Positions 1 to 64,000 of a stretch of DNA of 64,000 nt are shown one piece after another. Source of the DNA: Bacteroidota bacterium (lineage in GTDB: Bacteria > Bacteroidota > Bacteroidia > B-17B0 > Aurantibacillaceae). The stretch is from contig JANYEQ010000105.1 in assembly GCA_025363015.1 (NCBI GenBank), positions 1 to 64,000 on the forward strand, written 5' to 3'. The stretch's first letter is position 1. Each line of letters begins with the position of its first letter. The position numbers and the translations under genes were made by a program. Below the pieces are notes generated by a model. It saw nothing but the letters and a program-made list of their open reading frames with translations. It was not told the origin of the DNA and searched no databases.

Positions 1-3000
1 CCGCCACCGCCACAACTAGCACTACCAGTTGTATTAAAAATCCCTCCAGAAAAATACGACTGAGATGGAGGATTTCCCCAACTATTAGGCGAATTATATG
101 GAGAAACCGATTGTGTATATAAAGGCGATAAATTTGCATAAGTAAGGTTATCGGCAGTATAAGTCCCATAATTAGTTCCTGTCCAAGTACCATTCCATTC
201 GTTATTTATAGCATTGCTATTACTACCTTGTTGGTTAATGTAACCTGCATTTTGTAATACCATACCACGGGCAAGGGTGCTCATTTTATTTGTTTTCCAA
301 AGTGTGCCGGGGTTGTTGTTATCAAACACAAAACCCTGGTAAGCGTTGCTTAATACATTACAGGTAATGCTTGGGCTATTAGTACCATTATTGCTACCCA
401 CAAATACTAAGTTGCCTAAGGTACTTGTAGTGCTTGCCCCCATAACGGTATTGGTTGTTACCACTACTGCACTTTGTGTATTTACCACATTAATACCTTG
501 TTGCGTATTAGCATACAAACCGTCAACTGTTAAACTTACCGTATTATTACTTACCAAACTTGGGTAGCCATTCATACCGTTTAAACTAATTCCACGATAC
601 ACTCGGTCTAAAAAATTACTTTGAACATATAATTTTGTACCGGCAACATTTTGCCAAGTAGTGCTATTTGCACCGCTAATACTAATGGCATTGTTTAGGT
701 AATTACTACCTATTGCAGTTGTGCTAGCTGTTTGAGGTCCAAAAGTGTTGTTATTAATTACCATATTATTAGCGTAAACACCCGTTTGGTTACCACTACC
801 AATGTTGTAAGTGCCTGCAACAATAGGTATATTAATAGCATTATTAATATTTGTAAACTCATTATGTGTTATGTAATACTGAAAACGGTTGGTACCTAAA
901 CCAACACCTATGTTACCCGAATTTATTCCTGTTGTACCCGAAGCAGTACTTTGTGTACTTCTAAAAGTGGCATAATCCATATTAAATTGGTACACGTTGT
1001 TAGCATCAACCCCCCTTGTACAATCCCAAAAACGGTTGCCATAATCTACACTTGTACTTCCTGTGCCTGTGGTGCTTAAATTTAAGCGAGCATTTAAGGT
1101 GGTGGTAACTTGGCTTCTAATAGCACTTCCTCCATCGTAGTAGCATAAAAATGGGCAAATGTACTGGCGATTAATATTTTGGAAAACATTATTTACACTA
1201 TTTACACTACTGTTGGTGGCATCAATGCCGTATTGTAAATTATCAAATAAATTGTAATCTGACACGGAATAGGTTGTAACGCCTATAGCAGCAACCGTAT
1301 AGCCGCTTGCTGTACCATTACCAACATCTTGCATTTGAATTCCTGTGCGAGCAATTTGAGAATTATAAGGAGCTAGTAAAGTAGTTACTGCCGCACTTTG
1401 TAAACTATAAGGTGCTGCAATTGCTGTGGTAGGGTTATTGGCCGTTCTTAATCCAGTACCCGAAATAGCAACACTTGGCCAACTATTTGAAGTATATGTA
1501 AAGTTTCGGCTTGTAAATACATTTTTAGAAAGGTAATAAATAGCTACTGTAGTAGTATTGGCACCACTTACGTTAATACCAATATAATTTTTATTAAAAA
1601 TAGTATTGGTAATTTCAAGAGGGATACTCGGCGAAGCGTTTGTAATAGAATTAAAATTAACAGCAGTAATAGCATCTTCAATTAAGTTGGAATTATTAGC
1701 ACTCAAACTTGCAAAAATCCTTGAACCATCCTTAATATCAATCCCTTTCCACATAGTTGCACCGCAAGCTCGTAAATGTGAACCAAATATTTGAAAGTCG
1801 CCAACTGTGCCCAGTACTGTAATCTGAACATTTGGTGCAATTAAAAAATTACCATCTTGAAAAGTTGGAAGGTTTGCAGTACCTCCAAAAGTAATGTCTG
1901 CGTTTATTGTCATGTTACCTGTAAATGTACCTCCAGTATAGTAGTTAGAGGTAAATGTGGTTACGCCTTTGCCTGCCGTACAACAAGCTGTTTGAACATA
2001 AACAGCCAACGTATTTGTTGCTATACAGCCCGATGATGTATTTGCATTTACCGTATAAGTTGTAGTAACTGTTGGAGAAACTATTTGTACCGAACCAGTT
2101 AAGGAGCCGGGCGACCAAGTATAGTTTAAACTTGTACCGCTTAATGCCGTTAAAGTATTTGATGAAGCACCAAAATTAGTACAAATAACGTTTGTTGCAG
2201 AGCTTAAGGTGAACGTTGCTGAAGGATTAACAACAGTTACAACTAATGTTTTTGTTGATGTACAACCATTACTTGATGTACCAGTAACCGTATAGGTTGT
2301 AGTAATAGTAGGGGTAACTGTTTGAGGTGTGCCAACCAAACCACCCGGCATCCAAGTAAATGTTGCAGGATTAATAGTTGCAGTAGCACTTAATACCGAA
2401 CTACCCCCTATACATAAAGAGGATAAACTGGCACTTGCTGTAATAACTTGAGAAGTAACCGATACTGTAACCGTAGCAGTACTTGTGCCAACGCAACCTG
2501 GTACAGAACCAGTAACTGTATACACAGTAGTTGCACTTGGCGCTACTGTTTGGTTTGCGCCTATTAAATTACCCGGCATCCAAGTAAAGGTTGTACCAGC
2601 AATAGTGCTACTAGCACTTAAATTTACATTGGAGCCAGCGCAGCTTACCGAAAAATTTGAACTTGCTGTTACACTTAAAGTAGGTACTAAAGAGACGTTA
2701 TCAATATATAAGTAATCATGGGCATCATTTAAGTTTCCATAACAATCATAAGTAGAAGTTGAAATTGCTATTGTTGTTGTACCAACAGGTCTACCAATAG
2801 TTAAAAATTGCTCTCCTCCAGCAGCCGTAAAAGTCAATGATACTTTTTGCCAAGCATAACTATTATTTAATAAACTTGTATTAGTCTCGACTGCCGTAGG
2901 TGTATTAGGAAACATTGATTGACTGGTAGCACTTAATAACGCAGTAGTTGTAAGGTATATCCCTATTGAACTAATTCCTAATAAACCAGGATTATTGTCG

Positions 3001-3821
3001 CCTTTTCTTACATAAAAAGATGCAGTATAAGGTTGTGACGGGGTTAAAGTATTAGTAAGTTTTGTTTGAATATACTCTGTATAATTTGGTTCCCATGGAG
3101 CGCTTGGGGGAAGTACTGCCCAAACAATACCTGCATAACTATTACCTAATTGTGGCGGTTGAAATCCACATACATTACATGGAGAGCTCACGCCTGTGCC
3201 TACAGGAAGGATTGTAGAAAATAAATCAGCTGTTGTTGCATTAGGTGTATTCCAATTATAAGCAATTAAATCAGATATACCATCAAATCCAACAGGGTAA
3301 CTCGCAGGATACCAACACTCAAAACTTCCGTTACAAACCAAATCACAACTATTTGGATTAGGACAACTAGTTCCTGATGGGCAGGTTAATGAGGTTGAGC
3401 TAATACCAGTTATAAGTGTATTTCCAATACTTATTCTATTTAACAAGTACAAGGAAGTATAATTAGTTAATTCGATTAAATAAGCTGTACCAACTGAAAG
3501 CGATGGTATATCAACATAGATAGTATCATTATTCACTCTTGAAAAAGAAGTAATAATATTTGTAGCTAAACTGGCACAATTATTATTATAAACATTAATA
3601 GCTGCTTTTTTAATTGGAGAATTAGTACCCTTTATCCAAAATTTAACAGCGTGCTGTGTGCTTGTTGCTGTAAACTTATAATAGGTTTTTGCCAGTTTGG
3701 TCGAGTCTTTAGGCGTAAACCCTGTGTTTACAGTTAGCTGTATGGGCGCTTAGCACGTTTGTGCACTACTACTTATTATGTTTACTAAGCATAGCATTAA
3801 AATTAATAGTTTTTGTTTCAT
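1..3821 (-). pseudogene. Giant secreted adhesin with beta-helix and Ig/PKD-like repeats; partial, broken by an in-frame TAA at codon 24
   Basis: The minus-strand frame opens with ATG at 3821 and a clear Sec signal peptide (MKQKLLILMLCLVNIISSSA, then QTC). Codon 24 (3752-3750) is TAA. After it the same frame stays open for about 1,249 codons to the window edge. In order, the visible part has a beta-sandwich of roughly 400 residues, three or four Ig/PKD-like repeats with recurring FTWMPG and TTVYTVTG-type motifs, and a right-handed beta-helix of the parallel surface-protein type (MWKGIDI, then many short N/G/T-rich rungs). This is the architecture of Bacteroidota T9SS-exported adhesins; the expected C-terminal sorting domain would lie beyond position 1. 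Without other damage, either the nonsense mutation is recent or the base call is wrong. Small plus-strand frames inside are antisense shadows. Confidence 0.8.
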
Positions 3822-3913
3822 AAAAATAGTTTGGTTTTTAAAAATTTAGGTAAATATACATAATCGGTCTTTAATGTCCGAATTAATTTTTTTTAATAAC
3901 GCAAATTTAAATT

Positions 3914-4165
3914 GTGCGTAATAAAAGGCAAGATTTGATACTTAAAAAGGTTGGTACTTTGTTTTTTAAACAACGACATTCAAAAAAATTATCTCGTACA
4001 CAGTTGGCTATTCACTTAAATACCGATGAAAAACAAATAAGGAGAATAGAGGCTGGTGAAGTTAACCTTACATTACTTACTCTTTTAAAACTGTGTTATG
4101 TTTTAGAGTTAGAACCTCAAAATATTTTAATAATTAAATTAAATGATAGTATATTAAATGATTAA
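3914..4165 (+). CDS. Small XRE-family helix-turn-helix regulator
   Basis: An 83-residue protein starting at GTG, since no in-frame ATG precedes it. It has a single Cro/C1-type HTH over about residues 17-75: helix FFKQRHSKKLSRTQLA, recognition segment TDEKQIRRIEAG, then NLTLLTLLKLCYVLELEP, the usual ending of XRE domains. There is no effector domain, so it probably acts as a DNA-binding dimer. It is divergent from the giant adhesin, with 92 bp between the two starts, and sits just before the tandem-repeat array, so either could hold its operator. Target and signal are unknown. Confidence 0.8.
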   Translation: MRNKRQDLILKKVGTLFFKQRHSKKLSRTQLAIHLNTDEKQIRRIEAGEVNLTLLTLLKLCYVLELEPQNILIIKLNDSILND

Positions 4166-5006
4166 CGTTGCCTTACCAAAAAATATTAGCTAAAATTAGC
4201 AAACCTAAATTTTGTCAAACATTCATTTTCTGTTTTTATAATTTAATAGAATATATAATAAAACATTAAGTGCTAACAGGTAAACACTGTGTACTCAAAC
4301 ATAAACATTGCCGTTAAGCAAACAAACATTAAATGCTAACAGGCAGTTATTATTTGCTTACAGGCAAACATTACCGTTAAGCAAGCAATCATTATCTGCT
4401 TACAGGCAGTTATCATTTGCTAACAGGCAAACATTGCCGTTAAGCAAGCAGACATTAAATGCTAACAGGCAGTTATTATTTGCTAACAGGCAAACATTAC
4501 CGTTAAGCAAGCAAACATTAAATGCTAACAGGCAGTTATTATCTGCTAACAGACAAACATTAGCGTTAAGCAAGCAAACATTAAATGCTAACAGGCAGTT
4601 ATCATCTGCTTACAGGCAAACATTACCGTTAAGCAAGCAAACATTAAATGCTAACAGGCAGTTATTATTTGCTAACAGGCAAACATTACCGTTAAGCACA
4701 AAATGTTAAAAAACAGTCCGTTTTTGTTAAAAAGGCAGCGCAAATTGTTAAAACCTGTTAAGGCATGTAATTTTTGTACAATAGTTGCGTTATAGTATTT
4801 AAACACTCCGTAGTACGTTATTAACGTCCGGAAACTATAAAACAAGTGTTGCAATTTGTTTCGCCCAAGTTAAATCGCTTTTACAAATTGCAAATTTTGG
4901 TTTAGGTTTTCGCAGTCGGTCAAATTAAAAAAAAGAGTTGTTTAAATACAACAGCACTAAAGCCGGTTTAGCATTTTTAATGCAAACAATTTAATACTTA
5001 GAACTA
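4166..5006. other. 841-bp stretch without a convincing gene, containing a tandem-repeat array
   Basis: Between the XRE regulator and the FnIII-like gene I see the tandem-repeat array (4262-4698) and an A+T-rich remainder. A plus-strand frame through the array (TTG start at 4308, stop at 4709) is open, but so is a minus-strand frame, because the repeat period is a multiple of three and the unit lacks stops. After the array there are only short inverted repeats, such as GCATT/AATGC around 4971-4984. I see no tRNA or recognisable RNA family. Confidence 0.6.
4262..4698. repeat. Higher-order tandem repeat: 21-bp monomers organised in 63-bp units
   Basis: Six full 63-bp units run from 4304 to 4681, followed by 17 bp of a seventh. 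A degenerate start at 4262 is 42 bp (two monomers) upstream. Each 63-bp unit is three related 21-bp monomers: aacattaccgttaagcaagca, then one with aatgctaacaggca, then one with ttatttgctaacaggca. Units differ by a few substitutions, many of which swap variants between monomer positions (aatgctaac versus tctgcttac). In the plus frame the units read as heptads ending in K/R-Q (PLSKQ, NANRQ, FANRQ). Both synonymous and non-synonymous changes occur, so coding status is unresolved. There are no spacers, so this is not CRISPR. Confidence 0.9.
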
Positions 5007-5618
5007 ATGAAAAAGAATAGTGTAAAAGTGGCATTACTGATGTACAAATTATCAGTAGCCCAAAAAATAAACAAAGCCCGTTTAATAATAACTAAAGTTA
5101 CGGCAAATAGTAGCACCTTTAGTAGCCCAAGCCCAAGCCTTGCTATTTTAAAAGCAACAACCGATGATTTAGAAACCGCTTGGAACAATGCCCAAGATGG
5201 CGGTAAAAACCTAACCGCCCTTATGCACGATAAAGAGGCTGATTTTTTAAAACATTTTAACGATTTTGCAAATTATGTAGAGGCCCTTGCTGATGGCAAC
5301 GAAGCCATTATACATTTAGCAAATTTAGATGTAAAGAAAAAAGCTACAGTAAAAAACACCGCCGAGTTTGAGGTATACCAATGGAACGACCGTGGCGCTG
5401 TAGGCTTAAAAGTAAAAGCCCGTAAAAAAACAATTTACAAATGGCAGTATTGCAAAGCGCCTTTAAGTACAAACACTTGGGTAGATGGTATAACCACCGA
5501 TGTAGCCCACGCCACTATTGGCGATTTAGAAGTAGGCGCATACTACTATTTTAGAGTTGTTTTTATTGATGGCACTGGCGAGCACACAAGTACCGAACAG
5601 GGTTTTGCTGTAAACTAA
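5007..5618 (+). CDS. Fibronectin type III-like domain protein, function unknown
   Basis: A 203-residue protein. The N-terminal half is alpha-helical with no signal peptide (MKKNSVKVALLMYKLS...). The last 80 residues or so look like a fibronectin type III fold: KWQYCKAPLSTNTWVDG, then a GDLEVGAYYYFRVVFID stretch that matches the usual L-x-P/V-G-x-x-Y-x-F/Y-R-V end of FnIII. Similar lone FnIII proteins are common in Bacteroidota, and I know no established function. The gene stands alone and is followed by a strong bidirectional terminator. Whether it is exported by a non-Sec route cannot be told from the sequence. Confidence 0.75.
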   Translation: MKKNSVKVALLMYKLSVAQKINKARLIITKVTANSSTFSSPSPSLAILKATTDDLETAWNNAQDGGKNLTALMHDKEADFLKHFNDFANYVEALADGNEAIIHLANLDVKKKATVKNTAEFEVYQWNDRGAVGLKVKARKKTIYKWQYCKAPLSTNTWVDGITTDVAHATIGDLEVGAYYYFRVVFIDGTGEHTSTEQGFAVN

Positions 5619-5748
5619 AGTGAATGCAAAATGGGGCTTTAACAGGCTTAACCACCAAAAGATGGGAAAGAAAAGTGTAAGGCGCAGGGTATAAGAGGGC
5701 AAAAGGTGTACTCGCTCATACATTTTACCTTTTCTGTTTACATTAAAT

Positions 5749-5778
5749 AAAGCGTTTCAATTTAAATTGAAACGCTTT
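5749..5778. terminator. Bidirectional intrinsic terminator (perfect 15-bp palindrome)
   Basis: The arms 5749-5763 (aaagcgtttcaattt) and 5764-5778 are perfectly complementary. T-runs follow on the plus strand and A-rich flanks serve the minus strand. It lies between the converging FnIII-like gene and comEC, and its downstream T-run touches the comEC stop codon. Confidence 0.85.
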
Positions 5779-5779
5779 T

Positions 5780-7804
5780 TTATAAATTAATAATGTATAC
5801 GCCGTTTTGTTTTGTACTATAAAAATTATACCCAAATTTACGGCATAATTTTTCAATTTTATTTATAGAATAATTACTGTTTGAACCATCAACAATAATT
5901 TGATTTAGGTTAGTGAAATTTTGCAAATAATCTTCTTTTAATTTAAAATTATTTGCTACTAATAAGGTTGTTACTATTTTAAAATTTACTACCGGCAAAT
6001 AATGTGGCTTGGTTAAAAGTAATAAATTAAGCGCTTTATAATTTACAAAATTATAATTACTAATTTTTATGATTGGATTATTAAAACTTGTAAAATGTGG
6101 TTTAATATAAAAATTGTAATTGCTAGTATCCAATTGGTTTACCAAAACGGTGTGTGTATTTTTAACGGCCGCCGTGCTATACTTATTTAATTGATAAATA
6201 CTTATTAAGCTTTTTGTTTTGCTTTCGTAACTATAAAATATACAAATTAATTGCCAAGTAATAATAAGTAGTAACGATGTAAATACCAACCTAAACGAAC
6301 GTTTTTGTAAAGAAAGTGTAATCGTAATAATGACTACAGTTAAAAATAAAACATCAACGGGCGTAAAATCTATTAACTCAATACTACTATTGGCTTGTGA
6401 AAATAAATTAATAAATTTAATAAGCCACAGCATTAAAAAATTAATAATTACACTTACAAAATTTAATTTTAATACCAATAAAAATGCTAATAAAAGTAAT
6501 ACAAACGTTGTAGGTACTACAATTATATTACACACTAAAAACCATAACGGAAATTGATGAAAAAAATAAAGTGTAATAGGTAAGGTGGCGAGTGTTGCGG
6601 CTAGTGATGCACTACTACTTTGCCAAAGTAAGTTTAAAATATAATGAGGCGGTTGCCATAAGTTTGATATTTTTGGTTGAAAGTATAATAAGCCAAACAA
6701 AGCAAAATAACTTAATAAAAATCCAATATCGGTAATGTAGAGTGGGTTATATACTAAAAGTATAAATGCCGAAACTAATAATATATTAATTTGATTTTTT
6801 GAACTGGGTCTAAAAAACAAGGTGCCCACACCTAATAAATTAAACATTATAACTGCTCGTAATACTGGTGCTGAAAAGCCCGTTACTAAGGCAAAACTCC
6901 ACAAGCTAAGTGTTATAATTATAAAACGAATTAATTTGTAACGGTTTCTTTTATCAAACCTATTAAATAAAAAATTTAGCAGTAAAATTATTAAGCCAGT
7001 ATGCAAACCCGATACTGATAATACATGCAATGTACCCGTTTTACTAAACGCAGTAATGGTTGTTTTACTTATTTCATCATCATATCCTGTAATTAAAGCG
7101 GCGCAAATAGCAAAGGCATCGGGTGATAAATTAGCTTGCCGTAAGGTATTTATTACACGGGCTTTTAGGCGCAAACCCAATTGCCATACCGCACTTAAAT
7201 GCTGTTGATTTGGAAGCGTTTGGTAACACAACGAATCGATAAAAAAAGTATGGTAAATATTTTTAAAGTTTAAGTAATTTTTATAATCAAATTCGTATGG
7301 GTTTAAAGGATGCGCTACATCACTACTATTACTTTTAAATAAAATAGTTTGACCAGCAATTAGGGGTTTGTTAGTTAACGATTTTTTAATGTAACAAATG
7401 GTTTGCCCCTTAATATTTTTATAACCACTGTTGGTTTTTACTTGTAATAATTTTACCGAACATTTATAAAATTTTTCTTTTTCAATGGGTAGGTCGTCTA
7501 ATACGCCAACAAAGGTTTGGGCTTGATTAGGCATTATAAAATTGCCATAAAACAAATTAGTATATTTTACTTGCGCATGAATAGCAAAGCTAGCACCTAT
7601 TAAAAATAAAAATACATCGGCTAAAAACAAGTACACCATTTTTTGCTTACTGTTTACAAATTGAAAGTAATACCACAACAAAAGCGCAAAAAAACTAAAA
7701 CTTACAATTAGTAAATGAAGTGAACTGTATGCGAAATTTAGTGCTATTAAAATGCCTACAACAAAGGGAATACTAATTTTAAAAAATGGAATATTTGAAA
7801 ACAT
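5780..7804 (-). CDS. comEC: ComEC/Rec2-family DNA-uptake channel
   Basis: Polytopic inner-membrane protein that carries incoming single-stranded DNA during transformation. The N-terminus has two or three membrane segments and a DUF4131-type soluble region. The Competence domain follows, with the hallmark HVLSVSGLHTGLI at about residues 260-272 and eight or so further membrane helices. The C-terminal region after about residue 550 is short and lacks a recognisable metallo-beta-lactamase HxHxDH motif, as in many Bacteroidota homologues. I chose the Met at 7804 (FSNIPFFKISIPF), which begins just after the upstream stop at 7807. An ATG at 7849 would add 15 polar residues and overlap the upstream gene by 43 bp. 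It is last in an acyl-transfer operon, an unexpected partner. Confidence 0.9.
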   Translation of the reverse strand: MFSNIPFFKISIPFVVGILIALNFAYSSLHLLIVSFSFFALLLWYYFQFVNSKQKMVYLFLADVFLFLIGASFAIHAQVKYTNLFYGNFIMPNQAQTFVGVLDDLPIEKEKFYKCSVKLLQVKTNSGYKNIKGQTICYIKKSLTNKPLIAGQTILFKSNSSDVAHPLNPYEFDYKNYLNFKNIYHTFFIDSLCYQTLPNQQHLSAVWQLGLRLKARVINTLRQANLSPDAFAICAALITGYDDEISKTTITAFSKTGTLHVLSVSGLHTGLIILLLNFLFNRFDKRNRYKLIRFIIITLSLWSFALVTGFSAPVLRAVIMFNLLGVGTLFFRPSSKNQINILLVSAFILLVYNPLYITDIGFLLSYFALFGLLYFQPKISNLWQPPHYILNLLWQSSSASLAATLATLPITLYFFHQFPLWFLVCNIIVVPTTFVLLLLAFLLVLKLNFVSVIINFLMLWLIKFINLFSQANSSIELIDFTPVDVLFLTVVIITITLSLQKRSFRLVFTSLLLIITWQLICIFYSYESKTKSLISIYQLNKYSTAAVKNTHTVLVNQLDTSNYNFYIKPHFTSFNNPIIKISNYNFVNYKALNLLLLTKPHYLPVVNFKIVTTLLVANNFKLKEDYLQNFTNLNQIIVDGSNSNYSINKIEKLCRKFGYNFYSTKQNGVYIINL

Positions 7805-7806
7805 AT

Positions 7807-8619
7807 TCACTTTTTGTTTATTAGTTTTTTTACTATCATTTTTAACCAAAGGCTATAGCTAAAGCTATGCAAGTTTTTTGCCTTGTTTAGGTTAATATCA
7901 TCTTTTATAATTTGAGCACTTTTTTCAAAATCAATTAGTGTAAATAAAGAGCCGTTTATTTTGTATTCTGTTAAGGCACCCTTTTGTTTAAATAAGGGGT
8001 AAAGCCCATTTAGGTTGAGGGTAACGCCTTTTTGTTTTTCAAAAAATAAAACCTCTCTCGTTTCATTATCGCCATTAGTATAAATGCAATTAATGTTGTA
8101 GGTTTTAAAGGCTCTATACTTTACGTTTTCTAATTCTTCTACATAATGGGCAAAAGTAAAACTGTGCTGCAAATCAATATCTATTAAAAGCATTTTACCT
8201 TTTATAGTATGCAAAAAAGCAAAAACCGAGTTAGTACCAAAAGTGCTGTTGTTTTTTAAGTGACAGAGTTGGTTAGCATGTTTACCCCACACCATAAAGG
8301 AATGAAAAGGATCGGTAGTACGCACAAAATTATTATTTTTAAACGCAGTTACTGCTAAAGTACCTGTTTGTGGTAGGCTATTTTTTACATCAAAAGTATG
8401 CCCACTTTTTAAGCCATTTACAAATGCTGGAAATAAAAGTGTGCCCTTACTAACTTGTTGTTGTAAGGCGTTAATAAATTGTAAGGCGTTAAACAATTTT
8501 TCGGTACGCATAGTGGTTAACGCTAGTTTAGTCATATCAGAGGCTACTAACAGCGTATCATCTGCTTTAATATTTAATAATGGCGGTATTTGTAAATATG
8601 GCGTGTAGGTACTGCTCAT
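7807..8619 (-). CDS. AAC(3)/YokD-family N-acyltransferase
   Basis: 270 residues, the normal length for the Antibiotic_NAT family, whose members acylate amino groups on sugars. The signature region RTTDPFHSFMVWGKHA (about residues 100-115) corresponds to the family R-x-x-H/D-P-x-x-S-x-x-x-x-G motif, with Asp in place of the common His. The gene lies 3 bp after a VOC gene and downstream of an ACP and an FkbH-type protein. I therefore infer that it moves an ACP- or CoA-bound acyl group onto an amino sugar or other amine of a surface glycan, rather than giving antibiotic resistance. Substrate unknown. Confidence 0.75.
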   Translation of the reverse strand: MSSTYTPYLQIPPLLNIKADDTLLVASDMTKLALTTMRTEKLFNALQFINALQQQVSKGTLLFPAFVNGLKSGHTFDVKNSLPQTGTLAVTAFKNNNFVRTTDPFHSFMVWGKHANQLCHLKNNSTFGTNSVFAFLHTIKGKMLLIDIDLQHSFTFAHYVEELENVKYRAFKTYNINCIYTNGDNETREVLFFEKQKGVTLNLNGLYPLFKQKGALTEYKINGSLFTLIDFEKSAQIIKDDINLNKAKNLHSFSYSLWLKMIVKKLINKK

Positions 8620-8622
8620 TAT

Positions 8623-9027
8623 TTATTTTTGTTCTTCTAATAATTCAATAAGCTCATTGCTAGGGGTTAAAAAAAAAGCAACCTGGCGGTTATTAAAAGC
8701 AATAGCGGGTTTTGGTGCCGATACTAAAATAAATTTATTTTGTTTACAGGTTTCTATATCTTTTTTAAAATTATTGGCTTCAAAACATAAATGATAAAGC
8801 CCCCCGCGTTTGTTTTTTAAAATAGAGGAGATAGGGCTATCGTCTCCTAACGGCTCTACCAGCTCAATACAGGTGCCGTCAATGGTTGTAACAAATGCTA
8901 TTTTTGTTTTTTGTAACTCATCTGTATAAATTTGGCTCATTGTTTGGCAATTAAAAACAGGTTGTAAAACGGTTTTAAAATAGTTTTCAATATTTGTAAC
9001 AGCTATGCCAAGGTGATTAAACTTCAT
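8623..9027 (-). CDS. Glyoxalase/VOC-fold protein, methylmalonyl-CoA epimerase-like
   Basis: 134 residues with two beta-alpha-beta-beta-beta modules. Candidate metal ligands sit where the epimerase/glyoxalase family has them: His5 (FNHLGIAV), Glu in IELVEP, His in GGLYHLCFEA, and Glu near the C-terminus (NELIELLE). The nearest well-known function is methylmalonyl-CoA epimerase. It abuts the fkbH-like gene, so it may epimerise or isomerise the acyl group loaded on the neighbouring ACP. That role is an inference from context only. Confidence 0.75.
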   Translation of the reverse strand: MKFNHLGIAVTNIENYFKTVLQPVFNCQTMSQIYTDELQKTKIAFVTTIDGTCIELVEPLGDDSPISSILKNKRGGLYHLCFEANNFKKDIETCKQNKFILVSAPKPAIAFNNRQVAFFLTPSNELIELLEEQK

Positions 9028-10701
9028 TTAGTGAACGTTTGTAAAATTAATGTATAGAGGTAAAGTATATTCCGTATTTAAATCCCAAAAAAATGTATTA
9101 TTAGTTTGTACTAAACCCGATGTTATAAAAAAACTTAAGCAAGGTTTATTTTTTGGGCTTGGTATATATTCTGCAACTAAGGTGTTGCACTTATTTTGTT
9201 TGGCTAATGTAATGGCAAATGCCAACATGGTTTCTTCGCACTTGCGCCCCATAACACGGCAACTTAAAATAAAATCGGTAATGTAGGCTATGTTATTTTT
9301 AAAGGTTAAGCCTAAAATACCTGTTAAACCTGCATCACCAAACTTATCTGTTAACGAAAAAGCCCATATACTATTTGTGCTTTGTGCTGTAAATTCGGTA
9401 ATTTCTTTTTCGGTTAACCGACGGGTGCTTAAATTTAATTGATTTGTTTTATTAAATAGTTGCGTAACGCGTGCGCTATTTTTTGAGTTTAAAGGCTCTG
9501 CATTAATTTTTATATCAATAGTAGCAAGCCATTCGTCTATGGATTGAAAGGTGAGTTTACTTTGACTACGATTTTTTTCGTCGTTATAATATTGGCTTCG
9601 ATTTGCATCTTCGTTACTTATTATAGATGTGGGAAAACAATTTAAGGCTTTCAAAAACGACGGAAATAACAATTTATCGTTTGGCATTTGGGGAACAAAT
9701 ACTTGTGGGAGGGCTTCTTGCACTCTAGCGCGCTCTGCAGGGTTATCATCTATAAAAACAACGGCATCAAGCCCAATGTTTAATTCAGTAGCTAAGTCGT
9801 ATATGTTTTGTGCTTTATCTTTCCAATTAATTTTGTAGGCTACAAAATTATTTTTTCTCAATATCATTTCGGGGTGTTTTTCTATAGCCGTTAGTGCAAC
9901 TAATTCTTCGTTTTTACTTACTATTGCTAATTGAACGCCTGTGTTTGCAATTGCTAACAGTGTTTTTTGAAAATCAACATAGGCCTCACCCAAAGCATTA
10001 TGCCCCCCTAATATTAAATGTTGCCAACCAGCATCGCCCACAATACCGCCCCATAGGGTGTCATCTAAGTCAAGAACAATTAATTTTTTTGTAAAACCAA
10101 GTAGAGTTTTAACGCAGGCATTTATATCGTTTGCGGCACACTCAAAAACTGTATTATGAAAAGGTATTTTACTTAAATACCAAAGTTTAGGTGAATAGGC
10201 ATTTGCGCCTGCACTATTTATCCAACGTTGTGCATCTAATACATAAAAGCCGTTTGGCTGTGTTAACTTTTGCGCCAACCTATTATTTATTTGTGCAAGT
10301 GTATACGCCACGCCATTAGTAAGATGATAAGCCGATATGCCATAGTATGTATTGGCATCGAGTGTAAACGAAGCTAAGAGCGTAAATTTAACTCTGCTTG
10401 AACAGCTGATAAGTTGCTGAATAAATTCATCCACTTCGTTTAAAATTACATCTAATGTAACGGTTTCATTATTTAATAATTTATTAAACGAATGAATGAC
10501 TTTGTGTGGCTGACAAAAAACAATTGCAAAATCGGGGGTGGATTGCCAACACTCTAAATGAGGATCAAGTAAAACCTGTTGTACTTGGTTAAAGGGCGCT
10601 ATTACAGGGTTGTAACCAATAGTATCGGTTAAATTAGTTAAATACCCCGATAGGTTATTAATTGTAAAATCAGATATTAAAATGGGTTTAAGCGCTTTCA
10701 A
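9028..10701 (-). CDS. FkbH-like HAD-IIIC phosphatase/acyl-loading enzyme
   Basis: 557 residues. The N-terminal 200 or so form the variable segment found in long FkbH proteins. The HAD domain begins with the nucleophile motif DLDDT at 211-215 (LIVLDLDDTLWGG), followed by a second HAD motif (VAIVSKNEE-like) and FIDDNPAERA. The C-terminal ~150 residues resemble a GNAT domain (FGDAGLTGILGL, SCRVMGRKCEETML). In polyketide and glycan pathways, FkbH enzymes take 1,3-bisphosphoglycerate, dephosphorylate it and load a glyceryl group on an ACP. The ACP gene starts 3 bp upstream, in agreement with this. The product here is probably an unusual acyl-ACP for transfer to an amine. Confidence 0.85.
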   Translation of the reverse strand: MKALKPILISDFTINNLSGYLTNLTDTIGYNPVIAPFNQVQQVLLDPHLECWQSTPDFAIVFCQPHKVIHSFNKLLNNETVTLDVILNEVDEFIQQLISCSSRVKFTLLASFTLDANTYYGISAYHLTNGVAYTLAQINNRLAQKLTQPNGFYVLDAQRWINSAGANAYSPKLWYLSKIPFHNTVFECAANDINACVKTLLGFTKKLIVLDLDDTLWGGIVGDAGWQHLILGGHNALGEAYVDFQKTLLAIANTGVQLAIVSKNEELVALTAIEKHPEMILRKNNFVAYKINWKDKAQNIYDLATELNIGLDAVVFIDDNPAERARVQEALPQVFVPQMPNDKLLFPSFLKALNCFPTSIISNEDANRSQYYNDEKNRSQSKLTFQSIDEWLATIDIKINAEPLNSKNSARVTQLFNKTNQLNLSTRRLTEKEITEFTAQSTNSIWAFSLTDKFGDAGLTGILGLTFKNNIAYITDFILSCRVMGRKCEETMLAFAITLAKQNKCNTLVAEYIPSPKNKPCLSFFITSGLVQTNNTFFWDLNTEYTLPLYINFTNVH

Positions 10702-10704
10702 TGT

Positions 10705-11013
10705 TTAAACTTTAGTTTCTAAATAATTAATTAAAGATTCTAAATTTATAAGCAGGTTTTCTTTGTTTTCAATAATTTCAGATATGTCTAACATAAAATC
10801 GGCATTACACTGTGCTTTTATATTTTCTTCAACAAGTACTAATAAATTAACTAAACCCAGGCTATCTAATTTGCCCTCGGGTGTAAAGCCTGTTCGAGAA
10901 AAAAGAATGGTATTTGTATTTTTTTGTAATTGTAAATCGCTTGCTTGAAAGGCATTGTAACTTTCAATAGCTAAAAAAACGGAGGCTTTTATTTTATCTT
11001 TTGTTGCAGTCAT
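10705..11013 (-). CDS. Acyl carrier protein
   Basis: About 102 residues with a four-helix ACP pattern and the phosphopantetheine site LDSLGLVNL; the Ser is residue 51 counted from this start. I chose the ATG at 11013 (MTATKDKIK). An upstream ATG at 11028 would add five residues and overlap the preceding gene's stop. It is the probable carrier for the acyl unit made by the FkbH-like enzyme that follows after 3 bp. It is distinct from the fatty-acid ACP, judging by divergent sequence and location. Confidence 0.85.
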   Translation of the reverse strand: MTATKDKIKASVFLAIESYNAFQASDLQLQKNTNTILFSRTGFTPEGKLDSLGLVNLLVLVEENIKAQCNADFMLDISEIIENKENLLINLESLINYLETKV

Positions 11014-11021
11014 TTTTTTGT

Positions 11022-11591
11022 TTACCAATTATCTTTTCCAGCATCTGTGCTTGGTTTTAACATATTTATTTTTATTTCAGATACTATGGAGTTGGCACAT
11101 TTTATGGCTTCGCCTTTTAATTTTTTCCAAATTAAATCGCCCATTATCATACTTCCACATTCAGCAATTGTGTTTTCAAAATTACCACCATTTGATTTGC
11201 CACTTTTGCTAATGTGTTTAATTTGTGCAATAGTGTATTTGTAGCGTTTATCTTTACACTCAATAATTACTTTCATTGTAATTTTACCCGTGTAATCGCA
11301 ATCAGGATTTAATTCTTTAGGCTTTACGGTAAAGGTAGCAATGCACTCGGCTTTACTACCCGTAGTAATTCCATTTGTTTTGCCATACTTTGCACTTTCA
11401 ATTTTTACCCAATTGACAGCGCGATTTAATAATTCGCTGGCAGATACTGAGTCGGGTGGAGAAATAACTTCGGTTATTTTGTATTCCTCTTTCTTTTTTG
11501 GTGCATCGTCTTCAATATTTGTTTGTGCAATATGGTAATTAGATTTAAAAATAATTACTAAAAAAAATACTATTTTAAATAATTTTACCAT
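11022..11591 (-). CDS. Exported DUF4468-like protein (copy 1)
   Basis: 189 residues. A signal peptide (MVKLFKIVFFLVIIF...HIAQ) leads to a single domain resembling the DUF4468 family, with alternating strands and the pair GKITMKVIIECKDKRYKYTI and IAECGSM. It is clearly paralogous to the gene at 11763-12440: the shared elements are GKITM(K/D)VIIE, a KH(I/K) turn, ECGSM and a C-terminal D-A-(G/N)-KD-(N/E)-W. Probably periplasmic or lipid-surface; function unknown. It ends 8 bp before the ACP start, so it may be co-transcribed with the acyl cassette by position alone. Confidence 0.7.
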   Translation of the reverse strand: MVKLFKIVFFLVIIFKSNYHIAQTNIEDDAPKKKEEYKITEVISPPDSVSASELLNRAVNWVKIESAKYGKTNGITTGSKAECIATFTVKPKELNPDCDYTGKITMKVIIECKDKRYKYTIAQIKHISKSGKSNGGNFENTIAECGSMIMGDLIWKKLKGEAIKCANSIVSEIKINMLKPSTDAGKDNW

Positions 11592-11762
11592 GTATTTTTA
11601 TTTATTTACTCTGCATTTATGCTCTCTATATTAGATACCACTTAAAGTACGTTCGCTCAGTGTAACATTCTTACATTTTACAATGCCTAGTGTAACATAT
11701 TAGGAAGCACTGAGGGCACTGTGAATGATGAAAGAGATGTATTGAAAACTATAAAAATAAAA

Positions 11763-12440
11763 TTACCACTCGTCTTTATTAGCATCCACCTCTTGTTTCA
11801 TTACTGCTTTTAAATCGTCAACTACAATTTTGGTACAGGCATAACTTTCGGCTCTAACTAGTTTCCACGTTCTATCGTTTAATTTCATTGAACCACACTC
11901 GGGCACTTCGGCATAAATATCTCCACCGCTCATACCTTGCGCATTCGATTTGTGTTTTATATTTTTTATGGTGTAGCGGTATTTACCTTCTTTTGCCTCA
12001 ATAATTACATCCATGGTAATTTTACCATCTACATCATTTTCGGGGTTTAGTATTTTTTGTTTAAAGTTAAAGGTAACGTTGCAGGTTACTGATTTACCGG
12101 AGTTAGTACCACCAGCTTTTATAAACTTTTTAGTTTTTAGGGTATACCAAGCTTGTGCACGTTTTAAAATTTCGGCTTGTGGGGCTGGCATTAGAGGCGG
12201 AAGGGTATCTACCACTTCTTCAACCACAACGGGCTCAACAACTACTGGCTTTTTTTTACCTTTTTTGCCTTCTACCACTGGGGCTATAGTTGGGGTAGGA
12301 GCTACTACTTTTGGTGCGTATTTGGCTCGTTCAACTTCAACCGTCACTATATCGCGAATTATTTTTTTCTCATCTTCTTTATCTTGCGAAAAAGTTAGAA
12401 AAGGTAAAATAAGTAAAGCGCCAAGTATTAATTTTTTCAT
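11763..12440 (-). CDS. Exported DUF4468-like protein (copy 2) with Pro/Val/Lys linker
   Basis: 225 residues from the Met at 12440: signal peptide MKKLILGALLILPFLTFSQ, a low-complexity linker rich in P, V, E and K (about residues 40-85), then the same DUF4468-like domain as the downstream paralogue. A longer reading frame begins at TTG 12464, but a perfect -7 element (12462-12469) covers that codon, so 12440 is the right start. The two copies are 171 bp apart and share roughly the last 120 residues. Function unknown; duplication is evident. Confidence 0.75.
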   Translation of the reverse strand: MKKLILGALLILPFLTFSQDKEDEKKIIRDIVTVEVERAKYAPKVVAPTPTIAPVVEGKKGKKKPVVVEPVVVEEVVDTLPPLMPAPQAEILKRAQAWYTLKTKKFIKAGGTNSGKSVTCNVTFNFKQKILNPENDVDGKITMDVIIEAKEGKYRYTIKNIKHKSNAQGMSGGDIYAEVPECGSMKLNDRTWKLVRAESYACTKIVVDDLKAVMKQEVDANKDEW

Positions 12441-12461
12441 TTTCAGTTTTTTATTTAAATA

Positions 12462-12469
12462 CAAAAATA
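12462..12469 (-). promoter_or_regulatory. Bacteroidota -7 element for the DUF4468 copy 2 gene
   Basis: On the minus strand this reads TATTTTTG, an exact TAnnTTTG match, about 20 bp upstream of the ATG at 12440. It overlaps the alternative TTG start and so decides the start codon. Confidence 0.65.
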
Positions 12470-12476
12470 AACTTTT

Positions 12477-14885
12477 TTAGTACATTTTAGTAAATTGATT
12501 TGGGTTGACTTCGCACATTAAATTGTAAATAGCATCAAACACATCATCGGCATTTGGTTTACTAAAATAATCGCCATCGCTACCGTAAGCTGGGCGATGC
12601 TCTTTACTTGCAATGGTAAGAGGTGCCGAGTCTAACCGCTGATAGCCTTTTTGTTCTTCAATTATTTTTTGTAAAATGTAAGCGCTTGCACCACCTGGTA
12701 CATCCTCGTCTAAGACCACCAAACGATTTGTTTTTTGTAAAGATTTAACGCAATCGTGGTGTATATCAAAAGGCAATAAGGTTTGTAAATCAATTAACTC
12801 CACACTAATATTAAATTTTTGTAATAATTTAATTGCCTCTTGTGCTATACGAACAGAGCTGCCATAGGTTACTAAAGTAACATCAGTACCTTGTTGTAAA
12901 ACTTCAACTATACCTAATGCCACTTTATAGTCGCCAAAATTACTGGGTTGTTTTTCTTTTAAACGATAGGCATTTAAAGGTTCTATAATTAATGCGGGCT
13001 CATCGGCTTGTAATAAGGTGTTGTAAAACCCGGAAGCAATGGTCATATTTCGTGGCACACAAATATTGATACCTCGGCAAGCACTAACAATCATACCCAT
13101 TGGCGAACCGCTGTGCCAAACGCCCTCTAACCTATGCCCGCGGGTGCGAATAATAACAGGGGCTTTTTGCATGCCTTTTGTACGCCATTGTAGGGTGGCA
13201 AGGTCATCGCTCATTAATTGAAGAGCATATAATAAATAATCTAAATATTGAATTTCGGCAACTGGGCGTAAGCCACGCATGGCTAAACCAATGGCTTGCC
13301 CCATAATAGTGGCTTCACGAATACCTGTATCAAAAACTCTATGCTCGCCATATTTTAATTGTAAGCCTTCTAAACCTTGATTAACGCCACCAATTTTACC
13401 AGAATCTTCTCCAAAAATCATTACTTCGGGATATTTGTTTAAGATCGCATCAAAATTATCGCGTAAAATTTCGCGGCCATCTACCTGTTTATCTTCGGTA
13501 TACACTACAGCATTAGGCAAAATATTTTTTACTTGTTGGTTGGATTGTGAATGTAAATGCGACCCATAGCGCGCATTATTTTCCAAACGAGCATGTTGCA
13601 GCCACGTTATTAAGCTTTGGTAAGCACTGGTATTATTGCCCACAAAATTTCTTAACACGGTTTTAACGGCGGTATGAATATCTTTACGAATGGGTTCTTT
13701 AATGGCTTTTAACTCCTTAACAATGGCTAAAACTTCATCGCCACCTATTTCTTCAAACAAAGCTATAACTTGGGTTAGCTCGTTTTTAATAGGAGTTAAA
13801 TAATCCGTCCAGGCTTTGTTTTTTGCTTGTTTTACAATTTCTTTAGCCTCTTCTTCAATCGCATTTAATTCCTCTTCACTAGCTAAAGCGTTGGCAATAA
13901 TCCATTCACGCATTTGCTTTATACAATCAAAATCTAATTCCCATTGCAGGCGTTCTTTACTTTTATAACGCTCGTGGCTACCGCTGGTACTATGCCCTTG
14001 TGGTTGTGTTACCTCTTCAACATGTACTAAAACGGGTACATGCTCTTCTCTACACACTTTTATGGCTTTTTCATAAGTTTCGCATAGGTGGGCATAATCC
14101 CAGCCTTTGGTTTTAAATATTTCGTAGCCCTTGCCACCGTTTTCGCGTTGAAAACCCTTTAATACCTCGCTAATACTTTCTTTAGTGGTTTGGTATTTTT
14201 TTGGAACTGAGATGCCATGTCCATCATCCCAAACACTTACTAGCATGGGTACTTGCAACACACCGGCGGCGTTTATGGTTTCCCAAAACAGGCCTTCGCT
14301 GGTGCTGGCATCGCCAATGGTACCAAACGCCACTTCGTTTCCTTGGTTGCTATAATTAGTAAATGGGGCTACGTGTAACTCTTTATTTATTTTATAAAAA
14401 TGCGACGCATACGCTAAACCCAATAAACGTGGCATTTGCGATGCAGTGGGAGAAACATCGCTACTCGAATTTTTTTGATTTACTAAGTCTTTAAACGAGC
14501 CATCGGCATTTAAACTATGTGTGCCAAAGTGGCCACCCATTTGGCGTCCGCCACTCATGGGTTCAAAATCAATATCAGTATGGCCATATAAACCCGCAAA
14601 CCATTGTTGTAGGTTTAAGGCTTCAATAGCAAACATAAAGGTTTGGTCGCGGTAATAGCCGCTTCTAAAATCGCCATTTTTAAATACTTTGCTCATGGCA
14701 ATTTGTGCCAATTCTTTACCATCGCCAAAAATACCAAACTTGGCCTTGCCAGTTAATACTTCTTTACGCCCCAATAAACTAGCTTGGCGGCTTTGGTTAA
14801 CCAATTTAAAATCGTGAAGTACAATTTTTTTAAAATCATCAAAACTTAAGTTGCCTTTTGTAGTGGCGGTATCTTGCTTTCCCAT
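12477..14885 (-). CDS. Fused alpha-beta E1 of a 2-oxoacid dehydrogenase complex
   Basis: 802 residues joining both E1 subunits in one chain, the form typical of Bacteroidota branched-chain/pyruvate dehydrogenases. It decarboxylates a 2-oxoacid on thiamine diphosphate and passes the acyl group to E2 lipoyl domains. The alpha half (about 30-400) contains the TPP segment GDASTSEGLFWETINAAG and the phospho-loop region HSTSGSHERYKS. A helical linker follows, then the transketolase-like beta half (about 450-790) with FGEDSGKIGGV, RPVAEIQYLDYL and GHRLEGVWHSGSP. The substrate (branched-chain 2-oxoacids or pyruvate) cannot be fixed from sequence alone. It is a single-gene transcript with its own -7 element. 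Confidence 0.9.
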   Translation of the reverse strand: MGKQDTATTKGNLSFDDFKKIVLHDFKLVNQSRQASLLGRKEVLTGKAKFGIFGDGKELAQIAMSKVFKNGDFRSGYYRDQTFMFAIEALNLQQWFAGLYGHTDIDFEPMSGGRQMGGHFGTHSLNADGSFKDLVNQKNSSSDVSPTASQMPRLLGLAYASHFYKINKELHVAPFTNYSNQGNEVAFGTIGDASTSEGLFWETINAAGVLQVPMLVSVWDDGHGISVPKKYQTTKESISEVLKGFQRENGGKGYEIFKTKGWDYAHLCETYEKAIKVCREEHVPVLVHVEEVTQPQGHSTSGSHERYKSKERLQWELDFDCIKQMREWIIANALASEEELNAIEEEAKEIVKQAKNKAWTDYLTPIKNELTQVIALFEEIGGDEVLAIVKELKAIKEPIRKDIHTAVKTVLRNFVGNNTSAYQSLITWLQHARLENNARYGSHLHSQSNQQVKNILPNAVVYTEDKQVDGREILRDNFDAILNKYPEVMIFGEDSGKIGGVNQGLEGLQLKYGEHRVFDTGIREATIMGQAIGLAMRGLRPVAEIQYLDYLLYALQLMSDDLATLQWRTKGMQKAPVIIRTRGHRLEGVWHSGSPMGMIVSACRGINICVPRNMTIASGFYNTLLQADEPALIIEPLNAYRLKEKQPSNFGDYKVALGIVEVLQQGTDVTLVTYGSSVRIAQEAIKLLQKFNISVELIDLQTLLPFDIHHDCVKSLQKTNRLVVLDEDVPGGASAYILQKIIEEQKGYQRLDSAPLTIASKEHRPAYGSDGDYFSKPNADDVFDAIYNLMCEVNPNQFTKMY

Positions 14886-15204
14886 TTTATATAATGCTAT
14901 TACACAAATATAATAGATTAGGGCAAATGATAAAAATATTTTGAGTTATTTATGTAATAATAGATTTTGTTAATCCTAAAACACACATTGTTATTAAGCA
15001 ATACGCTTTTTTTAATGGATGATGGTTGGAGTGGTAGCTTTTATATACCAATTATTTTTTGTTAAACTTAAAGCCATACCAAGGCTCCTTGAGTACAAAT
15101 ACTTTAGCAAGCGCTGTTATTTAAAAAAATAGCAAAAAAGTAAAATTAATTCGTTTTTTTACTACATTAGCCCCTATTAATAATATTAATAAATTAAAAA
15201 GCCT
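14886..15204. other. Divergent intergenic region, 319 bp
   Basis: Separates the divergent E1 and T9SS-cargo genes. It holds the E1 promoter element (14905-14912) and, near 15150-15175, a T-rich run ending in TTTACTACATTAG that may be the cargo gene's promoter. I see no RNA gene or small ORF worth calling. Confidence 0.5.
14905..14912 (-). promoter_or_regulatory. -7 promoter element of the E1 dehydrogenase gene
   Basis: Reads TATATTTG on the minus strand, an exact TAnnTTTG match, 20 bp before the ATG at 14885. I do not see a convincing -33 TTTG at the ideal distance. Confidence 0.6.
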
Positions 15205-16038
15205 ATGAAAAAAATATTTACACTTGCCTTAGTAATTGCAACTAATTTTATTATTGCACAAACCCCCACTTGTAGCTTAAACCCTACTTTTATTGCAAGT
15301 ACCAAAGTTGGTATTTGGCCCGATAGTGCTACTAACTTTGTACAAGGTACTGTTGGTGTACCCTACGTACAAAATATTACCGTAAAAGTACCAATAGATA
15401 CTGTAACTGGTTTTGGTACGTTTTGTTTTAACAGAGTGGTTTTATCAAACACCATTGTTACAAATTATAATTTGCCTCCGGGTTTAAATTTTGGTTCGAG
15501 TACAGCGGCTGTGGCCAATGGCTCAATAGCTGGTGCGCCCTCTTTTAAATTTCCTGGAGGTGCAAATAATTGCGCTAGTATTTTTGGTACGCCTACAACG
15601 GCAGGCACCTATACTTTAAGTTTAGTGGTACAACCCTACGTTAGCCCTAAATTTGGTAATTGCCCCAGCCCAGCAAATGTAAGCGGTGGTAGTGCATTAA
15701 CAAGCCCAACAACATTAAATTATTACATTATAAAAATAAATGCTGCCACTAGCATTAAAGAAGATGTAAACTCAAAATCGTTAAACATAACTAATATGCC
15801 AAATCCATTTAGTGGTAAAACGCAAATTAAATTTACTGTTAAAGATGAAGCGCAAGCAAAACTTACGGTTTATAATTTATTAGGTAATAAGGTATATGCC
15901 AATGTTTTTAAAACAAGCTATGGCGAAAATAATTATGAATTAGATGCCACCGATTGGGCGAATGGTATATATTTATACACTATACAATACAAAAATTATA
16001 CTGAAACAAAACGTTTGGTAGTGGTAAATACGAATTAA
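15205..16038 (+). CDS. T9SS-exported protein with type A sorting domain
   Basis: 277 residues. The signal peptide is MKKIFTLALVIATNFIIAQ. The middle contains a putative Ig-like module: LPPGLNF..., later GTPTTAGTYTLSLVV, the pattern seen in He_PIG domains. The last 75 residues are a Por_Secre_tail sorting domain (NMPNPFSGKTQIKFTV, LTVYNLLGNKV, WANGIYLYTIQY, KRLVV), so it should be carried across the outer membrane by the type IX system and anchored or released. Its stop codon overlaps the start of the RNase Z gene (TAATG), suggesting co-translation. Confidence 0.85.
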   Translation: MKKIFTLALVIATNFIIAQTPTCSLNPTFIASTKVGIWPDSATNFVQGTVGVPYVQNITVKVPIDTVTGFGTFCFNRVVLSNTIVTNYNLPPGLNFGSSTAAVANGSIAGAPSFKFPGGANNCASIFGTPTTAGTYTLSLVVQPYVSPKFGNCPSPANVSGGSALTSPTTLNYYIIKINAATSIKEDVNSKSLNITNMPNPFSGKTQIKFTVKDEAQAKLTVYNLLGNKVYANVFKTSYGENNYELDATDWANGIYLYTIQYKNYTETKRLVVVNTN

Positions 16039-16964
16039 TGAAACAACAAACCTTTGAACTTTTAATTTTAGGCTCATCTAGTGCCAGTCCTACTTCCAAC
16101 AGAAACCCAAGCGCTCAGTTATTAAACATAGCTGAGCGCTATTTTTTAATAGATTGTGGCGAGGCAACCCAAATACAGTTGCGCAAATACAAAGCAAAAC
16201 TACAGGCCATAAACCATATTTTAATTTCGCATTTACATGGCGATCATTTTTTTGGATTACCGGGTTTATTAAGTACCATGAGCCTTTTGGGCCGAAAACA
16301 AGCATTAACTATTTATTGCCCACCCGATTTAAAGTTAATAATAGATACTATAAATACTGCTTCGCAAACGGTATTAAATTTTGAAATTGTGTGGCAGTTT
16401 ACCACTGATACTAGTTTAAATTTACTGTTTGAAGATGCAAAGGTTCAAGTCTATTCTTTTCCGCTAAAGCACCGTATTTATTGCACTGGTTTTTTGTTTA
16501 AAGAAAAACCTTTGCCTAGAAACATTGATAAATATAAATTAGAGAAATTAAATATTTCGGTTGCGGAGATATTAAAATTAAAAAATGGGTTAGATGTTAT
16601 TAATGAAGATGGTAAACTTATTAAAAATAAAGAAGTAACCCTAAACCCTTTACCCGAAAGGAGTTATGCGTATTGTAGCGATACCATTTTTTATAAAAAA
16701 ATAGCTACGTTTATTAAAGATGTAGATTTACTATACCACGAAAGCACTTTTTTAGAAGATAAATTAGATAGGGCAAAAAAAACATTTCACAGCACTGCCA
16801 AACAAGCGGCAGAAATTGCAAAACTAAGCAATGCTACTAAGTTAGTGTTGGGTCACTTTTCGGCACGTTATGGTAATTTAGATAGTTTTTTACAAGAAGC
16901 AAAGCCCATTTTTAATAATTGTGAACTAGCCATAGAGGGTAAAACATTTAGCCCAAACGTTTAG
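16038..16964 (+). CDS. rnz: Ribonuclease Z (tRNA 3'-end processing)
   Basis: 308 residues, the usual length for short RNase Z. It is a metallo-beta-lactamase-fold endonuclease that trims 3' trailers from pre-tRNA. The zinc motif HLHGDH is at 65-70 (ILISHLHGDHFFGLPGL). Further ligands fall in YCSDT and in LGHFSARY, and a conserved HSTAKQAAEIA segment precedes the last. The start overlaps the upstream stop by one base. The 3' end overlaps by 17 bp, tail to tail, with the minus-strand gene that follows. Confidence 0.92.
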   Translation: MKQQTFELLILGSSSASPTSNRNPSAQLLNIAERYFLIDCGEATQIQLRKYKAKLQAINHILISHLHGDHFFGLPGLLSTMSLLGRKQALTIYCPPDLKLIIDTINTASQTVLNFEIVWQFTTDTSLNLLFEDAKVQVYSFPLKHRIYCTGFLFKEKPLPRNIDKYKLEKLNISVAEILKLKNGLDVINEDGKLIKNKEVTLNPLPERSYAYCSDTIFYKKIATFIKDVDLLYHESTFLEDKLDRAKKTFHSTAKQAAEIAKLSNATKLVLGHFSARYGNLDSFLQEAKPIFNNCELAIEGKTFSPNV

Positions 16965-17517
16965 TAATTAATTTACTCACATTACCAAATACTTGCCCCG
17001 GGCTAAACTTACGCCAATTAAAATCATCTAACTCGCCCCCGTAAATAAAAAAATAATCGAGGCGCGCTTGTTTAAATTCGTATAAAACGTGTTCTCTAAA
17101 ATTTAATAATACTATCCATCCATCGTTATTATTATCTTCAAACCATTCTTCATAATAACTATCATCGCTGTTATGAAAATTTAAAACGTTTTCGCCAATT
17201 AAAATAAATTTATTGATGCCACATAAAATAAGTTCGTCAATAAAATCTCGTTTTAAAAGCATTATATCGTTATTAATCGCATCATTCCATTCGCCAATAA
17301 ACTCAATTATAGCATATTTTTCGGCATAGTCTACAAACAAAATTTTAAGGTAAAGCGTTTCGCTGCCTATATCATCCCATTGTGGATGAATATAAAAATT
17401 ATATATTGTTTTACTAAACTCAAACTCGCTATACTCTGCGCCATAAAAAGGCGATTGAGGATCGGTAGCAGCAACGTATAGGTGTTGCCAATTATAAAAG
17501 GGTTCGATAGTATGCAT
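16948..17517 (-). CDS. Conserved hypothetical protein, acidic
   Basis: 189 residues with no signal peptide or membrane segment. It is aromatic-rich and acidic (YNWQHLYVAATDPQSPFYG; SYYEEWFEDNNNDGW). The predicted alternating strands and helices suggest a soluble alpha/beta protein. Its 3' end overlaps rnz by 17 bp on the opposite strand, an arrangement that argues for a real, tightly packed gene. I do not recognise a named family with confidence and assign no function. Confidence 0.65.
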   Translation of the reverse strand: MHTIEPFYNWQHLYVAATDPQSPFYGAEYSEFEFSKTIYNFYIHPQWDDIGSETLYLKILFVDYAEKYAIIEFIGEWNDAINNDIMLLKRDFIDELILCGINKFILIGENVLNFHNSDDSYYEEWFEDNNNDGWIVLLNFREHVLYEFKQARLDYFFIYGGELDDFNWRKFSPGQVFGNVSKLITKRLG

Positions 17518-17599
17518 TTACAAACACAAAATTAATATAAATTACAAAGTGTAAGCAGTAAAAAAATGAATAGAAATGTGTATATTTATAACCTATATA

Positions 17600-18427
17600 A
17601 TGAAAACAGTAATAACAAGTTCTGATAAATCGTTTTTAAATCTTAGTGAACTGAGAAGATACTCAGGCTTATTTAAATACTTATCATTACGCGATGTTTC
17701 GGTACGTTATAAGCAAACAAAAATTGGTTTTGCTTGGAGTATAATTAGGCCACTTATAAACATTTTAATCTTTGGCTGTTTATCTATTTTGGTTGATAAA
17801 ACGCAATTGCCCACTCAAAAATTTTTAATGGTTTCGGCGGGTGTAATTTTTTGGCAATTACTATCGAGTGCCATTAACGAAGTAAGTAATTCGCTAACGG
17901 TAAATTCAAATATTTTAACCAAAGTATATTTACCAAAATTAATTTTACCGCTATCCAGCTTGCTCGTTTGTATTATAGATTTTTTAATAGCTTTTGTAAT
18001 TTTTATACTCTTGTTTATTTTTTTAAAAGGGCTACCAACTTGGCAATTAATTTTTTTACCCATAGTTATTTTATATGGTTTGGTTTTTTGTTTTAGCTTA
18101 GGTTTATTATTTGCAACGGCATCGGTTAAGTTTAGAGATGTAAAATTTATTTTACCATTTATTATTCAAATTTTATTTTATGCATCGCCTGTATTTTTAA
18201 GCACAGAGTTTATTTTAAAACTTAATATGCCTGAGTTTGCTAAAATTATTTATCAATTAAACCCATTTGTGTATATGCTTAATGCCTTTAAATATTGTAT
18301 TTATGGTAGTTTTGATAATTTTAATATATTATATTTTGGTATTTCAATAGGTATAACGTTTTTAACCTTAATCGTATCGTTAAAATATTTTTTAAACTTC
18401 GAAAAATCGTTTGCTGATTATATATAA
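17600..18427 (+). CDS. wzm: ABC-2 type polysaccharide exporter, permease subunit
   Basis: 275 residues with six membrane helices and the cytoplasmic lead-in typical of Wzm/TagG (FKYLSLRDVSVRYKQTKIGFAWSIIRPL). It forms the channel that moves an undecaprenyl-linked glycan across the inner membrane. I chose ATG 17600; an earlier ATG (17576) would only add a short hydrophobic tag, and the near-consensus -7 element TATATTTA sits just before 17600. It is the first gene of the polysaccharide island, and the ATPase starts 3 bp after its stop. Confidence 0.88.
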   Translation: MKTVITSSDKSFLNLSELRRYSGLFKYLSLRDVSVRYKQTKIGFAWSIIRPLINILIFGCLSILVDKTQLPTQKFLMVSAGVIFWQLLSSAINEVSNSLTVNSNILTKVYLPKLILPLSSLLVCIIDFLIAFVIFILLFIFLKGLPTWQLIFLPIVILYGLVFCFSLGLLFATASVKFRDVKFILPFIIQILFYASPVFLSTEFILKLNMPEFAKIIYQLNPFVYMLNAFKYCIYGSFDNFNILYFGISIGITFLTLIVSLKYFLNFEKSFADYI

Positions 18428-18430
18428 CCA

Positions 18431-19669
18431 ATGAGCCAAATTGCCATAAAAGTTGAGAACGTTAGCAAAAAATATAATCTTTTGCATAAACAAAAAGATC
18501 AAGCCGATTCGTTAATTGGTTCGTTTGGTGGTAGTATAAAAAATATGTTTAGCTCTAAAAAAACAAGCACTTTAAACGAAGAATTTTGGGCTTTACAAGA
18601 TATTAATTTCGAAATAAATAAAGGAGATAGAGTTGGTATAATTGGGAGAAATGGCGCTGGCAAATCCACCTTGTTAAAAATACTAAGCCGTATAGTAAAA
18701 CCTTCAACGGGCAGCATTGAGTACTATGGAAGAATGGCTAGCTTATTAGAAGTAGGAACTGGTTTTCATGGCGATTTAAGCGGACGCGAAAATATTTATT
18801 TAAATGGCTCCATTTTAGGGATGAGCAAACACGAAATAGATGCAAAATTTGATGAAATAGTTGCCTTTAGCGAAGTAGAAAAGTTTTTGGATACGCCCGT
18901 AAAACGTTATAGTAGTGGCATGTATGTACGCTTGGCATTTGCTGTTGCGGCACATTTAGAAACCGAAATTTTAATAGTAGATGAAGTATTAGCAGTAGGC
19001 GATGCCGCGTTTCAAAAAAAATGTATTGGTAAAATGAATGAGATAAGCAACAAAGAAGGCAAAACAATTTTATTTGTAAGCCATAGTATGCAGTCTGTTC
19101 AAAAAATTTGTAACACCGGTATTTTTTTACAAAAAGGAAAAATAATAGAACAAAATACAATAGATAAAATAGTAAATAGGTATTTACAGTCGGGCGATAC
19201 AGGGCAGGCTAGTTTTGATATACCATTACCAAATGAACCCATTAATGGGTACATTACAAAAGTAATTATTGAAAATAAACAAGGGCAAATATTACACGAA
19301 ATACCCGTAGGATCGGATTGGAGAGTTAGAATACTTATTAACGTAACACAACCAATACAACATTTTATTGTAGGCTTAGGAATTGTTTCTTCTTTTGATA
19401 CGCCAATAAGAACCTCTTGGAGTCTTCCAGAAAATATATCTGTGGGCAATTACGAAATAATTTTTGATAATGATGATGTGATGTTAACCTCTGGTTTATA
19501 TAAACTTGTAATTGGTTTATCTAGTCATGTTCGAACATTTCAATACATAGATGATTTAATTACAATTATTATTTCTGATGCTGGAGATGCCGCAAATAAT
19601 AACCGAATAATTAATACCGATAGCGGTTTAATTTTAAATCCCATGAACGTAACATTAAATAAATTATAA
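18431..19669 (+). CDS. wzt: ABC exporter ATPase with C-terminal cargo-recognition domain
   Basis: 412 residues. The nucleotide-binding domain has Walker A GRNGAGKST at 72-80, signature YSSGMYVRLAF and Walker B ILIVDEVLAVGD, with the switch His in FVSHS. Residues from about 250 to 405 form the extra beta-sandwich (Wzt_C). In O9a-type systems this domain binds the non-reducing-end modification of the finished chain and gates export. Its presence implies that the island's polymer carries a terminal cap that must be recognised before transport. Confidence 0.9.
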   Translation: MSQIAIKVENVSKKYNLLHKQKDQADSLIGSFGGSIKNMFSSKKTSTLNEEFWALQDINFEINKGDRVGIIGRNGAGKSTLLKILSRIVKPSTGSIEYYGRMASLLEVGTGFHGDLSGRENIYLNGSILGMSKHEIDAKFDEIVAFSEVEKFLDTPVKRYSSGMYVRLAFAVAAHLETEILIVDEVLAVGDAAFQKKCIGKMNEISNKEGKTILFVSHSMQSVQKICNTGIFLQKGKIIEQNTIDKIVNRYLQSGDTGQASFDIPLPNEPINGYITKVIIENKQGQILHEIPVGSDWRVRILINVTQPIQHFIVGLGIVSSFDTPIRTSWSLPENISVGNYEIIFDNDDVMLTSGLYKLVIGLSSHVRTFQYIDDLITIIISDAGDAANNNRIINTDSGLILNPMNVTLNKL

Positions 19670-19673
19670 GACT

Positions 19674-20369
19674 ATGTTTTTTTCAAAAAATAAAAAAAAT
19701 ACAATCGCACAGTTTGAAAAAGTAAGCTACTCGCAATGTGGTGAAGATACAATTATTGATTTTGCTTTTGGTCAACTAAAAATTAATAACCCCTCCTATT
19801 TAGATTTAGGCGCCCATCACCCCTATTATTTAAGTAATACTGCTTATTTTTATAAAAAAGGTTGCCGAGGTGTTAGCGTAGAAGCCGACCCAAATTTATT
19901 TGAAGCCTTTAAAAAAGAACGCCCCGAAGAAATTACTTTAAATGTAGGAGTTGGAGAGACTAGTGGCGCTAGTGCCAATTTTTATATTATGAGTGCCACT
20001 ACTTTAAATACTTTTTCAAAATCTGAAGCAGAAAGGTATGCTAGTTACGGCGATAAAAAAATTGTAAACATTATTAAATTGCCTATTCTTTCAATTAATG
20101 ATATTATTGCTAATCATTTTAAAACACAATGTCCAAATTTTATTTCGTTAGATATTGAAGGAATGGATTTAATTATTATTAAATCGCTTGATTTTGTAAA
20201 GTATAGACCCGAAATTTTATGTATTGAAACAATAAGTTATACTGAAAATAAAACGGAAGAAAAATTAAAAGATATTATTAGTTATGTTGAAAGTAAAGGT
20301 TATTTTTTATACGCCGATACGTATATAAATTCAATTTTTGTAGATACAGAAAAATGGAAAAATAGATAA
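19674..20369 (+). CDS. FkbM-family SAM-dependent methyltransferase
   Basis: 231 residues with the FkbM signature: SQCGEDTIIDFAFG, then YLDLGAHHPYYLSNT (the SAM loop), GVSVEADPNLFEAF, and FISLDIEGMDLIII. FkbM proteins O-methylate sugars, among other substrates. It lies directly after the Wzt gene whose C-terminal domain should recognise a capped chain end, so a terminal methyl cap is plausible but not shown. Confidence 0.85.
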   Translation: MFFSKNKKNTIAQFEKVSYSQCGEDTIIDFAFGQLKINNPSYLDLGAHHPYYLSNTAYFYKKGCRGVSVEADPNLFEAFKKERPEEITLNVGVGETSGASANFYIMSATTLNTFSKSEAERYASYGDKKIVNIIKLPILSINDIIANHFKTQCPNFISLDIEGMDLIIIKSLDFVKYRPEILCIETISYTENKTEEKLKDIISYVESKGYFLYADTYINSIFVDTEKWKNR

Positions 20370-20378
20370 AAAACTCAT

Positions 20379-21233
20379 TTGCAAAATAAATATCAAATAT
20401 CAGTAGTCATTCCAACGTATAATCGTGCCAATGATTTAATGGCAGCAATACAAAGCGTTTTAAATCAAACTTATCCAATTACCGAAATACTCATTTGTGA
20501 CGACGGATCTACAGATAATTCAAAAGAGTTGGTTTCAAATTTAAACAACCCAAAAGTAAAATGGCTGGAATGTGGGGAAAACGGCGGCCCTGCTATCCCT
20601 CGAAATACAGGTGTAAAGCAAAGTATTGGAAATTGGATTGCCTTTTTAGATAATGATGATGAATGGCTTAATACAAAAATAGAAAAACAAGTCGACTTAT
20701 TGCAACATCATGATGCAAAAGCGTGTTGTTGTAATGCCTCGCGAATCAAATTTGGCGAAGATAAAGGCCCTTATTTAGATTATAAAAAAACAGAAATAAC
20801 AACACTTGATTTAATGTTGCAAAACTCTATTATTTGCAGTTCTGCACTTTTAAATAAAGAGTTGATTTTAGAAACAGCCTTATTTCCTGAAGATAAAAAA
20901 TTTATAGCCATTGAAGACTATTGTTTGTGGCTTAGATTAAGTAAAAAAACTAAATTTTTATTTATTAACGAAAACTTAGTAAAGTACAGTGATAATGCCG
21001 AAATATCTATTCGATCTACAAATACAAAAGATGTTTGGGATACTTATTCACTTATTTTTAATGATTTTAAAGAGTGGTTAACTCAAAAAAAAATTAGTTT
21101 GAGTAGCGACGAAAAAAGAGAATTTAAAAAGTTAACAAAAAAAATAAGGCAAAAAGGAATTGAAACACCAACTGATAATTTTTTAAGAAAATTAAGTGAT
21201 AAACTAAAAATTAAAACTATATATAATAGTTAA
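20379..21233 (+). CDS. GT2-family glycosyltransferase
   Basis: 284 residues with a GT-A fold: ISVVIPTYNRANDL at the N-terminus, ICDDGSTDNS for nucleotide binding, and FLDNDDEW as the DxD region. The start is TTG at 20379, because the conserved IPTYNR strand begins within ten residues and no ATG lies in between. It probably adds one sugar to the exported glycan; donor and acceptor cannot be told. The next gene starts 1 bp after its stop. Confidence 0.85.
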   Translation: MQNKYQISVVIPTYNRANDLMAAIQSVLNQTYPITEILICDDGSTDNSKELVSNLNNPKVKWLECGENGGPAIPRNTGVKQSIGNWIAFLDNDDEWLNTKIEKQVDLLQHHDAKACCCNASRIKFGEDKGPYLDYKKTEITTLDLMLQNSIICSSALLNKELILETALFPEDKKFIAIEDYCLWLRLSKKTKFLFINENLVKYSDNAEISIRSTNTKDVWDTYSLIFNDFKEWLTQKKISLSSDEKREFKKLTKKIRQKGIETPTDNFLRKLSDKLKIKTIYNS

Positions 21234-21234
21234 G

Positions 21235-22233
21235 ATGAAAACAGGACCATTTATTAGTGTTATTCTTCCTGTTTATAATGCTCAACCTTTTTTGAAGGAA
21301 GCCATTGAAAGCATTTTAAATCAATCGTATTCAAATTTTGAGTTTATAATCATTAACGATGGCTCAACAGATGATTCTGAAAAAACAATTTTACAATTTA
21401 ACGATAGTAGAATTAAATATTTTTATCAGCAAAATAAAGGATTGGGCGCAACATTAAATATTGGTTTAAGTTTATGCACCGGAAAATATATTGCAAGACA
21501 GGATCAAGATGATATTTCTTACCCAGATAGATTTAAAAAACAAATTGATTTTTTAGAAAAAAATCCAACAATGGTATTGCTTGGAACACGTGCCAAAATT
21601 TTAACAGAAAACTCTACAGAAATTAAATACCATAAACATGCTACCCATTCTGCTGATTTAAAATTTGATTTATTATTTGATAATCCATTTGTTCACAGTT
21701 CGGTAATATTTAAAAAATCAATAATTGATGAAGTAGGCATTTATACTATTGATAGAAATTTATATGAAGATTACGATTTATGGTCGCGTATGGCACTGAA
21801 TGGCGAAGTAGCAAATTTACCAGATATTTTACTAGACTACAGGCATCACGCAAAAGGTTTATCCACTAATAGTTCTAACTTTAAAGACGATGCTTTATTT
21901 GAACAAGGATTAAAAAATACAAAAAATTTAATAAGAGACTTATCTACCCCAATTATTGATTTACAGGCTCTATTTCATTGGAAAAAAGAAAAATATTCGG
22001 GTACAACAATCACCCAATTATTTGAAGCACTAGATGTAATTACTAATAAATTAATTAGTATGTATCCAAACGAAAAAGATAGATTAACTAAAAGAAAAAA
22101 ACAATATCAAAAAATAATTCGTTCTCGTTTAAATACAATGGCACGTCGTAACCAACCATCTTTTTTTAAAATGTTATATTTAAAAATTGAAAACAAATTA
22201 TTAAAATTACATCCTCACGTTATAAATAATTAA
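21235..22233 (+). CDS. GT2-family glycosyltransferase
   Basis: 332 residues. GT-A core: ISVILPVYNAQPFLKEAIES, IINDGSTDDS, then RQDQDDISYPDRF as the metal-binding acidic region and YEDYDLWSRM further on. The ~100-residue C-terminal tail is basic and helical and may sit on the membrane surface. It is similar in layout to the gene at 24267. One-base spacing on both sides indicates a tight operon. Confidence 0.87.
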   Translation: MKTGPFISVILPVYNAQPFLKEAIESILNQSYSNFEFIIINDGSTDDSEKTILQFNDSRIKYFYQQNKGLGATLNIGLSLCTGKYIARQDQDDISYPDRFKKQIDFLEKNPTMVLLGTRAKILTENSTEIKYHKHATHSADLKFDLLFDNPFVHSSVIFKKSIIDEVGIYTIDRNLYEDYDLWSRMALNGEVANLPDILLDYRHHAKGLSTNSSNFKDDALFEQGLKNTKNLIRDLSTPIIDLQALFHWKKEKYSGTTITQLFEALDVITNKLISMYPNEKDRLTKRKKQYQKIIRSRLNTMARRNQPSFFKMLYLKIENKLLKLHPHVINN

Positions 22234-22234
22234 A

Positions 22235-23404
22235 ATGAAAATTTTTCATTGTGTAGAATCATATTATCCCGCCGTTGGCGGTATGCAAGAAGTTGTGAAA
22301 CAACTTAGCGAACGTTTAGTAAAATTAGGGCATGATCTTACTGTATTAACACGTTACAATGCTGATAGAGCGTTTAATGAATTTAATGGCGTTAAAATTA
22401 AAACGTTTAATATTGTAGGCAATCCTTGCATTATTGAAAATGAAAACGATAAAGAATACGTTGATTTTTTATTAAATACACCTTGTGATATTATTACATT
22501 TTTTGCAGCGCAACAATGGGCTACAAATTTAGCACTGCCTATTCTTAAAAATATTAAAGCAAAAAAAGTATCCGTTCCCACAGGCTATTCAGGACTTTAT
22601 TGGCCAGAATTTAAATCGTACTTTGAAGATATGAAAACGTGGATTCATGATTATGACATGAATGTATATTTAAGTAACGATTATAGGGATATAAACTTTG
22701 CTAAAGAAAATAAAGTAAAACATACTATTCTTATACCTAATGGTGCAGCCGAAGATGAATTTTTACCAGAAACAACTATAAATGTGAGGCAAGAATTAAA
22801 TATTCCCGAGCATCATTTTTTAATATTATTAGTTGGTTCATATACAGGCTGGAAAGGTCATAGAGAAGCCATTGAATTATTTTTAAAATCAAACATTAAA
22901 AATGCAACCCTATTAATGATAGGCAACAACTACGAATATTTTAAACGACAATACATTAAACATCCTAAACTTGCGTTATTGAGCTTTATAAATAAATTAA
23001 CAGGTAGTAAAAAAATAATATTTAATTTCTTACCACGTAACTTAACTGTTGCTTGTTACAAGCAAGCCGATTTGTTTTTGTTTCCTTCAAATATTGAGTG
23101 CTCGCCAATTGTTTTATTTGAGTGCGCAGCAGCACAACTCCCTTTTTTATCAAGCGATGCAGGAAACTCCATAGAAATTGCTAAATGGACGAAAGGTGGT
23201 GAAATTATTCCAACTATTAAAGATGAAAATGGTTTTAGTCACGTAATAATTAACGAAGGTGTTAAAATGCTAAATGAATTATATGTTAATAAAGCCAAAC
23301 GAAAAAAAATGGCAGAAGATTCATTTGCCCTTTGGAAAGAAAAATATAGCTGGGAAATAATTACTAAAGAGTATGAAAAATTATATTTTAATTTATTGAA
23401 ATAA
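22235..23404 (+). CDS. GT4-family glycosyltransferase
   Basis: 389 residues with a GT-B fold. The N-terminal glycine loop is YYPAVGGMQEVVKQL. The C-terminal donor domain carries LVGSYTGWKGH and FPSNIECSPIVLFECAAA, the E-x7-E type region that binds the nucleotide sugar. GT4 enzymes use retaining chemistry. Its last base is shared with the start of the fucosyltransferase-like gene. Confidence 0.87.
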   Translation: MKIFHCVESYYPAVGGMQEVVKQLSERLVKLGHDLTVLTRYNADRAFNEFNGVKIKTFNIVGNPCIIENENDKEYVDFLLNTPCDIITFFAAQQWATNLALPILKNIKAKKVSVPTGYSGLYWPEFKSYFEDMKTWIHDYDMNVYLSNDYRDINFAKENKVKHTILIPNGAAEDEFLPETTINVRQELNIPEHHFLILLVGSYTGWKGHREAIELFLKSNIKNATLLMIGNNYEYFKRQYIKHPKLALLSFINKLTGSKKIIFNFLPRNLTVACYKQADLFLFPSNIECSPIVLFECAAAQLPFLSSDAGNSIEIAKWTKGGEIIPTIKDENGFSHVIINEGVKMLNELYVNKAKRKKMAEDSFALWKEKYSWEIITKEYEKLYFNLLK

Positions 23405-24282
23405 TGATTTTAGTGAAATTAATGGGCGGTTTAGGAAACCAAATGTTTCAATATGCAGCAGCAAAAGCTTTAGCGTGCAAGCACAACGTGGATATTAAAG
23501 TGGACTTATCATTTTTAAATGCCGACCCAAAAGGTAATTATACTGCACGTAAATACGAACTCGATATTTTTAATTCAGTAATTAAAATTGCCAGCGAAGA
23601 AGATCTTTTAAAATTTAATAATAAAATAAATAATAAAATTGCGCGCAGTTTACAGCGAAATTTCCCATCATTATTTACCTATTTGCTAGCCGCCGAAAGT
23701 GGCAGTAATTATAGTTTGGCATTTCAATCGTATCCTAAAAACACCTATTTAAATGGGTTTTGGCAAAGTGAAAAATATTTTGAGCATTACAAAGCACAAA
23801 TAAAAACTGATTACGAATTTAAAAAAATAATTCCAAATGCATTACAAGTTATTTTAAATCAAATTCAAAATTCAAATAGTATTTCAATTCATGTAAGAAG
23901 AGGAGATTATGTAGCTTTAAAATCTGCAAATGATTTTCATGGAATATGTAATATAGACTATTATAAAACCGCAATTAGTTTAATGGCACAAAAAAATAAA
24001 AATATTGAATTATTTATTTTTTCAGACGATATAGATTGGTGTAAACAAAATTTTGAGTTTAACTTTCCAATGCATTTTGTGCAGCATAAATTAGAATCTT
24101 ATTGGGATATGTTTTTAATGAGTAATTGTAAACACAACATTATTGCCAATAGTAGTTTTAGTTGGTGGGCAGCTTGGTTAAATAAAAATATAGAAAAAAC
24201 AATTATTGCGCCTAAAAATTGGTTTGCCAATACTGCAATTAATACGAATGATTTAATTCCTTTGCAATGGATAAAAATTTAA
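23404..24282 (+). CDS. GT11-family alpha-1,2-fucosyltransferase-like protein
   Basis: 292 residues. It opens with the GT11 hallmark LMGGLGNQMFQYAAAKAL and contains motif I HVRRGDY in mid-protein, followed by FIFSDDIDWC and NSSFSWWAAWL, all usual in GDP-fucose-dependent alpha-1,2-fucosyltransferases. It implies a fucosylated glycan, though no GDP-fucose synthesis genes are in this window. The 3' end overlaps the next gene by 16 bp. Confidence 0.88.
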   Translation: MILVKLMGGLGNQMFQYAAAKALACKHNVDIKVDLSFLNADPKGNYTARKYELDIFNSVIKIASEEDLLKFNNKINNKIARSLQRNFPSLFTYLLAAESGSNYSLAFQSYPKNTYLNGFWQSEKYFEHYKAQIKTDYEFKKIIPNALQVILNQIQNSNSISIHVRRGDYVALKSANDFHGICNIDYYKTAISLMAQKNKNIELFIFSDDIDWCKQNFEFNFPMHFVQHKLESYWDMFLMSNCKHNIIANSSFSWWAAWLNKNIEKTIIAPKNWFANTAINTNDLIPLQWIKI

Positions 24283-25295
24283 ATCAAGCACAATTAGTTT
24301 CAGTTGTAATGGCCGTTTACAATGGCGAAACTTATTTACGTGAAGCAATTGATAGTATTTTAAATCAAACATTTACCAATTTTGAATGTATTATTATTAA
24401 TGACGGTTCTACAGATAAAAGCCTTTCAATTATAAAATCATACTCAGATAATAGAATAATTTTAATTAATAATGAAGGAAATAAAGGATTAATTTACTCA
24501 TTAAACAAAGGAATTGACACCGCAAAAGGTGAATATATTGCTCGTATGGATGCTGACGATATTTGTTTACCCAATAGATTTGAAGAACAATTAAAAACGT
24601 TTCAGGCTCAACCAAATACAATAGTTGTAAGTTCGGATTATTATTTATTAAACAACACTAAACTCTCTCTCATAAAAACTAATTATACTAATTATGCATT
24701 AAAAGCCATTTTATTATTTACTCCTTGCTTTTGTCATCCCACTGTAATGATAAAAAATTTATTTAAAGAAAAAAATATTTTTTATAATCAAGAATTTATT
24801 CATGCTGAAGATTATAAATTATGGACTGATTTAGCAGTTTGTGGCAACTTTTATAATGTACCCATTCCTTTACTCAAATATCGGTCGCATCCAACTCAAA
24901 TAAGTACCTTAAATAAAAATAGACAGTTACAAATAAGTTCCACTATTCGTAAAAATTATTTAAACAACTTAGAGTTTAATTTATCGGCCCAACAGTTTAA
25001 AACATTAAATTTTATTGGTAATAACGAATTTATAAATCAAAAAAGTATATTAGTTGAAATTGAAAATTGCCTGAGTGAATTAATAAATCAAAATAGTAAT
25101 CATAAAAAAATTGATACAGCACAATTTAATAAAGTAATTTTTAAATTTTGGTTAGATAGCTGTGGCTATAGTAATTTAGGATTAATGGCCTTTAAACTAT
25201 TTTTTAAATCAAGCTTAGCATCTTATGATAATTTATCTCTAACTCAAAAAAGTAAATTTTTAGTAAAATGTTTAATTAGAAAATTTAAACACTAA
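24267..25295 (+). CDS. GT2-family glycosyltransferase
   Basis: 342 residues. The GT-A core has VSVVMAVYNGETYLREAIDS, IINDGSTDKS and RMDADDICLPNRFEEQ. The start lies inside the end of the GT11 gene (16-bp overlap, different frame). Its 3' end overlaps the inverted GT4 gene by 11 bp, so the plus-strand operon is interrupted here. Confidence 0.86.
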   Translation: MDKNLNQAQLVSVVMAVYNGETYLREAIDSILNQTFTNFECIIINDGSTDKSLSIIKSYSDNRIILINNEGNKGLIYSLNKGIDTAKGEYIARMDADDICLPNRFEEQLKTFQAQPNTIVVSSDYYLLNNTKLSLIKTNYTNYALKAILLFTPCFCHPTVMIKNLFKEKNIFYNQEFIHAEDYKLWTDLAVCGNFYNVPIPLLKYRSHPTQISTLNKNRQLQISSTIRKNYLNNLEFNLSAQQFKTLNFIGNNEFINQKSILVEIENCLSELINQNSNHKKIDTAQFNKVIFKFWLDSCGYSNLGLMAFKLFFKSSLASYDNLSLTQKSKFLVKCLIRKFKH

Positions 25296-26424
25296 TTATT
25301 TTTTCAAATTCTTTTACCCAATGTTGCCAATTAAGTTGCTCTTCGTATAATTTGCGTGTTTGTTTTCTTAAACTTAAATAATCTGTAGGATTATTAATTA
25401 ACGCTTCTATTTTCATAGCGTAATCTTCACCTTTATCCTCATAATTAATTAAAAAGCCATTTAAATTATTTTTTAAATGCCCTGCAACGCCACCACTGTT
25501 GGCAACTAAACAAGGAATGCCAAAAGCGCTTGCTTCATTAATTACAATGGGGGTACAATCAAAGCGAGTAGGTAATATTAAAAAATGTTGCTCTTTATAA
25601 ATGGCTTTCATTTGCTCTTGCCCATCAATCGTATTTTTATCAATAAAAGGAATTACTTTTATGTTAGCCTGCTGTATTTTTTCAGGGGGTATACAACCTA
25701 AAATAGTTAATTCAATATTATAACCTTTATCGCTAAGTAGTTTAAATGCGTTGTAAGCAATATCTCCACCTTTTGATTCCCAATAAACACCTACAAAAAA
25801 TAATTTCCATACTTTAGGAAGTATAAAATTTAATTCGTTAAAAGTTGGTAAATTTTCAAAATTAGCACCATAAGGTATAATTTTAATATCTTCATTGTTT
25901 TTACTATAATCATTTTTTACTGAATTAGCAGCCCATACCGACGATACAATTATTGTTTTGCTTTTTGTTATTGCTAATTGTTCTATTTCGTTACCTTCTT
26001 TAATTGATTTTTTAGTGAGGTTTGTTAAACTTTTATGATAGCCCAAACAACTAGCAAAAGTGCCATCGGTAATATAAAGAATAGGAATTTTTGTTTCAAT
26101 AAAAGCAATTTCGCTTGATGCGACGGGTGCAACTATAAAATCATAGTGCTGAAATGCTAATTTTTTGTTAAAGTAATTAGCGTAACCTTTACTTATAAAT
26201 TTACTTTGCCTGTAACTAATCCGTTTATTAAAAAGTTTTAAATAAATTTGATTTAAAACTTTTAATAATAATACCCTTATTTTTGGTTCGTAGGGCCCTA
26301 ATATATCAATTGTTGCAATACTTTGTAAAGAGGTATATATACTGTAATGTGTACCGCTCCAAACTTTTTTATTTGTAGGGTTATTACTTGATAAATAAGC
26401 TATTTTAATAGGCTTAGTAGGCAT
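25285..26424 (-). CDS. GT4-family glycosyltransferase, inverted within the island
   Basis: 379 residues with a GT-B fold. The donor domain shows FFVGVYWESKGGD and LILPTRFDCTPIVINEASAFGIP, the nucleotide-sugar motif of GT4 enzymes. It is the only minus-strand gene between 17.6 and 33.4 kb. It converges with the GT2 gene at 24267 and is divergent from the one at 26492, with 67 bp between the two starts. It must therefore have its own promoter, and its dosage may be set separately from the rest. Confidence 0.87.
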   Translation of the reverse strand: MPTKPIKIAYLSSNNPTNKKVWSGTHYSIYTSLQSIATIDILGPYEPKIRVLLLKVLNQIYLKLFNKRISYRQSKFISKGYANYFNKKLAFQHYDFIVAPVASSEIAFIETKIPILYITDGTFASCLGYHKSLTNLTKKSIKEGNEIEQLAITKSKTIIVSSVWAANSVKNDYSKNNEDIKIIPYGANFENLPTFNELNFILPKVWKLFFVGVYWESKGGDIAYNAFKLLSDKGYNIELTILGCIPPEKIQQANIKVIPFIDKNTIDGQEQMKAIYKEQHFLILPTRFDCTPIVINEASAFGIPCLVANSGGVAGHLKNNLNGFLINYEDKGEDYAMKIEALINNPTDYLSLRKQTRKLYEEQLNWQHWVKEFEKIISV

Positions 26425-26476
26425 TTTTAAACATTAAATATACAAATAATATTACCTAAAAATTAGCGTATTTGGT

Positions 26477-26484
26477 TATATTTG
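26477..26484 (+). promoter_or_regulatory. -7 promoter element restarting the polysaccharide operon
   Basis: TATATTTG, an exact match to TAnnTTTG, lies 7 bp before the ATG at 26492. A TTTG at 26471-26474 is too close to be the -33 box. It would re-initiate transcription after the inverted GT4 gene; the untranslated leader would be very short. Confidence 0.5.
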
Positions 26485-26491
26485 CTATTTT

Positions 26492-27433
26492 ATGGATAAC
26501 AATTCTAAAATAATATTGAGTGTTGTAATTGTAAGTTACAATGTACAGCGGTTTGTTTTAGATGCCATTACTTCGGTATATAAATTTTGCAATATGAATG
26601 TGCAAATTATTGTTGCCGATAATAATTCTACAGATGATACAATTAATATAATAAAACAAAAATTCCCAGATGTAACCGTTATTAGTAATAAAACTAACAT
26701 TGGTTTTTCGGCAGCAAACAATCAATGTTTTGATATTTGTACTGGTGATTATATTTTGATGTTAAACCCCGATGCTAAACTAATAGACGATTCATTACAA
26801 AAAATGATTACGTATTTAAATACAAGCATCAATAGCGAACTAGTTTTAATAGCACCTAAGTTAATTAACACAGATAATTCTATACAAACCTCGTGCTGGA
26901 AATTTCCATCGCCTTTTCAACATGTATTAGAACTATTTTTTTTAAATACATTTGTAGATGTAACTAAATATAATCTTAACGAATTACAAAATGAAAAATC
27001 TGTAAATTTTTTATCAGGCGCCTGCATTTTAATGAAAAAAACTACATTACAACATTTAAAGGGTTTAGATGTTAATTTGTTTTGGATGGATGATGTTGAT
27101 TTGGGTAAACGAAATATTTTAAATGGGGGTAAAAATATTTATTTTCCAGCCTCAACAGTTAAGCATCATATAGGGCAATCTTCAAAAAAAAATCAAAACG
27201 TTGTCATCTCAAATCAAATAATTAGTAAACTAAAATATTATAAAAAGCATCAGCAGTATTTATATTTTTATACATCAATACCTATTTTATTTTTACAAAT
27301 AATATCTCGCATTCCTCTGTTTTGTATAATAGCAATTATAAAACCTATGTATTTTAAAAAAGTAAAGGCGTATTTTTATACTTTAGGTAAATTTTTTAAT
27401 TATTTAATATTTGGAAACCAAACTATAGGCTAA
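26492..27433 (+). CDS. GT2-family glycosyltransferase, rhamnosyltransferase-like
   Basis: 313 residues. SVVIVSYNVQRFV, VADNNSTDDT and NIGFSAANNQ mark the WcaE/RfbN-like GT2 branch, and LMLNPDAKL holds the acidic metal-binding residues. FWMDDVDLGKR follows further on. A hydrophobic stretch near the C-terminus suggests membrane association. It is the first gene after the inverted GT4, and it shares its last base with the next gene. Confidence 0.85.
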   Translation: MDNNSKIILSVVIVSYNVQRFVLDAITSVYKFCNMNVQIIVADNNSTDDTINIIKQKFPDVTVISNKTNIGFSAANNQCFDICTGDYILMLNPDAKLIDDSLQKMITYLNTSINSELVLIAPKLINTDNSIQTSCWKFPSPFQHVLELFFLNTFVDVTKYNLNELQNEKSVNFLSGACILMKKTTLQHLKGLDVNLFWMDDVDLGKRNILNGGKNIYFPASTVKHHIGQSSKKNQNVVISNQIISKLKYYKKHQQYLYFYTSIPILFLQIISRIPLFCIIAIIKPMYFKKVKAYFYTLGKFFNYLIFGNQTIG

Positions 27434-28539
27434 TGCGTATTTTATTACTATCCGATACTTATTCTGAACATACTGAAAAGTGGGCTATTGGGCTGGCTAA
27501 TAAAGGTATTAAAATAGGCTTATTTAGTTTTAATAAAGCATCCTATCCTTGGTTTAACAATCATCAAAATATTACACTATTATACCAAGCCAATAAAAAA
27601 ATAAATGCAGATAGTAGTATTTTATCGAAATTATCTTACTTAAAATTAGTACGTAAATTAAGAGCATCTATTAAAATTTTTAAACCAACTATTTTACACG
27701 CTCATTACGCTACAAGTTATGGCTTAATAGGAGCATTAAGTGGTTTTCATCCTTATGTAATTTCTGCTTGGGGAACAGATGTTATGAAATTTCCACAACA
27801 AAATTTTATTAATAAGGCTATTCTAAAATATAATTTACATAAGTCCGATGCCATTTGTGCAACGTCGGCTACTATACAAAATTATTTACTACCTGTTACT
27901 TCTAAAAAAGTAACTATTATTCCTTTTGGTGTTAATATTACTGAGTTTTTCAAAAAAGAAGTTACAAATTTATTTGATAACACTACTTTTGTAATTGGTA
28001 GTATTAAGCCTTTAGAAGAACTATATAACATACATATTTTAATACAATCGTTCTCCATAATTAAATTAAAATACCCCACAAAAAACACTAAATTATTAAT
28101 TATAGGCGAAGGTTCGCAAGAGACTAACCTAAAAAAATTAGTTGCAATTTTACAACTAACCAACGATGTTGTTTTTACTGGTAGAATTGCTTTTAATCAA
28201 ATACCTACGTATTTTAATATGCTAGATGTTTTAGTTAATATAAGCGATTATGAAAGTTTTGGAGTATCAGTAATTGAAGCCATGGCTTGCGAAAAGCCAG
28301 TAATAGCTACTAATACTGGGGGTTTAAAAGAAATTATAGAAAATAGTACCTTTGGAAGCTTAGTTGAAGTTGGAAATATAGAACAAACAGCAAACGAACT
28401 AGAAAAATACTTATTGGATGAAAACTTAAAACAAACTGTTGGTATAGCTGCACGAAAAAAAGTAATTGAAAAGTACAATTGGGCAGATAATGTAGATCAA
28501 ATGATTTTAATATATACTAATTTAACTACTACTAAGTGA
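27433..28539 (+). CDS. GT4-family glycosyltransferase
   Basis: 368 residues. The N-terminal domain starts at MRILLLSDTYSEHTEKWA. The C-terminal domain has IGEGSQETNLKKL, VFTGRI and VSDYESFGVSVIEAMACEKP-like residues (the ISDYESFG region), the E-x7-E motif of GT4 enzymes. The stop codon overlaps the GTG start of the next gene (GTGA), so translation is likely coupled. Confidence 0.87.
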   Translation: MRILLLSDTYSEHTEKWAIGLANKGIKIGLFSFNKASYPWFNNHQNITLLYQANKKINADSSILSKLSYLKLVRKLRASIKIFKPTILHAHYATSYGLIGALSGFHPYVISAWGTDVMKFPQQNFINKAILKYNLHKSDAICATSATIQNYLLPVTSKKVTIIPFGVNITEFFKKEVTNLFDNTTFVIGSIKPLEELYNIHILIQSFSIIKLKYPTKNTKLLIIGEGSQETNLKKLVAILQLTNDVVFTGRIAFNQIPTYFNMLDVLVNISDYESFGVSVIEAMACEKPVIATNTGGLKEIIENSTFGSLVEVGNIEQTANELEKYLLDENLKQTVGIAARKKVIEKYNWADNVDQMILIYTNLTTTK

Positions 28540-29498
28540 TTTTAAAACCTATACATAATTTAGAAACGTTTTGCGAAAAAGCAGAGCCTATTATTGGTGT
28601 ATTTGCAAGTAAAAAATGGTTATCTATTTATGGTAATGCTTTGTCGTTAGTTGGTATTTATAAAGATGAGCATCAATTAATAGGTGGATTTTATTTTATA
28701 AACACTAAAAAATACGGAGCCTCATTTATAAAACTTCCACCTTATACACCGCACTGTAGTTTATTTTTTGTATCAGACAGTAAAAATAATTCTGCTATAA
28801 ATAGTAATACTAAAGAAATATTAACAGAAGTTTGCAATTATATTTCTGCTCAAAAAAGTACATTAAAAATTATCGCCTTCCCCTACTCCATTAAAGATTT
28901 ACAGCCCTTTATTTGGCAAAAATATAAGGTTATCCCTAATTATACTTACCAACTTAATTTATTAAAGTCAATAGAAGAATTAAAAACTAATTTCGATTCT
29001 AAAAATAGAAATGTTATTAATAAAGCCATAAAGGACGACATTAGCGTAACCGAAAACACACTATCAAAACAACAAATGTTTGATTTTTTTATCAGTGCGT
29101 TAAATACTACGGATGCAAATATTTATGAAAATGAATTAAAAAATATTTTTTTAAGTTTTTCTGATGAATCAAACTCATTTTGTAAAATAGCACAAAAAGA
29201 TAACCAATTATTAGGCTTAGTATTTTGTATTTTTGATAAAAATGTGTGCTATTATTTATTGGGTGGCGTTAATAAACAAGCAGGCTTACAGGGTATTAAT
29301 AATTTATTAGTATTAAAATCAATCGAAAAGGCAAAGCAATTAGGCTGTTCTATCTTTGATTTTGAAGGATCGATGATTAAAGGTGTAGAAAAATTTTTTA
29401 GAAGTTTTGGTGGCGAATTAGTCCCTTATTATACCGTTAGTAAAGCTAATATTTTATTAGAATTATTTTTGAAATTCAAAAAACGAGAAATTTTTTAA
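28536..29498 (+). CDS. FemAB/GNAT-like acyl- or aminoacyltransferase (1)
   Basis: 320 residues starting at GTG. It has a double GNAT-like fold of the FemAB/BioF2 type: FKNRNVINKAIK-like basic stretch (FDSKNRNVINKAIKDD), then LGLVFCIFDKNVCYYLLGG and the ending LGCSIFDFEGSMIKGVEKFFRSFGG, where the F-D-F-E-G-S and F-F-R-S-F-G-G pieces are hallmark. Relatives transfer amino acids or acyl groups to amines. With NodB-like neighbours, it may acylate amines exposed on the glycan. Substrate unknown. Confidence 0.75.
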   Translation: MILKPIHNLETFCEKAEPIIGVFASKKWLSIYGNALSLVGIYKDEHQLIGGFYFINTKKYGASFIKLPPYTPHCSLFFVSDSKNNSAINSNTKEILTEVCNYISAQKSTLKIIAFPYSIKDLQPFIWQKYKVIPNYTYQLNLLKSIEELKTNFDSKNRNVINKAIKDDISVTENTLSKQQMFDFFISALNTTDANIYENELKNIFLSFSDESNSFCKIAQKDNQLLGLVFCIFDKNVCYYLLGGVNKQAGLQGINNLLVLKSIEKAKQLGCSIFDFEGSMIKGVEKFFRSFGGELVPYYTVSKANILLELFLKFKKREIF

Positions 29499-29522
29499 AC
29501 ACTATATTTTATTACAAAAAAA

Positions 29523-30497
29523 ATGCAAATACACCTTAGTTTTGATTATGAGTTATTTTTTGGAGAAGCCTCTGGAAGTGCTGATAATTGTATACTATTA
29601 CCTACTCAACAATTAATTAGTATTGCAAAAAAGCATCAAGTACCCTTTATATTTTTTATTGATGCAGGTTATTTATGGCAATTAAAAAATCATTACCATA
29701 TTGCACAATGTAAAAATGACTATGATGCTATATCTCATCAAATAAAAAAGTTACAAACAAATGGTCACGAAATTGCATTACATATTCACCCACATTGGGA
29801 GGATAGTTTTTATAAAAATAATACCTGGCAAATAAATACAACACGTTATAAATTAGCTAATTTTAATGATGATGTGGAGGCTATTATTACTAAATATCAC
29901 CAAGCTATTATTGAAATTACACAAAAGCCATGCAAGTCATATCGAGCAGGTGGCTGGTGCATTCAGCCATTTAATACCATTAAAAAAGCATTAATTAAAA
30001 ATAATATTTATGTTGATAGTACCATATATAATAATGGCGTTCATACATCTAATGCACATAGTTATAACTTTTTAAACGCTCCTAAACTTGATGAATGGAA
30101 ATTTAATAACGATCCTTGTATTCAAGATATTGATGGATTATTTACTGAAGTACCAATAACCAGCGATAAAATTTTACCTTTTTTTTATTATAATCTTTAT
30201 TTTAAAATGAAATCAAACCCATCTATCTATAAACCTGTAGGCGATGGAAAATGGTTGCAAGATAAAAAAAGAAAATATACTCATTTCTATTCTATCACTA
30301 ATCATTTTGCCTGTGCTGATGGTTTTTTTGCTTCACGATTACAATCAATTTTACAACGTTGTCAAAAACAAAATAAAAATAAAATGATGGTGTTAAGTCA
30401 TCCAAAATCAATGGCTCCCTATTCATTTAAGGCTTTAGATACTTTTATAAGCAAAGCAAAAAATAAAAATCATACATTTTGTACTATAACAAGTTAA
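29523..30497 (+). CDS. NodB-like polysaccharide deacetylase (1)
   Basis: 324 residues, cytoplasmic (no signal peptide). Carbohydrate esterase 4-like motifs are visible: motif 1 as SFDYE (Asp8), motif 2 as HIHPH (His87 and His91, correct spacing for the metal pair), and motif 3 YRAGGW (Arg141). It should remove N-acetyl groups from a sugar, perhaps on a lipid-linked intermediate since it is intracellular. The second FemAB-like gene overlaps its stop (TAATG). Confidence 0.78.
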   Translation: MQIHLSFDYELFFGEASGSADNCILLPTQQLISIAKKHQVPFIFFIDAGYLWQLKNHYHIAQCKNDYDAISHQIKKLQTNGHEIALHIHPHWEDSFYKNNTWQINTTRYKLANFNDDVEAIITKYHQAIIEITQKPCKSYRAGGWCIQPFNTIKKALIKNNIYVDSTIYNNGVHTSNAHSYNFLNAPKLDEWKFNNDPCIQDIDGLFTEVPITSDKILPFFYYNLYFKMKSNPSIYKPVGDGKWLQDKKRKYTHFYSITNHFACADGFFASRLQSILQRCQKQNKNKMMVLSHPKSMAPYSFKALDTFISKAKNKNHTFCTITS

Positions 30498-31399
30498 TGA
30501 GTATAATAAAACATATAAAGCATAGCAGTATTGATTTTGATAAATGGGATAAGGCAATTTCTAATTCGTTACAGCCATTAGTTTCTGCACAATCTTTTTA
30601 TTTAAATGCCACCTGCCCAAATTGGGACGCATTAATGATAGGCGATTACGAAACTGTTTTTCCATTAACATTTAAAAAAAAATTATCTATTACTTATTTG
30701 TATCAACCAGCATTTACACCACAACTTGGGTGCTATGGTAAACTAACAGTAGAAATTGAACAACTGTTTTATAATTACATTACTAAACATTTTAAGTTAA
30801 TTGAAATAGAATTAAATGCAACAAATAAAATTCAATCACCATTTGTTTTTAGTAAAAAAACATTTATTATAAATTATAAAAATGGCTTTACATTTAATCA
30901 AAACACAAAACGCAACATATCTAAAGCTATTACTAATGGGTTTAAAGTTGAGCAAATTATCTCTCAACATATCATAACACTCTCTACTCAATTTTTAAAT
31001 CCATTTTTAATACATGATTTAAAATTGACAAAAAAAGATACTTCTATACTTAATAATTTATTACAAAATAGTATTTCTAACAACGCGTTAATTAGCTTTA
31101 AGGTAGTTAATAACGCCAATAAAATAATAGCTTTGGCGCATTTTGTATATAATAAAAATCAGGTTTTGTTTTTAAAAGGTACTAATTTTGATAAGATTGA
31201 AAATACGGGTAGTATGCATTTATTATTAAGTCATGCTATTCATTTTTTTGCTGATAAATGTATCTGCTTTGATTTTGGTGGTGGTTCACTAAATGAAGGT
31301 TTAGCTAATTTTTATAAAGGTTTTGGCGCTCATCCATTACATTATAGTTTTTTGCAATTAAATAATTTACCTAAATTAATTAAAGTATTAAAACATTAG
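30497..31399 (+). CDS. FemAB/GNAT-like acyl- or aminoacyltransferase (2)
   Basis: 300 residues from ATG 30497, which overlaps the upstream stop by one base; an earlier ATG at 30479 lies within the deacetylase gene and is less likely. The fold signature matches the first FemAB-like gene: NTKRNISKAI, later IALAHFVYNKNQVLFLKGT and CFDFGGGSLNEGLANFYKGFG. The overall sequence is diverged from gene 1, so the two probably differ in substrate. The next gene follows after 1 bp. Confidence 0.72.
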   Translation: MSIIKHIKHSSIDFDKWDKAISNSLQPLVSAQSFYLNATCPNWDALMIGDYETVFPLTFKKKLSITYLYQPAFTPQLGCYGKLTVEIEQLFYNYITKHFKLIEIELNATNKIQSPFVFSKKTFIINYKNGFTFNQNTKRNISKAITNGFKVEQIISQHIITLSTQFLNPFLIHDLKLTKKDTSILNNLLQNSISNNALISFKVVNNANKIIALAHFVYNKNQVLFLKGTNFDKIENTGSMHLLLSHAIHFFADKCICFDFGGGSLNEGLANFYKGFGAHPLHYSFLQLNNLPKLIKVLKH

Positions 31400-31400
31400 T

Positions 31401-32213
31401 ATGAAGGCTATAATTTCGCATGATATTGACCATATAACCGTTTGGGAACATTTGTTTAGAGATACAATTATCCCTAAGTATATGATGCGGATGCAGATAG
31501 AATTGTTTAGTGGCAAAATTTCTTTACGAGAATATACCTTACGCTGGGCAGATTTTTTTAAAAATAAATGGCAAAATATTGATGAGCTAATTACATTTAA
31601 TAATATTAATAATGTTCCGTCATCATTTTTCATAGCTGTAAACAAAGGCGTTGGACTAAATTATTCAAACGCTAATGCCTTATTATGGATAGAACAAATG
31701 AAATATAGAAATTGTGAAATTGGAATTCACGGCATTGAATTTAATAGTTTTGAAACCATAAAAAATGAATACACCATTTTTGAAAACCTAACACAACAAA
31801 AACATGTTGGTATAAGAATGCACTATGTTCGTAATAATTCTCAAACGCTAATTAACCTTTCTAATGCCGGCTACTGTTATGATAGTACCGAACATGCTTT
31901 TAAAAACCCATATAAAATTGGTAACATGTGGGAATTTCCATTTCAAATAATGGATGGTTGGGTAATTGAAGATGGTAAAAAATGGCAGTCGTTAAATTTA
32001 AAAACTGCCAAACAAAATACGTTAAAACTTATTGAAAAAGCGCAACAACAAAATTTAAATTATTTAGGTATTGATTTTCACGACCGCTATTTTTCACACG
32101 CTTTTAAAACTTGGCTAGATTGGTATATGTGGCTTGTGGAGTATTTAAAAACAAATAAAATTGAATTTGTGAATTTTAATACAGCAATTGTTGAATTAGA
32201 GAAGCAAAAATAA
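31401..32213 (+). CDS. NodB-fold deacetylase-like protein (2), second metal His replaced
   Basis: 270 residues, cytoplasmic. Motif 1 is SHDIDH (Asp8, Asp10, His11), motif 3 GIRMHYVRN (Arg139, His141), with a late GIDFHDRYF. In the motif 2 region, EIGIHGIEF has His110, but the usual second His is Phe114. Metal binding may therefore use another residue (His11 or His141), or the protein may have lost deacetylase activity. It closes the FemAB-NodB-FemAB-NodB run. Confidence 0.65.
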   Translation: MKAIISHDIDHITVWEHLFRDTIIPKYMMRMQIELFSGKISLREYTLRWADFFKNKWQNIDELITFNNINNVPSSFFIAVNKGVGLNYSNANALLWIEQMKYRNCEIGIHGIEFNSFETIKNEYTIFENLTQQKHVGIRMHYVRNNSQTLINLSNAGYCYDSTEHAFKNPYKIGNMWEFPFQIMDGWVIEDGKKWQSLNLKTAKQNTLKLIEKAQQQNLNYLGIDFHDRYFSHAFKTWLDWYMWLVEYLKTNKIEFVNFNTAIVELEKQK

Positions 32214-32217
32214 TAAA

Positions 32218-32694
32218 ATGAATAAAATAATACTCCTTATATTTTTATCTTTTGTAACTGCGTGTTTATACTCACAAAGTAAAAAAGAAGTAAAACAACA
32301 TAACATAAAATCATCATTGGTTACTGTTACCGAAAATGGTAAAACAATTACGACTAACAAAACTGTTTTTGATGCTAAAGGCAACGAAACCCAAACAACA
32401 GATTATAATAAAGATGGCACCATTCTATTTATTCATAAAATAAAGTATAATAGCAATGGCGATGAAATTGAGGATCTACAATACGATTCAAAAAATAAAT
32501 TAGTAGAAAAAAAAATTACCAAGTATAATTTATTAAACCAAAAAATCGAAGAACAGTTTTTTGATGTTAATAACAAATTAATAAAAAAGCATACCTATGT
32601 TTATGATTACAAAGGTTTAAAAAACGAACGAAAAACATTAGATAATAATGGAAAAATAATTTCAATTAAAAAACATATTTATATTACTAAATAA
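32218..32694 (+). CDS. Exported protein with short YD/RHS-like repeats
   Basis: 158 residues. The signal peptide is MNKIILLIFLSFVTACLYSQ. The rest is lysine-rich and consists of repeating beta-hairpin units: YNKDGTILFIHKIKYNSNGD, then QYDSKNKLVEKKITKYN, FFDVNNKLIKKHTYVYD and TLDNNGKIISIKKHIY. Such units resemble YD/RHS or MORN-like repeats of Bacteroidota surface proteins. It follows the island's glycan genes by 4 bp; function unknown. Confidence 0.65.
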   Translation: MNKIILLIFLSFVTACLYSQSKKEVKQHNIKSSLVTVTENGKTITTNKTVFDAKGNETQTTDYNKDGTILFIHKIKYNSNGDEIEDLQYDSKNKLVEKKITKYNLLNQKIEEQFFDVNNKLIKKHTYVYDYKGLKNERKTLDNNGKIISIKKHIYITK

Positions 32695-32706
32695 AATTTA
32701 AAGCTT

Positions 32707-33363
32707 ATGATGCTATTACAAATAACAAACGATGTATTAAACAATGTTTCGGCTTACGACGAATTTCAAAAAATTTCGCTAAAATTAGGCGCTCGATTTT
32801 TAATTAATTTACTATCCATAATTATTTTAATACGCTTTATTTACTATTCAAAATACAAACATGGCGAGTTAATTTTTACCTATTTTATATTTAATAGCGT
32901 TATTTTTTTAATTTCATTTTTACTAAATAAAGTCGATTTATCAATGGGTGCAGCCTTTGGCTTATTTGCTGTATTTAGTATGCTTCGTTATAAAACCGAA
33001 GAAATTGCTATAAAAGATATGACCTATTTATTTTTAACCATTGCTATTGGTTTAATTTGCGCGGTAACAAAAATAAAAGATACAGCAGATAGTATTGAAT
33101 ACTTATTTTTAATTGGTATTAATACCATTATTTTAACGCTTACCTATTTATTAGAAAGCACCATTTTTTTTAAAAAAGAGAACGTAAAAACTATTTTATA
33201 TCCAAATCTTGAATTAATACAAGAAGGTAAAAGCATCGATTTATTAGCCGATTTAAAATTAAAAACGGGTTGTAACATTCATAGATATTCCATTCAAAAA
33301 ATAGATTTTGTAAAAGATGCAGCTCAAATAAAAATTTATTACTACGAAGAAATAAAAAAATAA
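32707..33363 (+). CDS. DUF4956 membrane protein
   Basis: 218 residues with four or five membrane helices in the N-terminal 150 and a cytoplasmic C-terminal beta-rich domain (LKLKTGCNIHRYSIQKIDFV). The signature FGLFAVFSMLRYKTEEIAIK in the second to third helix is the core of DUF4956. Family members elsewhere lie beside VTC-type polyphosphate polymerases or CotH kinases, neither of which is seen here. It is last in the island's plus-strand run; function unknown. Confidence 0.78.
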   Translation: MMLLQITNDVLNNVSAYDEFQKISLKLGARFLINLLSIIILIRFIYYSKYKHGELIFTYFIFNSVIFLISFLLNKVDLSMGAAFGLFAVFSMLRYKTEEIAIKDMTYLFLTIAIGLICAVTKIKDTADSIEYLFLIGINTIILTLTYLLESTIFFKKENVKTILYPNLELIQEGKSIDLLADLKLKTGCNIHRYSIQKIDFVKDAAQIKIYYYEEIKK

Positions 33364-33417
33364 AAATAAAAATAATACAATAAACAAATTAATTACTTTT
33401 TTAGCTTCTTCAGTATA

Positions 33418-34689
33418 TTAATAGCCATACTTTTCTTTCCATAATTTTTTTAAATAATTACGCTGTTCATTTTCGCGCGCGTTATTGCCTGGCTCGTATA
33501 ATTTTGTATTGGCAATTTGTTCAGGTAAAAATTCCTGTTCGGCAAAATTATTAGTAAAGTTATGCGCATATTTATAATCTTTTCCATAATCTAAATTTTT
33601 CATCAATTTAGTAGGAGCATTGCGCAACGGCAAGGGTATAGGCAAATCGCCTGTTTTAGTTACTAACTCCATGGCTTCATTAATACCCATATAACTTGCA
33701 TTACTTTTAGCACTACAAGCCAAATACGTTACGCATTGGCTTAAAATAATTCTGGCTTCAGGCATACCAATTACATTTACTGCATTAAAACAATTATTTG
33801 CTAATAACAAGGCGTTGGGGTTAGCATTACCGATATCTTCGCTACTCAATATTAGCAACCGTCGGGCGATAAACAAAGGGTCTTCACCACCTTTAAGCAT
33901 GCGCGCCAAATAGTATAAAGCAGCATTTGGATCGCTGCCTCTAATTGATTTTATAAACGCCGAAATTATATCATAATGCTGTTCGCCTGTTTTATCATAT
34001 AAGGCTAAATTTTGCTGAATAACCGTTAACACCAATTGGTTGGTAATTGTAATTTCATTTTTTGTTTCACTATTTACTACAATTTCTAGAGCATTTAATA
34101 ATTTGCGGGCGTCGCCACCACTTACTCTTATTAACGACTCATGCTCTAATAAATTAATTTTTTTTTGTTTTAAAAATTCATCGGTTGTAATGGCAGTATT
34201 TAAAAGACTTACTAATTCGTCTTCTAATAATGATTGTAAAACATACACTTGGCAGCGCGAGAGAAGAGCTGGAATTACTTCAAACGATGGGTTTTCGGTG
34301 GTGGCGCCAATTAAAGTTACAACGCCTTTTTCTACCGCACCTAACAACGAGTCTTGTTGCGATTTACTAAACCTATGAATTTCATCAATAAATAAAACAG
34401 GTTTATTTTGATTAAAAATATTATTGTCACTCGCTTTTTCAATAATTTCACGCACATCTTTTACACCACTGTTTATAGCGCTTAACATAAAAAACGGACG
34501 TTTTAACTCGCTGGCAATAATTAATGCTAACGATGTTTTACCTACACCTGGTGGGCCCCATAAAATTAACGATGGTAATAAATTTTGTGCCACAGCATTA
34601 CGTAAAGCACTATTAGCGCCAATTATGTGTTGTTGCCCAATATAGGCACTTAATGTTTTTGGCCTTAAACGCTCGGCTAAGGGTTGCAT
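33418..34689 (-). CDS. rarA: Replication-associated recombination protein RarA (MgsA)
   Basis: 423 residues, full length. AAA+ ATPase related to clamp loaders that acts at stalled forks. Visible motifs: PLAERLRPKTLSAYIGQQH, Walker A GPPGVGKT (45-52), Walker B VLFIDEIHRF, sensor 1 IGATTENPSFEV, and the tetramerisation region SFIKSIRGSD-like (IKSIRGSDPNAALYYLARML). It is a single gene converging with the polysaccharide island. Confidence 0.95.
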   Translation of the reverse strand: MQPLAERLRPKTLSAYIGQQHIIGANSALRNAVAQNLLPSLILWGPPGVGKTSLALIIASELKRPFFMLSAINSGVKDVREIIEKASDNNIFNQNKPVLFIDEIHRFSKSQQDSLLGAVEKGVVTLIGATTENPSFEVIPALLSRCQVYVLQSLLEDELVSLLNTAITTDEFLKQKKINLLEHESLIRVSGGDARKLLNALEIVVNSETKNEITITNQLVLTVIQQNLALYDKTGEQHYDIISAFIKSIRGSDPNAALYYLARMLKGGEDPLFIARRLLILSSEDIGNANPNALLLANNCFNAVNVIGMPEARIILSQCVTYLACSAKSNASYMGINEAMELVTKTGDLPIPLPLRNAPTKLMKNLDYGKDYKYAHNFTNNFAEQEFLPEQIANTKLYEPGNNARENEQRNYLKKLWKEKYGY

Positions 34690-34772
34690 TTTTTAACTAT
34701 TTTTTTAAATTTAACGATGTAATGTTTGTAATAAATTATTAACTTTACGTAAAGTAATATTAATAAAAAATT

Positions 34773-35282
34773 ATGATGAACTTTAAAAAATCGCTATTTA
34801 TTTCGCTAATAACAATTAGCACAATTATTTTAATGAGTTTTGTACTTGGTAAAGATAAAGACCCCCTTCACAAGCGAAAATTTAATTTAACCTTGTTTGA
34901 GATTAAAGATGGCCAAGCAGGTAAAAAAGGAATTGTAGATATAATGGAGTTTAAGGATGGTAAATTATTTAGCGATTTTTTGTACGATAAATTTCAATAC
35001 AAATGGATTAAATACCGCATAAATAAAGATAGTATTTATACAGATAGCACCGATACCGAAGTACGTTTGTTAGAAGTAGAAGCGAGTGCTACTGATGATA
35101 AAAACCAAACCATAATTATAAACTTTAACAGCGTTGAGTGGGATTTTGACGGCACTATAAAAATTACTAAAAATGATAAAATAAAAAAACAATTTGATAT
35201 TGTAGGACGTGAAAAAGGTGGTAAACCAAAAAAAGAAAAAAAGCCTAAGGTGGAAGCAGGTACAGAACCTAAAAAAGATTAA
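34773..35282 (+). CDS. Exported hypothetical protein
   Basis: 169 residues. The N-terminal hydrophobic segment ITISTIILMSFVLG is a signal peptide or anchor. The domain that follows is beta-rich (KFNLTLFEIKDGQAGKKG, DIMEFKDGKLFSDFLYDKF) and the tail is lysine- and glutamate-rich (KPKKEKKPKVEAG). The layout suggests a periplasmic protein of lipocalin-like type, but I cannot name a family. A clear terminator follows. Confidence 0.6.
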   Translation: MMNFKKSLFISLITISTIILMSFVLGKDKDPLHKRKFNLTLFEIKDGQAGKKGIVDIMEFKDGKLFSDFLYDKFQYKWIKYRINKDSIYTDSTDTEVRLLEVEASATDDKNQTIIINFNSVEWDFDGTIKITKNDKIKKQFDIVGREKGGKPKKEKKPKVEAGTEPKKD

Positions 35283-35316
35283 AACACGGTAAATAAAAAA
35301 TTAATAAAATAAATTT

Positions 35317-35348
35317 AAAAGCCTATTCAGTTTAATGAATAGGCTTTT
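35317..35348 (+). terminator. Intrinsic terminator
   Basis: The 13-bp perfect stem AAAAGCCTATTCA / TGAATAGGCTTTT has a 6-nt loop, followed by a T-run. It ends the exported hypothetical gene and precedes the pseudogene. Confidence 0.85.
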
Positions 35349-35441
35349 TTATTGCGTTAAAAACTTGACACAATTTATTGAACACTTCCATTTAAAGATT
35401 AACGCGCTTCATTTAACAATAGCATCTGTTTATTTAATGAG

Positions 35442-35991
35442 ATGCAGTTTTTTGGAATGAATATTGGTTTAGCTTATTCTTATGATAAAACTTACTATAA
35501 ATATCAATATGATGATTATAAGAAAAGTTTAAATTTGGGAACCACTATGATTATATTGGTACTGGTACTGGCTATTTAAAAATAATTTAGTAAAATTTGT
35601 ATGGGGTTTAAATTTTAATTTTTAAATTGGCTTAAATATCTATTTACAACCTCTAAACCCTGAGTTAAGTATTATAAATGAGGTCAAGACCACTTCCACT
35701 TTTAATACCTACAATGGATATTTATATAAAAGTGGTAAACTAGTGGGATATGATTCAACCTCAACCTTAGTAAGTACAGAAACTAAAAACTTTGAATTTA
35801 AAAATTATAAAACAGGCGCAAACTTTAGCATTATTTTTCATAGTTTAATTGGTATTGAGCAAAAATTTAAAATAGGGAAACTTAATTATGTAGCTGGGGC
35901 AAGTGCTGCCTTTATTGCATTAGAGTGGTTCACCATTTACCGTGTACATTTTAGTAATTTTAAACTTATACCAAGGCAACCTGGGTATTAA
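35442..35991 (+). pseudogene. Decayed outer-membrane beta-barrel-like gene
   Basis: Reading shifts between frames show pieces of one protein. Frame 1 from ATG 35442 reads MQFFGMNIGLAYSYDKTYY... to about 35550. A second frame then gives YDYIGTGTGYL. A third, from about 35575, gives KFVWGLNFNF, one TAA at 35623-35625, then GLNIYLQPLNPELS and on to PRQPGY at 35991. The alternating aromatic/hydrophobic strands resemble the porin or outer-membrane-protein fold. At least two frameshifts and one nonsense codon are present, and there is no signal peptide at the 5' end, so it is a remnant. An 82-residue frame from GTG 35743 is only its tail. Confidence 0.7.
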
Positions 35992-36024
35992 TTATTTTAG
36001 CTAAAAAAGGGTTAACATTATTTT

Positions 36025-36750
36025 TTAACCCAAAGCCTCTACCCTACTTTTGTAGGTAATAATTTTTTGGTTTTGGGTATCGCTTTCGGTTAAACCATCT
36101 TTTAAACGTACAATGCGGTGGGCATGTAGGGCAATATCTTCTTCGTGGGTTACTAAAATTATAGTGTTGCCATTTTTATGTATTTCTTCAAACAAGCCCA
36201 TAATTTCTACCGATGTTTTACTATCTAAATTTCCGGTAGGTTCATCGGCTAAAATAATAGCAGGTTTATTTACCAAAGCACGGGCAATGGCTACACGCTG
36301 GCGCTGGCCACCACTTAACTCGTTTGGTTTATGGCTCATACGGTTGCCTAAGCCCACTTGTTCTAATACTTCTTTGGCACGTTTATCTCTATCTTCTTTA
36401 CTAAAGCCTGCATATACTAAAGGCAATGCAACGTTTTCTAGAGTGGTAGCGCGGGGCAATAAATTAAATGTTTGAAACACAAAACCTATTTCTTTATTAC
36501 GTACTTGGGCCAGTTGATTATCTGTCATTTTAGCAACCGATAGATTATTTAAAATATAATCGCCACTGGTGGGGCTATCCAAACATCCTAGCATGTTCAT
36601 TAACGTAGATTTACCGCTACCCGAAGGCCCCATTAAAGCTACGTACTCGTTTTTATTAATAGATAAGGATACATCTTTTAAGGCATTAATAACCTCATCG
36701 CCTATTTTATAGGTTTTTTTTATGTGTGATATGGAAATAATTTCGTTCAC
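36025..36750 (-). CDS. MacB/LolD-type ABC transporter ATPase
   Basis: About 241 residues. Walker [11 protein letters not shown]-loop [18 protein letters not shown], signature [15 protein letters not shown], Walker [16 protein letters not shown] and switch His in VTHEEDIA: the MacB/LolD/FtsE subgroup that pairs with MacB_PCD-type permeases. I chose GTG 36750 ([17 protein letters not shown]), which fits the family's N-terminus. An ATG at 36789 adds 13 residues, and a TAAATTTG element at 36756-36763 falls inside that extension. Its probable permease is at 37504-38745 on the same strand, separated by one opposite-strand gene. Confidence 0.85.
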
Positions 36751-36803
36751 TGCCACAAATTTACTTATTTTACGGTCTAAATAAAACATTAAATTTTACA
36801 ATT

Positions 36804-37478
36804 ATGAGTTTTTACCGCCGAATAAAATATTTTTTAGTTCATACCCTAAAATTAACCAACGAAGATGCGCAAGCAACAATAGATAAAGGAGTTATAGAAA
36901 TTGACGGTGTTGCTATAAAAGACAATGTTTTTTTAAACGATTTTTCAGAAGTAAAAATTGATGGTAAAATTGTAAGGGCCAAAAAAGAATTTGTGTATTT
37001 AAAATTTTACAAACCTATTGGTTACGAAAGTACGCTTAGTAAAAATGTGGAAAATAATTTAGCCGATTTTTTTACAGATTATAAAAATTTATCAATTGCT
37101 GGGCGATTGGATAAACAATCGGAAGGCTTATTACTACTGAGTAATAATGGTAAGTGGGTAGAAAATATTACTAATCCAAAATTTGAAAAAGAAAAAGAAT
37201 ATTTGGTAGAAGTAGATAAAATCCCAACCAGTAATTTTGTTGAACTTTTTACAAAAGGTGTAAACATTGGTTACCATGTTACAAAACCTTGCACCTGCGA
37301 AATTAAAGAGGGCAACTGGATAAAGGTTGTATTAAAAGAAGGCAAAAATAGACAAATACGCAAAATGTGTAAAACCTTAGGCTACGAGGTTATAACACTT
37401 TGCCGTACAAAAATTGATGCCGTTGAATTAGGCACATTAAAAGCGGGCGAAAAAGCAGATTTTACTGTAAAAGAATAA
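36804..37478 (+). CDS. RsuA/RluF-type pseudouridine synthase
   Basis: 224 residues. An N-terminal S4-like RNA-binding segment (about 1-60: TNEDAQATIDKGVIEIDG) is followed by the catalytic domain with GRLDKQSEGLLLLSNNG, where the Asp is the invariant nucleophile, and GKNRQIRKMCKTLGYEV near the end. It isomerises a uridine in rRNA (or tRNA for RluF); the exact site cannot be predicted. The gene is inserted between the ATPase and permease genes of a MacB-like transporter and runs opposite to both. Confidence 0.88.
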   Translation: MSFYRRIKYFLVHTLKLTNEDAQATIDKGVIEIDGVAIKDNVFLNDFSEVKIDGKIVRAKKEFVYLKFYKPIGYESTLSKNVENNLADFFTDYKNLSIAGRLDKQSEGLLLLSNNGKWVENITNPKFEKEKEYLVEVDKIPTSNFVELFTKGVNIGYHVTKPCTCEIKEGNWIKVVLKEGKNRQIRKMCKTLGYEVITLCRTKIDAVELGTLKAGEKADFTVKE

Positions 37479-37503
37479 AAAATTATTTTTTAATTACTTC
37501 TTT

Positions 37504-38745
37504 TTAATTACTTCTAATGGCTTCTACGGGGTCTAACTGGCTGGCGTTGTATGCCGGAATAAAGCCACTAATAATACCAATTAAAATAGATATTGTAAAC
37601 CCTAAAATAACATTGGTGCCTGATAGGCTTATATCCATGTCAATGGCATCTTTGCCTAATACGGTAATAATATAGGTAAGTATTAAACCAAAAAAACCAC
37701 CAACAGTGCTTAACAACACACTTTCGCTTAAAAACTGAATTAATATAAATAAATTTTTAGCGCCTAAACTTTTTTGTATACCAATTAAATTAGTGCGTTC
37801 GCGCACACTAACAAACATAATATTGGCAATACCAAAACCACCCACCAAAATGCTAAAGCCTCCTATAATCCATCCTGCCATGCCAATAATTTCAAACAAG
37901 CTATCAAAACCTTTGCTTAATAAACTTGTTTCGTTTAGGGCAAAATTAGGTTCGGCTAAAGGTTTTAGTTTTCGAATGCCTCTTAGTAAACCTGTAAGTT
38001 CATCCATCATTTCGGCATTGGTAATATTTGGTTTTGCTTTACAATAAATACATGGATCGGCGTTTTCGCTTTTTGTATCTAAAAAATAACGCGCAAAATT
38101 AAAGGGCGTTATTACTTGATAATCAAAACTAACCCCTAACAAACTTTCGCCTTCTTTTTTTAAAGTGCCAATAATAGTAGCCTTATAGCCCGAAATTTTT
38201 ATTTGTTTGCCTATAGGGTCTTCGCTACCAAACAAACCCTGTGCAATAGCGCTACCAATAAGGCAAACGTGGTACCCCGCATCGGTTTCGGTTTGTGTAA
38301 AATAACGTCCAGCACTTAAATCAAAGTTTTTTATTTTATAAAAATCATGCGAAATACCTCCTATTACTGCATTTTGTATGCTATTACTTTTATATTTAAT
38401 TGTTTTGCGAGCGCCCATGCGGTAAGCAATGGCTTGCGTACTTTTACAACGTTTTTGTAACTCATCTAACTCATAATATTTTGGTATGGGGCGGTTAATA
38501 TATTTCCACCAAGGGTAATCGGCACCAAAGCTCCAAGGCCATTTTTGCACATATACCACATTATTACCTAAAGTTTGTATGCTACCGCGTATATTGTTTT
38601 CTAAACCATCAACTATAGTAAATACTAAAATAATAGCAAAAATACCAATGGTAATGCCTAATAAACTTAAAAACGAGCGTAATTTATTGGCGATTAGAGA
38701 TTGCCAAGCAAATAATAGACTTTCTTTAAAAAGTAATAAAAACAT
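37504..38745 (-). CDS. MacB/FtsX-type ABC transporter permease
   Basis: 413 residues: one N-terminal membrane helix (SFLSLLGITIGIFAIILVFTI), a large periplasmic MacB_PCD region (about 45-270), then three C-terminal helices starting at GMAGWIIGGFSILVGGFGIA. It ends with DPVEAIRSN, the usual motif of this family. It probably works with the ATPase at 36025-36750 to pull lipoproteins, peptides or lipids from the inner membrane by mechanotransmission. Substrate unknown. Confidence 0.88.
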   Translation of the reverse strand: MFLLLFKESLLFAWQSLIANKLRSFLSLLGITIGIFAIILVFTIVDGLENNIRGSIQTLGNNVVYVQKWPWSFGADYPWWKYINRPIPKYYELDELQKRCKSTQAIAYRMGARKTIKYKSNSIQNAVIGGISHDFYKIKNFDLSAGRYFTQTETDAGYHVCLIGSAIAQGLFGSEDPIGKQIKISGYKATIIGTLKKEGESLLGVSFDYQVITPFNFARYFLDTKSENADPCIYCKAKPNITNAEMMDELTGLLRGIRKLKPLAEPNFALNETSLLSKGFDSLFEIIGMAGWIIGGFSILVGGFGIANIMFVSVRERTNLIGIQKSLGAKNLFILIQFLSESVLLSTVGGFFGLILTYIITVLGKDAIDMDISLSGTNVILGFTISILIGIISGFIPAYNASQLDPVEAIRSN

Positions 38746-38806
38746 AGTGTAAAAGTAAAAATAAAATTGGCTTGGTTATAATTTGTTATTATTTAAAGAG
38801 TATGGG

Positions 38807-39469
38807 CTACATACTATAATCTCTTTCGCCAAAAATGCTACTACCAATGCGTATCATGGTGCTTCCTTCATGTATGGCAATTTTATAATCTGCACTCATA
38901 CCAATGCTTAAAATAGAACATGAAGAATGAGAACTAGAAAATGATTTTGCAAATTCATTTAGCAATTTAAACTCTTTTCTAATTTGTTCTTCATTCTTAG
39001 TATTACTTGCCATTGCCATAAAGCCTTTTATAGCAATGTTTTTAAGTTCTTTAAACTCGGTTGAGTTTAAAATAGTTTCAACTTCGACAAACGATAAACC
39101 AAACTTTGTTTCTTCTTGCGCTATATAAATTTGTAGCAAACAGTTAATGACTCGGTTATTTTTTAAGGCTTGTTTATTAATTTCTTTTAATAAACTAAAG
39201 CTATCAACCCCATGTATTAAATACACAAAAGAAGCAATATGTTTTACTTTATTACTTTGCAAATGCCCAATAAAATGCCAATTAATATCTTTTGGTAATT
39301 GTTGGTACTTATCTGCCAATTCTTGTACATAATTTTCACCAAAATGGCGATGCCCCGTTTCATATGCTTCTAAAATAAACGCATTAGGCTTTGTTTTAGA
39401 TACCGCAATAAGTGTAACCGTGGGCGGAATGGAATTTTTTAGATGTAATATATTTTGTGTAATCGACAT
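38807..39469 (-). CDS. YggS/PROSC-family PLP-binding protein
   Basis: 220 residues, the usual length. A single TIM-barrel domain related to the N-terminal part of alanine racemase. The PLP lysine is in LIAVSKTKP, followed by HFGENYVQEL, WHFIGHLQSNKVK and GFMAMAS, with the phosphate-binding end SIGMSADYKIAI and STMIRIGSSIFGER. The family keeps cellular PLP homeostasis. Spaced 8 bp from the next minus-strand gene. Confidence 0.93.
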   Translation of the reverse strand: MSITQNILHLKNSIPPTVTLIAVSKTKPNAFILEAYETGHRHFGENYVQELADKYQQLPKDINWHFIGHLQSNKVKHIASFVYLIHGVDSFSLLKEINKQALKNNRVINCLLQIYIAQEETKFGLSFVEVETILNSTEFKELKNIAIKGFMAMASNTKNEEQIRKEFKLLNEFAKSFSSSHSSCSILSIGMSADYKIAIHEGSTMIRIGSSIFGERDYSM

Positions 39470-39477
39470 GCTTACAA

Positions 39478-41373
39478 TTATTTTTTATAATACGTTTTAT
39501 TAGTTAACACATTATTAGTGTAGTTTTGTATAAAAGCGTTAGCAAAGTTTTGTAATTTTTTTTCGGCATTACTATCTTTCCCTTTAATTGATGTTGTTAA
39601 AAGGCTATCGCGTTTAAAATTATAAACTTGAGTTATTGTATTATTATTTAAAACATATTGCAAGCTATCGTTAATAACAAAAAAATTAGGCTCGTTGTAA
39701 TAAATGGCGGTATTGTTTGTTTGCGAAAATACACTTTTACCAAACGAAAAATAAGGCACGTTATAGTTCATATAATTTAAAATACTTGGCAAAACATCTA
39801 TTTGCTGCACCGTTTTGTTAGATGTGCCCACCAACTCATTATTTTTATAAAATAATAGCGGAATGGAATACTGCCCAACAGGATTTGCATAAAATGGATC
39901 CTCAGAAATACCAGTATGATCGGCCGTTAAAACAAATAAAGTATTTTTAAACCAGGCTTGTTTTTGAGCTTCGTTAAAAAACTTACACAAAGCATAATCG
40001 GTATAGCCTATGGTTTCTATAATTTCTAAACTACCTTTTTTAAATTTATTTTTATGTTGAGCGGGAATGGAGTAAGGATTATGAGAGCTCAACGTAAACA
40101 CACTTGTAAAAAAAGGTTGTTTAAATGTTGTAACTTGTTTTACCATATTTAATAAAAAAGGCTCGTCCCAAATGCCCCACTGCCCGTCGTAATCTGCCTC
40201 ATTATTATATTCTGTTCGGCCATAATACATATCAAACCCTGCAAGGGTTGAAAACGAATTAAAATTCATGGTGCCATTAGTACCACCATGAAAAAATGAA
40301 GAATAATACTCTTTTTGTTTTAATAAATTAGGCAAGGTTTGTAAAGTATTGTTACTGTAAATAGAGTTGCTATAATGATCTTGCATTAAACTTGGCATAG
40401 AAGCAAGTATGGCAGGAATGCCGTCAATTGACGTTTTACCATTTGCATACGCATTTGTAAATACCAATGAGTAACGCATTAAACTATCTAAAAATGGTGT
40501 GTAACTTTTGCGATTACTAATGCCCGTAAATTCTTTTGAAAAACTTTCTAAAATAATAACACACACATTTACGTTTTTAAACGTGCCTGTATCAGGCAAA
40601 TGTACGGGGTTAAAGTTTTTTAATTCATCGGCTAAAGGCATTAACTGCAAGGGCTTTAACTCGTTTAACTCTATTGTTTTTAAAATAGAAAATGGCGTGT
40701 TTAATACCAATGGTGCGTATTGTGGTTTAACATACAGTGCTGCATCTAACATAACAATAGGCACACGCTGAAAGCCTCCCCTAATAGCTAAAACTGTAAA
40801 AAAAACGATGACAATAAATAGTACAAATGTTTGTAAACCATTTTTTAAATTTAAAATCACTTTCTCTAAATTTTGATTTGAGCCTATGTAATTATAAAGC
40901 TTTACCACAAGCCAAACCAACACTATAAATACAAATATTAAATACCAGTAATCTTTTAAAAAATGTGGTATTAGTTTTAAAAAATCGGTTTGGCCACCAA
41001 ACATAAGTGTAAATACTTCAAAGGTGCTGCGCTTTTGGTTGTAAGGATAGTAAGCCACATCTATTAAATTAAACGCAATGGCTAAGCCATTAAATGTTAC
41101 AAAAATTAGTTTTAATACTTGCTGATAGTTTTTATGATAATAAAAATTAAAAGGTAGTATGGCTAAAAGTATATACAAACTATTTGTACCCGCTATACTA
41201 AAGGCATCAAAACGTAAGCCATACAGTAATACTTTAAAAAAATCGCTTGCAGAGGTGTCGTTAAAATAACTATGATTAAATACAAAAAATAAAACGCGAC
41301 AAAGAGTATAAATAATAAATAAAAAGCTTAACCTTTTAAATAAATTTATAAGTATAGGTTTGTAGGCGTACAT
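39478..41373 (-). CDS. LTA synthase-like membrane sulfatase/phosphoglycerol transferase
   Basis: 631 residues: five N-terminal membrane helices (to about residue 215), then a periplasmic sulfatase-fold domain. Metal and nucleophile sites are visible: VCVIILESFSKEF (Glu), GKTSIDGIPAI (the Thr nucleophile), FFTSVFTLSSHNPY, and LTADHTG (Asp-His). Relatives transfer phosphoglycerol or phosphoethanolamine to glycans or lipids. Gram-negative Bacteroidota lack LTA, so an envelope glycan or lipid is the likelier acceptor. The stop is 8 bp ahead of yggS. Confidence 0.85.
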   Translation of the reverse strand: MYAYKPILINLFKRLSFLFIIYTLCRVLFFVFNHSYFNDTSASDFFKVLLYGLRFDAFSIAGTNSLYILLAILPFNFYYHKNYQQVLKLIFVTFNGLAIAFNLIDVAYYPYNQKRSTFEVFTLMFGGQTDFLKLIPHFLKDYWYLIFVFIVLVWLVVKLYNYIGSNQNLEKVILNLKNGLQTFVLFIVIVFFTVLAIRGGFQRVPIVMLDAALYVKPQYAPLVLNTPFSILKTIELNELKPLQLMPLADELKNFNPVHLPDTGTFKNVNVCVIILESFSKEFTGISNRKSYTPFLDSLMRYSLVFTNAYANGKTSIDGIPAILASMPSLMQDHYSNSIYSNNTLQTLPNLLKQKEYYSSFFHGGTNGTMNFNSFSTLAGFDMYYGRTEYNNEADYDGQWGIWDEPFLLNMVKQVTTFKQPFFTSVFTLSSHNPYSIPAQHKNKFKKGSLEIIETIGYTDYALCKFFNEAQKQAWFKNTLFVLTADHTGISEDPFYANPVGQYSIPLLFYKNNELVGTSNKTVQQIDVLPSILNYMNYNVPYFSFGKSVFSQTNNTAIYYNEPNFFVINDSLQYVLNNNTITQVYNFKRDSLLTTSIKGKDSNAEKKLQNFANAFIQNYTNNVLTNKTYYKK

Positions 41374-41386
41374 TAATTTATTGAGA

Positions 41387-42019
41387 TTATAAAGTTGCGC
41401 ATTTTTTTAATAATACCTTTACTTCGTTTAAAATCATGGCCGTTGCACCCCAAATTTTATATTCATTTACTTCAAAATAAGGATGCTTTAAATTTACATC
41501 GCTGGTCACACTTCCGCTTTTAATAATGGTATCATCTACTAACGTTTTAATAGTTAGCTTTAAAATAGTTTTTACTTCGCGCTGATGCTTTACAAACGTT
41601 AAATTTTCAGTAGTGCAATATGCTAAATAAGGTTGTACCAAAAAACCACTAACCGGAATATATACTTGTGTTAATGTACCTAATACCTCCATGTTTTGTA
41701 ATCCAATTTCTTCAAAACATTCGCGTTTAGCTGTAGTTTCAAGATTTAAATCGTCAATATCAAACTTACCACCCGGCAAACTTATTTGCCCACTATGGGT
41801 GCCGTTATAAGTTTCTCGTTCAATCAAAGGAATAAAAAGCGACCCCTCATCATCTCTGCATAAAACTACCATTACAGCACTTTGCTTATAATCTGTTGTT
41901 TTTAAAGTATTAATGTTAATATTAGGCCGATTGCTTGGCGCCATTTGCAATTGAATTTCTGAGCCTGGCAAAGGCTTTAACAATACGTTTTTTAAACTAT
42001 TTATATTAATGGTTAACAT
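41387..42019 (-). CDS. NUDIX hydrolase, CoA pyrophosphatase-like
   Basis: 210 residues. The CoAse signature precedes the Nudix box: SGQISLPGGKFDIDD, then LETTAKRECFEEIGLQ, which holds the metal-binding REx2EE-type glutamates. The conserved HREVKTI-like stretch appears as KHQREVKTIL. It should cleave CoA and derivatives to phosphopantetheine and 3',5'-ADP. Divergent from ribBA with 40 bp between starts, and 13 bp before the LTA-synthase-like gene. Confidence 0.87.
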   Translation of the reverse strand: MLTININSLKNVLLKPLPGSEIQLQMAPSNRPNININTLKTTDYKQSAVMVVLCRDDEGSLFIPLIERETYNGTHSGQISLPGGKFDIDDLNLETTAKRECFEEIGLQNMEVLGTLTQVYIPVSGFLVQPYLAYCTTENLTFVKHQREVKTILKLTIKTLVDDTIIKSGSVTSDVNLKHPYFEVNEYKIWGATAMILNEVKVLLKKCATL

Positions 42020-42041
42020 TAATTTTGTGGTTTTTATTCAG

Positions 42042-42049
42042 TAAATTTG
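42042..42049 (+). promoter_or_regulatory. -7 promoter element of ribBA
   Basis: TAAATTTG, an exact TAnnTTTG match, 10 bp before the ribBA ATG. A TTTG at 42024-42027 is a possible -33 box with a rather short spacer. No FMN riboswitch fits in the 40-bp gap. Confidence 0.6.
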
Positions 42050-42059
42050 CAAAATATTT

Positions 42060-43265
42060 ATGAGCGAATTTAAATTAAATACTATTGACGAAGCTTTAAC
42101 CGATTTAAAAGCCGGAAAAGTAATTATTGTAGTGGACGACGAGGACCGCGAAAACGAAGGCGACTTTATTACCGCAGCAGCTAACGCAACTCCCGAAGTT
42201 GTTAATTTTATGGCAACCCATGGGCGGGGGTTAATTTGTACTGCCGTTACGGAGCAAAAAGCAAAAGAATTACAATTAGAAATGATGGTAAGTGCTAACA
42301 CTAGTAGCCACGAAACAGCATTTACCGTATCAGTAGATTTATTAGGCTTTGGCTGTACCACTGGTATTTCAGCCTCCGACAGAAGTAAAACAATAAAAGC
42401 ATTAATTGATCCAAGTATAAAACCATCTGATTTTGGCAGACCTGGACATATTTTTCCCCTAAAAGCTAAAGAAGGTGGCGTTTTACGACGCACCGGACAT
42501 ACCGAAGCTACAATTGACTTAGCACGATTAGCTGGTTTTGAGCCCTGTGGTGCTTTAGTAGAAATTATGAACGAAGACGGCTCCATGGCTCGCCTACCCG
42601 ATTTAATAAAAATTGCTCAGCGTTTTGATTTAAAAATAATTACGATTAAAGATTTAATTAGCTATCGTTTAAGCAAAGAAAGTATTGTAGAAAAAGTAGT
42701 TACTGTGCAAATGCCTACCAATTATGGCGATTTTGAATTAGCAGCCTACAAAGTAACCACTAATAATCAAGAACATTTAGCCCTTACAAAAGGTACTTGG
42801 CAAAAAGATGAAGCCGTTTTAGTGCGTGTACATAGCAGTTGCGTTACAGGAGATATTTTTGGAAGTTGTCGTTGTGACTGTGGACCACAATTACACGCTG
42901 CCATGCAAATGATTGAAAAAGAAGGCAAAGGTGTAATTTTATACATGAACCAAGAAGGGCGAGGTATTGGCTTATTAAACAAATTAAAAGCCTATAAATT
43001 ACAAGAAAATGGTAGAGATACCGTAGAAGCCAATTTAGAGTTAGGCTTTAAAATGGATGAACGCGATTACGGCGTTGGCGCACAAATTTTACGCGATTTA
43101 GGTTTACAAAAAATAAAACTAATGACTAATAATCCTAAAAAACGAGTTGGTTTAACGGGCTATGGATTAGAAATTGTAGAAAATATTTCCATTATAATTG
43201 CACCCAATAAACACAATGCAGATTATCTACAGACTAAAAAAAACAAAATGGGACATAGTATTTAA
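42060..43265 (+). CDS. ribBA: Bifunctional DHBP synthase / GTP cyclohydrolase II
   Basis: 401 residues combining both entry enzymes of riboflavin synthesis. The N-terminal RibB half makes dihydroxybutanone phosphate from ribulose-5-phosphate ([12 protein letters not shown], then [11 protein letters not shown] and [17 protein letters not shown]). The C-terminal RibA half opens GTP, with the zinc cysteines in [18 protein letters not shown] and the ring [11 protein letters not shown]. Both sets of motifs look complete, so both activities are expected. It stands alone, divergent from the NUDIX gene. Confidence 0.95.
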
Positions 43266-43486
43266 AAAAACTGCATTTAACCCTTAATAGTTTTTTTTAA
43301 TAAAAATATTTCCTATCTTTTTTACAAGTTTATAAAAAACAATGTAAGTAGTGTTTACCTATAAACATATAACAAACTAATTATTTCAAAAATAAAAACG
43401 TAGTTCCTAAAAAGCATAACATCAATGCTAAAACAATAGCATTTTTAGTTTATACATTTTATTATATTTACTATAAAAATCAACGT

Positions 43487-45394
43487 ATGCAAAAACCAAC
43501 TTTACGCGAAAAAATTCGTTATTATTTCGAAAACACAATGTCAGCTGGTCCATCGGGTGTAATTAAATGGTTAGCAATACTATCTTTACTTTTAGTTGTA
43601 ACATTAGGAATTGTTATTTTAATCTTCGGCATTTCTAGTTCTGATGAACCTGATGCCAAAGGCTTAGGCTTTATAGAAGGGTCGTGGCAAATATTAATGT
43701 CCACTATCGATCCTGGAGCAATGGGAGGTGATGCACCAGTTTGGTCGTATAGATATGTTCGCTTAATAGCAACCTTAGGAAGTTTATTTTTAATTTCAAT
43801 TTTAATTGGTACCATTTCATCGGGTATTGACGGAAAATTAGACGAATTAAAAAAAGGGCGTTCGCGCGTTTTAGAAACCAATCATACTTTGATTTTAGGT
43901 TGGAGTGAAAAAGTATTTTCTATTATTACCGAAATTATTGAAGCCAATTCTAATCAAAAAAAACCAAGTATAGTAATTTTAGCTAATAGAGATAAAGGCG
44001 AAATGGAAGATGAAATTCGCTCGAAAATTGAAAATTTTAAAAACACAAAAATTATTGTTAGAAGCGGTAGCCCTCTAGAGGCCTCCGATATTGCTGTTGT
44101 AAATCCAAACGAGGCACGTTCTATAATTGTACTAGCAAGCGAAGAAGCTAATGCCGATACCTATGTTATAAAATCGGTTTTAGCACTTACTAATGGTAAA
44201 AATCGAAAAAAAGAAACCCTAAATATTGTTGCCGAAATTAAAAACCCAAAAAATATGGAAGCAGCAGAATTAGTGGGTAACAATGAAGCTGTGTTTGTTT
44301 TATCATCCGATTTAATTTCACGCATCACCGCTCAAACCTGCCGTCAATCAGGTTTAAGCGTGGTATATAGCGAAATATTACAATTTAAAGGCGACGAAAT
44401 TTATTTTCAACCCGAACCAAAATTAGCAGGTAAAACCTATAAAGATGTGGTATTTGCCTACGAAAATAGTGCTGTAATTGGCATTTTAACGAAAGACGAT
44501 AAGGCTTTAATTAATCCAATAATGAATACGGTATTTAGCGCGGGCGACAGTGTAATAGCCATTTCTGAAGATGACGATACCATAAAACTAAGTGGTAAAA
44601 CTAATTTTGCAGTAAAACAAAATTTATTTAACCGTTCTGAAAATAAAAATGCAGGCATTGAAAAAACATTAATTTTAGGATGGAATGAGCGTGGTACACG
44701 AATTATTGAAGAATTAGATAATTACGTTTCTAGCGGTTCGCAGGTATGTATCATGGCAGATGTAAATGGAATTGAAGAAAAATTAGCCGAACTAAAAGCC
44801 AATGTTTCAAAACAAAAAATAGAATTTATAAAAGGCGATATTAATGATAAAGCAACCTTAGTAAGTTTAAAAACCGAGACGTTTGACCATATTATTTTAT
44901 TAAGTTACAAAGATATTGATGTACAAGAAAGCGATGCCAAAACCTTAATTTGCTTATTACACTTACGCAATTTAAGCGAAAAAGCGGGTAAAGATTATAG
45001 CATTGTATCTGAAATGTTAGACATTAGAAATCGTGATTTGGGCGTAGTTGCAAAAGCCGATGATTTTATTGTAAGCGATAACTTAATTTCGTTAATGCTA
45101 AGCCAATTAAGCGAAAACAAAGATTTAAAAAAAGTATATGATATTTTATTTGAAGCCGAAGGCAGCGAAATTTATTTAAAACCCGTAAGTCGTTATGTTA
45201 AAACAGGCGAAGCGGTTAATTTTTATACCATATTAGAAAGCGCGGCACAATTGAATGAAACCGCCATTGGCTATCGCATCTCGGCACAAAGTTCTGACTC
45301 CGATAAGCATTTCGGTGTTACTATTAACCCCATAAAATCAAGTAATGTAACCTACAGCCCAAACGATTTTATAATTGTAGTAGCCGAAGATTAA
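43487..45394 (+). CDS. CASTOR/POLLUX-like ion channel with RCK domains
   Basis: 635 residues. Two N-terminal membrane helices (WLAILSLLLVVTLGIVIL; LIATLGSLFLISILIG) flank a pore-like segment with WQILMSTIDPGAMGGD. Two RCK/TrkA-N-type regulatory domains follow: LILGWSEKVFSIITEI at about 133 and again LILGWNERGTRIIEEL at about 392. This matches the CASTOR/POLLUX/DMI1 family of plant nuclear cation channels and their bacterial homologues. Bacterial members are poorly characterised; ion selectivity and gating ligand are not predictable here. Confidence 0.85.
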   Translation: MQKPTLREKIRYYFENTMSAGPSGVIKWLAILSLLLVVTLGIVILIFGISSSDEPDAKGLGFIEGSWQILMSTIDPGAMGGDAPVWSYRYVRLIATLGSLFLISILIGTISSGIDGKLDELKKGRSRVLETNHTLILGWSEKVFSIITEIIEANSNQKKPSIVILANRDKGEMEDEIRSKIENFKNTKIIVRSGSPLEASDIAVVNPNEARSIIVLASEEANADTYVIKSVLALTNGKNRKKETLNIVAEIKNPKNMEAAELVGNNEAVFVLSSDLISRITAQTCRQSGLSVVYSEILQFKGDEIYFQPEPKLAGKTYKDVVFAYENSAVIGILTKDDKALINPIMNTVFSAGDSVIAISEDDDTIKLSGKTNFAVKQNLFNRSENKNAGIEKTLILGWNERGTRIIEELDNYVSSGSQVCIMADVNGIEEKLAELKANVSKQKIEFIKGDINDKATLVSLKTETFDHIILLSYKDIDVQESDAKTLICLLHLRNLSEKAGKDYSIVSEMLDIRNRDLGVVAKADDFIVSDNLISLMLSQLSENKDLKKVYDILFEAEGSEIYLKPVSRYVKTGEAVNFYTILESAAQLNETAIGYRISAQSSDSDKHFGVTINPIKSSNVTYSPNDFIIVVAED

Positions 45395-45426
45395 TTACAA
45401 AAAAATAGTAAATTTACCATCACATT

Positions 45427-46002
45427 ATGCACAGCGGTAAACTTATTATATTCTCAGCACCATCAGGTTCGGGTAAAACAACAATAGTTAGGCATTTATT
45501 AAAAACATTGCCAAACCATATTGGCTTTTCTATTTCGGCTACAAGTCGCCCAAAACGTGGGGTTGAAGAAAACGGAAAAGATTATCACTATTTAACACCC
45601 GATGAATTTAAAGCAAAGGTTGCCAACCACGAGTTTTTAGAGTGGGAAGAAGTATATGCTGGTACTCACTACGGTACATTAAAGGCCGAAGTAGAAAAAA
45701 TATGGAAAAAAGGCAAAGCTGTAATCTTTGATATTGATGTGGAAGGAGGATTAAACCTAAAAAATCAGTTTAAACACAATGCCTTAGCGGTGTTTGTGAT
45801 GCCCCCAAGCATTAAAATTTTAGAAGAACGCCTTCGCTCGCGCCAAACCGATAGCCCCGAAAGCATTGTTAGGCGTATAGCCAAAGCCGAAAAAGAATTA
45901 AAAACAGCCGAATTATTTGATGTTTTTATAATAAACGAAAAATTAGAAGAAGCCTTTATAAAATCAGAAGAAACGGTAAAACATTTTTTACAAATTGATT
46001 AA
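45427..46002 (+). CDS. gmk: Guanylate kinase
   Basis: 191 residues. It phosphorylates GMP to GDP. The P-loop APSGSGKTT is at 11-19; the GMP-binding residues fall in SATSRPKRGVEENGKDYH and FLEWEEVYAGTHYGT; the C-terminal region has LRSRQTDSPESIVRRI. It starts 32 bp after the ion-channel gene. Confidence 0.96.
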   Translation: MHSGKLIIFSAPSGSGKTTIVRHLLKTLPNHIGFSISATSRPKRGVEENGKDYHYLTPDEFKAKVANHEFLEWEEVYAGTHYGTLKAEVEKIWKKGKAVIFDIDVEGGLNLKNQFKHNALAVFVMPPSIKILEERLRSRQTDSPESIVRRIAKAEKELKTAELFDVFIINEKLEEAFIKSEETVKHFLQID

Positions 46003-46060
46003 TAAATTTATATATTCGTAACGCAAATTTTAAAATAAATAAACTAAAAATAATTATAAC

Positions 46061-46951
46061 ATGTCGGTATTAGTAAACAAAAATTCAAAAGCAATAGTAC
46101 AAGGTTTTACAGGTGGCGAGGGCACTTTTCATGCTACACAAATGATAGAGTATGGCACTAATGTGGTAGGTGGCGTTACACCAGGCAAAGGTGGTACTAC
46201 TCACTTAGAGCGCCCTGTATTTAATACCGTGGCCGAAGCCGTTCAAAAAGCAGGTGCCGATGTAAGTATTATTTTTGTACCCGCCGCATTTGCTGCCGAT
46301 GCAATTATGGAAGCCGCAGATGCTGGTATTAAAGTAATTGTTTGTATAACCGAAGGTATTCCTGTAAAAGACATGATTTATACAAAAGAATACTTAAAAG
46401 GAAAAAATTGTCGTTTAATAGGTCCTAATTGCCCTGGTGTTATTACTGCTGGCGAAGCAAAAGTAGGTATTATGCCGGGTTTTGTATTTAAAAAAGGTAC
46501 AATAGGTATTGTATCAAAAAGTGGTACTTTAACCTACGAAGCCGCAGACCAAATTGCAAAAGCAGGCTTAGGCGTTACTACTGCTATTGGAATTGGTGGC
46601 GATCCAATAATTGGAACCCCAACTAAAGATGCCGTTGAATTATTAATGAACGACCCCGAAACAGAAGCCATTGTGATGATTGGTGAAATTGGTGGTAATT
46701 ACGAAGCCGAAGCCGCCCGTTGGATAAAAGCTAACGGTAATAAAAAACCGGTTGTAGGCTTTATAGCGGGGCAAACAGCACCTAAAGGTCGTACCATGGG
46801 CCATGCAGGTGCTATAGTAGGTGGTGCAGAAGATACAGCACAAGCCAAAATGCAAATTATGCGCGAATGTGGTATTATAGTGTGCGAAAGCCCTGCTGAA
46901 ATTGGTAAAACAATGGCAGCCGTTTTAAAAGGTGAAAAAGTAGCCGTTTAA
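46061..46951 (+). CDS. sucD: Succinyl-CoA synthetase alpha subunit
   Basis: 296 residues. It makes succinate and ATP/GTP from succinyl-CoA in the TCA cycle together with SucC, which is not in this window. CoA-binding Rossmann domain: [19 protein letters not shown] and [10 protein letters not shown]. The phospho-His is in [13 protein letters not shown] and the ligase region has [16 protein letters not shown] terminator follows. Confidence 0.96.
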
Positions 46952-46975
46952 ATAACTTTTATTTTAAAATAAATT

Positions 46976-47001
46976 AAAAAGCGTTGTAAAAAACGCTTTT
47001 T
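46976..47001 (+). terminator. Intrinsic terminator of sucD
   Basis: The 10-bp stem AAAAAGCGTT / AACGCTTTTT closes a short A-rich loop and is followed by further Ts. Confidence 0.8.
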
Positions 47002-47109
47002 TTATTAATATAAGTATAAAATAAATTAAAAACTTCTTTTTAGTTCCAAAAAAAATATTTTCTTTTGCAGAAAGTTAAAATAACCTAATAATAGAACAAA
47101 TTAAATAAT

Positions 47110-47331
47110 ATGTATTGGACATTAGAATTAGCAAGTTGGTTAGAAGATGCGCCTTGGCCAGCAACAAAAGATGAATTAATTGATTTTGCTATGCGAAGTG
47201 GCGCTCCAATGGAGGTTATAGAAAACATACAAGAAATTGAAGACGAAGGCGAAAGCTACGAAACCATTGAAGAAATTTGGCCCGATTACCCCACTAAAGA
47301 CGATTTCTTTTTTAACGAAGATGAGTTTTAA
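47110..47331 (+). CDS. DUF2795 small acidic protein
   Basis: 73 residues. MYWTLELASWLEDAPWPATKDELIDFAMRSG-type opening (WLEDAPWPATKDELIDFA) is the DUF2795 core, followed by a strongly acidic tail (NIQEIEDEGESYETIEEIW, then DEF). DUF2795 proteins are very common in Bacteroidota, often near core-metabolism genes, with no settled function. It has its own transcript: a promoter-like A+T-rich stretch upstream and a terminator downstream. Confidence 0.85.
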   Translation: MYWTLELASWLEDAPWPATKDELIDFAMRSGAPMEVIENIQEIEDEGESYETIEEIWPDYPTKDDFFFNEDEF

Positions 47332-47354
47332 CTAAAACAACTTTTTATAAAACA

Positions 47355-47390
47355 ATAAACCCTCATTCTACCAATAGATTGGGGGTTTAT
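47355..47390 (+). terminator. Probable terminator after DUF2795 gene
   Basis: Stem ATAAACCC (47355-47362) / GGGTTTAT (47383-47390) around a 20-nt loop, followed by a T-rich stretch. Long loop, so moderately sure. Confidence 0.5.
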
Positions 47391-47423
47391 ATTTTATAAC
47401 CAAATATAAAACCAATATATAAT

Positions 47424-47447
47424 CTTGCGTTTTTAATCTTATATTTA
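47424..47447 (+). promoter_or_regulatory. Probable promoter of gpmA
   Basis: TTG at 47424-47426 and TATATTTA at 47440-47447 (one mismatch to TAnnTTTG), 13 bp before the gpmA ATG. The spacing is slightly short. Confidence 0.4.
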
Positions 47448-47460
47448 TAGCTCAAAAATT

Positions 47461-48066
47461 ATGGCACAATTAATTATTTTTCGTCATGGGCAAAGCACCT
47501 GGAATTTAGAAAACAAATTTACAGGTTGGGTAGATGTAGCCCTTACCCCAAAAGGCATTGAAGAAGCCAAACAAGCTGGTTTAAAAATTAAAGGCTATCA
47601 TTTTGATTATGCATACGCCTCAGATTTACAACGTGCACAAAACACTTTAAAATTAGCTATTCAAGCAAGCGAACATCCTCCCATTACTCCAATTTATAAT
47701 AAAGCCTTAAATGAACGGATGTATGGCGATTTACAAGGATTAGACAAAACCGAAACCACACAAAAATTTGGCGAAGAGCAAGTTAAAATTTGGCGTCGTA
47801 GTTACGATATTGCCCCACCAAATGGCGAGAGTTTAAAAGATACCGCCGCACGTGTTATTCCTTATTTTGAAAACGAAATTATTCCAAAACTTAAAGCAGG
47901 TAAAAACATTGTAATTGCAGCGCACGGTAATAGTTTACGCGCCCTAATTATGTATTTAGAAAAACTAACGCCCCAACAAATTTTAGAATTTGAAATAGGT
48001 ACAGCACAACCCCGTTTGTACGAATTAGATAATGAAATGAATGTACTAACCTCTAAAAATTTATAG
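47461..48066 (+). CDS. gpmA: 2,3-bisphosphoglycerate-dependent phosphoglycerate mutase
   Basis: 201 residues. It interconverts 3- and 2-phosphoglycerate in glycolysis. The phospho-His motif FRHGQSTWNLENKFTGWVD is at the N-terminus, with LNERMYGDLQGLDK, IWRRSYDIAPPNGESL and the second His in AAHGNSLRALIMYL. It is shorter than the ~248-residue E. coli enzyme because the middle and C-terminal tail are trimmed, as is usual in Bacteroidota homologues. The HAD gene starts 1 bp after its stop. Confidence 0.93.
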   Translation: MAQLIIFRHGQSTWNLENKFTGWVDVALTPKGIEEAKQAGLKIKGYHFDYAYASDLQRAQNTLKLAIQASEHPPITPIYNKALNERMYGDLQGLDKTETTQKFGEEQVKIWRRSYDIAPPNGESLKDTAARVIPYFENEIIPKLKAGKNIVIAAHGNSLRALIMYLEKLTPQQILEFEIGTAQPRLYELDNEMNVLTSKNL

Positions 48067-48067
48067 T

Positions 48068-48529
48068 ATGCAAAATTTTATAAATCAAGAAAGTAAGGTT
48101 ATTGCAGTAGATTTTGATGGAACCATTGTAGAACACAAATACCCAGCCATTGGTAAGGAAATGCTGTTTGCCTTTGCCACCCTAAAAGCCTTACATAAAA
48201 AAGGTCATAAATTAATTTTATGGACGTATAGAGTTGGCGAACCCTTAACGGAGGCGGTGGAGTATTGTAAACAAAATGGATTAGAATTTTATGCCGTAAA
48301 CAAAAATTTTCCAGATGAGATAATGGATGAAAATATTTCGCGAAAAATTAATGCCGATATTTTTATCGATGATAGAAATGTAGGAGGCTTTTTAGGCTGG
48401 AGCGAAATTTGGCAAACCCTACATCCCGATAGCGGTGAGTTTTTACACCAATTAAAAAATGCCGAAGCGCATACAAATTATAACAAAAACGAAGGTTCTA
48501 TATTTAAAAAACTATTTGGTAAAAAATGA
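48068..48529 (+). CDS. HAD-superfamily hydrolase, BT0820-like
   Basis: 153 residues. Motif I is VDFDGTIVEH (the nucleophile Asp); motif II is in LILWTYR; motif III/IV is ADIFIDDRNVGGF. There is no large cap domain, so it belongs to the small, capless HAD proteins of Bacteroidota such as BT0820. Substrate unknown, probably a phosphorylated small molecule. Its last bases overlap the map start (ATGA), so translation is coupled. Confidence 0.83.
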   Translation: MQNFINQESKVIAVDFDGTIVEHKYPAIGKEMLFAFATLKALHKKGHKLILWTYRVGEPLTEAVEYCKQNGLEFYAVNKNFPDEIMDENISRKINADIFIDDRNVGGFLGWSEIWQTLHPDSGEFLHQLKNAEAHTNYNKNEGSIFKKLFGKK

Positions 48530-49326
48530 TTTACTTAAAAACCAGAGAAGAAATTGAATTAATGCGTCACTCAGCATTAATGGTATCACGTACCTTAGGC
48601 ATAATAGCTGCACATGTTCGCCCAGGTGTTACGCCTTTACATTTAGATAAATTGGCCGAAACCTTTATTCGCGATAACGGCGGCATACCAGCATTTAAAG
48701 GCTACAAAGGCGGCAGAGGTGCGCCCGATTTTCCGGCAACCTTATGTATTAGCATTAACGAAGCGGTGGTGCATGGCATTCCCACAAATAAACCTTTAGT
48801 TGAAGGCGATATCATTTCAGTTGATTGTGGCGTTAAAAAAAATGGCTACTATGGCGACCACGCCTATACATTTGCTGTTGGGCAAATAAAACCCGAAGTG
48901 CAAAAATTAATAGATGTTACTAAACAAAGTTTGTACTTAGGTATTGAACAAATGATTAGCGGTAACCGCATAGGCGATATTAGTTATGCCATACAACAGC
49001 ATGCCGAAGCTAATGGTTACGGTGTTGTACGCGAATTAGTAGGGCACGGTTTAGGTAAAAATTTACACGAAGAGCCAGAGGTGCCAAATTACGGTAAGCG
49101 TGGCGATGGTCCTAAACTAAAAGAAGGAATGGTACTAGCAATTGAACCCATGATTAATATGGGAAAAAAAGCAGTAAAACATTTAAACGATGGTTGGACA
49201 ATTGTAACACAAGATGGCTTACCAAGCGCTCATTTTGAGCACGATGTAGCCATTGTTGATGGTAAACCCGAAATATTAAGTAGCTATACATATATTGAAG
49301 AAGCCTTGGCTTTAGTAAATTATTAA
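48526..49326 (+). CDS. map: Methionine aminopeptidase, type I
   Basis: 266 residues. It removes the initiator Met from nascent proteins. The metal ligands sit in VDCGVKKNGYYGDHAYTF (two Asp), VGHGLGKNLHEEP (His), MVLAIEPM (Glu) and HFEHDVAI (Glu). No N-terminal zinc finger is present, as expected for bacterial type Ia. Confidence 0.95.
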   Translation: MIYLKTREEIELMRHSALMVSRTLGIIAAHVRPGVTPLHLDKLAETFIRDNGGIPAFKGYKGGRGAPDFPATLCISINEAVVHGIPTNKPLVEGDIISVDCGVKKNGYYGDHAYTFAVGQIKPEVQKLIDVTKQSLYLGIEQMISGNRIGDISYAIQQHAEANGYGVVRELVGHGLGKNLHEEPEVPNYGKRGDGPKLKEGMVLAIEPMINMGKKAVKHLNDGWTIVTQDGLPSAHFEHDVAIVDGKPEILSSYTYIEEALALVNY

Positions 49327-49375
49327 TTTCATTTCAGTATTTAGCAACATACCCATCCCCGATTTACGGCGCCTA

Positions 49376-50491
49376 GTGCAATTAAGGCAAGAGCGCAAAC
49401 TCTCTATTTTTAATAAAATAATATTGTGGCTGCATTACTTTGTAATTGTAAGTTTATTAATTGCCGTTGTTGCAAAATACATTTCGCCATTAATATTTTG
49501 GTTGCCCGCATTTTTTGGTTTAGCCTTTCCGTTTTTATTTTTACTCAATTTTATTTTTATTATTTTTTGGTTAATACAATTTAAGCGCACCATTATTTTT
49601 GGTTTAATAGCCTTTGTAATAAGTGTATTTACAGCATATCGTTATGTACAATTTAGTGTAGTTGATTTAAAAAACAAATCTAAAACTATAAAAGTAACAT
49701 CTTACAATTGCATGTTATTTGATTTATATGATTGGAAAAAAAATACTGCATCGCGTAATAAAATTTTAAACAGTTTAACCGAAATTAACCCCGATATTTT
49801 ATGCTTACAAGAGTTTTATACCTCCGAAGAAAAAGGTGATTTTAATAATATTGATACCGTTAAACATTTATTACATACCCCCTATTACCATGCTGAGTTT
49901 ACTGTTACCATGCGTAATTTTGATCACTGGGGCGTTGCCACCTTCAGTAAATACCCAATTATTAATAAAGGCAAATTAATGTTTAATACAAAATCAAATA
50001 ACATTTGTATTTATACCGATGTAATTATTAATAAAGATACCATACGTATTTACAACATCCACCTACAATCTATTAGTTTTAGTAAAGCCGATACTAAGTT
50101 TTTAGACGATGTTGTATCAAATAAAGATGCGCAAGAAGAAATAGAAAATAGTAAGAATATTTTAAGGCGCTTAAAACGTGGCTTTACAAAACGTACCAGG
50201 CAAGTAGATATGATTGCCCTCCATATAAAAAATTGTAAATACAAAATTATTATTTGTGGCGATTTTAATGATACCGCCGCCTCATACTCGTACCAAACCT
50301 TATCAAAAAACTTAAACGATGCCTTTATCGAAAAAGGTTTAGGCTTTGGTAGAACCTACGCTGGTAAATGGCCGCAATTTAGAATAGATTATATTTTACA
50401 TAGCAATACACTAATCTGCAAAAGTTACCAACGTTATTCCGAAACCTTTACTGATCATTTTCCTATAACAGCTAATTTCCAAAATTTATAA
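49376..50491 (+). CDS. Membrane-anchored endonuclease/exonuclease/phosphatase-family protein
   Basis: 371 residues starting at GTG. Two or three N-terminal membrane helices (about 15-95) precede an EEP-fold domain: TSYNCMLFDLYDW, ILCLQEFYTSEE (catalytic Glu), IYNIHLQS, IICGDFNDTAASYSY and TDHFPI (the final Asp-His). The active site is complete. The topology would put the domain on the periplasmic or cytoplasmic face depending on the helix count. A DNA, RNA, lipid or sugar-phosphate substrate is possible. Confidence 0.85.
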   Translation: MQLRQERKLSIFNKIILWLHYFVIVSLLIAVVAKYISPLIFWLPAFFGLAFPFLFLLNFIFIIFWLIQFKRTIIFGLIAFVISVFTAYRYVQFSVVDLKNKSKTIKVTSYNCMLFDLYDWKKNTASRNKILNSLTEINPDILCLQEFYTSEEKGDFNNIDTVKHLLHTPYYHAEFTVTMRNFDHWGVATFSKYPIINKGKLMFNTKSNNICIYTDVIINKDTIRIYNIHLQSISFSKADTKFLDDVVSNKDAQEEIENSKNILRRLKRGFTKRTRQVDMIALHIKNCKYKIIICGDFNDTAASYSYQTLSKNLNDAFIEKGLGFGRTYAGKWPQFRIDYILHSNTLICKSYQRYSETFTDHFPITANFQNL

Positions 50492-50529
50492 ACTATTTTA
50501 TATATTTACCTTACAAAAAAAACTAAACA

Positions 50530-51975
50530 ATGAAATTACTAACCAAACTATTTTTAATTGCTTTTTTACTAAACATTAATTTTACATTTGCCCAACGCGA
50601 TAAAGAAGAGTCAACCTCTGATGACCCTTTATTTACAGTAGCTTTCGAAAAATTTAATAAAAAACAATATAAAGAAGCCTATGATGCTTATACCGATTAT
50701 TTAGCAAAAAAACCTAAAGATAATGTTGGCTTATACAATCGTGGTTTATGCAGTTACCATTTAAAAGATTACAAAACTGCCATTCGCGATTTTAATGAAA
50801 GTATATTATTAGGGCGTAAATTAGCCGATGTATATTATATGTTAGGCTCAAGCAATTTTTCGTTAGAAAAATTTGAATTAGCTATTAAAAATTTTGATAC
50901 CAGCTTAACGTATAATCCAAAATATTATATGGCATTGTGTTACAAAGGCGCAGCCCTCAACGATTTAAAAAAATACGACGAAGCCCTTATTAGTTTAAAC
51001 TTTGCATCAACTATTAAAAACGATTACGAACCCACTTTTTATTATCGAATGGTGGCAAAATATTATTTAAAAGATTACGCTGGAAGCCTTGTCGATGCTG
51101 ACAAAGCGCTTAGCCTAAAAAATTATTACGAAACGCATTTTTGGCGAGGCACAAATTTAATTGAATTACTTAGAAACAAAGAAGCAATTGTAGAGTATGA
51201 TACCGTAATTAACCACGACCCTAAATACGCAAAAGCCTATTATAACCGTGCTTTGGCTTACTACGATTTAGCAGATTACGAAAAATCAATTGCCGACAAT
51301 TCTAAGTGTATTGAGTTAGACCCAAAACATGCCAAAGCACATTACAACCGTGGCTTATCCTACTTTTATTCTAAAAAATATACACAAGCCGAAACCGATT
51401 TTACCTCCTGCATGGCTATGGGCATTGCCGATTATAAAGCCTATTGTTTTAGAGGAGCTGTTTATTATTTCTTAAAAAAAGATGAATTAGCCCTACAAGA
51501 TTTAAACAAATCTATTCAACTAAAAGATAATTACGAAACCGCCTATTATTATCGTGCATTACTAAAATATGCAACTGCCGATGACCAAGGCTGTTTAAGC
51601 GATTGTAACAAAGCCTTAGAGTATAACAAAGCCTACGATACTTATTATACACGTGGCATTACCAAACATCAGTTAAAAGATTACGAAGGTGCTATTTTAG
51701 ATTTTAATGAATCGCTAAAATTAAAACCAAATTATTTTTTAGCAACCTTAGAGCGTGGCGTAACTTATTATATGTTAGAAAAAGATGAGTTAGCGAAAGC
51801 AGATTTAAATAAAGCCATTGAGTTAGATAACACCACTGGCCGTGGTTTCTATTTTAGAGGCAAAATAAAAAAGTTTGCAAACGATATTAATGGCTGTTGC
51901 ACCGATTTAAAAACGGCCGAAAAATTAGGTTATACCAAAGCTACCGAAGAACTTACTAAAAATGGTTGTAAGTAG
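50530..51975 (+). CDS. Secreted TPR-repeat protein
   Basis: 481 residues. The signal peptide is MKLLTKLFLIAFLLNINFTFAQ. About twelve tetratricopeptide repeats follow (GLYNRGLCSYHLKDYKTAI, AYYNRALAYYDLADYEKSI, AHYNRGLSYFYSKKYTQAE, and so on), forming a long superhelix used for protein binding. No enzymatic domain. It is probably periplasmic or on the outer membrane; the partner is unknown. ligA starts 18 bp downstream. Confidence 0.85.
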   Translation: MKLLTKLFLIAFLLNINFTFAQRDKEESTSDDPLFTVAFEKFNKKQYKEAYDAYTDYLAKKPKDNVGLYNRGLCSYHLKDYKTAIRDFNESILLGRKLADVYYMLGSSNFSLEKFELAIKNFDTSLTYNPKYYMALCYKGAALNDLKKYDEALISLNFASTIKNDYEPTFYYRMVAKYYLKDYAGSLVDADKALSLKNYYETHFWRGTNLIELLRNKEAIVEYDTVINHDPKYAKAYYNRALAYYDLADYEKSIADNSKCIELDPKHAKAHYNRGLSYFYSKKYTQAETDFTSCMAMGIADYKAYCFRGAVYYFLKKDELALQDLNKSIQLKDNYETAYYYRALLKYATADDQGCLSDCNKALEYNKAYDTYYTRGITKHQLKDYEGAILDFNESLKLKPNYFLATLERGVTYYMLEKDELAKADLNKAIELDNTTGRGFYFRGKIKKFANDINGCCTDLKTAEKLGYTKATEELTKNGCK

Positions 51976-51987
51976 TATTACACATAA

Positions 51988-54024
<2,037 letters not shown>

Positions 54025-54132
54025 CCTTTTTAATTTAAAGTGTTAGGCTATTACATTAGACATTATAAAACTAAAAAAATTATGTTTCAACTTTAAATTT
54101 ATTCTGCAACAATATTTAGAAACCTAAATTAT

Positions 54133-56322
54133 TTACTTAATAACCGTAACGTATCCCACATAGTTGTGTAATTTTTTTTGGTTATCATTTACTTCAACTT
54201 TATAAATGTAAATCCCCTCGGCTACTGTATCGTTACCACCATTGGTTTTACCATTCCAACCTTGACTACTATTTTGGGTATTAAATAGTTTTTGTCCCCA
54301 TCTATCATATACGGCTAATGAGTAACTGCCTACTTCCCAACCCTTACCCATTGGTAAAAAAATATCGTTTACCTGATCATCGTTTGGCGAAAAGGTATTA
54401 GGTACATAAAATGTAAATTCGGGCAATACGGTAATGGTTTTAGTTATTATATTAGTACAGCCATATTGGTTGGTAACACTAAGTATAATTGGGTAAGTAC
54501 CACTATTTGTAAATTTAAAACTGCAGTTTTGATTTGTATCTTTTTGTAAGGTTGCAAGGTTCCACTCCCATTTCGTAGGATTGGCGGTGCTTTTATCGGT
54601 AAAGGTTACAAGGGTTTCTTCTAAATCGGTAAAATTATCTTTATCGGCTACAAAATCGGCAATGGGCGTTGGCAATACCGTTATGGTAAGAACGGTATCT
54701 TTAAAATTAGTGCAACCTACCGAGTTTGTAACGCCATGGTTTACTTTATAAATACCCGCTTTATTAAAGCAAATAGTGGGGTTAGCAGTATTATCAATAA
54801 CGCCATTGGTAAATTGCCATGTGTAGTTAGTAATGTTTCCGGCAGTGGTGGTACTGTTATCTGCAAAGCTTACACACAAAGGCGCACAACCTTTTGGGTT
54901 AGTGTTGGTAAATAAAATAGTAGGTTTTGGCACAATTTGGTTAGTAAATAATTTTTGTTCTTGTATTGGGCAAGCGCCACCAACGGTAACATTAACCGAA
55001 TATTGCGTGGTAATAAGTGGCGCAACTGCTATTGAATTGGTGGTGTAACCCCCAGGCATCCATAAGTAAGTAATAGGGCTTGTAATGCCTGTTGTTACCA
55101 CTTGTAAAATACTAGTATTACCAAAACAACTTACTATAGTTTGCGATGATAAACCAGTGCTGGCATTTGGCTGGGTAATAGTAACACTACTAGTACTTTG
55201 GCAACCGTTAACATCGGTAACTAAAACCGAATAATTGCCTGCTATGAGTGAGGAGGAAGTTGCGGCTGTGCCACCCTCTGGCGACCAAAAATAGGTTAAA
55301 TTATTACTGCCATACAAAGGCATAACCGTAGCGCTACCATTATTACCGCCTTTGCACGTTACATTAGTTTGCGCCGAAATAGAAGAGCTTAATACCGAAA
55401 CCGTTTTTGTAAATGTTGTTTTTGCACCGCATGCCCCGCCCGTAGTACTTAACGATACAGTGTAAACACCGCCATTACTAAATTGATGGCTTGGATTACT
55501 GAGTGTAGAGGTATTATTAGCCGCGGTAGATGGGTCGCCAAAATTCCATACATAATTTAGCGAAGACTGGCAGGCGGAATTAATACTTGTAAAATTGGTG
55601 CAGGTATTAGTAAATGTTACGGGGCTAGCCACGGCATTTTCAATTGTAAAATCATCAATAGCAAAACCATCAAAACTATTACAGGTTAATCCTGACCCAA
55701 ATACAAACCTAAATTTTACATTACTTTGCCCTGCTAAATTGCTTAAACAATGCTTGCTTGTAAGCCAGCCCATACTACCATTGCCACCTTGGCAACTACC
55801 CGATGTGGCTTGGCTATTACCCGACCAACCATTTTTAGAACTTGTCCAATTTAAATAATTAATAGCGCCGTAATTATACCAATTTTGAGTATTGCAATTA
55901 TTAGGGTCGTTATATGCACCAACAGTTTGCCAAGTGCTGCCATTGTTTATAGAGTATTGTAAATTTGCTCCGTCGTAACGGTATTCCATTTCCCAAAATA
56001 CTTTAAAACTAACAGTAGGGTACGTTAATGTAGAAAAATCGTAACAAGGGCTTTGAATATATGATTGCTGCGAACCATTGTAATTACTACCCGTTAAACC
56101 TCCAATTACCCAACACTTAGCTCCACTACCAGCAGCTGTAATAACAGCTTTGCTTGGGCTACCCCATGCCCAATCAGAATTGGCGCCACCAGCTATCCAA
56201 GTAGCTGCGGTTTCAAAATTTTGGGTGTTAGGAAAGGTGTTAATGCACTGCGCTAGCAAAGTTTTTGTATAAAAACCAAGCATTGAACTTAAAATAAATA
56301 TTTTAAAAGATGTAAACTTCAA
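54133..56322 (-). CDS. T9SS type B adhesin with PKD and SprB repeats
   Basis: 729 residues. Signal peptide ending FYTKTLLAQ; a jellyroll/MAM-like domain (about 25-240, YIQSPCYDFSTLTYPTVSF, FDGFAIDDFTIE); a PKD domain (YVWNFGDPSTAANN); a SprB-type repeat (QTNVTCKGGNNGSATV, DVNGCQSTSSVTI); two more PKD-like domains; and a gliding-motility type B sorting domain at the C-terminus (FYVPNTFSPNDDQVND, VYDRWGQKLFNT). It should be exported by type IX secretion and attached by SprF-like partners. Minus strand, converging with ligA. Confidence 0.9.
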   Translation of the reverse strand: MKFTSFKIFILSSMLGFYTKTLLAQCINTFPNTQNFETAATWIAGGANSDWAWGSPSKAVITAAGSGAKCWVIGGLTGSNYNGSQQSYIQSPCYDFSTLTYPTVSFKVFWEMEYRYDGANLQYSINNGSTWQTVGAYNDPNNCNTQNWYNYGAINYLNWTSSKNGWSGNSQATSGSCQGGNGSMGWLTSKHCLSNLAGQSNVKFRFVFGSGLTCNSFDGFAIDDFTIENAVASPVTFTNTCTNFTSINSACQSSLNYVWNFGDPSTAANNTSTLSNPSHQFSNGGVYTVSLSTTGGACGAKTTFTKTVSVLSSSISAQTNVTCKGGNNGSATVMPLYGSNNLTYFWSPEGGTAATSSSLIAGNYSVLVTDVNGCQSTSSVTITQPNASTGLSSQTIVSCFGNTSILQVVTTGITSPITYLWMPGGYTTNSIAVAPLITTQYSVNVTVGGACPIQEQKLFTNQIVPKPTILFTNTNPKGCAPLCVSFADNSTTTAGNITNYTWQFTNGVIDNTANPTICFNKAGIYKVNHGVTNSVGCTNFKDTVLTITVLPTPIADFVADKDNFTDLEETLVTFTDKSTANPTKWEWNLATLQKDTNQNCSFKFTNSGTYPIILSVTNQYGCTNIITKTITVLPEFTFYVPNTFSPNDDQVNDIFLPMGKGWEVGSYSLAVYDRWGQKLFNTQNSSQGWNGKTNGGNDTVAEGIYIYKVEVNDNQKKLHNYVGYVTVIK

Positions 56323-56469
56323 TTTAAAAATAAAATTTTAACGAAGCGGTTTGAGGTATATATAACAAATTATATATATTACCTTATAGGGTGTTCACTT
56401 GCAGATGATGAAGATATAAAAATAATTTTAATTTGCAATATTATGTAATTGTAAAGTTTTACAAAATAG

Positions 56470-57120
56470 TTATTGTGCCTTGCGTAAATATTCTAAAAAA
56501 GGATGTATGGCTTTATAAGCGGCAATTATATTAGAAGCTGTTTTTGGATTATCAAGATCCTTATCGGCTAATTTATGACTCACAATAAAGTGTTTGTGTT
56601 TTAAAATTTCAACATATTTATGGTCTTTTTCATAACCTTTTGGCGCATTTTTTAGTTTGTCGTCTTCATCTAAACCGTTAAAATATTTTGTAAAAGCGGT
56701 AGCTTTTAAAATTTTTAATAAAGGTTGTGGGTTATAGTCAATTTCCTGTCTAATGGCTGCCAACTTATCGGACATTGGCATATATACACCTCCTGCTAAA
56801 AAACTAGCATTGGGTTGCAAGTGTAAATAATACCCTGCTATTAACGATTTTTTTCCGCCAGGGTTAATACTTGCACCCATATTATTCTTGTAAGGAGATT
56901 TATCTTTGCTAAAACGTACATCTTTATTAATTCTAAAAATACATTGTTTGGCTTGCAAATCACCTATAGTAGGGTCAAATTTATTAATGCCTACAATTAT
57001 TTGTTGTACAAAGTCTTCAAACTCTTGTTTCGCTATGGCATATTTTGATCGGTTGGCTTCAAACCAATCTTTATTATTATTGGTTTGTAATTTTTGTAAA
57101 AAGGGTAAAACATTTTGCAT
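56470..57120 (-). CDS. DUF2461 family protein
   Basis: 216 residues. The family signature is clear: FLQKLQTNNNKDWFEANRS, then RINKDVRFSKDKSPYKNNMG and GYYLHLQPNASFLAGGVYMP. Single soluble domain; found across bacteria and fungi with no known function. It starts 9 bp after the MBL-fold gene on the same strand. Confidence 0.9.
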   Translation of the reverse strand: MQNVLPFLQKLQTNNNKDWFEANRSKYAIAKQEFEDFVQQIIVGINKFDPTIGDLQAKQCIFRINKDVRFSKDKSPYKNNMGASINPGGKKSLIAGYYLHLQPNASFLAGGVYMPMSDKLAAIRQEIDYNPQPLLKILKATAFTKYFNGLDEDDKLKNAPKGYEKDHKYVEILKHKHFIVSHKLADKDLDNPKTASNIIAAYKAIHPFLEYLRKAQ

Positions 57121-57129
57121 AGTACAATT

Positions 57130-57900
57130 TTAAATAATAATTTGTAATCCATCAACCGCTAACTCCACATTACTTGGTAATAAATCGCTTACGGTAGTGT
57201 GTAAGCCTAATTGATGCGAAATATGTGTTAAATAGGCTTTTTTTGGAGTAAGTTCTTTTATTAATTCAAGCGCTTGGTTTAGGGTAAAGTGCGAAAGATG
57301 TTGCTCAAGACGCAAAGCATTTAACACAAGTACATCTAAATTTTTTAATTTTAATTTTTCTTCTTCGCTAATAAAATTGGCATCTGTAATATAGGCAAAG
57401 CTATTTATTTTAAAACCTTTTACAGGCAATTTATAATGTAATACGTTAATGGGTTCAAACTTAATATTACCAATATTAAACGAATCATTATCAAAATTTA
57501 TAACATCTATTTCGGGTATGCCTGGATATTTTTCTTCGGCAAAAATATATGCAAACTCGCGGTGCAAAGCTTCTTCTACTCTTTTAGTAACATACACAGG
57601 CATACGCATTTTATATAAATAATTAAAAGCTTTTACCTCATCTAGGCCCGCAATGTGATCTTTATGCTCGTGGGTAAAAACTACAGCGTTTAGCGTTTTT
57701 ACTTTTTGGCGAAGCAGTTGTTGCCTAAAATCAGGGCCTGAGTCAATGACTACTTTTGTTACATCATCTTCCACTAAAATACTACTTCGAAGACGATTAT
57801 CAAACGGATTTGAACTGGTACAGACATCGCAATTACAAGCTATTATTGGCACACCTTGCGAAGTACCAGTGCCTAAAAATGTAATTTTAATTTGTTGCAT
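57130..57900 (-). CDS. PhnP-like metallo-beta-lactamase-fold hydrolase
   Basis: 256 residues. Metal motif FTHEHKDH at about 75-82 (HxHxDH), with opening FLGTGTSQGVPIIACNCDVC typical of PhnP-type phosphodiesterases. The cysteines in CNCDVC may bind a structural metal. PhnP acts on cyclic phosphates, but this lone gene is outside any phn cluster, so another phosphodiester is likely. Divergent from the small membrane-protein gene. Confidence 0.85.
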   Translation of the reverse strand: MQQIKITFLGTGTSQGVPIIACNCDVCTSSNPFDNRLRSSILVEDDVTKVVIDSGPDFRQQLLRQKVKTLNAVVFTHEHKDHIAGLDEVKAFNYLYKMRMPVYVTKRVEEALHREFAYIFAEEKYPGIPEIDVINFDNDSFNIGNIKFEPINVLHYKLPVKGFKINSFAYITDANFISEEEKLKLKNLDVLVLNALRLEQHLSHFTLNQALELIKELTPKKAYLTHISHQLGLHTTVSDLLPSNVELAVDGLQIII

Positions 57901-57955
57901 ATTGAATTGTTATACAAAGAAAGTTAAAAAATGTAAAATAAATGCTAATAAAACC

Positions 57956-57984
57956 TTTGTTATTAATGTTATAGTTTATATTTG
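57956..57984 (+). promoter_or_regulatory. Bacteroidota promoter of the metal-efflux locus
   Basis: TTTG at 57956-57959 and TATATTTG at 57977-57984 with a 17-bp spacer: both elements exact. The ATG at 57995 lies 10 bp on. This is the best promoter match in the window. Confidence 0.75.
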
Positions 57985-57994
57985 TTAAATATAA

Positions 57995-58327
57995 ATGAAA
58001 TCAAGAAAAAACATACTTCCTTTTTTACTCTCGGTATTGTTTTTGGTTAATGCTTTAAATTTAATTAATACAGCGTCATCTACTATTTTTCGTTCGGATA
58101 AAAAAGTTAGTAATCCTTTAAATACAAACACTAACACAACCGAAAGTTTTGTTTTTGAAGAATTAGAAAATGATAACGAGGAGCTTGATACAGCTCCATT
58201 TTTACTATTACCTTTTTATAATTTAACATGTAATATTTCTAAAGTTACGCTATTAGTTTTTAATTACGCTACATTTCAAAAGGCTACTGAGCCTATTTTT
58301 ATTGCTATTCGAGTTCTTCGAATTTAA
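57995..58327 (+). CDS. Small exported or membrane protein, function unknown
   Basis: 110 residues. An N-terminal hydrophobic segment (ILPFLLSVLFLVNALNLI) is a signal peptide or anchor. An acidic Thr/Asn-rich middle (NTNTTESFVFEELENDNEELD) and a second hydrophobic part (PFLLLPFYNLTC) follow, with a basic C-terminus ending in RVLRI. I recognise no family. Its strong promoter and place at the head of a cation-efflux region suggest a role in metal handling, but there are no metal-binding His/Cys clusters. Confidence 0.6.
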   Translation: MKSRKNILPFLLSVLFLVNALNLINTASSTIFRSDKKVSNPLNTNTNTTESFVFEELENDNEELDTAPFLLLPFYNLTCNISKVTLLVFNYATFQKATEPIFIAIRVLRI

Positions 58328-58518
58328 TTCTTAATTTCTTTACGGCTTAATACTTTAAGCAAACTTGTCTTTTTTTTAAAGAAAAAAATGATTGGTGTAT
58401 TTTTTTAATAAAATCAATTTATAAACTATCAATTAAAAACTAAAAAATGAGTGTATACATAAATACCATCACTTTGCAAATTTTAACTTCTGCATCATAT
58501 TAATAATTTATTAAAATA

Positions 58519-58608
58519 CTTACCACATGGGCTTTAGCATTTTTTTTTACAGTTTGATAGTTTTTTTTGTAAAGAAATTTTTTTGCTAAAGTCCTATGGT
58601 AAGCCCAT
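58519..58608 (+). other. Long imperfect inverted repeat with two possible pairings
   Basis: Left arm 58519-58539 (CTTACCACATGGGCTTTAGC...) pairs with 58584-58603 through a 7-bp and an 8-bp perfect segment around a small internal loop. The same left arm can instead pair ATGGGCTT (58527-58534) with AAGCCCAT (58601-58608). The loop is T-rich. Mutually exclusive pairings are what a leader switch would show; it could also be the end of a lost element. Confidence 0.45.
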
Positions 58609-58775
58609 TTCAAAACACAGCACCTTAAGTCTTTAATTTAACCAAACAATTTTATTTTACTAATCACAAAAAATAAACAACATAAAAAATTAACTATAAA
58701 ATAATCACTATTCTGTTAAGCACTAAATAAAAGCAAAAATGGTTATTTTATCTATTAACTAAAAAATAACAAAAT

Positions 58776-59030
58776 ATGAAAAAACATTCTGTATTTGTAG
58801 GAATATGTGCATTTTTGAAAAAAAATTATGAAATGAAAGAGAAACAAGTTAAAGCTGTTACGAAATTAATTACTATTTCAACCAGCTTTTTCAGGTATGC
58901 TAGAGCAGATTATATGGAAGTATTATTAACTTAGTGCGATGCATTGGAATAGAAATTTGAATTAGTTGAAACCAAGATACAGCAGATGAATGAGAGGGTT
59001 TATACCTATAAAGTACTTTGTGGAAGTTGA
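58776..59030 (+). pseudogene. Relic of the C-terminus of a TolC/CusC-type outer-membrane efflux protein
   Basis: One continuous 85-codon frame contains two internal TAG codons (58932-58934 and 58950-58952). The reading gives KEKQVKAVTKLITIS, TSFFRYARADYMEVLLT, stop, CDALE, stop, KFELVETKIQQMNERVYTYK. This is the ending of Bacteroidota efflux outer-membrane subunits (ARADYMEVLLTQRDALE... ...ETK.QQMNA.VNIY.ALGG as I know the family). Only the last ~70 residues survive, with no signal peptide or barrel, so it is a remnant of an older efflux operon. Confidence 0.75.
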
Positions 59031-59057
59031 AAATAAAATTAGTGTTTAAATTATAAA

Positions 59058-59690
59058 ATGGAAAAAAGCTATCAAAAATTAATTGCCGGAAATGCAAAAT
59101 TTTCTCAACAAAAAAAACTTAGTGACCCTGAATATTTTAAAAAATTATCGTTGGGTCAAAAACCCGATTATTTATGGATTGGATGTAGCGACAGCCGTGT
59201 TCCTGCAAATGAAGTAACCAATACCGAAAGTGGCGAAATTTTTGTTCACCGAAACATTGCTAATGTGGTTGTGCATACCGATTTAAACTTATTAAGTGTA
59301 CTAGAATATGCCGTAACAATTTTAGAAGTTAAACATGTTATTGTTTGTGGACATTATGGATGTGGAGGAATAAGAGCATCTTTAGACAACAAAATGTATG
59401 GCTATGTTGATAACTGGTTAAGAAACATTAAAGATGTTTACTATAAATATTCGCAGGAACTTGAGCAAATAAACGACTTTGATAAAAAAGCAGATAGGTT
59501 AACCGAGTTAAATGTAATTGAGCAAGTTAGAAATTTAGCAAAAACTACCATTGTTCAAAAAGCTTGGAAATTGCGTCCATTGCACCTTCATGGTTGGGTA
59601 TATGGAATAAATAGTGGTTTAATTACCGAGCTAAAAGTAATTCGAAACGAAACCGAAGATTTAGAAAAAATATATCGTTTTAATATTTAA
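59058..59690 (+). CDS. can: Beta-class carbonic anhydrase
   Basis: 210 residues. It interconverts CO2 and bicarbonate. Zinc ligands: Cys43, Asp45-Arg47 dyad (IGCSDSRVP), His99 and Cys102 (VCGHYGCGG), all present. The rest (HRNIANVVV, NLLSVLEYAV, LHLHGWVYGINSGL) fits the plant-type beta class. It precedes an SPFH gene by 23 bp. Confidence 0.95.
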   Translation: MEKSYQKLIAGNAKFSQQKKLSDPEYFKKLSLGQKPDYLWIGCSDSRVPANEVTNTESGEIFVHRNIANVVVHTDLNLLSVLEYAVTILEVKHVIVCGHYGCGGIRASLDNKMYGYVDNWLRNIKDVYYKYSQELEQINDFDKKADRLTELNVIEQVRNLAKTTIVQKAWKLRPLHLHGWVYGINSGLITELKVIRNETEDLEKIYRFNI

Positions 59691-59713
59691 TTAATAAACA
59701 TAAATATACACAC

Positions 59714-60502
59714 ATGAAAAGTTTAAAATTCAAAAAAGGCATTATCGTTCTTATTATTAGTGTAATTTTTCAACAATGTGCTATTATTCGACCGGGCGAA
59801 ATTGGTATAAAACAAACATTAGGAAGAATTAAAGGAAATGAATTAAAACAAGGTGTAAATTTTTACAACCCATTCTCCAGTAAAATAATTAGAATAAATG
59901 TTCGCATTGTAGAAAGCTTCAACACCTTGCCATTACCTACAAAAGAAGGCTTAAGTGTAAATACCGAAATTAGTTTACTGTACCATGTTAAACCCGAATC
60001 AGCTAATGATGTATATTTAAAGTTAGGTCCCAATTACGAAGAAGTAATGGTGTTAAGTAATTTTAGAGCTACCGCCCGTGAAATTAGTGCACGCTATTAT
60101 GCAAAAGAATTATATGCTACTGAGCGCAATAAAGTAGAAAAAGCAATAGCCGAAGAGCTAGGCGAACACATTGCAAAATACGGATTTGTGGTAGATGCTG
60201 TTTTATTAAAAGACATTATACTACCACCACAAATGGTACAAGCAATACAAGAAAAAGTAAATGCAGAACAGGCTGCTTTAAAAATGGAATTTGTAATTGA
60301 TTTACAAAAAAAAGAAGCTGAACGGAAAATTATTGAAGCCGAGGGCATAAAAAAAGCTCAAGATGTTATTAACACATCACTAACCGATAAGTTGTTGCAA
60401 TATTATCATATTGAAATGCTTAAGAGTTTATCTAGTTCGCCAAATGCAAAAATAATTATGACAGACGGAAAGATGCCCGTTTTAACTCAAGATATTAAAT
60501 AA
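59714..60502 (+). CDS. Prohibitin-like SPFH-domain membrane protein
   Basis: 262 residues. An N-terminal hydrophobic segment (IIVLIISVIFQQCAI) is an anchor or, less likely, a lipoprotein signal. The SPFH/band-7 domain follows (about 25-190: RPGEIGIKQTLGRIKG, EISLLYHVKPES, DAVLLKDIILP), then a coiled-coil tail (KVNAEQAALKMEFVIDLQKKEAERKIIEAEG). SPFH proteins form large membrane rings or microdomains. Lying between carbonic anhydrase and an RND efflux system, it may organise that complex; this is inference. Confidence 0.85.
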   Translation: MKSLKFKKGIIVLIISVIFQQCAIIRPGEIGIKQTLGRIKGNELKQGVNFYNPFSSKIIRINVRIVESFNTLPLPTKEGLSVNTEISLLYHVKPESANDVYLKLGPNYEEVMVLSNFRATAREISARYYAKELYATERNKVEKAIAEELGEHIAKYGFVVDAVLLKDIILPPQMVQAIQEKVNAEQAALKMEFVIDLQKKEAERKIIEAEGIKKAQDVINTSLTDKLLQYYHIEMLKSLSSSPNAKIIMTDGKMPVLTQDIK

Positions 60503-60571
60503 TTGTTACCACTTTATTCAATTAAAGATAAAATAGATTAAAAAAAAATTAGATTAAAAAATTTTATTAAA

Positions 60572-61834
60572 ATGCGTTTAAAACTAAAAATTTGTTGCTT
60601 AATATTATTACCGATTACTAACGTATTTTCTGCCGATACTTTAAAAATTAACGCAAATAAAGCCGATAGTTTGTTTTTAAAAAATAATTTATCGTTAATA
60701 GCAGCACGATACAATATTAGTTTAGCAAAAGCTTTAAAAATTCAAGCTAAGGTATATCCAAATCCTACTATTTATTTTGAGCAAAGTTTAATTAATAAAA
60801 CTACTAGGCCTGATTACGATATAGATCCAACACGCACAGGTACAGATGAACGCGTTGTAAACGTTAATCAACTTATTTTATTAGCTGGCAAACGAAACAA
60901 ACAAATAAAATTAGCCGATATAAATACTAAATTAACCGAAGCCGATTTTGAGAATTTGTTGCGCACCCTTCGCTTTCAATTACACAATAATATTTCACAG
61001 TTATATTACAATCAATTGGCTTTGCGATTACTTTTTGAAGAACAGCAAAGTATTGATAAATTAAGTGATAATATTGATGAGCAAGTAAAAAAAGGTTATA
61101 TATCTCTTAGCGAAGGTGTTCGTATCCAATCTCTTTTATTAGAAATTGATAAAGAAATAAACGATTATACCAACACAAACTACGATATTATAGGTGAATT
61201 AAATGTTATATTAAACCTACCTCCTACTACGATTTTAAAAGTAGATGTACTAACCGAAATTAGTCGCCAATTACCTTCGTTTACCGCTTGTATGGATACG
61301 GCAACCATTAATAACCCCGACTTAAAAAAAGCAAACTATTTAATTGATTATGCAAAAGCACAGTATGCTTTAAACAAAGCACTTGCCGTTCCCGATGCCA
61401 ACATTCAACTATCCTATGATAAAAGTGGTAACTACATAAAAAATTATTATGGCTTAGGCATTGGCATTAATTTACCCACGTTTAATCGTAATCAAGGGAA
61501 TATCAAGGCTTCGCGGTTTCAAATCAATCAATCTGAAACACAATTAAAAGTAAATCAACAAACAGTTTACACCCAACTATTTTCAAATTACAATAGTTTG
61601 CAAAACAATATAAAAATTGCAAATAATTATTCGATTGAATACGAAAATCAATTACTACAATTAATGGATAAGGTGTTAGATAGTTACCAAAAACGATTAA
61701 TATCCTTAGTAGATTTTACAAACTATTACGAAAGCTATAAACAAGGCTACTTAAGCCTTTTATCCATTAAAGCTAGCTTAATTTTAAATGCGGAACAACT
61801 TAATTTTTTAATAGGAAAACCAATAATAAAATAA
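60572..61834 (+). CDS. czcC: TolC/CzcC-family outer-membrane efflux protein
   Basis: 420 residues. Signal peptide MRLKLKICCLILLPITNVFS. Two outer-membrane-efflux repeats follow, each a pair of long helices with beta-strands between (YNISLAKALKIQAKVYPNPTI early; YALNKALAVPDANIQLSYDKS in the second half). It forms the exit duct of the CzcCBA-type metal pump. The adaptor gene begins 5 bp downstream. Which metal is exported cannot be read from this subunit. Confidence 0.87.
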   Translation: MRLKLKICCLILLPITNVFSADTLKINANKADSLFLKNNLSLIAARYNISLAKALKIQAKVYPNPTIYFEQSLINKTTRPDYDIDPTRTGTDERVVNVNQLILLAGKRNKQIKLADINTKLTEADFENLLRTLRFQLHNNISQLYYNQLALRLLFEEQQSIDKLSDNIDEQVKKGYISLSEGVRIQSLLLEIDKEINDYTNTNYDIIGELNVILNLPPTTILKVDVLTEISRQLPSFTACMDTATINNPDLKKANYLIDYAKAQYALNKALAVPDANIQLSYDKSGNYIKNYYGLGIGINLPTFNRNQGNIKASRFQINQSETQLKVNQQTVYTQLFSNYNSLQNNIKIANNYSIEYENQLLQLMDKVLDSYQKRLISLVDFTNYYESYKQGYLSLLSIKASLILNAEQLNFLIGKPIIK

Positions 61835-61839
61835 AAAAA

Positions 61840-62919
61840 ATGAACACACTTAAAATTGTAATAATCTTATTAATAATTTCGGGTTTTGCGAGTTGCTCTC
61901 ACAAACAAACCGAGGAAGTTATCGACACAAAAAAAACCTTAGATAGTTTAATTAATCAATCGCAATTAAGTAATGTAATAAAACTACCTGTTATAAATGC
62001 ATTAGATTTAACAGGAAAAATTAGTATGGACGAAAATCGTAGCGCACGCATTTTTCCACTTGCTGGTGGTATTGTTGTAAACATAGCTGTTGAAGTAGGC
62101 GATAAAGTTGAAAAAGGGCAATTACTTGCTGTAATAAAAAGCCCCGAATTAATAGATGCACAAAAAGAATTTAAAAATGCTGAAGCCGAAGTGTTAAATC
62201 AAGAAAAAAATCTTGAAGCTGCCAAATCATTAGTAAAAAGTGGTTTGATGAGTGAAAAAGAATTTGTAATTACTCAAAATCAATTGCAGATATCTAAAAA
62301 TAATTTACAAAAAAGTCGAGAGTTGCTAGATATTTATCATCAAGGTACAAAGCCCGACGAATTTAATATTTTTGCACCTATTAGCGGATATGTTATCGAA
62401 AAAAATATATCGCTAAATACGCAGTTTCAAGGTAGCCAAACCGAAAGTCTTTTTACTGTTAGCGACCTTAACGAAATTTATGCCGATGCCAACGTGTACG
62501 AAACCGATATAAATAAAGTACATTTAAACGATAGCGTTTTTATTTCAACTCTTTCTTATCCCGATAAAATATTTAAAGGAACAATTACAAAAATACTAAA
62601 CGTACTCGATCCCATTTCTAAAACAATGAAAATACGCACAAAACTAGCAAACAATATTTATTTAAAGCCCGAAATGTTTGCACAAATAAGTATTAACTAC
62701 AACTCTGGCGTAATAATGCAAGCAGTGCCAAAAACAGCGGTGGTGTTTGATAATAGCATGAATTACTTAGTTATAAAAAGTGGCGATAGTGCTATTGCCA
62801 AAAAAATTGAAGTACAAAGTATAAATAAAATTTACGCCTACATTATAGGCGATATTAAAACTACCGATAAAGTAGCAACTAAAGACGCACTTTTAATTTA
62901 TAACGCACTAAACAATTAA
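61840..62919 (+). CDS. czcB: RND periplasmic adaptor (CzcB/CusB-like)
   Basis: 359 residues. N-terminal signal with a lipobox-like GFASC at Cys19 suggests a lipoprotein. Membrane-fusion-protein layout: biotinyl-lipoyl half-motifs (ARIFPLAGGIVVNIAVEVGDKVEKGQLLAVI and FAPISGYVIEKNI, each less than fully shown), a helical hairpin between them, and a beta-barrel domain after. It bridges the RND pump and the outer-membrane protein. The czcA start lies 16 bp downstream. Confidence 0.87.
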   Translation: MNTLKIVIILLIISGFASCSHKQTEEVIDTKKTLDSLINQSQLSNVIKLPVINALDLTGKISMDENRSARIFPLAGGIVVNIAVEVGDKVEKGQLLAVIKSPELIDAQKEFKNAEAEVLNQEKNLEAAKSLVKSGLMSEKEFVITQNQLQISKNNLQKSRELLDIYHQGTKPDEFNIFAPISGYVIEKNISLNTQFQGSQTESLFTVSDLNEIYADANVYETDINKVHLNDSVFISTLSYPDKIFKGTITKILNVLDPISKTMKIRTKLANNIYLKPEMFAQISINYNSGVIMQAVPKTAVVFDNSMNYLVIKSGDSAIAKKIEVQSINKIYAYIIGDIKTTDKVATKDALLIYNALNN

Positions 62920-62935
62920 TTCCGAAACAGTTTCT

Positions 62936-64000
62936 ATGAAAAAATTAATTGCATTTATTATTTCCTACTCATTAAAAAAACGAAGCCTCGTTTTATTTCT
63001 TACACTACTTTTAGTTATTATTGGCGTAATCAGTTTTCAAAACACGCCTATCGAGGCCTTCCCCGATGTTACTAATACACAAATCACCATTATTACTCAA
63101 TGGAGTGGTCGTAGCGCCGAAGAAATTGAAAAATTTGTTACCATTCCTTTAGAAATTGCTCTAAATCCCGTTGCTAAAAAAACGTCTCTCCGCTCTACTA
63201 CCCTATTTGGTTTAAGTGTTGTGAAAATTATTTTTGATGATAATGTAGATGATACCTATGCCCGCCAACAAGTAAATAATTTAATTGGTGGTGCCGATTT
63301 ACCCGATGGTGTTGACCCAGAAATACAGCCCCCTTACGGACCCACTGGCGAAATTTATAGATATACCATACAAAGCAATAACCGTAGCCCGCGCGATTTA
63401 AAAACCATACAAGATTGGACAATAGAACGTGCCTTAAAAGCAGTTCAAGGTGTTGCGGATGTTGTAAGTTTTGGTGGCGAAGTAAAATCGTACGAATTAA
63501 GTTTAAATAAAAACGCTTTAGACGAATATAATTTTACCCCCTTAGATGTATATGATGCCGTTAATAAAAGTAATATTAATGTTGGTGGCGATGTGATTGA
63601 AAAAAATAATCAAGCCTACGTAGTACGTGGATTAGGAGTTTTATCAACTATAGACGATATAAATAATGTAATAATAGATTATAAAAACAACACTCCTATT
63701 TACGTAAAAAATATAGCAACCGTGTTTGAAAGTGCATTGCCTCGCTTAGGGCAAGTAGGTCGAGATACATCTAATAATGTAGTTGAAGGTATAGTTGTAA
63801 TGCGCAAAGGCGAAAACCCCGATGCCGTTATTAATGCAGTAAATAAAAAAATAGACGAACTAAACGAAAAAATTTTGCCAAACGATGTGAAGCTCGTTCC
63901 TTTTTATAACCGACAAACACTTATACAATTTTGCACAAAAACAGTAAGCCATAATCTAATAGAAGGTATTTTATTAGTAACAACCATTGTGCTTATTTTT
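62936..64000 (+). CDS. czcA: CzcA/CusA-family RND cation-efflux pump (partial, 3' end outside)
   Basis: 355 codons visible. The first membrane helix (SLVLFLTLLLVIIGVISF) is followed by the periplasmic porter domain with the CzcA-type opening TPIEAFPDVTNTQI, WSGRSAEEIEKFVTIPLE, and GPTGEIYRYTI further on. The stretch LGQVGRDTSNNVVEGIVVMR near the end is the family's G-x-D-T region. The proton-relay helices lie beyond the window. The metal is unknown; copper/silver or Co/Zn/Cd types look alike here. Confidence 0.88.
   Translation, partial: MKKLIAFIISYSLKKRSLVLFLTLLLVIIGVISFQNTPIEAFPDVTNTQITIITQWSGRSAEEIEKFVTIPLEIALNPVAKKTSLRSTTLFGLSVVKIIFDDNVDDTYARQQVNNLIGGADLPDGVDPEIQPPYGPTGEIYRYTIQSNNRSPRDLKTIQDWTIERALKAVQGVADVVSFGGEVKSYELSLNKNALDEYNFTPLDVYDAVNKSNINVGGDVIEKNNQAYVVRGLGVLSTIDDINNVIIDYKNNTPIYVKNIATVFESALPRLGQVGRDTSNNVVEGIVVMRKGENPDAVINAVNKKIDELNEKILPNDVKLVPFYNRQTLIQFCTKTVSHNLIEGILLVTTIVLIF

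Follow-up and report, generated by a model that had tools for sequence, protein, structure and literature searches.

A four-gene ACP, FkbH, VOC, and AAC(3)-fold cassette from a Bacteroidota bacterium with a putative role in glyceryl-type acylation of amino sugars

We analyzed a 64,000-nucleotide stretch of DNA from a Bacteroidota bacterium (contig JANYEQ010000105.1), referred to here as the window, which carries four open reading frames on the minus strand between positions 11013 and 7807. In order, these encode a predicted acyl carrier protein (ACP), an FkbH-type HAD-IIIC enzyme, a VOC (glyoxalase/epimerase-like) metalloprotein, and an AAC(3)-fold (Antibiotic_NAT) acyltransferase, separated by gaps of 3, 0, and 3 bp. 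An earlier note on this DNA had described four genes lying 0–3 bp apart, and all four reading frames were recovered where it placed them. No sharp compositional boundary was seen around the cassette. After a 2-bp gap, the AAC(3) gene is followed in the same direction by comEC (5780..7804, minus strand; PF03772; ATG at 7804), which is probably co-transcribed with the cassette in the host. A 13-bp inverted repeat is present just past the comEC stop codon.

The first gene (10705..11013, minus strand; ATG start) encodes a divergent, stand-alone protein of 102 aa with a DSLGLVNL phosphopantetheine motif, in which the modified serine would lie within D50-S51-L52. The residues L49-D50-S51 are invariant across a ten-member family alignment (A2). 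A PDB search with the profile of this family returned 13 matches at E 0.002–0.6, nearly all of them carrier proteins of the acyl and D-alanyl types, the best at E 0.002; hhalign gave 43% for the ACP. A two-sequence AlphaFold model (pLDDT 73) and the fold search were uninformative. The protein has no Pfam match, PF00550 included, and as PF00550 is a detection aid this makes ACP identity less likely without excluding it. Judged by the motif and the weak profile match, the protein looks like an ACP.

The second gene (9028..10701, minus strand; 557 aa, TTG start) scores 276 bits against TIGR01686 (cut-off 147) and also matches PF21211 (FkbH_N) in Pfam; in the PDB it matches 3slr (E 4e-49). The HAD residues D211, D213, K296, D318, and D319 are kept, as is an S480-C481-R482 motif that is invariant in 43 homologs. 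These features predict a glyceryl transferase/phosphatase that loads the adjacent ACP. No close relative was found in the other searched genomes of the host genus, and a scan of genome contigs returned only four relatives, none with an AAC(3) or VOC gene adjoining FkbH. Several other FkbH systems are without both VOC and AAC(3). Viral contigs gave no match, and two distant FkbH matches were seen in phages. Literature searches for FkbH in a lipopolysaccharide or O-antigen context found none.

The third gene (8623..9027, minus strand; 134 aa) encodes a VOC protein that matches PF13669 (Glyoxalase_4) with 59 bits against a cut-off of 27. Its nearest PDB chains are 2qh0 and 3hdp, both annotated as glyoxalase I, followed by methylmalonyl-CoA epimerase. 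We take 2qh0 and 3hdp to be Clostridium acetobutylicum proteins, perhaps CA_C2192. Assignment as a methylmalonyl-CoA epimerase was rejected on its TIGR03081 score (58.5 bits; cut-off 114.95), and the protein also falls under the GlxI cut-off. Residues H5, E55, H79, and E128 are invariant in all four FkbH-linked VOC proteins and, by analogy with glyoxalase I, would form an intact glyoxalase-type metal site. FkbH-ACP pairs with a neighboring VOC gene occur in three separate FkbH clades that differ in their acyltransferases, and AAC(3) genes lacking an FkbH partner were not seen with a VOC gene at their side; VOC thus follows FkbH-ACP and not AAC(3). We hypothesize that the VOC protein, a candidate acyl-ACP epimerase, sets the stereochemistry of the ACP-bound acyl group.

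The fourth gene (7807..8619, minus strand; 270 aa) encodes a candidate amino-sugar N-acyltransferase, with 82.8 bits against PF02522 (Antibiotic_NAT; gathering score 25). Its family profile matches structures of AAC(3), YokD, and FrbF, and among 11 homologs R100, P104, and H158 are invariant and E161 is nearly so. These known members of the family are understood to use acyl-CoA, and the cassette enzyme might likewise take acyl-CoA rather than acyl-ACP. Across 395 Bacteroidota-level genomes we detected 13 distant relatives; none is adjacent to FkbH, three are adjacent to DUF4910 genes, and one is adjacent to an ACP gene.

The identical four-gene order occurs in one other genome, G475, from another family of the same class (locus L104, 9325-12499). 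The proteins share about 51–62% identity with those of the window (51% for the ACP ortholog, L104:9325-9654), and both the tight spacing and the TTG start of FkbH are shared. In G475 the cassette belongs to a polysaccharide-type operon that also encodes an alpha/alpha-toroid (C5-epimerase-like) protein, a VimE-like DUF7033 deacetylase, and a FemAB-like protein. The toroid gene had no match in the host genome, in a search run without a positive control, and a second full cassette was not found in six genomes of the G475 family. Beyond these two genomes, AAC(3) and FkbH are fused into single proteins on three proteobacterial plasmids, from Rahnella, Maritalea, and Sinorhizobium (L123, L125, and L126). 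The loci of two of these fusions are of the nonulosonate type and also encode NeuB and DUF4910 homologs. In a tree of FkbH proteins the fusions fall in a distant clade and not in that of the window, indicating that the AAC(3)-FkbH pairing arose at least twice. FkbH accompanies 5 of the 11 plasmid AAC(3) matches, for which a naive chance estimate is ~2e-13 for at least four. The earlier note had named co-occurrence of these families elsewhere as a test of its proposal; they do co-occur, in G475 and in the plasmid fusions, and the proposal was not refuted. Its logic of loading a group on an ACP and then N-acylating an amine is supported by the gene order in L104, by the fusions, and by the nonulosonate loci in which AAC(3) relatives and DUF4910 genes are neighbors.

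The earlier note was right that comEC adjoins the cassette here; this arrangement is not kept in G475, where the cassette flanks differ, or at any of 24 comEC loci of the host genus, which have other upstream neighbors. The comEC gene is therefore incidental and not functionally linked to the cassette. As the junction is not conserved, a role in DNA uptake by way of comEC was likewise rejected. An ABC-exported polysaccharide cluster (17576..33363, plus strand) lies about 6.5 kb from the cassette on the opposite strand. Based on Pfam matches, it encodes a permease, a Wzt-like ATPase, an FkbM methyltransferase, several glycosyltransferases, and FemAB-like and deacetylase-like proteins; the last gene of the L104 cassette operon, which is FemAB-like, has a homolog in this cluster at 30497-31399 (154 bits). 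By proximity alone, this cluster is a possible destination of the modified sugar. Elsewhere, the host genome encodes amino-sugar aminotransferases and two VimE-like deacetylases. No convincing NeuB was found in it, the sole match being partial (PF03102, 32 bits) and beside tryptophan biosynthesis genes. A nonulosonic acid is thus unsupported, and improbable, as the acceptor in the host.

From the gene identities, the intact active-site residues, the conserved order, the fusions, and the genomic contexts, we infer that the cassette probably makes a glyceryl-type acyl thioester and attaches it to the amine of an activated amino sugar destined for a cell-surface glycan. Predicted parts of this scheme are the acyl group and where it comes from, its attachment to the ACP, the VOC reaction with its stereochemistry, and the acceptor. 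FkbH would take a three-carbon unit from 1,3-bisphosphoglycerate, remove the phosphate, and load the phosphopantetheine arm of the ACP to give D-glyceryl-S-ACP. The VOC protein could then act on this 2-hydroxyacyl thioester via an enediolate, with inversion at C2 as the simplest outcome. Finally, transfer of the acyl group off the ACP would be catalyzed by the AAC(3)-fold enzyme; the acceptor amine would probably belong to a nucleotide-linked 4-amino or 2,3-diamino sugar and be supplied by an aminotransferase or a VimE-like deacetylase. A more specific version is tentative and, in our estimate, rather doubtful as a whole: the VOC protein would be a dedicated 2-hydroxyacyl-ACP epimerase converting D- to L-glyceryl-S-ACP by glyoxalase-type enediolate chemistry, such that a glycan pathway sets acyl stereochemistry on the carrier, and AAC(3)-fold enzymes would include a class of ACP-dependent amino-sugar N-acyltransferases.

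An unlikely alternative is that the product is another short hydroxyacyl-ACP, for example of the lactyl or hydroxymalonyl type, with the VOC protein as its tailoring enzyme and the AAC(3)-like protein as its transferase. Many FkbH-ACP loci contain MaoC and SDR genes, suggesting that FkbH products are often processed further, and some FkbH enzymes reportedly deliver lactyl units. The cassettes of the window and G475, however, encode no dehydrogenase, dehydratase, or methyltransferase, so nothing in them would reduce or oxidize a glyceryl group. We consider it somewhat less probable again that the acyl acceptor is a hydroxyl, a lipid, or a peptide instead of a sugar amine. The AAC(3)-fold proteins end in basic, amphipathic-looking C-terminal tails (SLWLKMIVKKLINKK in the window and SLFIKTLIKKLIR in G475) that might bind a membrane, a FemAB-like gene follows the cassette in G475, and many other FkbH-ACP pairs are found together with MBOAT O-acyltransferases; against this, those AAC(3)-fold enzymes whose function is known use amines as acyl acceptors, and the AAC(3) homologs occupy amino-sugar and nonulosonate loci. 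That the four genes were acquired, came together by chance, and are now decaying is very improbable. The distribution is sporadic, with the full set in only two genomes, but all four frames are intact with catalytic residues kept, which already disfavors decay, and the spacing and TTG start are shared with G475, whose proteins are 50–60% identical to those of the window. Given that shared order, spacing, and start codon, comparison of the two sequences indicates that the four-gene module is real and not a chance assembly. An aminoglycoside acetyltransferase with unrelated neighbors, to which both the fold and the Pfam family would conform, is scarcely credible: the AAC(3) resistance equivalog (NCBIfam) requires 270 bits and the protein reaches 34.6, and the tight operon, the recurrence with FkbH, and the fusions also speak against it.

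N-glyceroyl and related acyl groups are present on bacterial surface sugars, and the four-gene module and the natural AAC(3)-FkbH fusions offer a testable enzyme set for making and attaching glyceryl. If correct, amino-sugar acylation by the cassette would explain a class of "aminoglycoside acetyltransferase" annotations unrelated to drug resistance and would assign a chemical function to those VOC proteins that are labeled glyoxalase in glycan loci.

Related chemistry is known from several systems. The neisserial glyceramido-trideoxyhexose, made with PglB2, carries a glyceroyl amide on a 4-amino sugar, and that system uses an ATP-grasp domain instead of FkbH-ACP. With FrbF, YokD, and AAC(3), the cassette acyltransferase shares the fold, the invariant residues, and, as proposed here, amine acylation; it differs in its proposed ACP partner. 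In tetronate and methoxymalonyl-ACP pathways, a stand-alone ACP receives from FkbH a glyceryl unit that derives from 1,3-bisphosphoglycerate (PMC7489565). The cassette has the same pairing of FkbH with a stand-alone ACP but lacks genes for a polyketide synthase, a FabH-like enzyme, dehydrogenases, and an O-methyltransferase; the pair of dehydrogenases and the O-methyltransferase that accompany FkbH-ACP in the methoxymalonyl-ACP pathway are absent from both the window and the G475 cassettes. The glycan locus CA_C2186-CA_C2199 of C. acetobutylicum encodes a glyoxylase, an aminosugar N-acetyltransferase, an ACP, and an N-acetyltransferase+HAD protein (PMC4000134, table 2). By its table description, this locus brings glyoxylase, N-acetyltransferase, ACP, and HAD functions together as the cassette does, and the earlier view that such a combination was undescribed is therefore too strong; the four are not all contiguous there, being interspersed with nonulosonate, ATP-grasp, and DUF4910 genes. 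In Campylobacter jejuni, the DUF4910-type Cj1295 is required for 5-N-(2,3-di-O-methylglyceroyl) pseudaminic acid, and the N-acetyltransferase gene Cj1296/7 adjoins it (PMC3068675). There, as in the proposed cassette product, a glyceryl-derived acid is amide-linked to an amino sugar, and relatives of the window AAC(3) adjoin DUF4910 genes just as Cj1296/7 adjoins a DUF4910-type gene. The C. jejuni flagellin locus presumably also contains ACP and FkbH-like genes. It differs in that its acyl group needs O-methylation, whereas the window has neither DUF4910 nor nonulosonate genes and the host has no convincing NeuB. The cassette would thus be a variant of an already known type of sugar decoration.

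The genes form a compact minus-strand block in a 3.33 Mb genome of 143 contigs (window contig C60). From 11013 to 7807 they encode ACP (11013-10705), FkbH (10701-9028, TTG start), VOC (9027-8623), and an AAC(3)-like protein (8619-7807), with successive gaps of 3, 0, and 3 bp, and comEC starts 2 bp past the last gene. FkbH scores 276 bits against TIGR01686 (curated cutoff of 147), the AAC(3)-like protein 83 bits against PF02522 (gathering score of 25), and VOC 59 bits against PF13669 (gathering score of 27). Genes, order, gaps, and family scores confirm the four-gene observation of an earlier sequence-only note. Two neighboring DUF4468-like proteins are encoded upstream of ACP (11022-12464); the nearer gene stops 8 bp before the ACP start and is therefore possibly on the same transcript. 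Elsewhere in the window, an ORF at 4308-4709 consists of repeats resembling SKQTLNANRQLLFANRQTLPL and represents either low-complexity sequence or a tandem array.

Among the genomes searched, the same four-gene order recurs once. None of 36 other genomes of the genus contains a close relative of the window FkbH; their FkbH proteins are ~30% identical to it and occur mostly in other cassettes with MaoC, SDR, and MBOAT genes. The common FkbH-ACP-MaoC-SDR-MBOAT cassette of the genus and class (L046-L051, L115, L119) suggests that a glyceryl-type unit is turned into an acyl-ACP that serves O-acylation. Across 395 genomes of the class, one ortholog of the window FkbH was found (59% identity), in a genome of a different family, G475. 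At this locus (L104), ACP, FkbH, VOC, and AAC(3) genes follow in the same order, overlapping or separated by a few bases, with identities of 51%, ~59%, 62%, and 54%, respectively. The gene ahead of these four encodes a C5-epimerase-related alpha/alpha-toroid protein. The genes that follow them encode a DUF7033 protein, a relative of VimE (a deacetylase of UDP-2,3-diacetamido sugars) that scores under the VimE cutoff, and a FemAB-like protein with a 154-bit homolog in the window polysaccharide cluster (30497-31399). ACP-FkbH pairs of the window's FkbH clade also occur with no adjoining acyltransferase (L107-L110, in G754, G597, G490, and G691); one has the toroid gene also present in G475, and the G691 FkbH match runs across in-frame stops.

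The outer flanks of L104 are recG-like and hemE-like genes (assigned by reading) rather than comEC, and none of 24 comEC loci from the genus has the cassette as upstream neighbor. In most of these, an open frame of ~410-430 aa precedes comEC, and a 330-aa gene plus an aminotransferase usually follow it. The comEC neighbor, which the earlier note listed after the cassette, is thus not conserved. Insertion of the cassette ahead of comEC probably took place in the window's lineage, and the two may be co-transcribed.

Pairing of AAC(3) with FkbH extends to plasmids. A search of 72,556 plasmids with the AAC(3)-like protein gave 11 matching records, 5 of which encode FkbH either in the matching gene itself or in one adjoining it. 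Single open frames of 819-858 aa carry both domains in Rahnella, Maritalea, and Sinorhizobium RAC02; Erwinia copies resemble the Rahnella cluster, with interrupted frames. A naive estimate, which ignores non-random plasmid gene content, puts the chance of at least 4 such coincidences at ~2e-13. A quick, long-branched tree built from 43 FkbH proteins places the fusions in a clade of their own (SH-aLRT 99), apart from the window-G475 clade (SH-aLRT 100); thus, at least two events are required to explain the AAC(3) pairing, and three to explain the VOC pairing. FkbH-ACP also has an adjoining VOC gene in G196 (L071, where the acyltransferase is of the hexapeptide type) and in G664 (L118). No VOC gene was seen adjoining AAC(3) at loci without FkbH, so VOC tracks with FkbH-ACP and not with the acyltransferase. 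Other partners within the window's FkbH clade are GNAT (L069, L105), MaoC/SDR (L068, L106), and, at a NeuB/NeuC/NeuA locus (L013), a neighbor of no assigned family. The ACP-FkbH-GNAT cassette of G111 (L069, 7700-10607) stands alone among housekeeping genes (mutS-like, gatB-like), with no glycan locus visible. The Rahnella and Erwinia plasmid loci (L123, 6627-16270, and L124) encode a possibly PntC-like nucleotidyltransferase-aminotransferase fusion, a CDP-alcohol phosphatidyltransferase, a HAD protein with weak phosphonatase-like similarity, the AAC(3)-FkbH fusion, MaoC, ATP-grasp, and MFS proteins, and an SDR with a C-terminal ACP-like domain; their product is perhaps a phosphonate or phospholipid head group rather than a glycan.

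The window FkbH retains every residue invariant across 43 homologs, including D211, D213, K296, D318, D319, and S480-C481-R482. In VOC, H5, E55, H79, and E128, which we take to be metal ligands by analogy with glyoxalase I, are invariant in all four FkbH-linked proteins. Its nearest PDB chains are 2qh0 and 3hdp (annotated glyoxalase I), followed by methylmalonyl-CoA epimerase; its scores fall under the cutoffs of both equivalog models, and we reject methylmalonyl-CoA epimerase as its identity. The AAC(3)-like protein scores far under the resistance cutoff and is not assigned as a resistance enzyme. Across 11 homologs, R100, P104, and H158 never vary and E161 is nearly invariant, and the family profile aligns with structures of AAC(3), YokD, and FrbF. 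A basic, amphipathic-looking C-terminal tail (residues 245-270 of the protein encoded at 7807-8619) is shared with the G475 protein (L104, 11696-12499) and absent from the other nine aligned homologs, making membrane or ACP contact possible.

The predicted ACP is the weakest assignment of the four. Neither it nor its relatives match any Pfam carrier-protein model, and a structure model from two sequences was of poor quality. Within the motif DSLGLVNL, L-D-S is invariant in the family alignment. Nearly all PDB matches of the family profile are acyl or D-alanyl carrier proteins (best E 0.002), and its comparison with the profile of ordinary ACPs from other FkbH loci gave a probability of 43% (E 0.00025).

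The earlier note's interpretation as an acyl-ACP cassette stands in part: there is support for FkbH-ACP as an acyl source coupled to N-acylation of an amino sugar, with the acyl group, VOC reaction, and acceptor being putative. FkbH would most likely form D-glyceryl-S-ACP, VOC would act on its 2-hydroxy thioester, and the AAC(3)-like enzyme would move the acyl group from ACP to an amine. Glyoxalase I produces a 2-hydroxyacyl thioester through a metal-bound enediolate, so by analogy inversion of C2 of glyceryl-ACP by VOC would be chemically reasonable. The free amine could arise by deacetylation. A VimE-like gene directly follows the AAC(3) gene in G475, paralleling DUF4910 in other AAC(3) loci, and the window's genome has two VimE-like genes elsewhere, one adjoining a UDP-GlcNAc 2-epimerase-like gene. 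Alternatively, an amino-sugar aminotransferase could supply it, such as the PseC/PglE-like one of the window's genome, which adjoins a sugar-phosphate transferase. This genome gave no convincing match to NeuB, making a nonulosonic acceptor unlikely there. Judging by proximity alone, the modified sugar may enter the ABC-exported polysaccharide encoded at 17576-33363.

In Tritonibacter, Agrobacterium, and several genomes from the phylum of the window, AAC(3) relatives adjoin DUF4910 in pseudaminic or nonulosonate loci, and two AAC(3)-FkbH fusions share a locus with NeuB and DUF4910 homologs. Aminopeptidase-like Cj1295 of C. jejuni is needed for 5-N-(2,3-di-O-methylglyceroyl) pseudaminic acid; it is proposed to strip the C5 acetyl group, letting glyceroyl replace it, and adjoins the Cj1296/7 N-acetyltransferase (PMC3068675). 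The DUF4910 structure paper includes Campylobacter among genera with a DUF4910 gene and describes one C. acetobutylicum locus with a glyoxylase, an aminosugar N-acetyltransferase, an ACP, and an N-acetyltransferase+HAD protein (PMC4000134). In tetronate and methoxymalonyl-ACP pathways, FkbH transfers a glyceryl unit from 1,3-bisphosphoglycerate to a stand-alone ACP (PMC7489565). As read from its genes, the window cassette would combine FkbH-ACP acyl supply and amino-sugar N-acylation of a known kind, in what appears to be a new, compact form with VOC.
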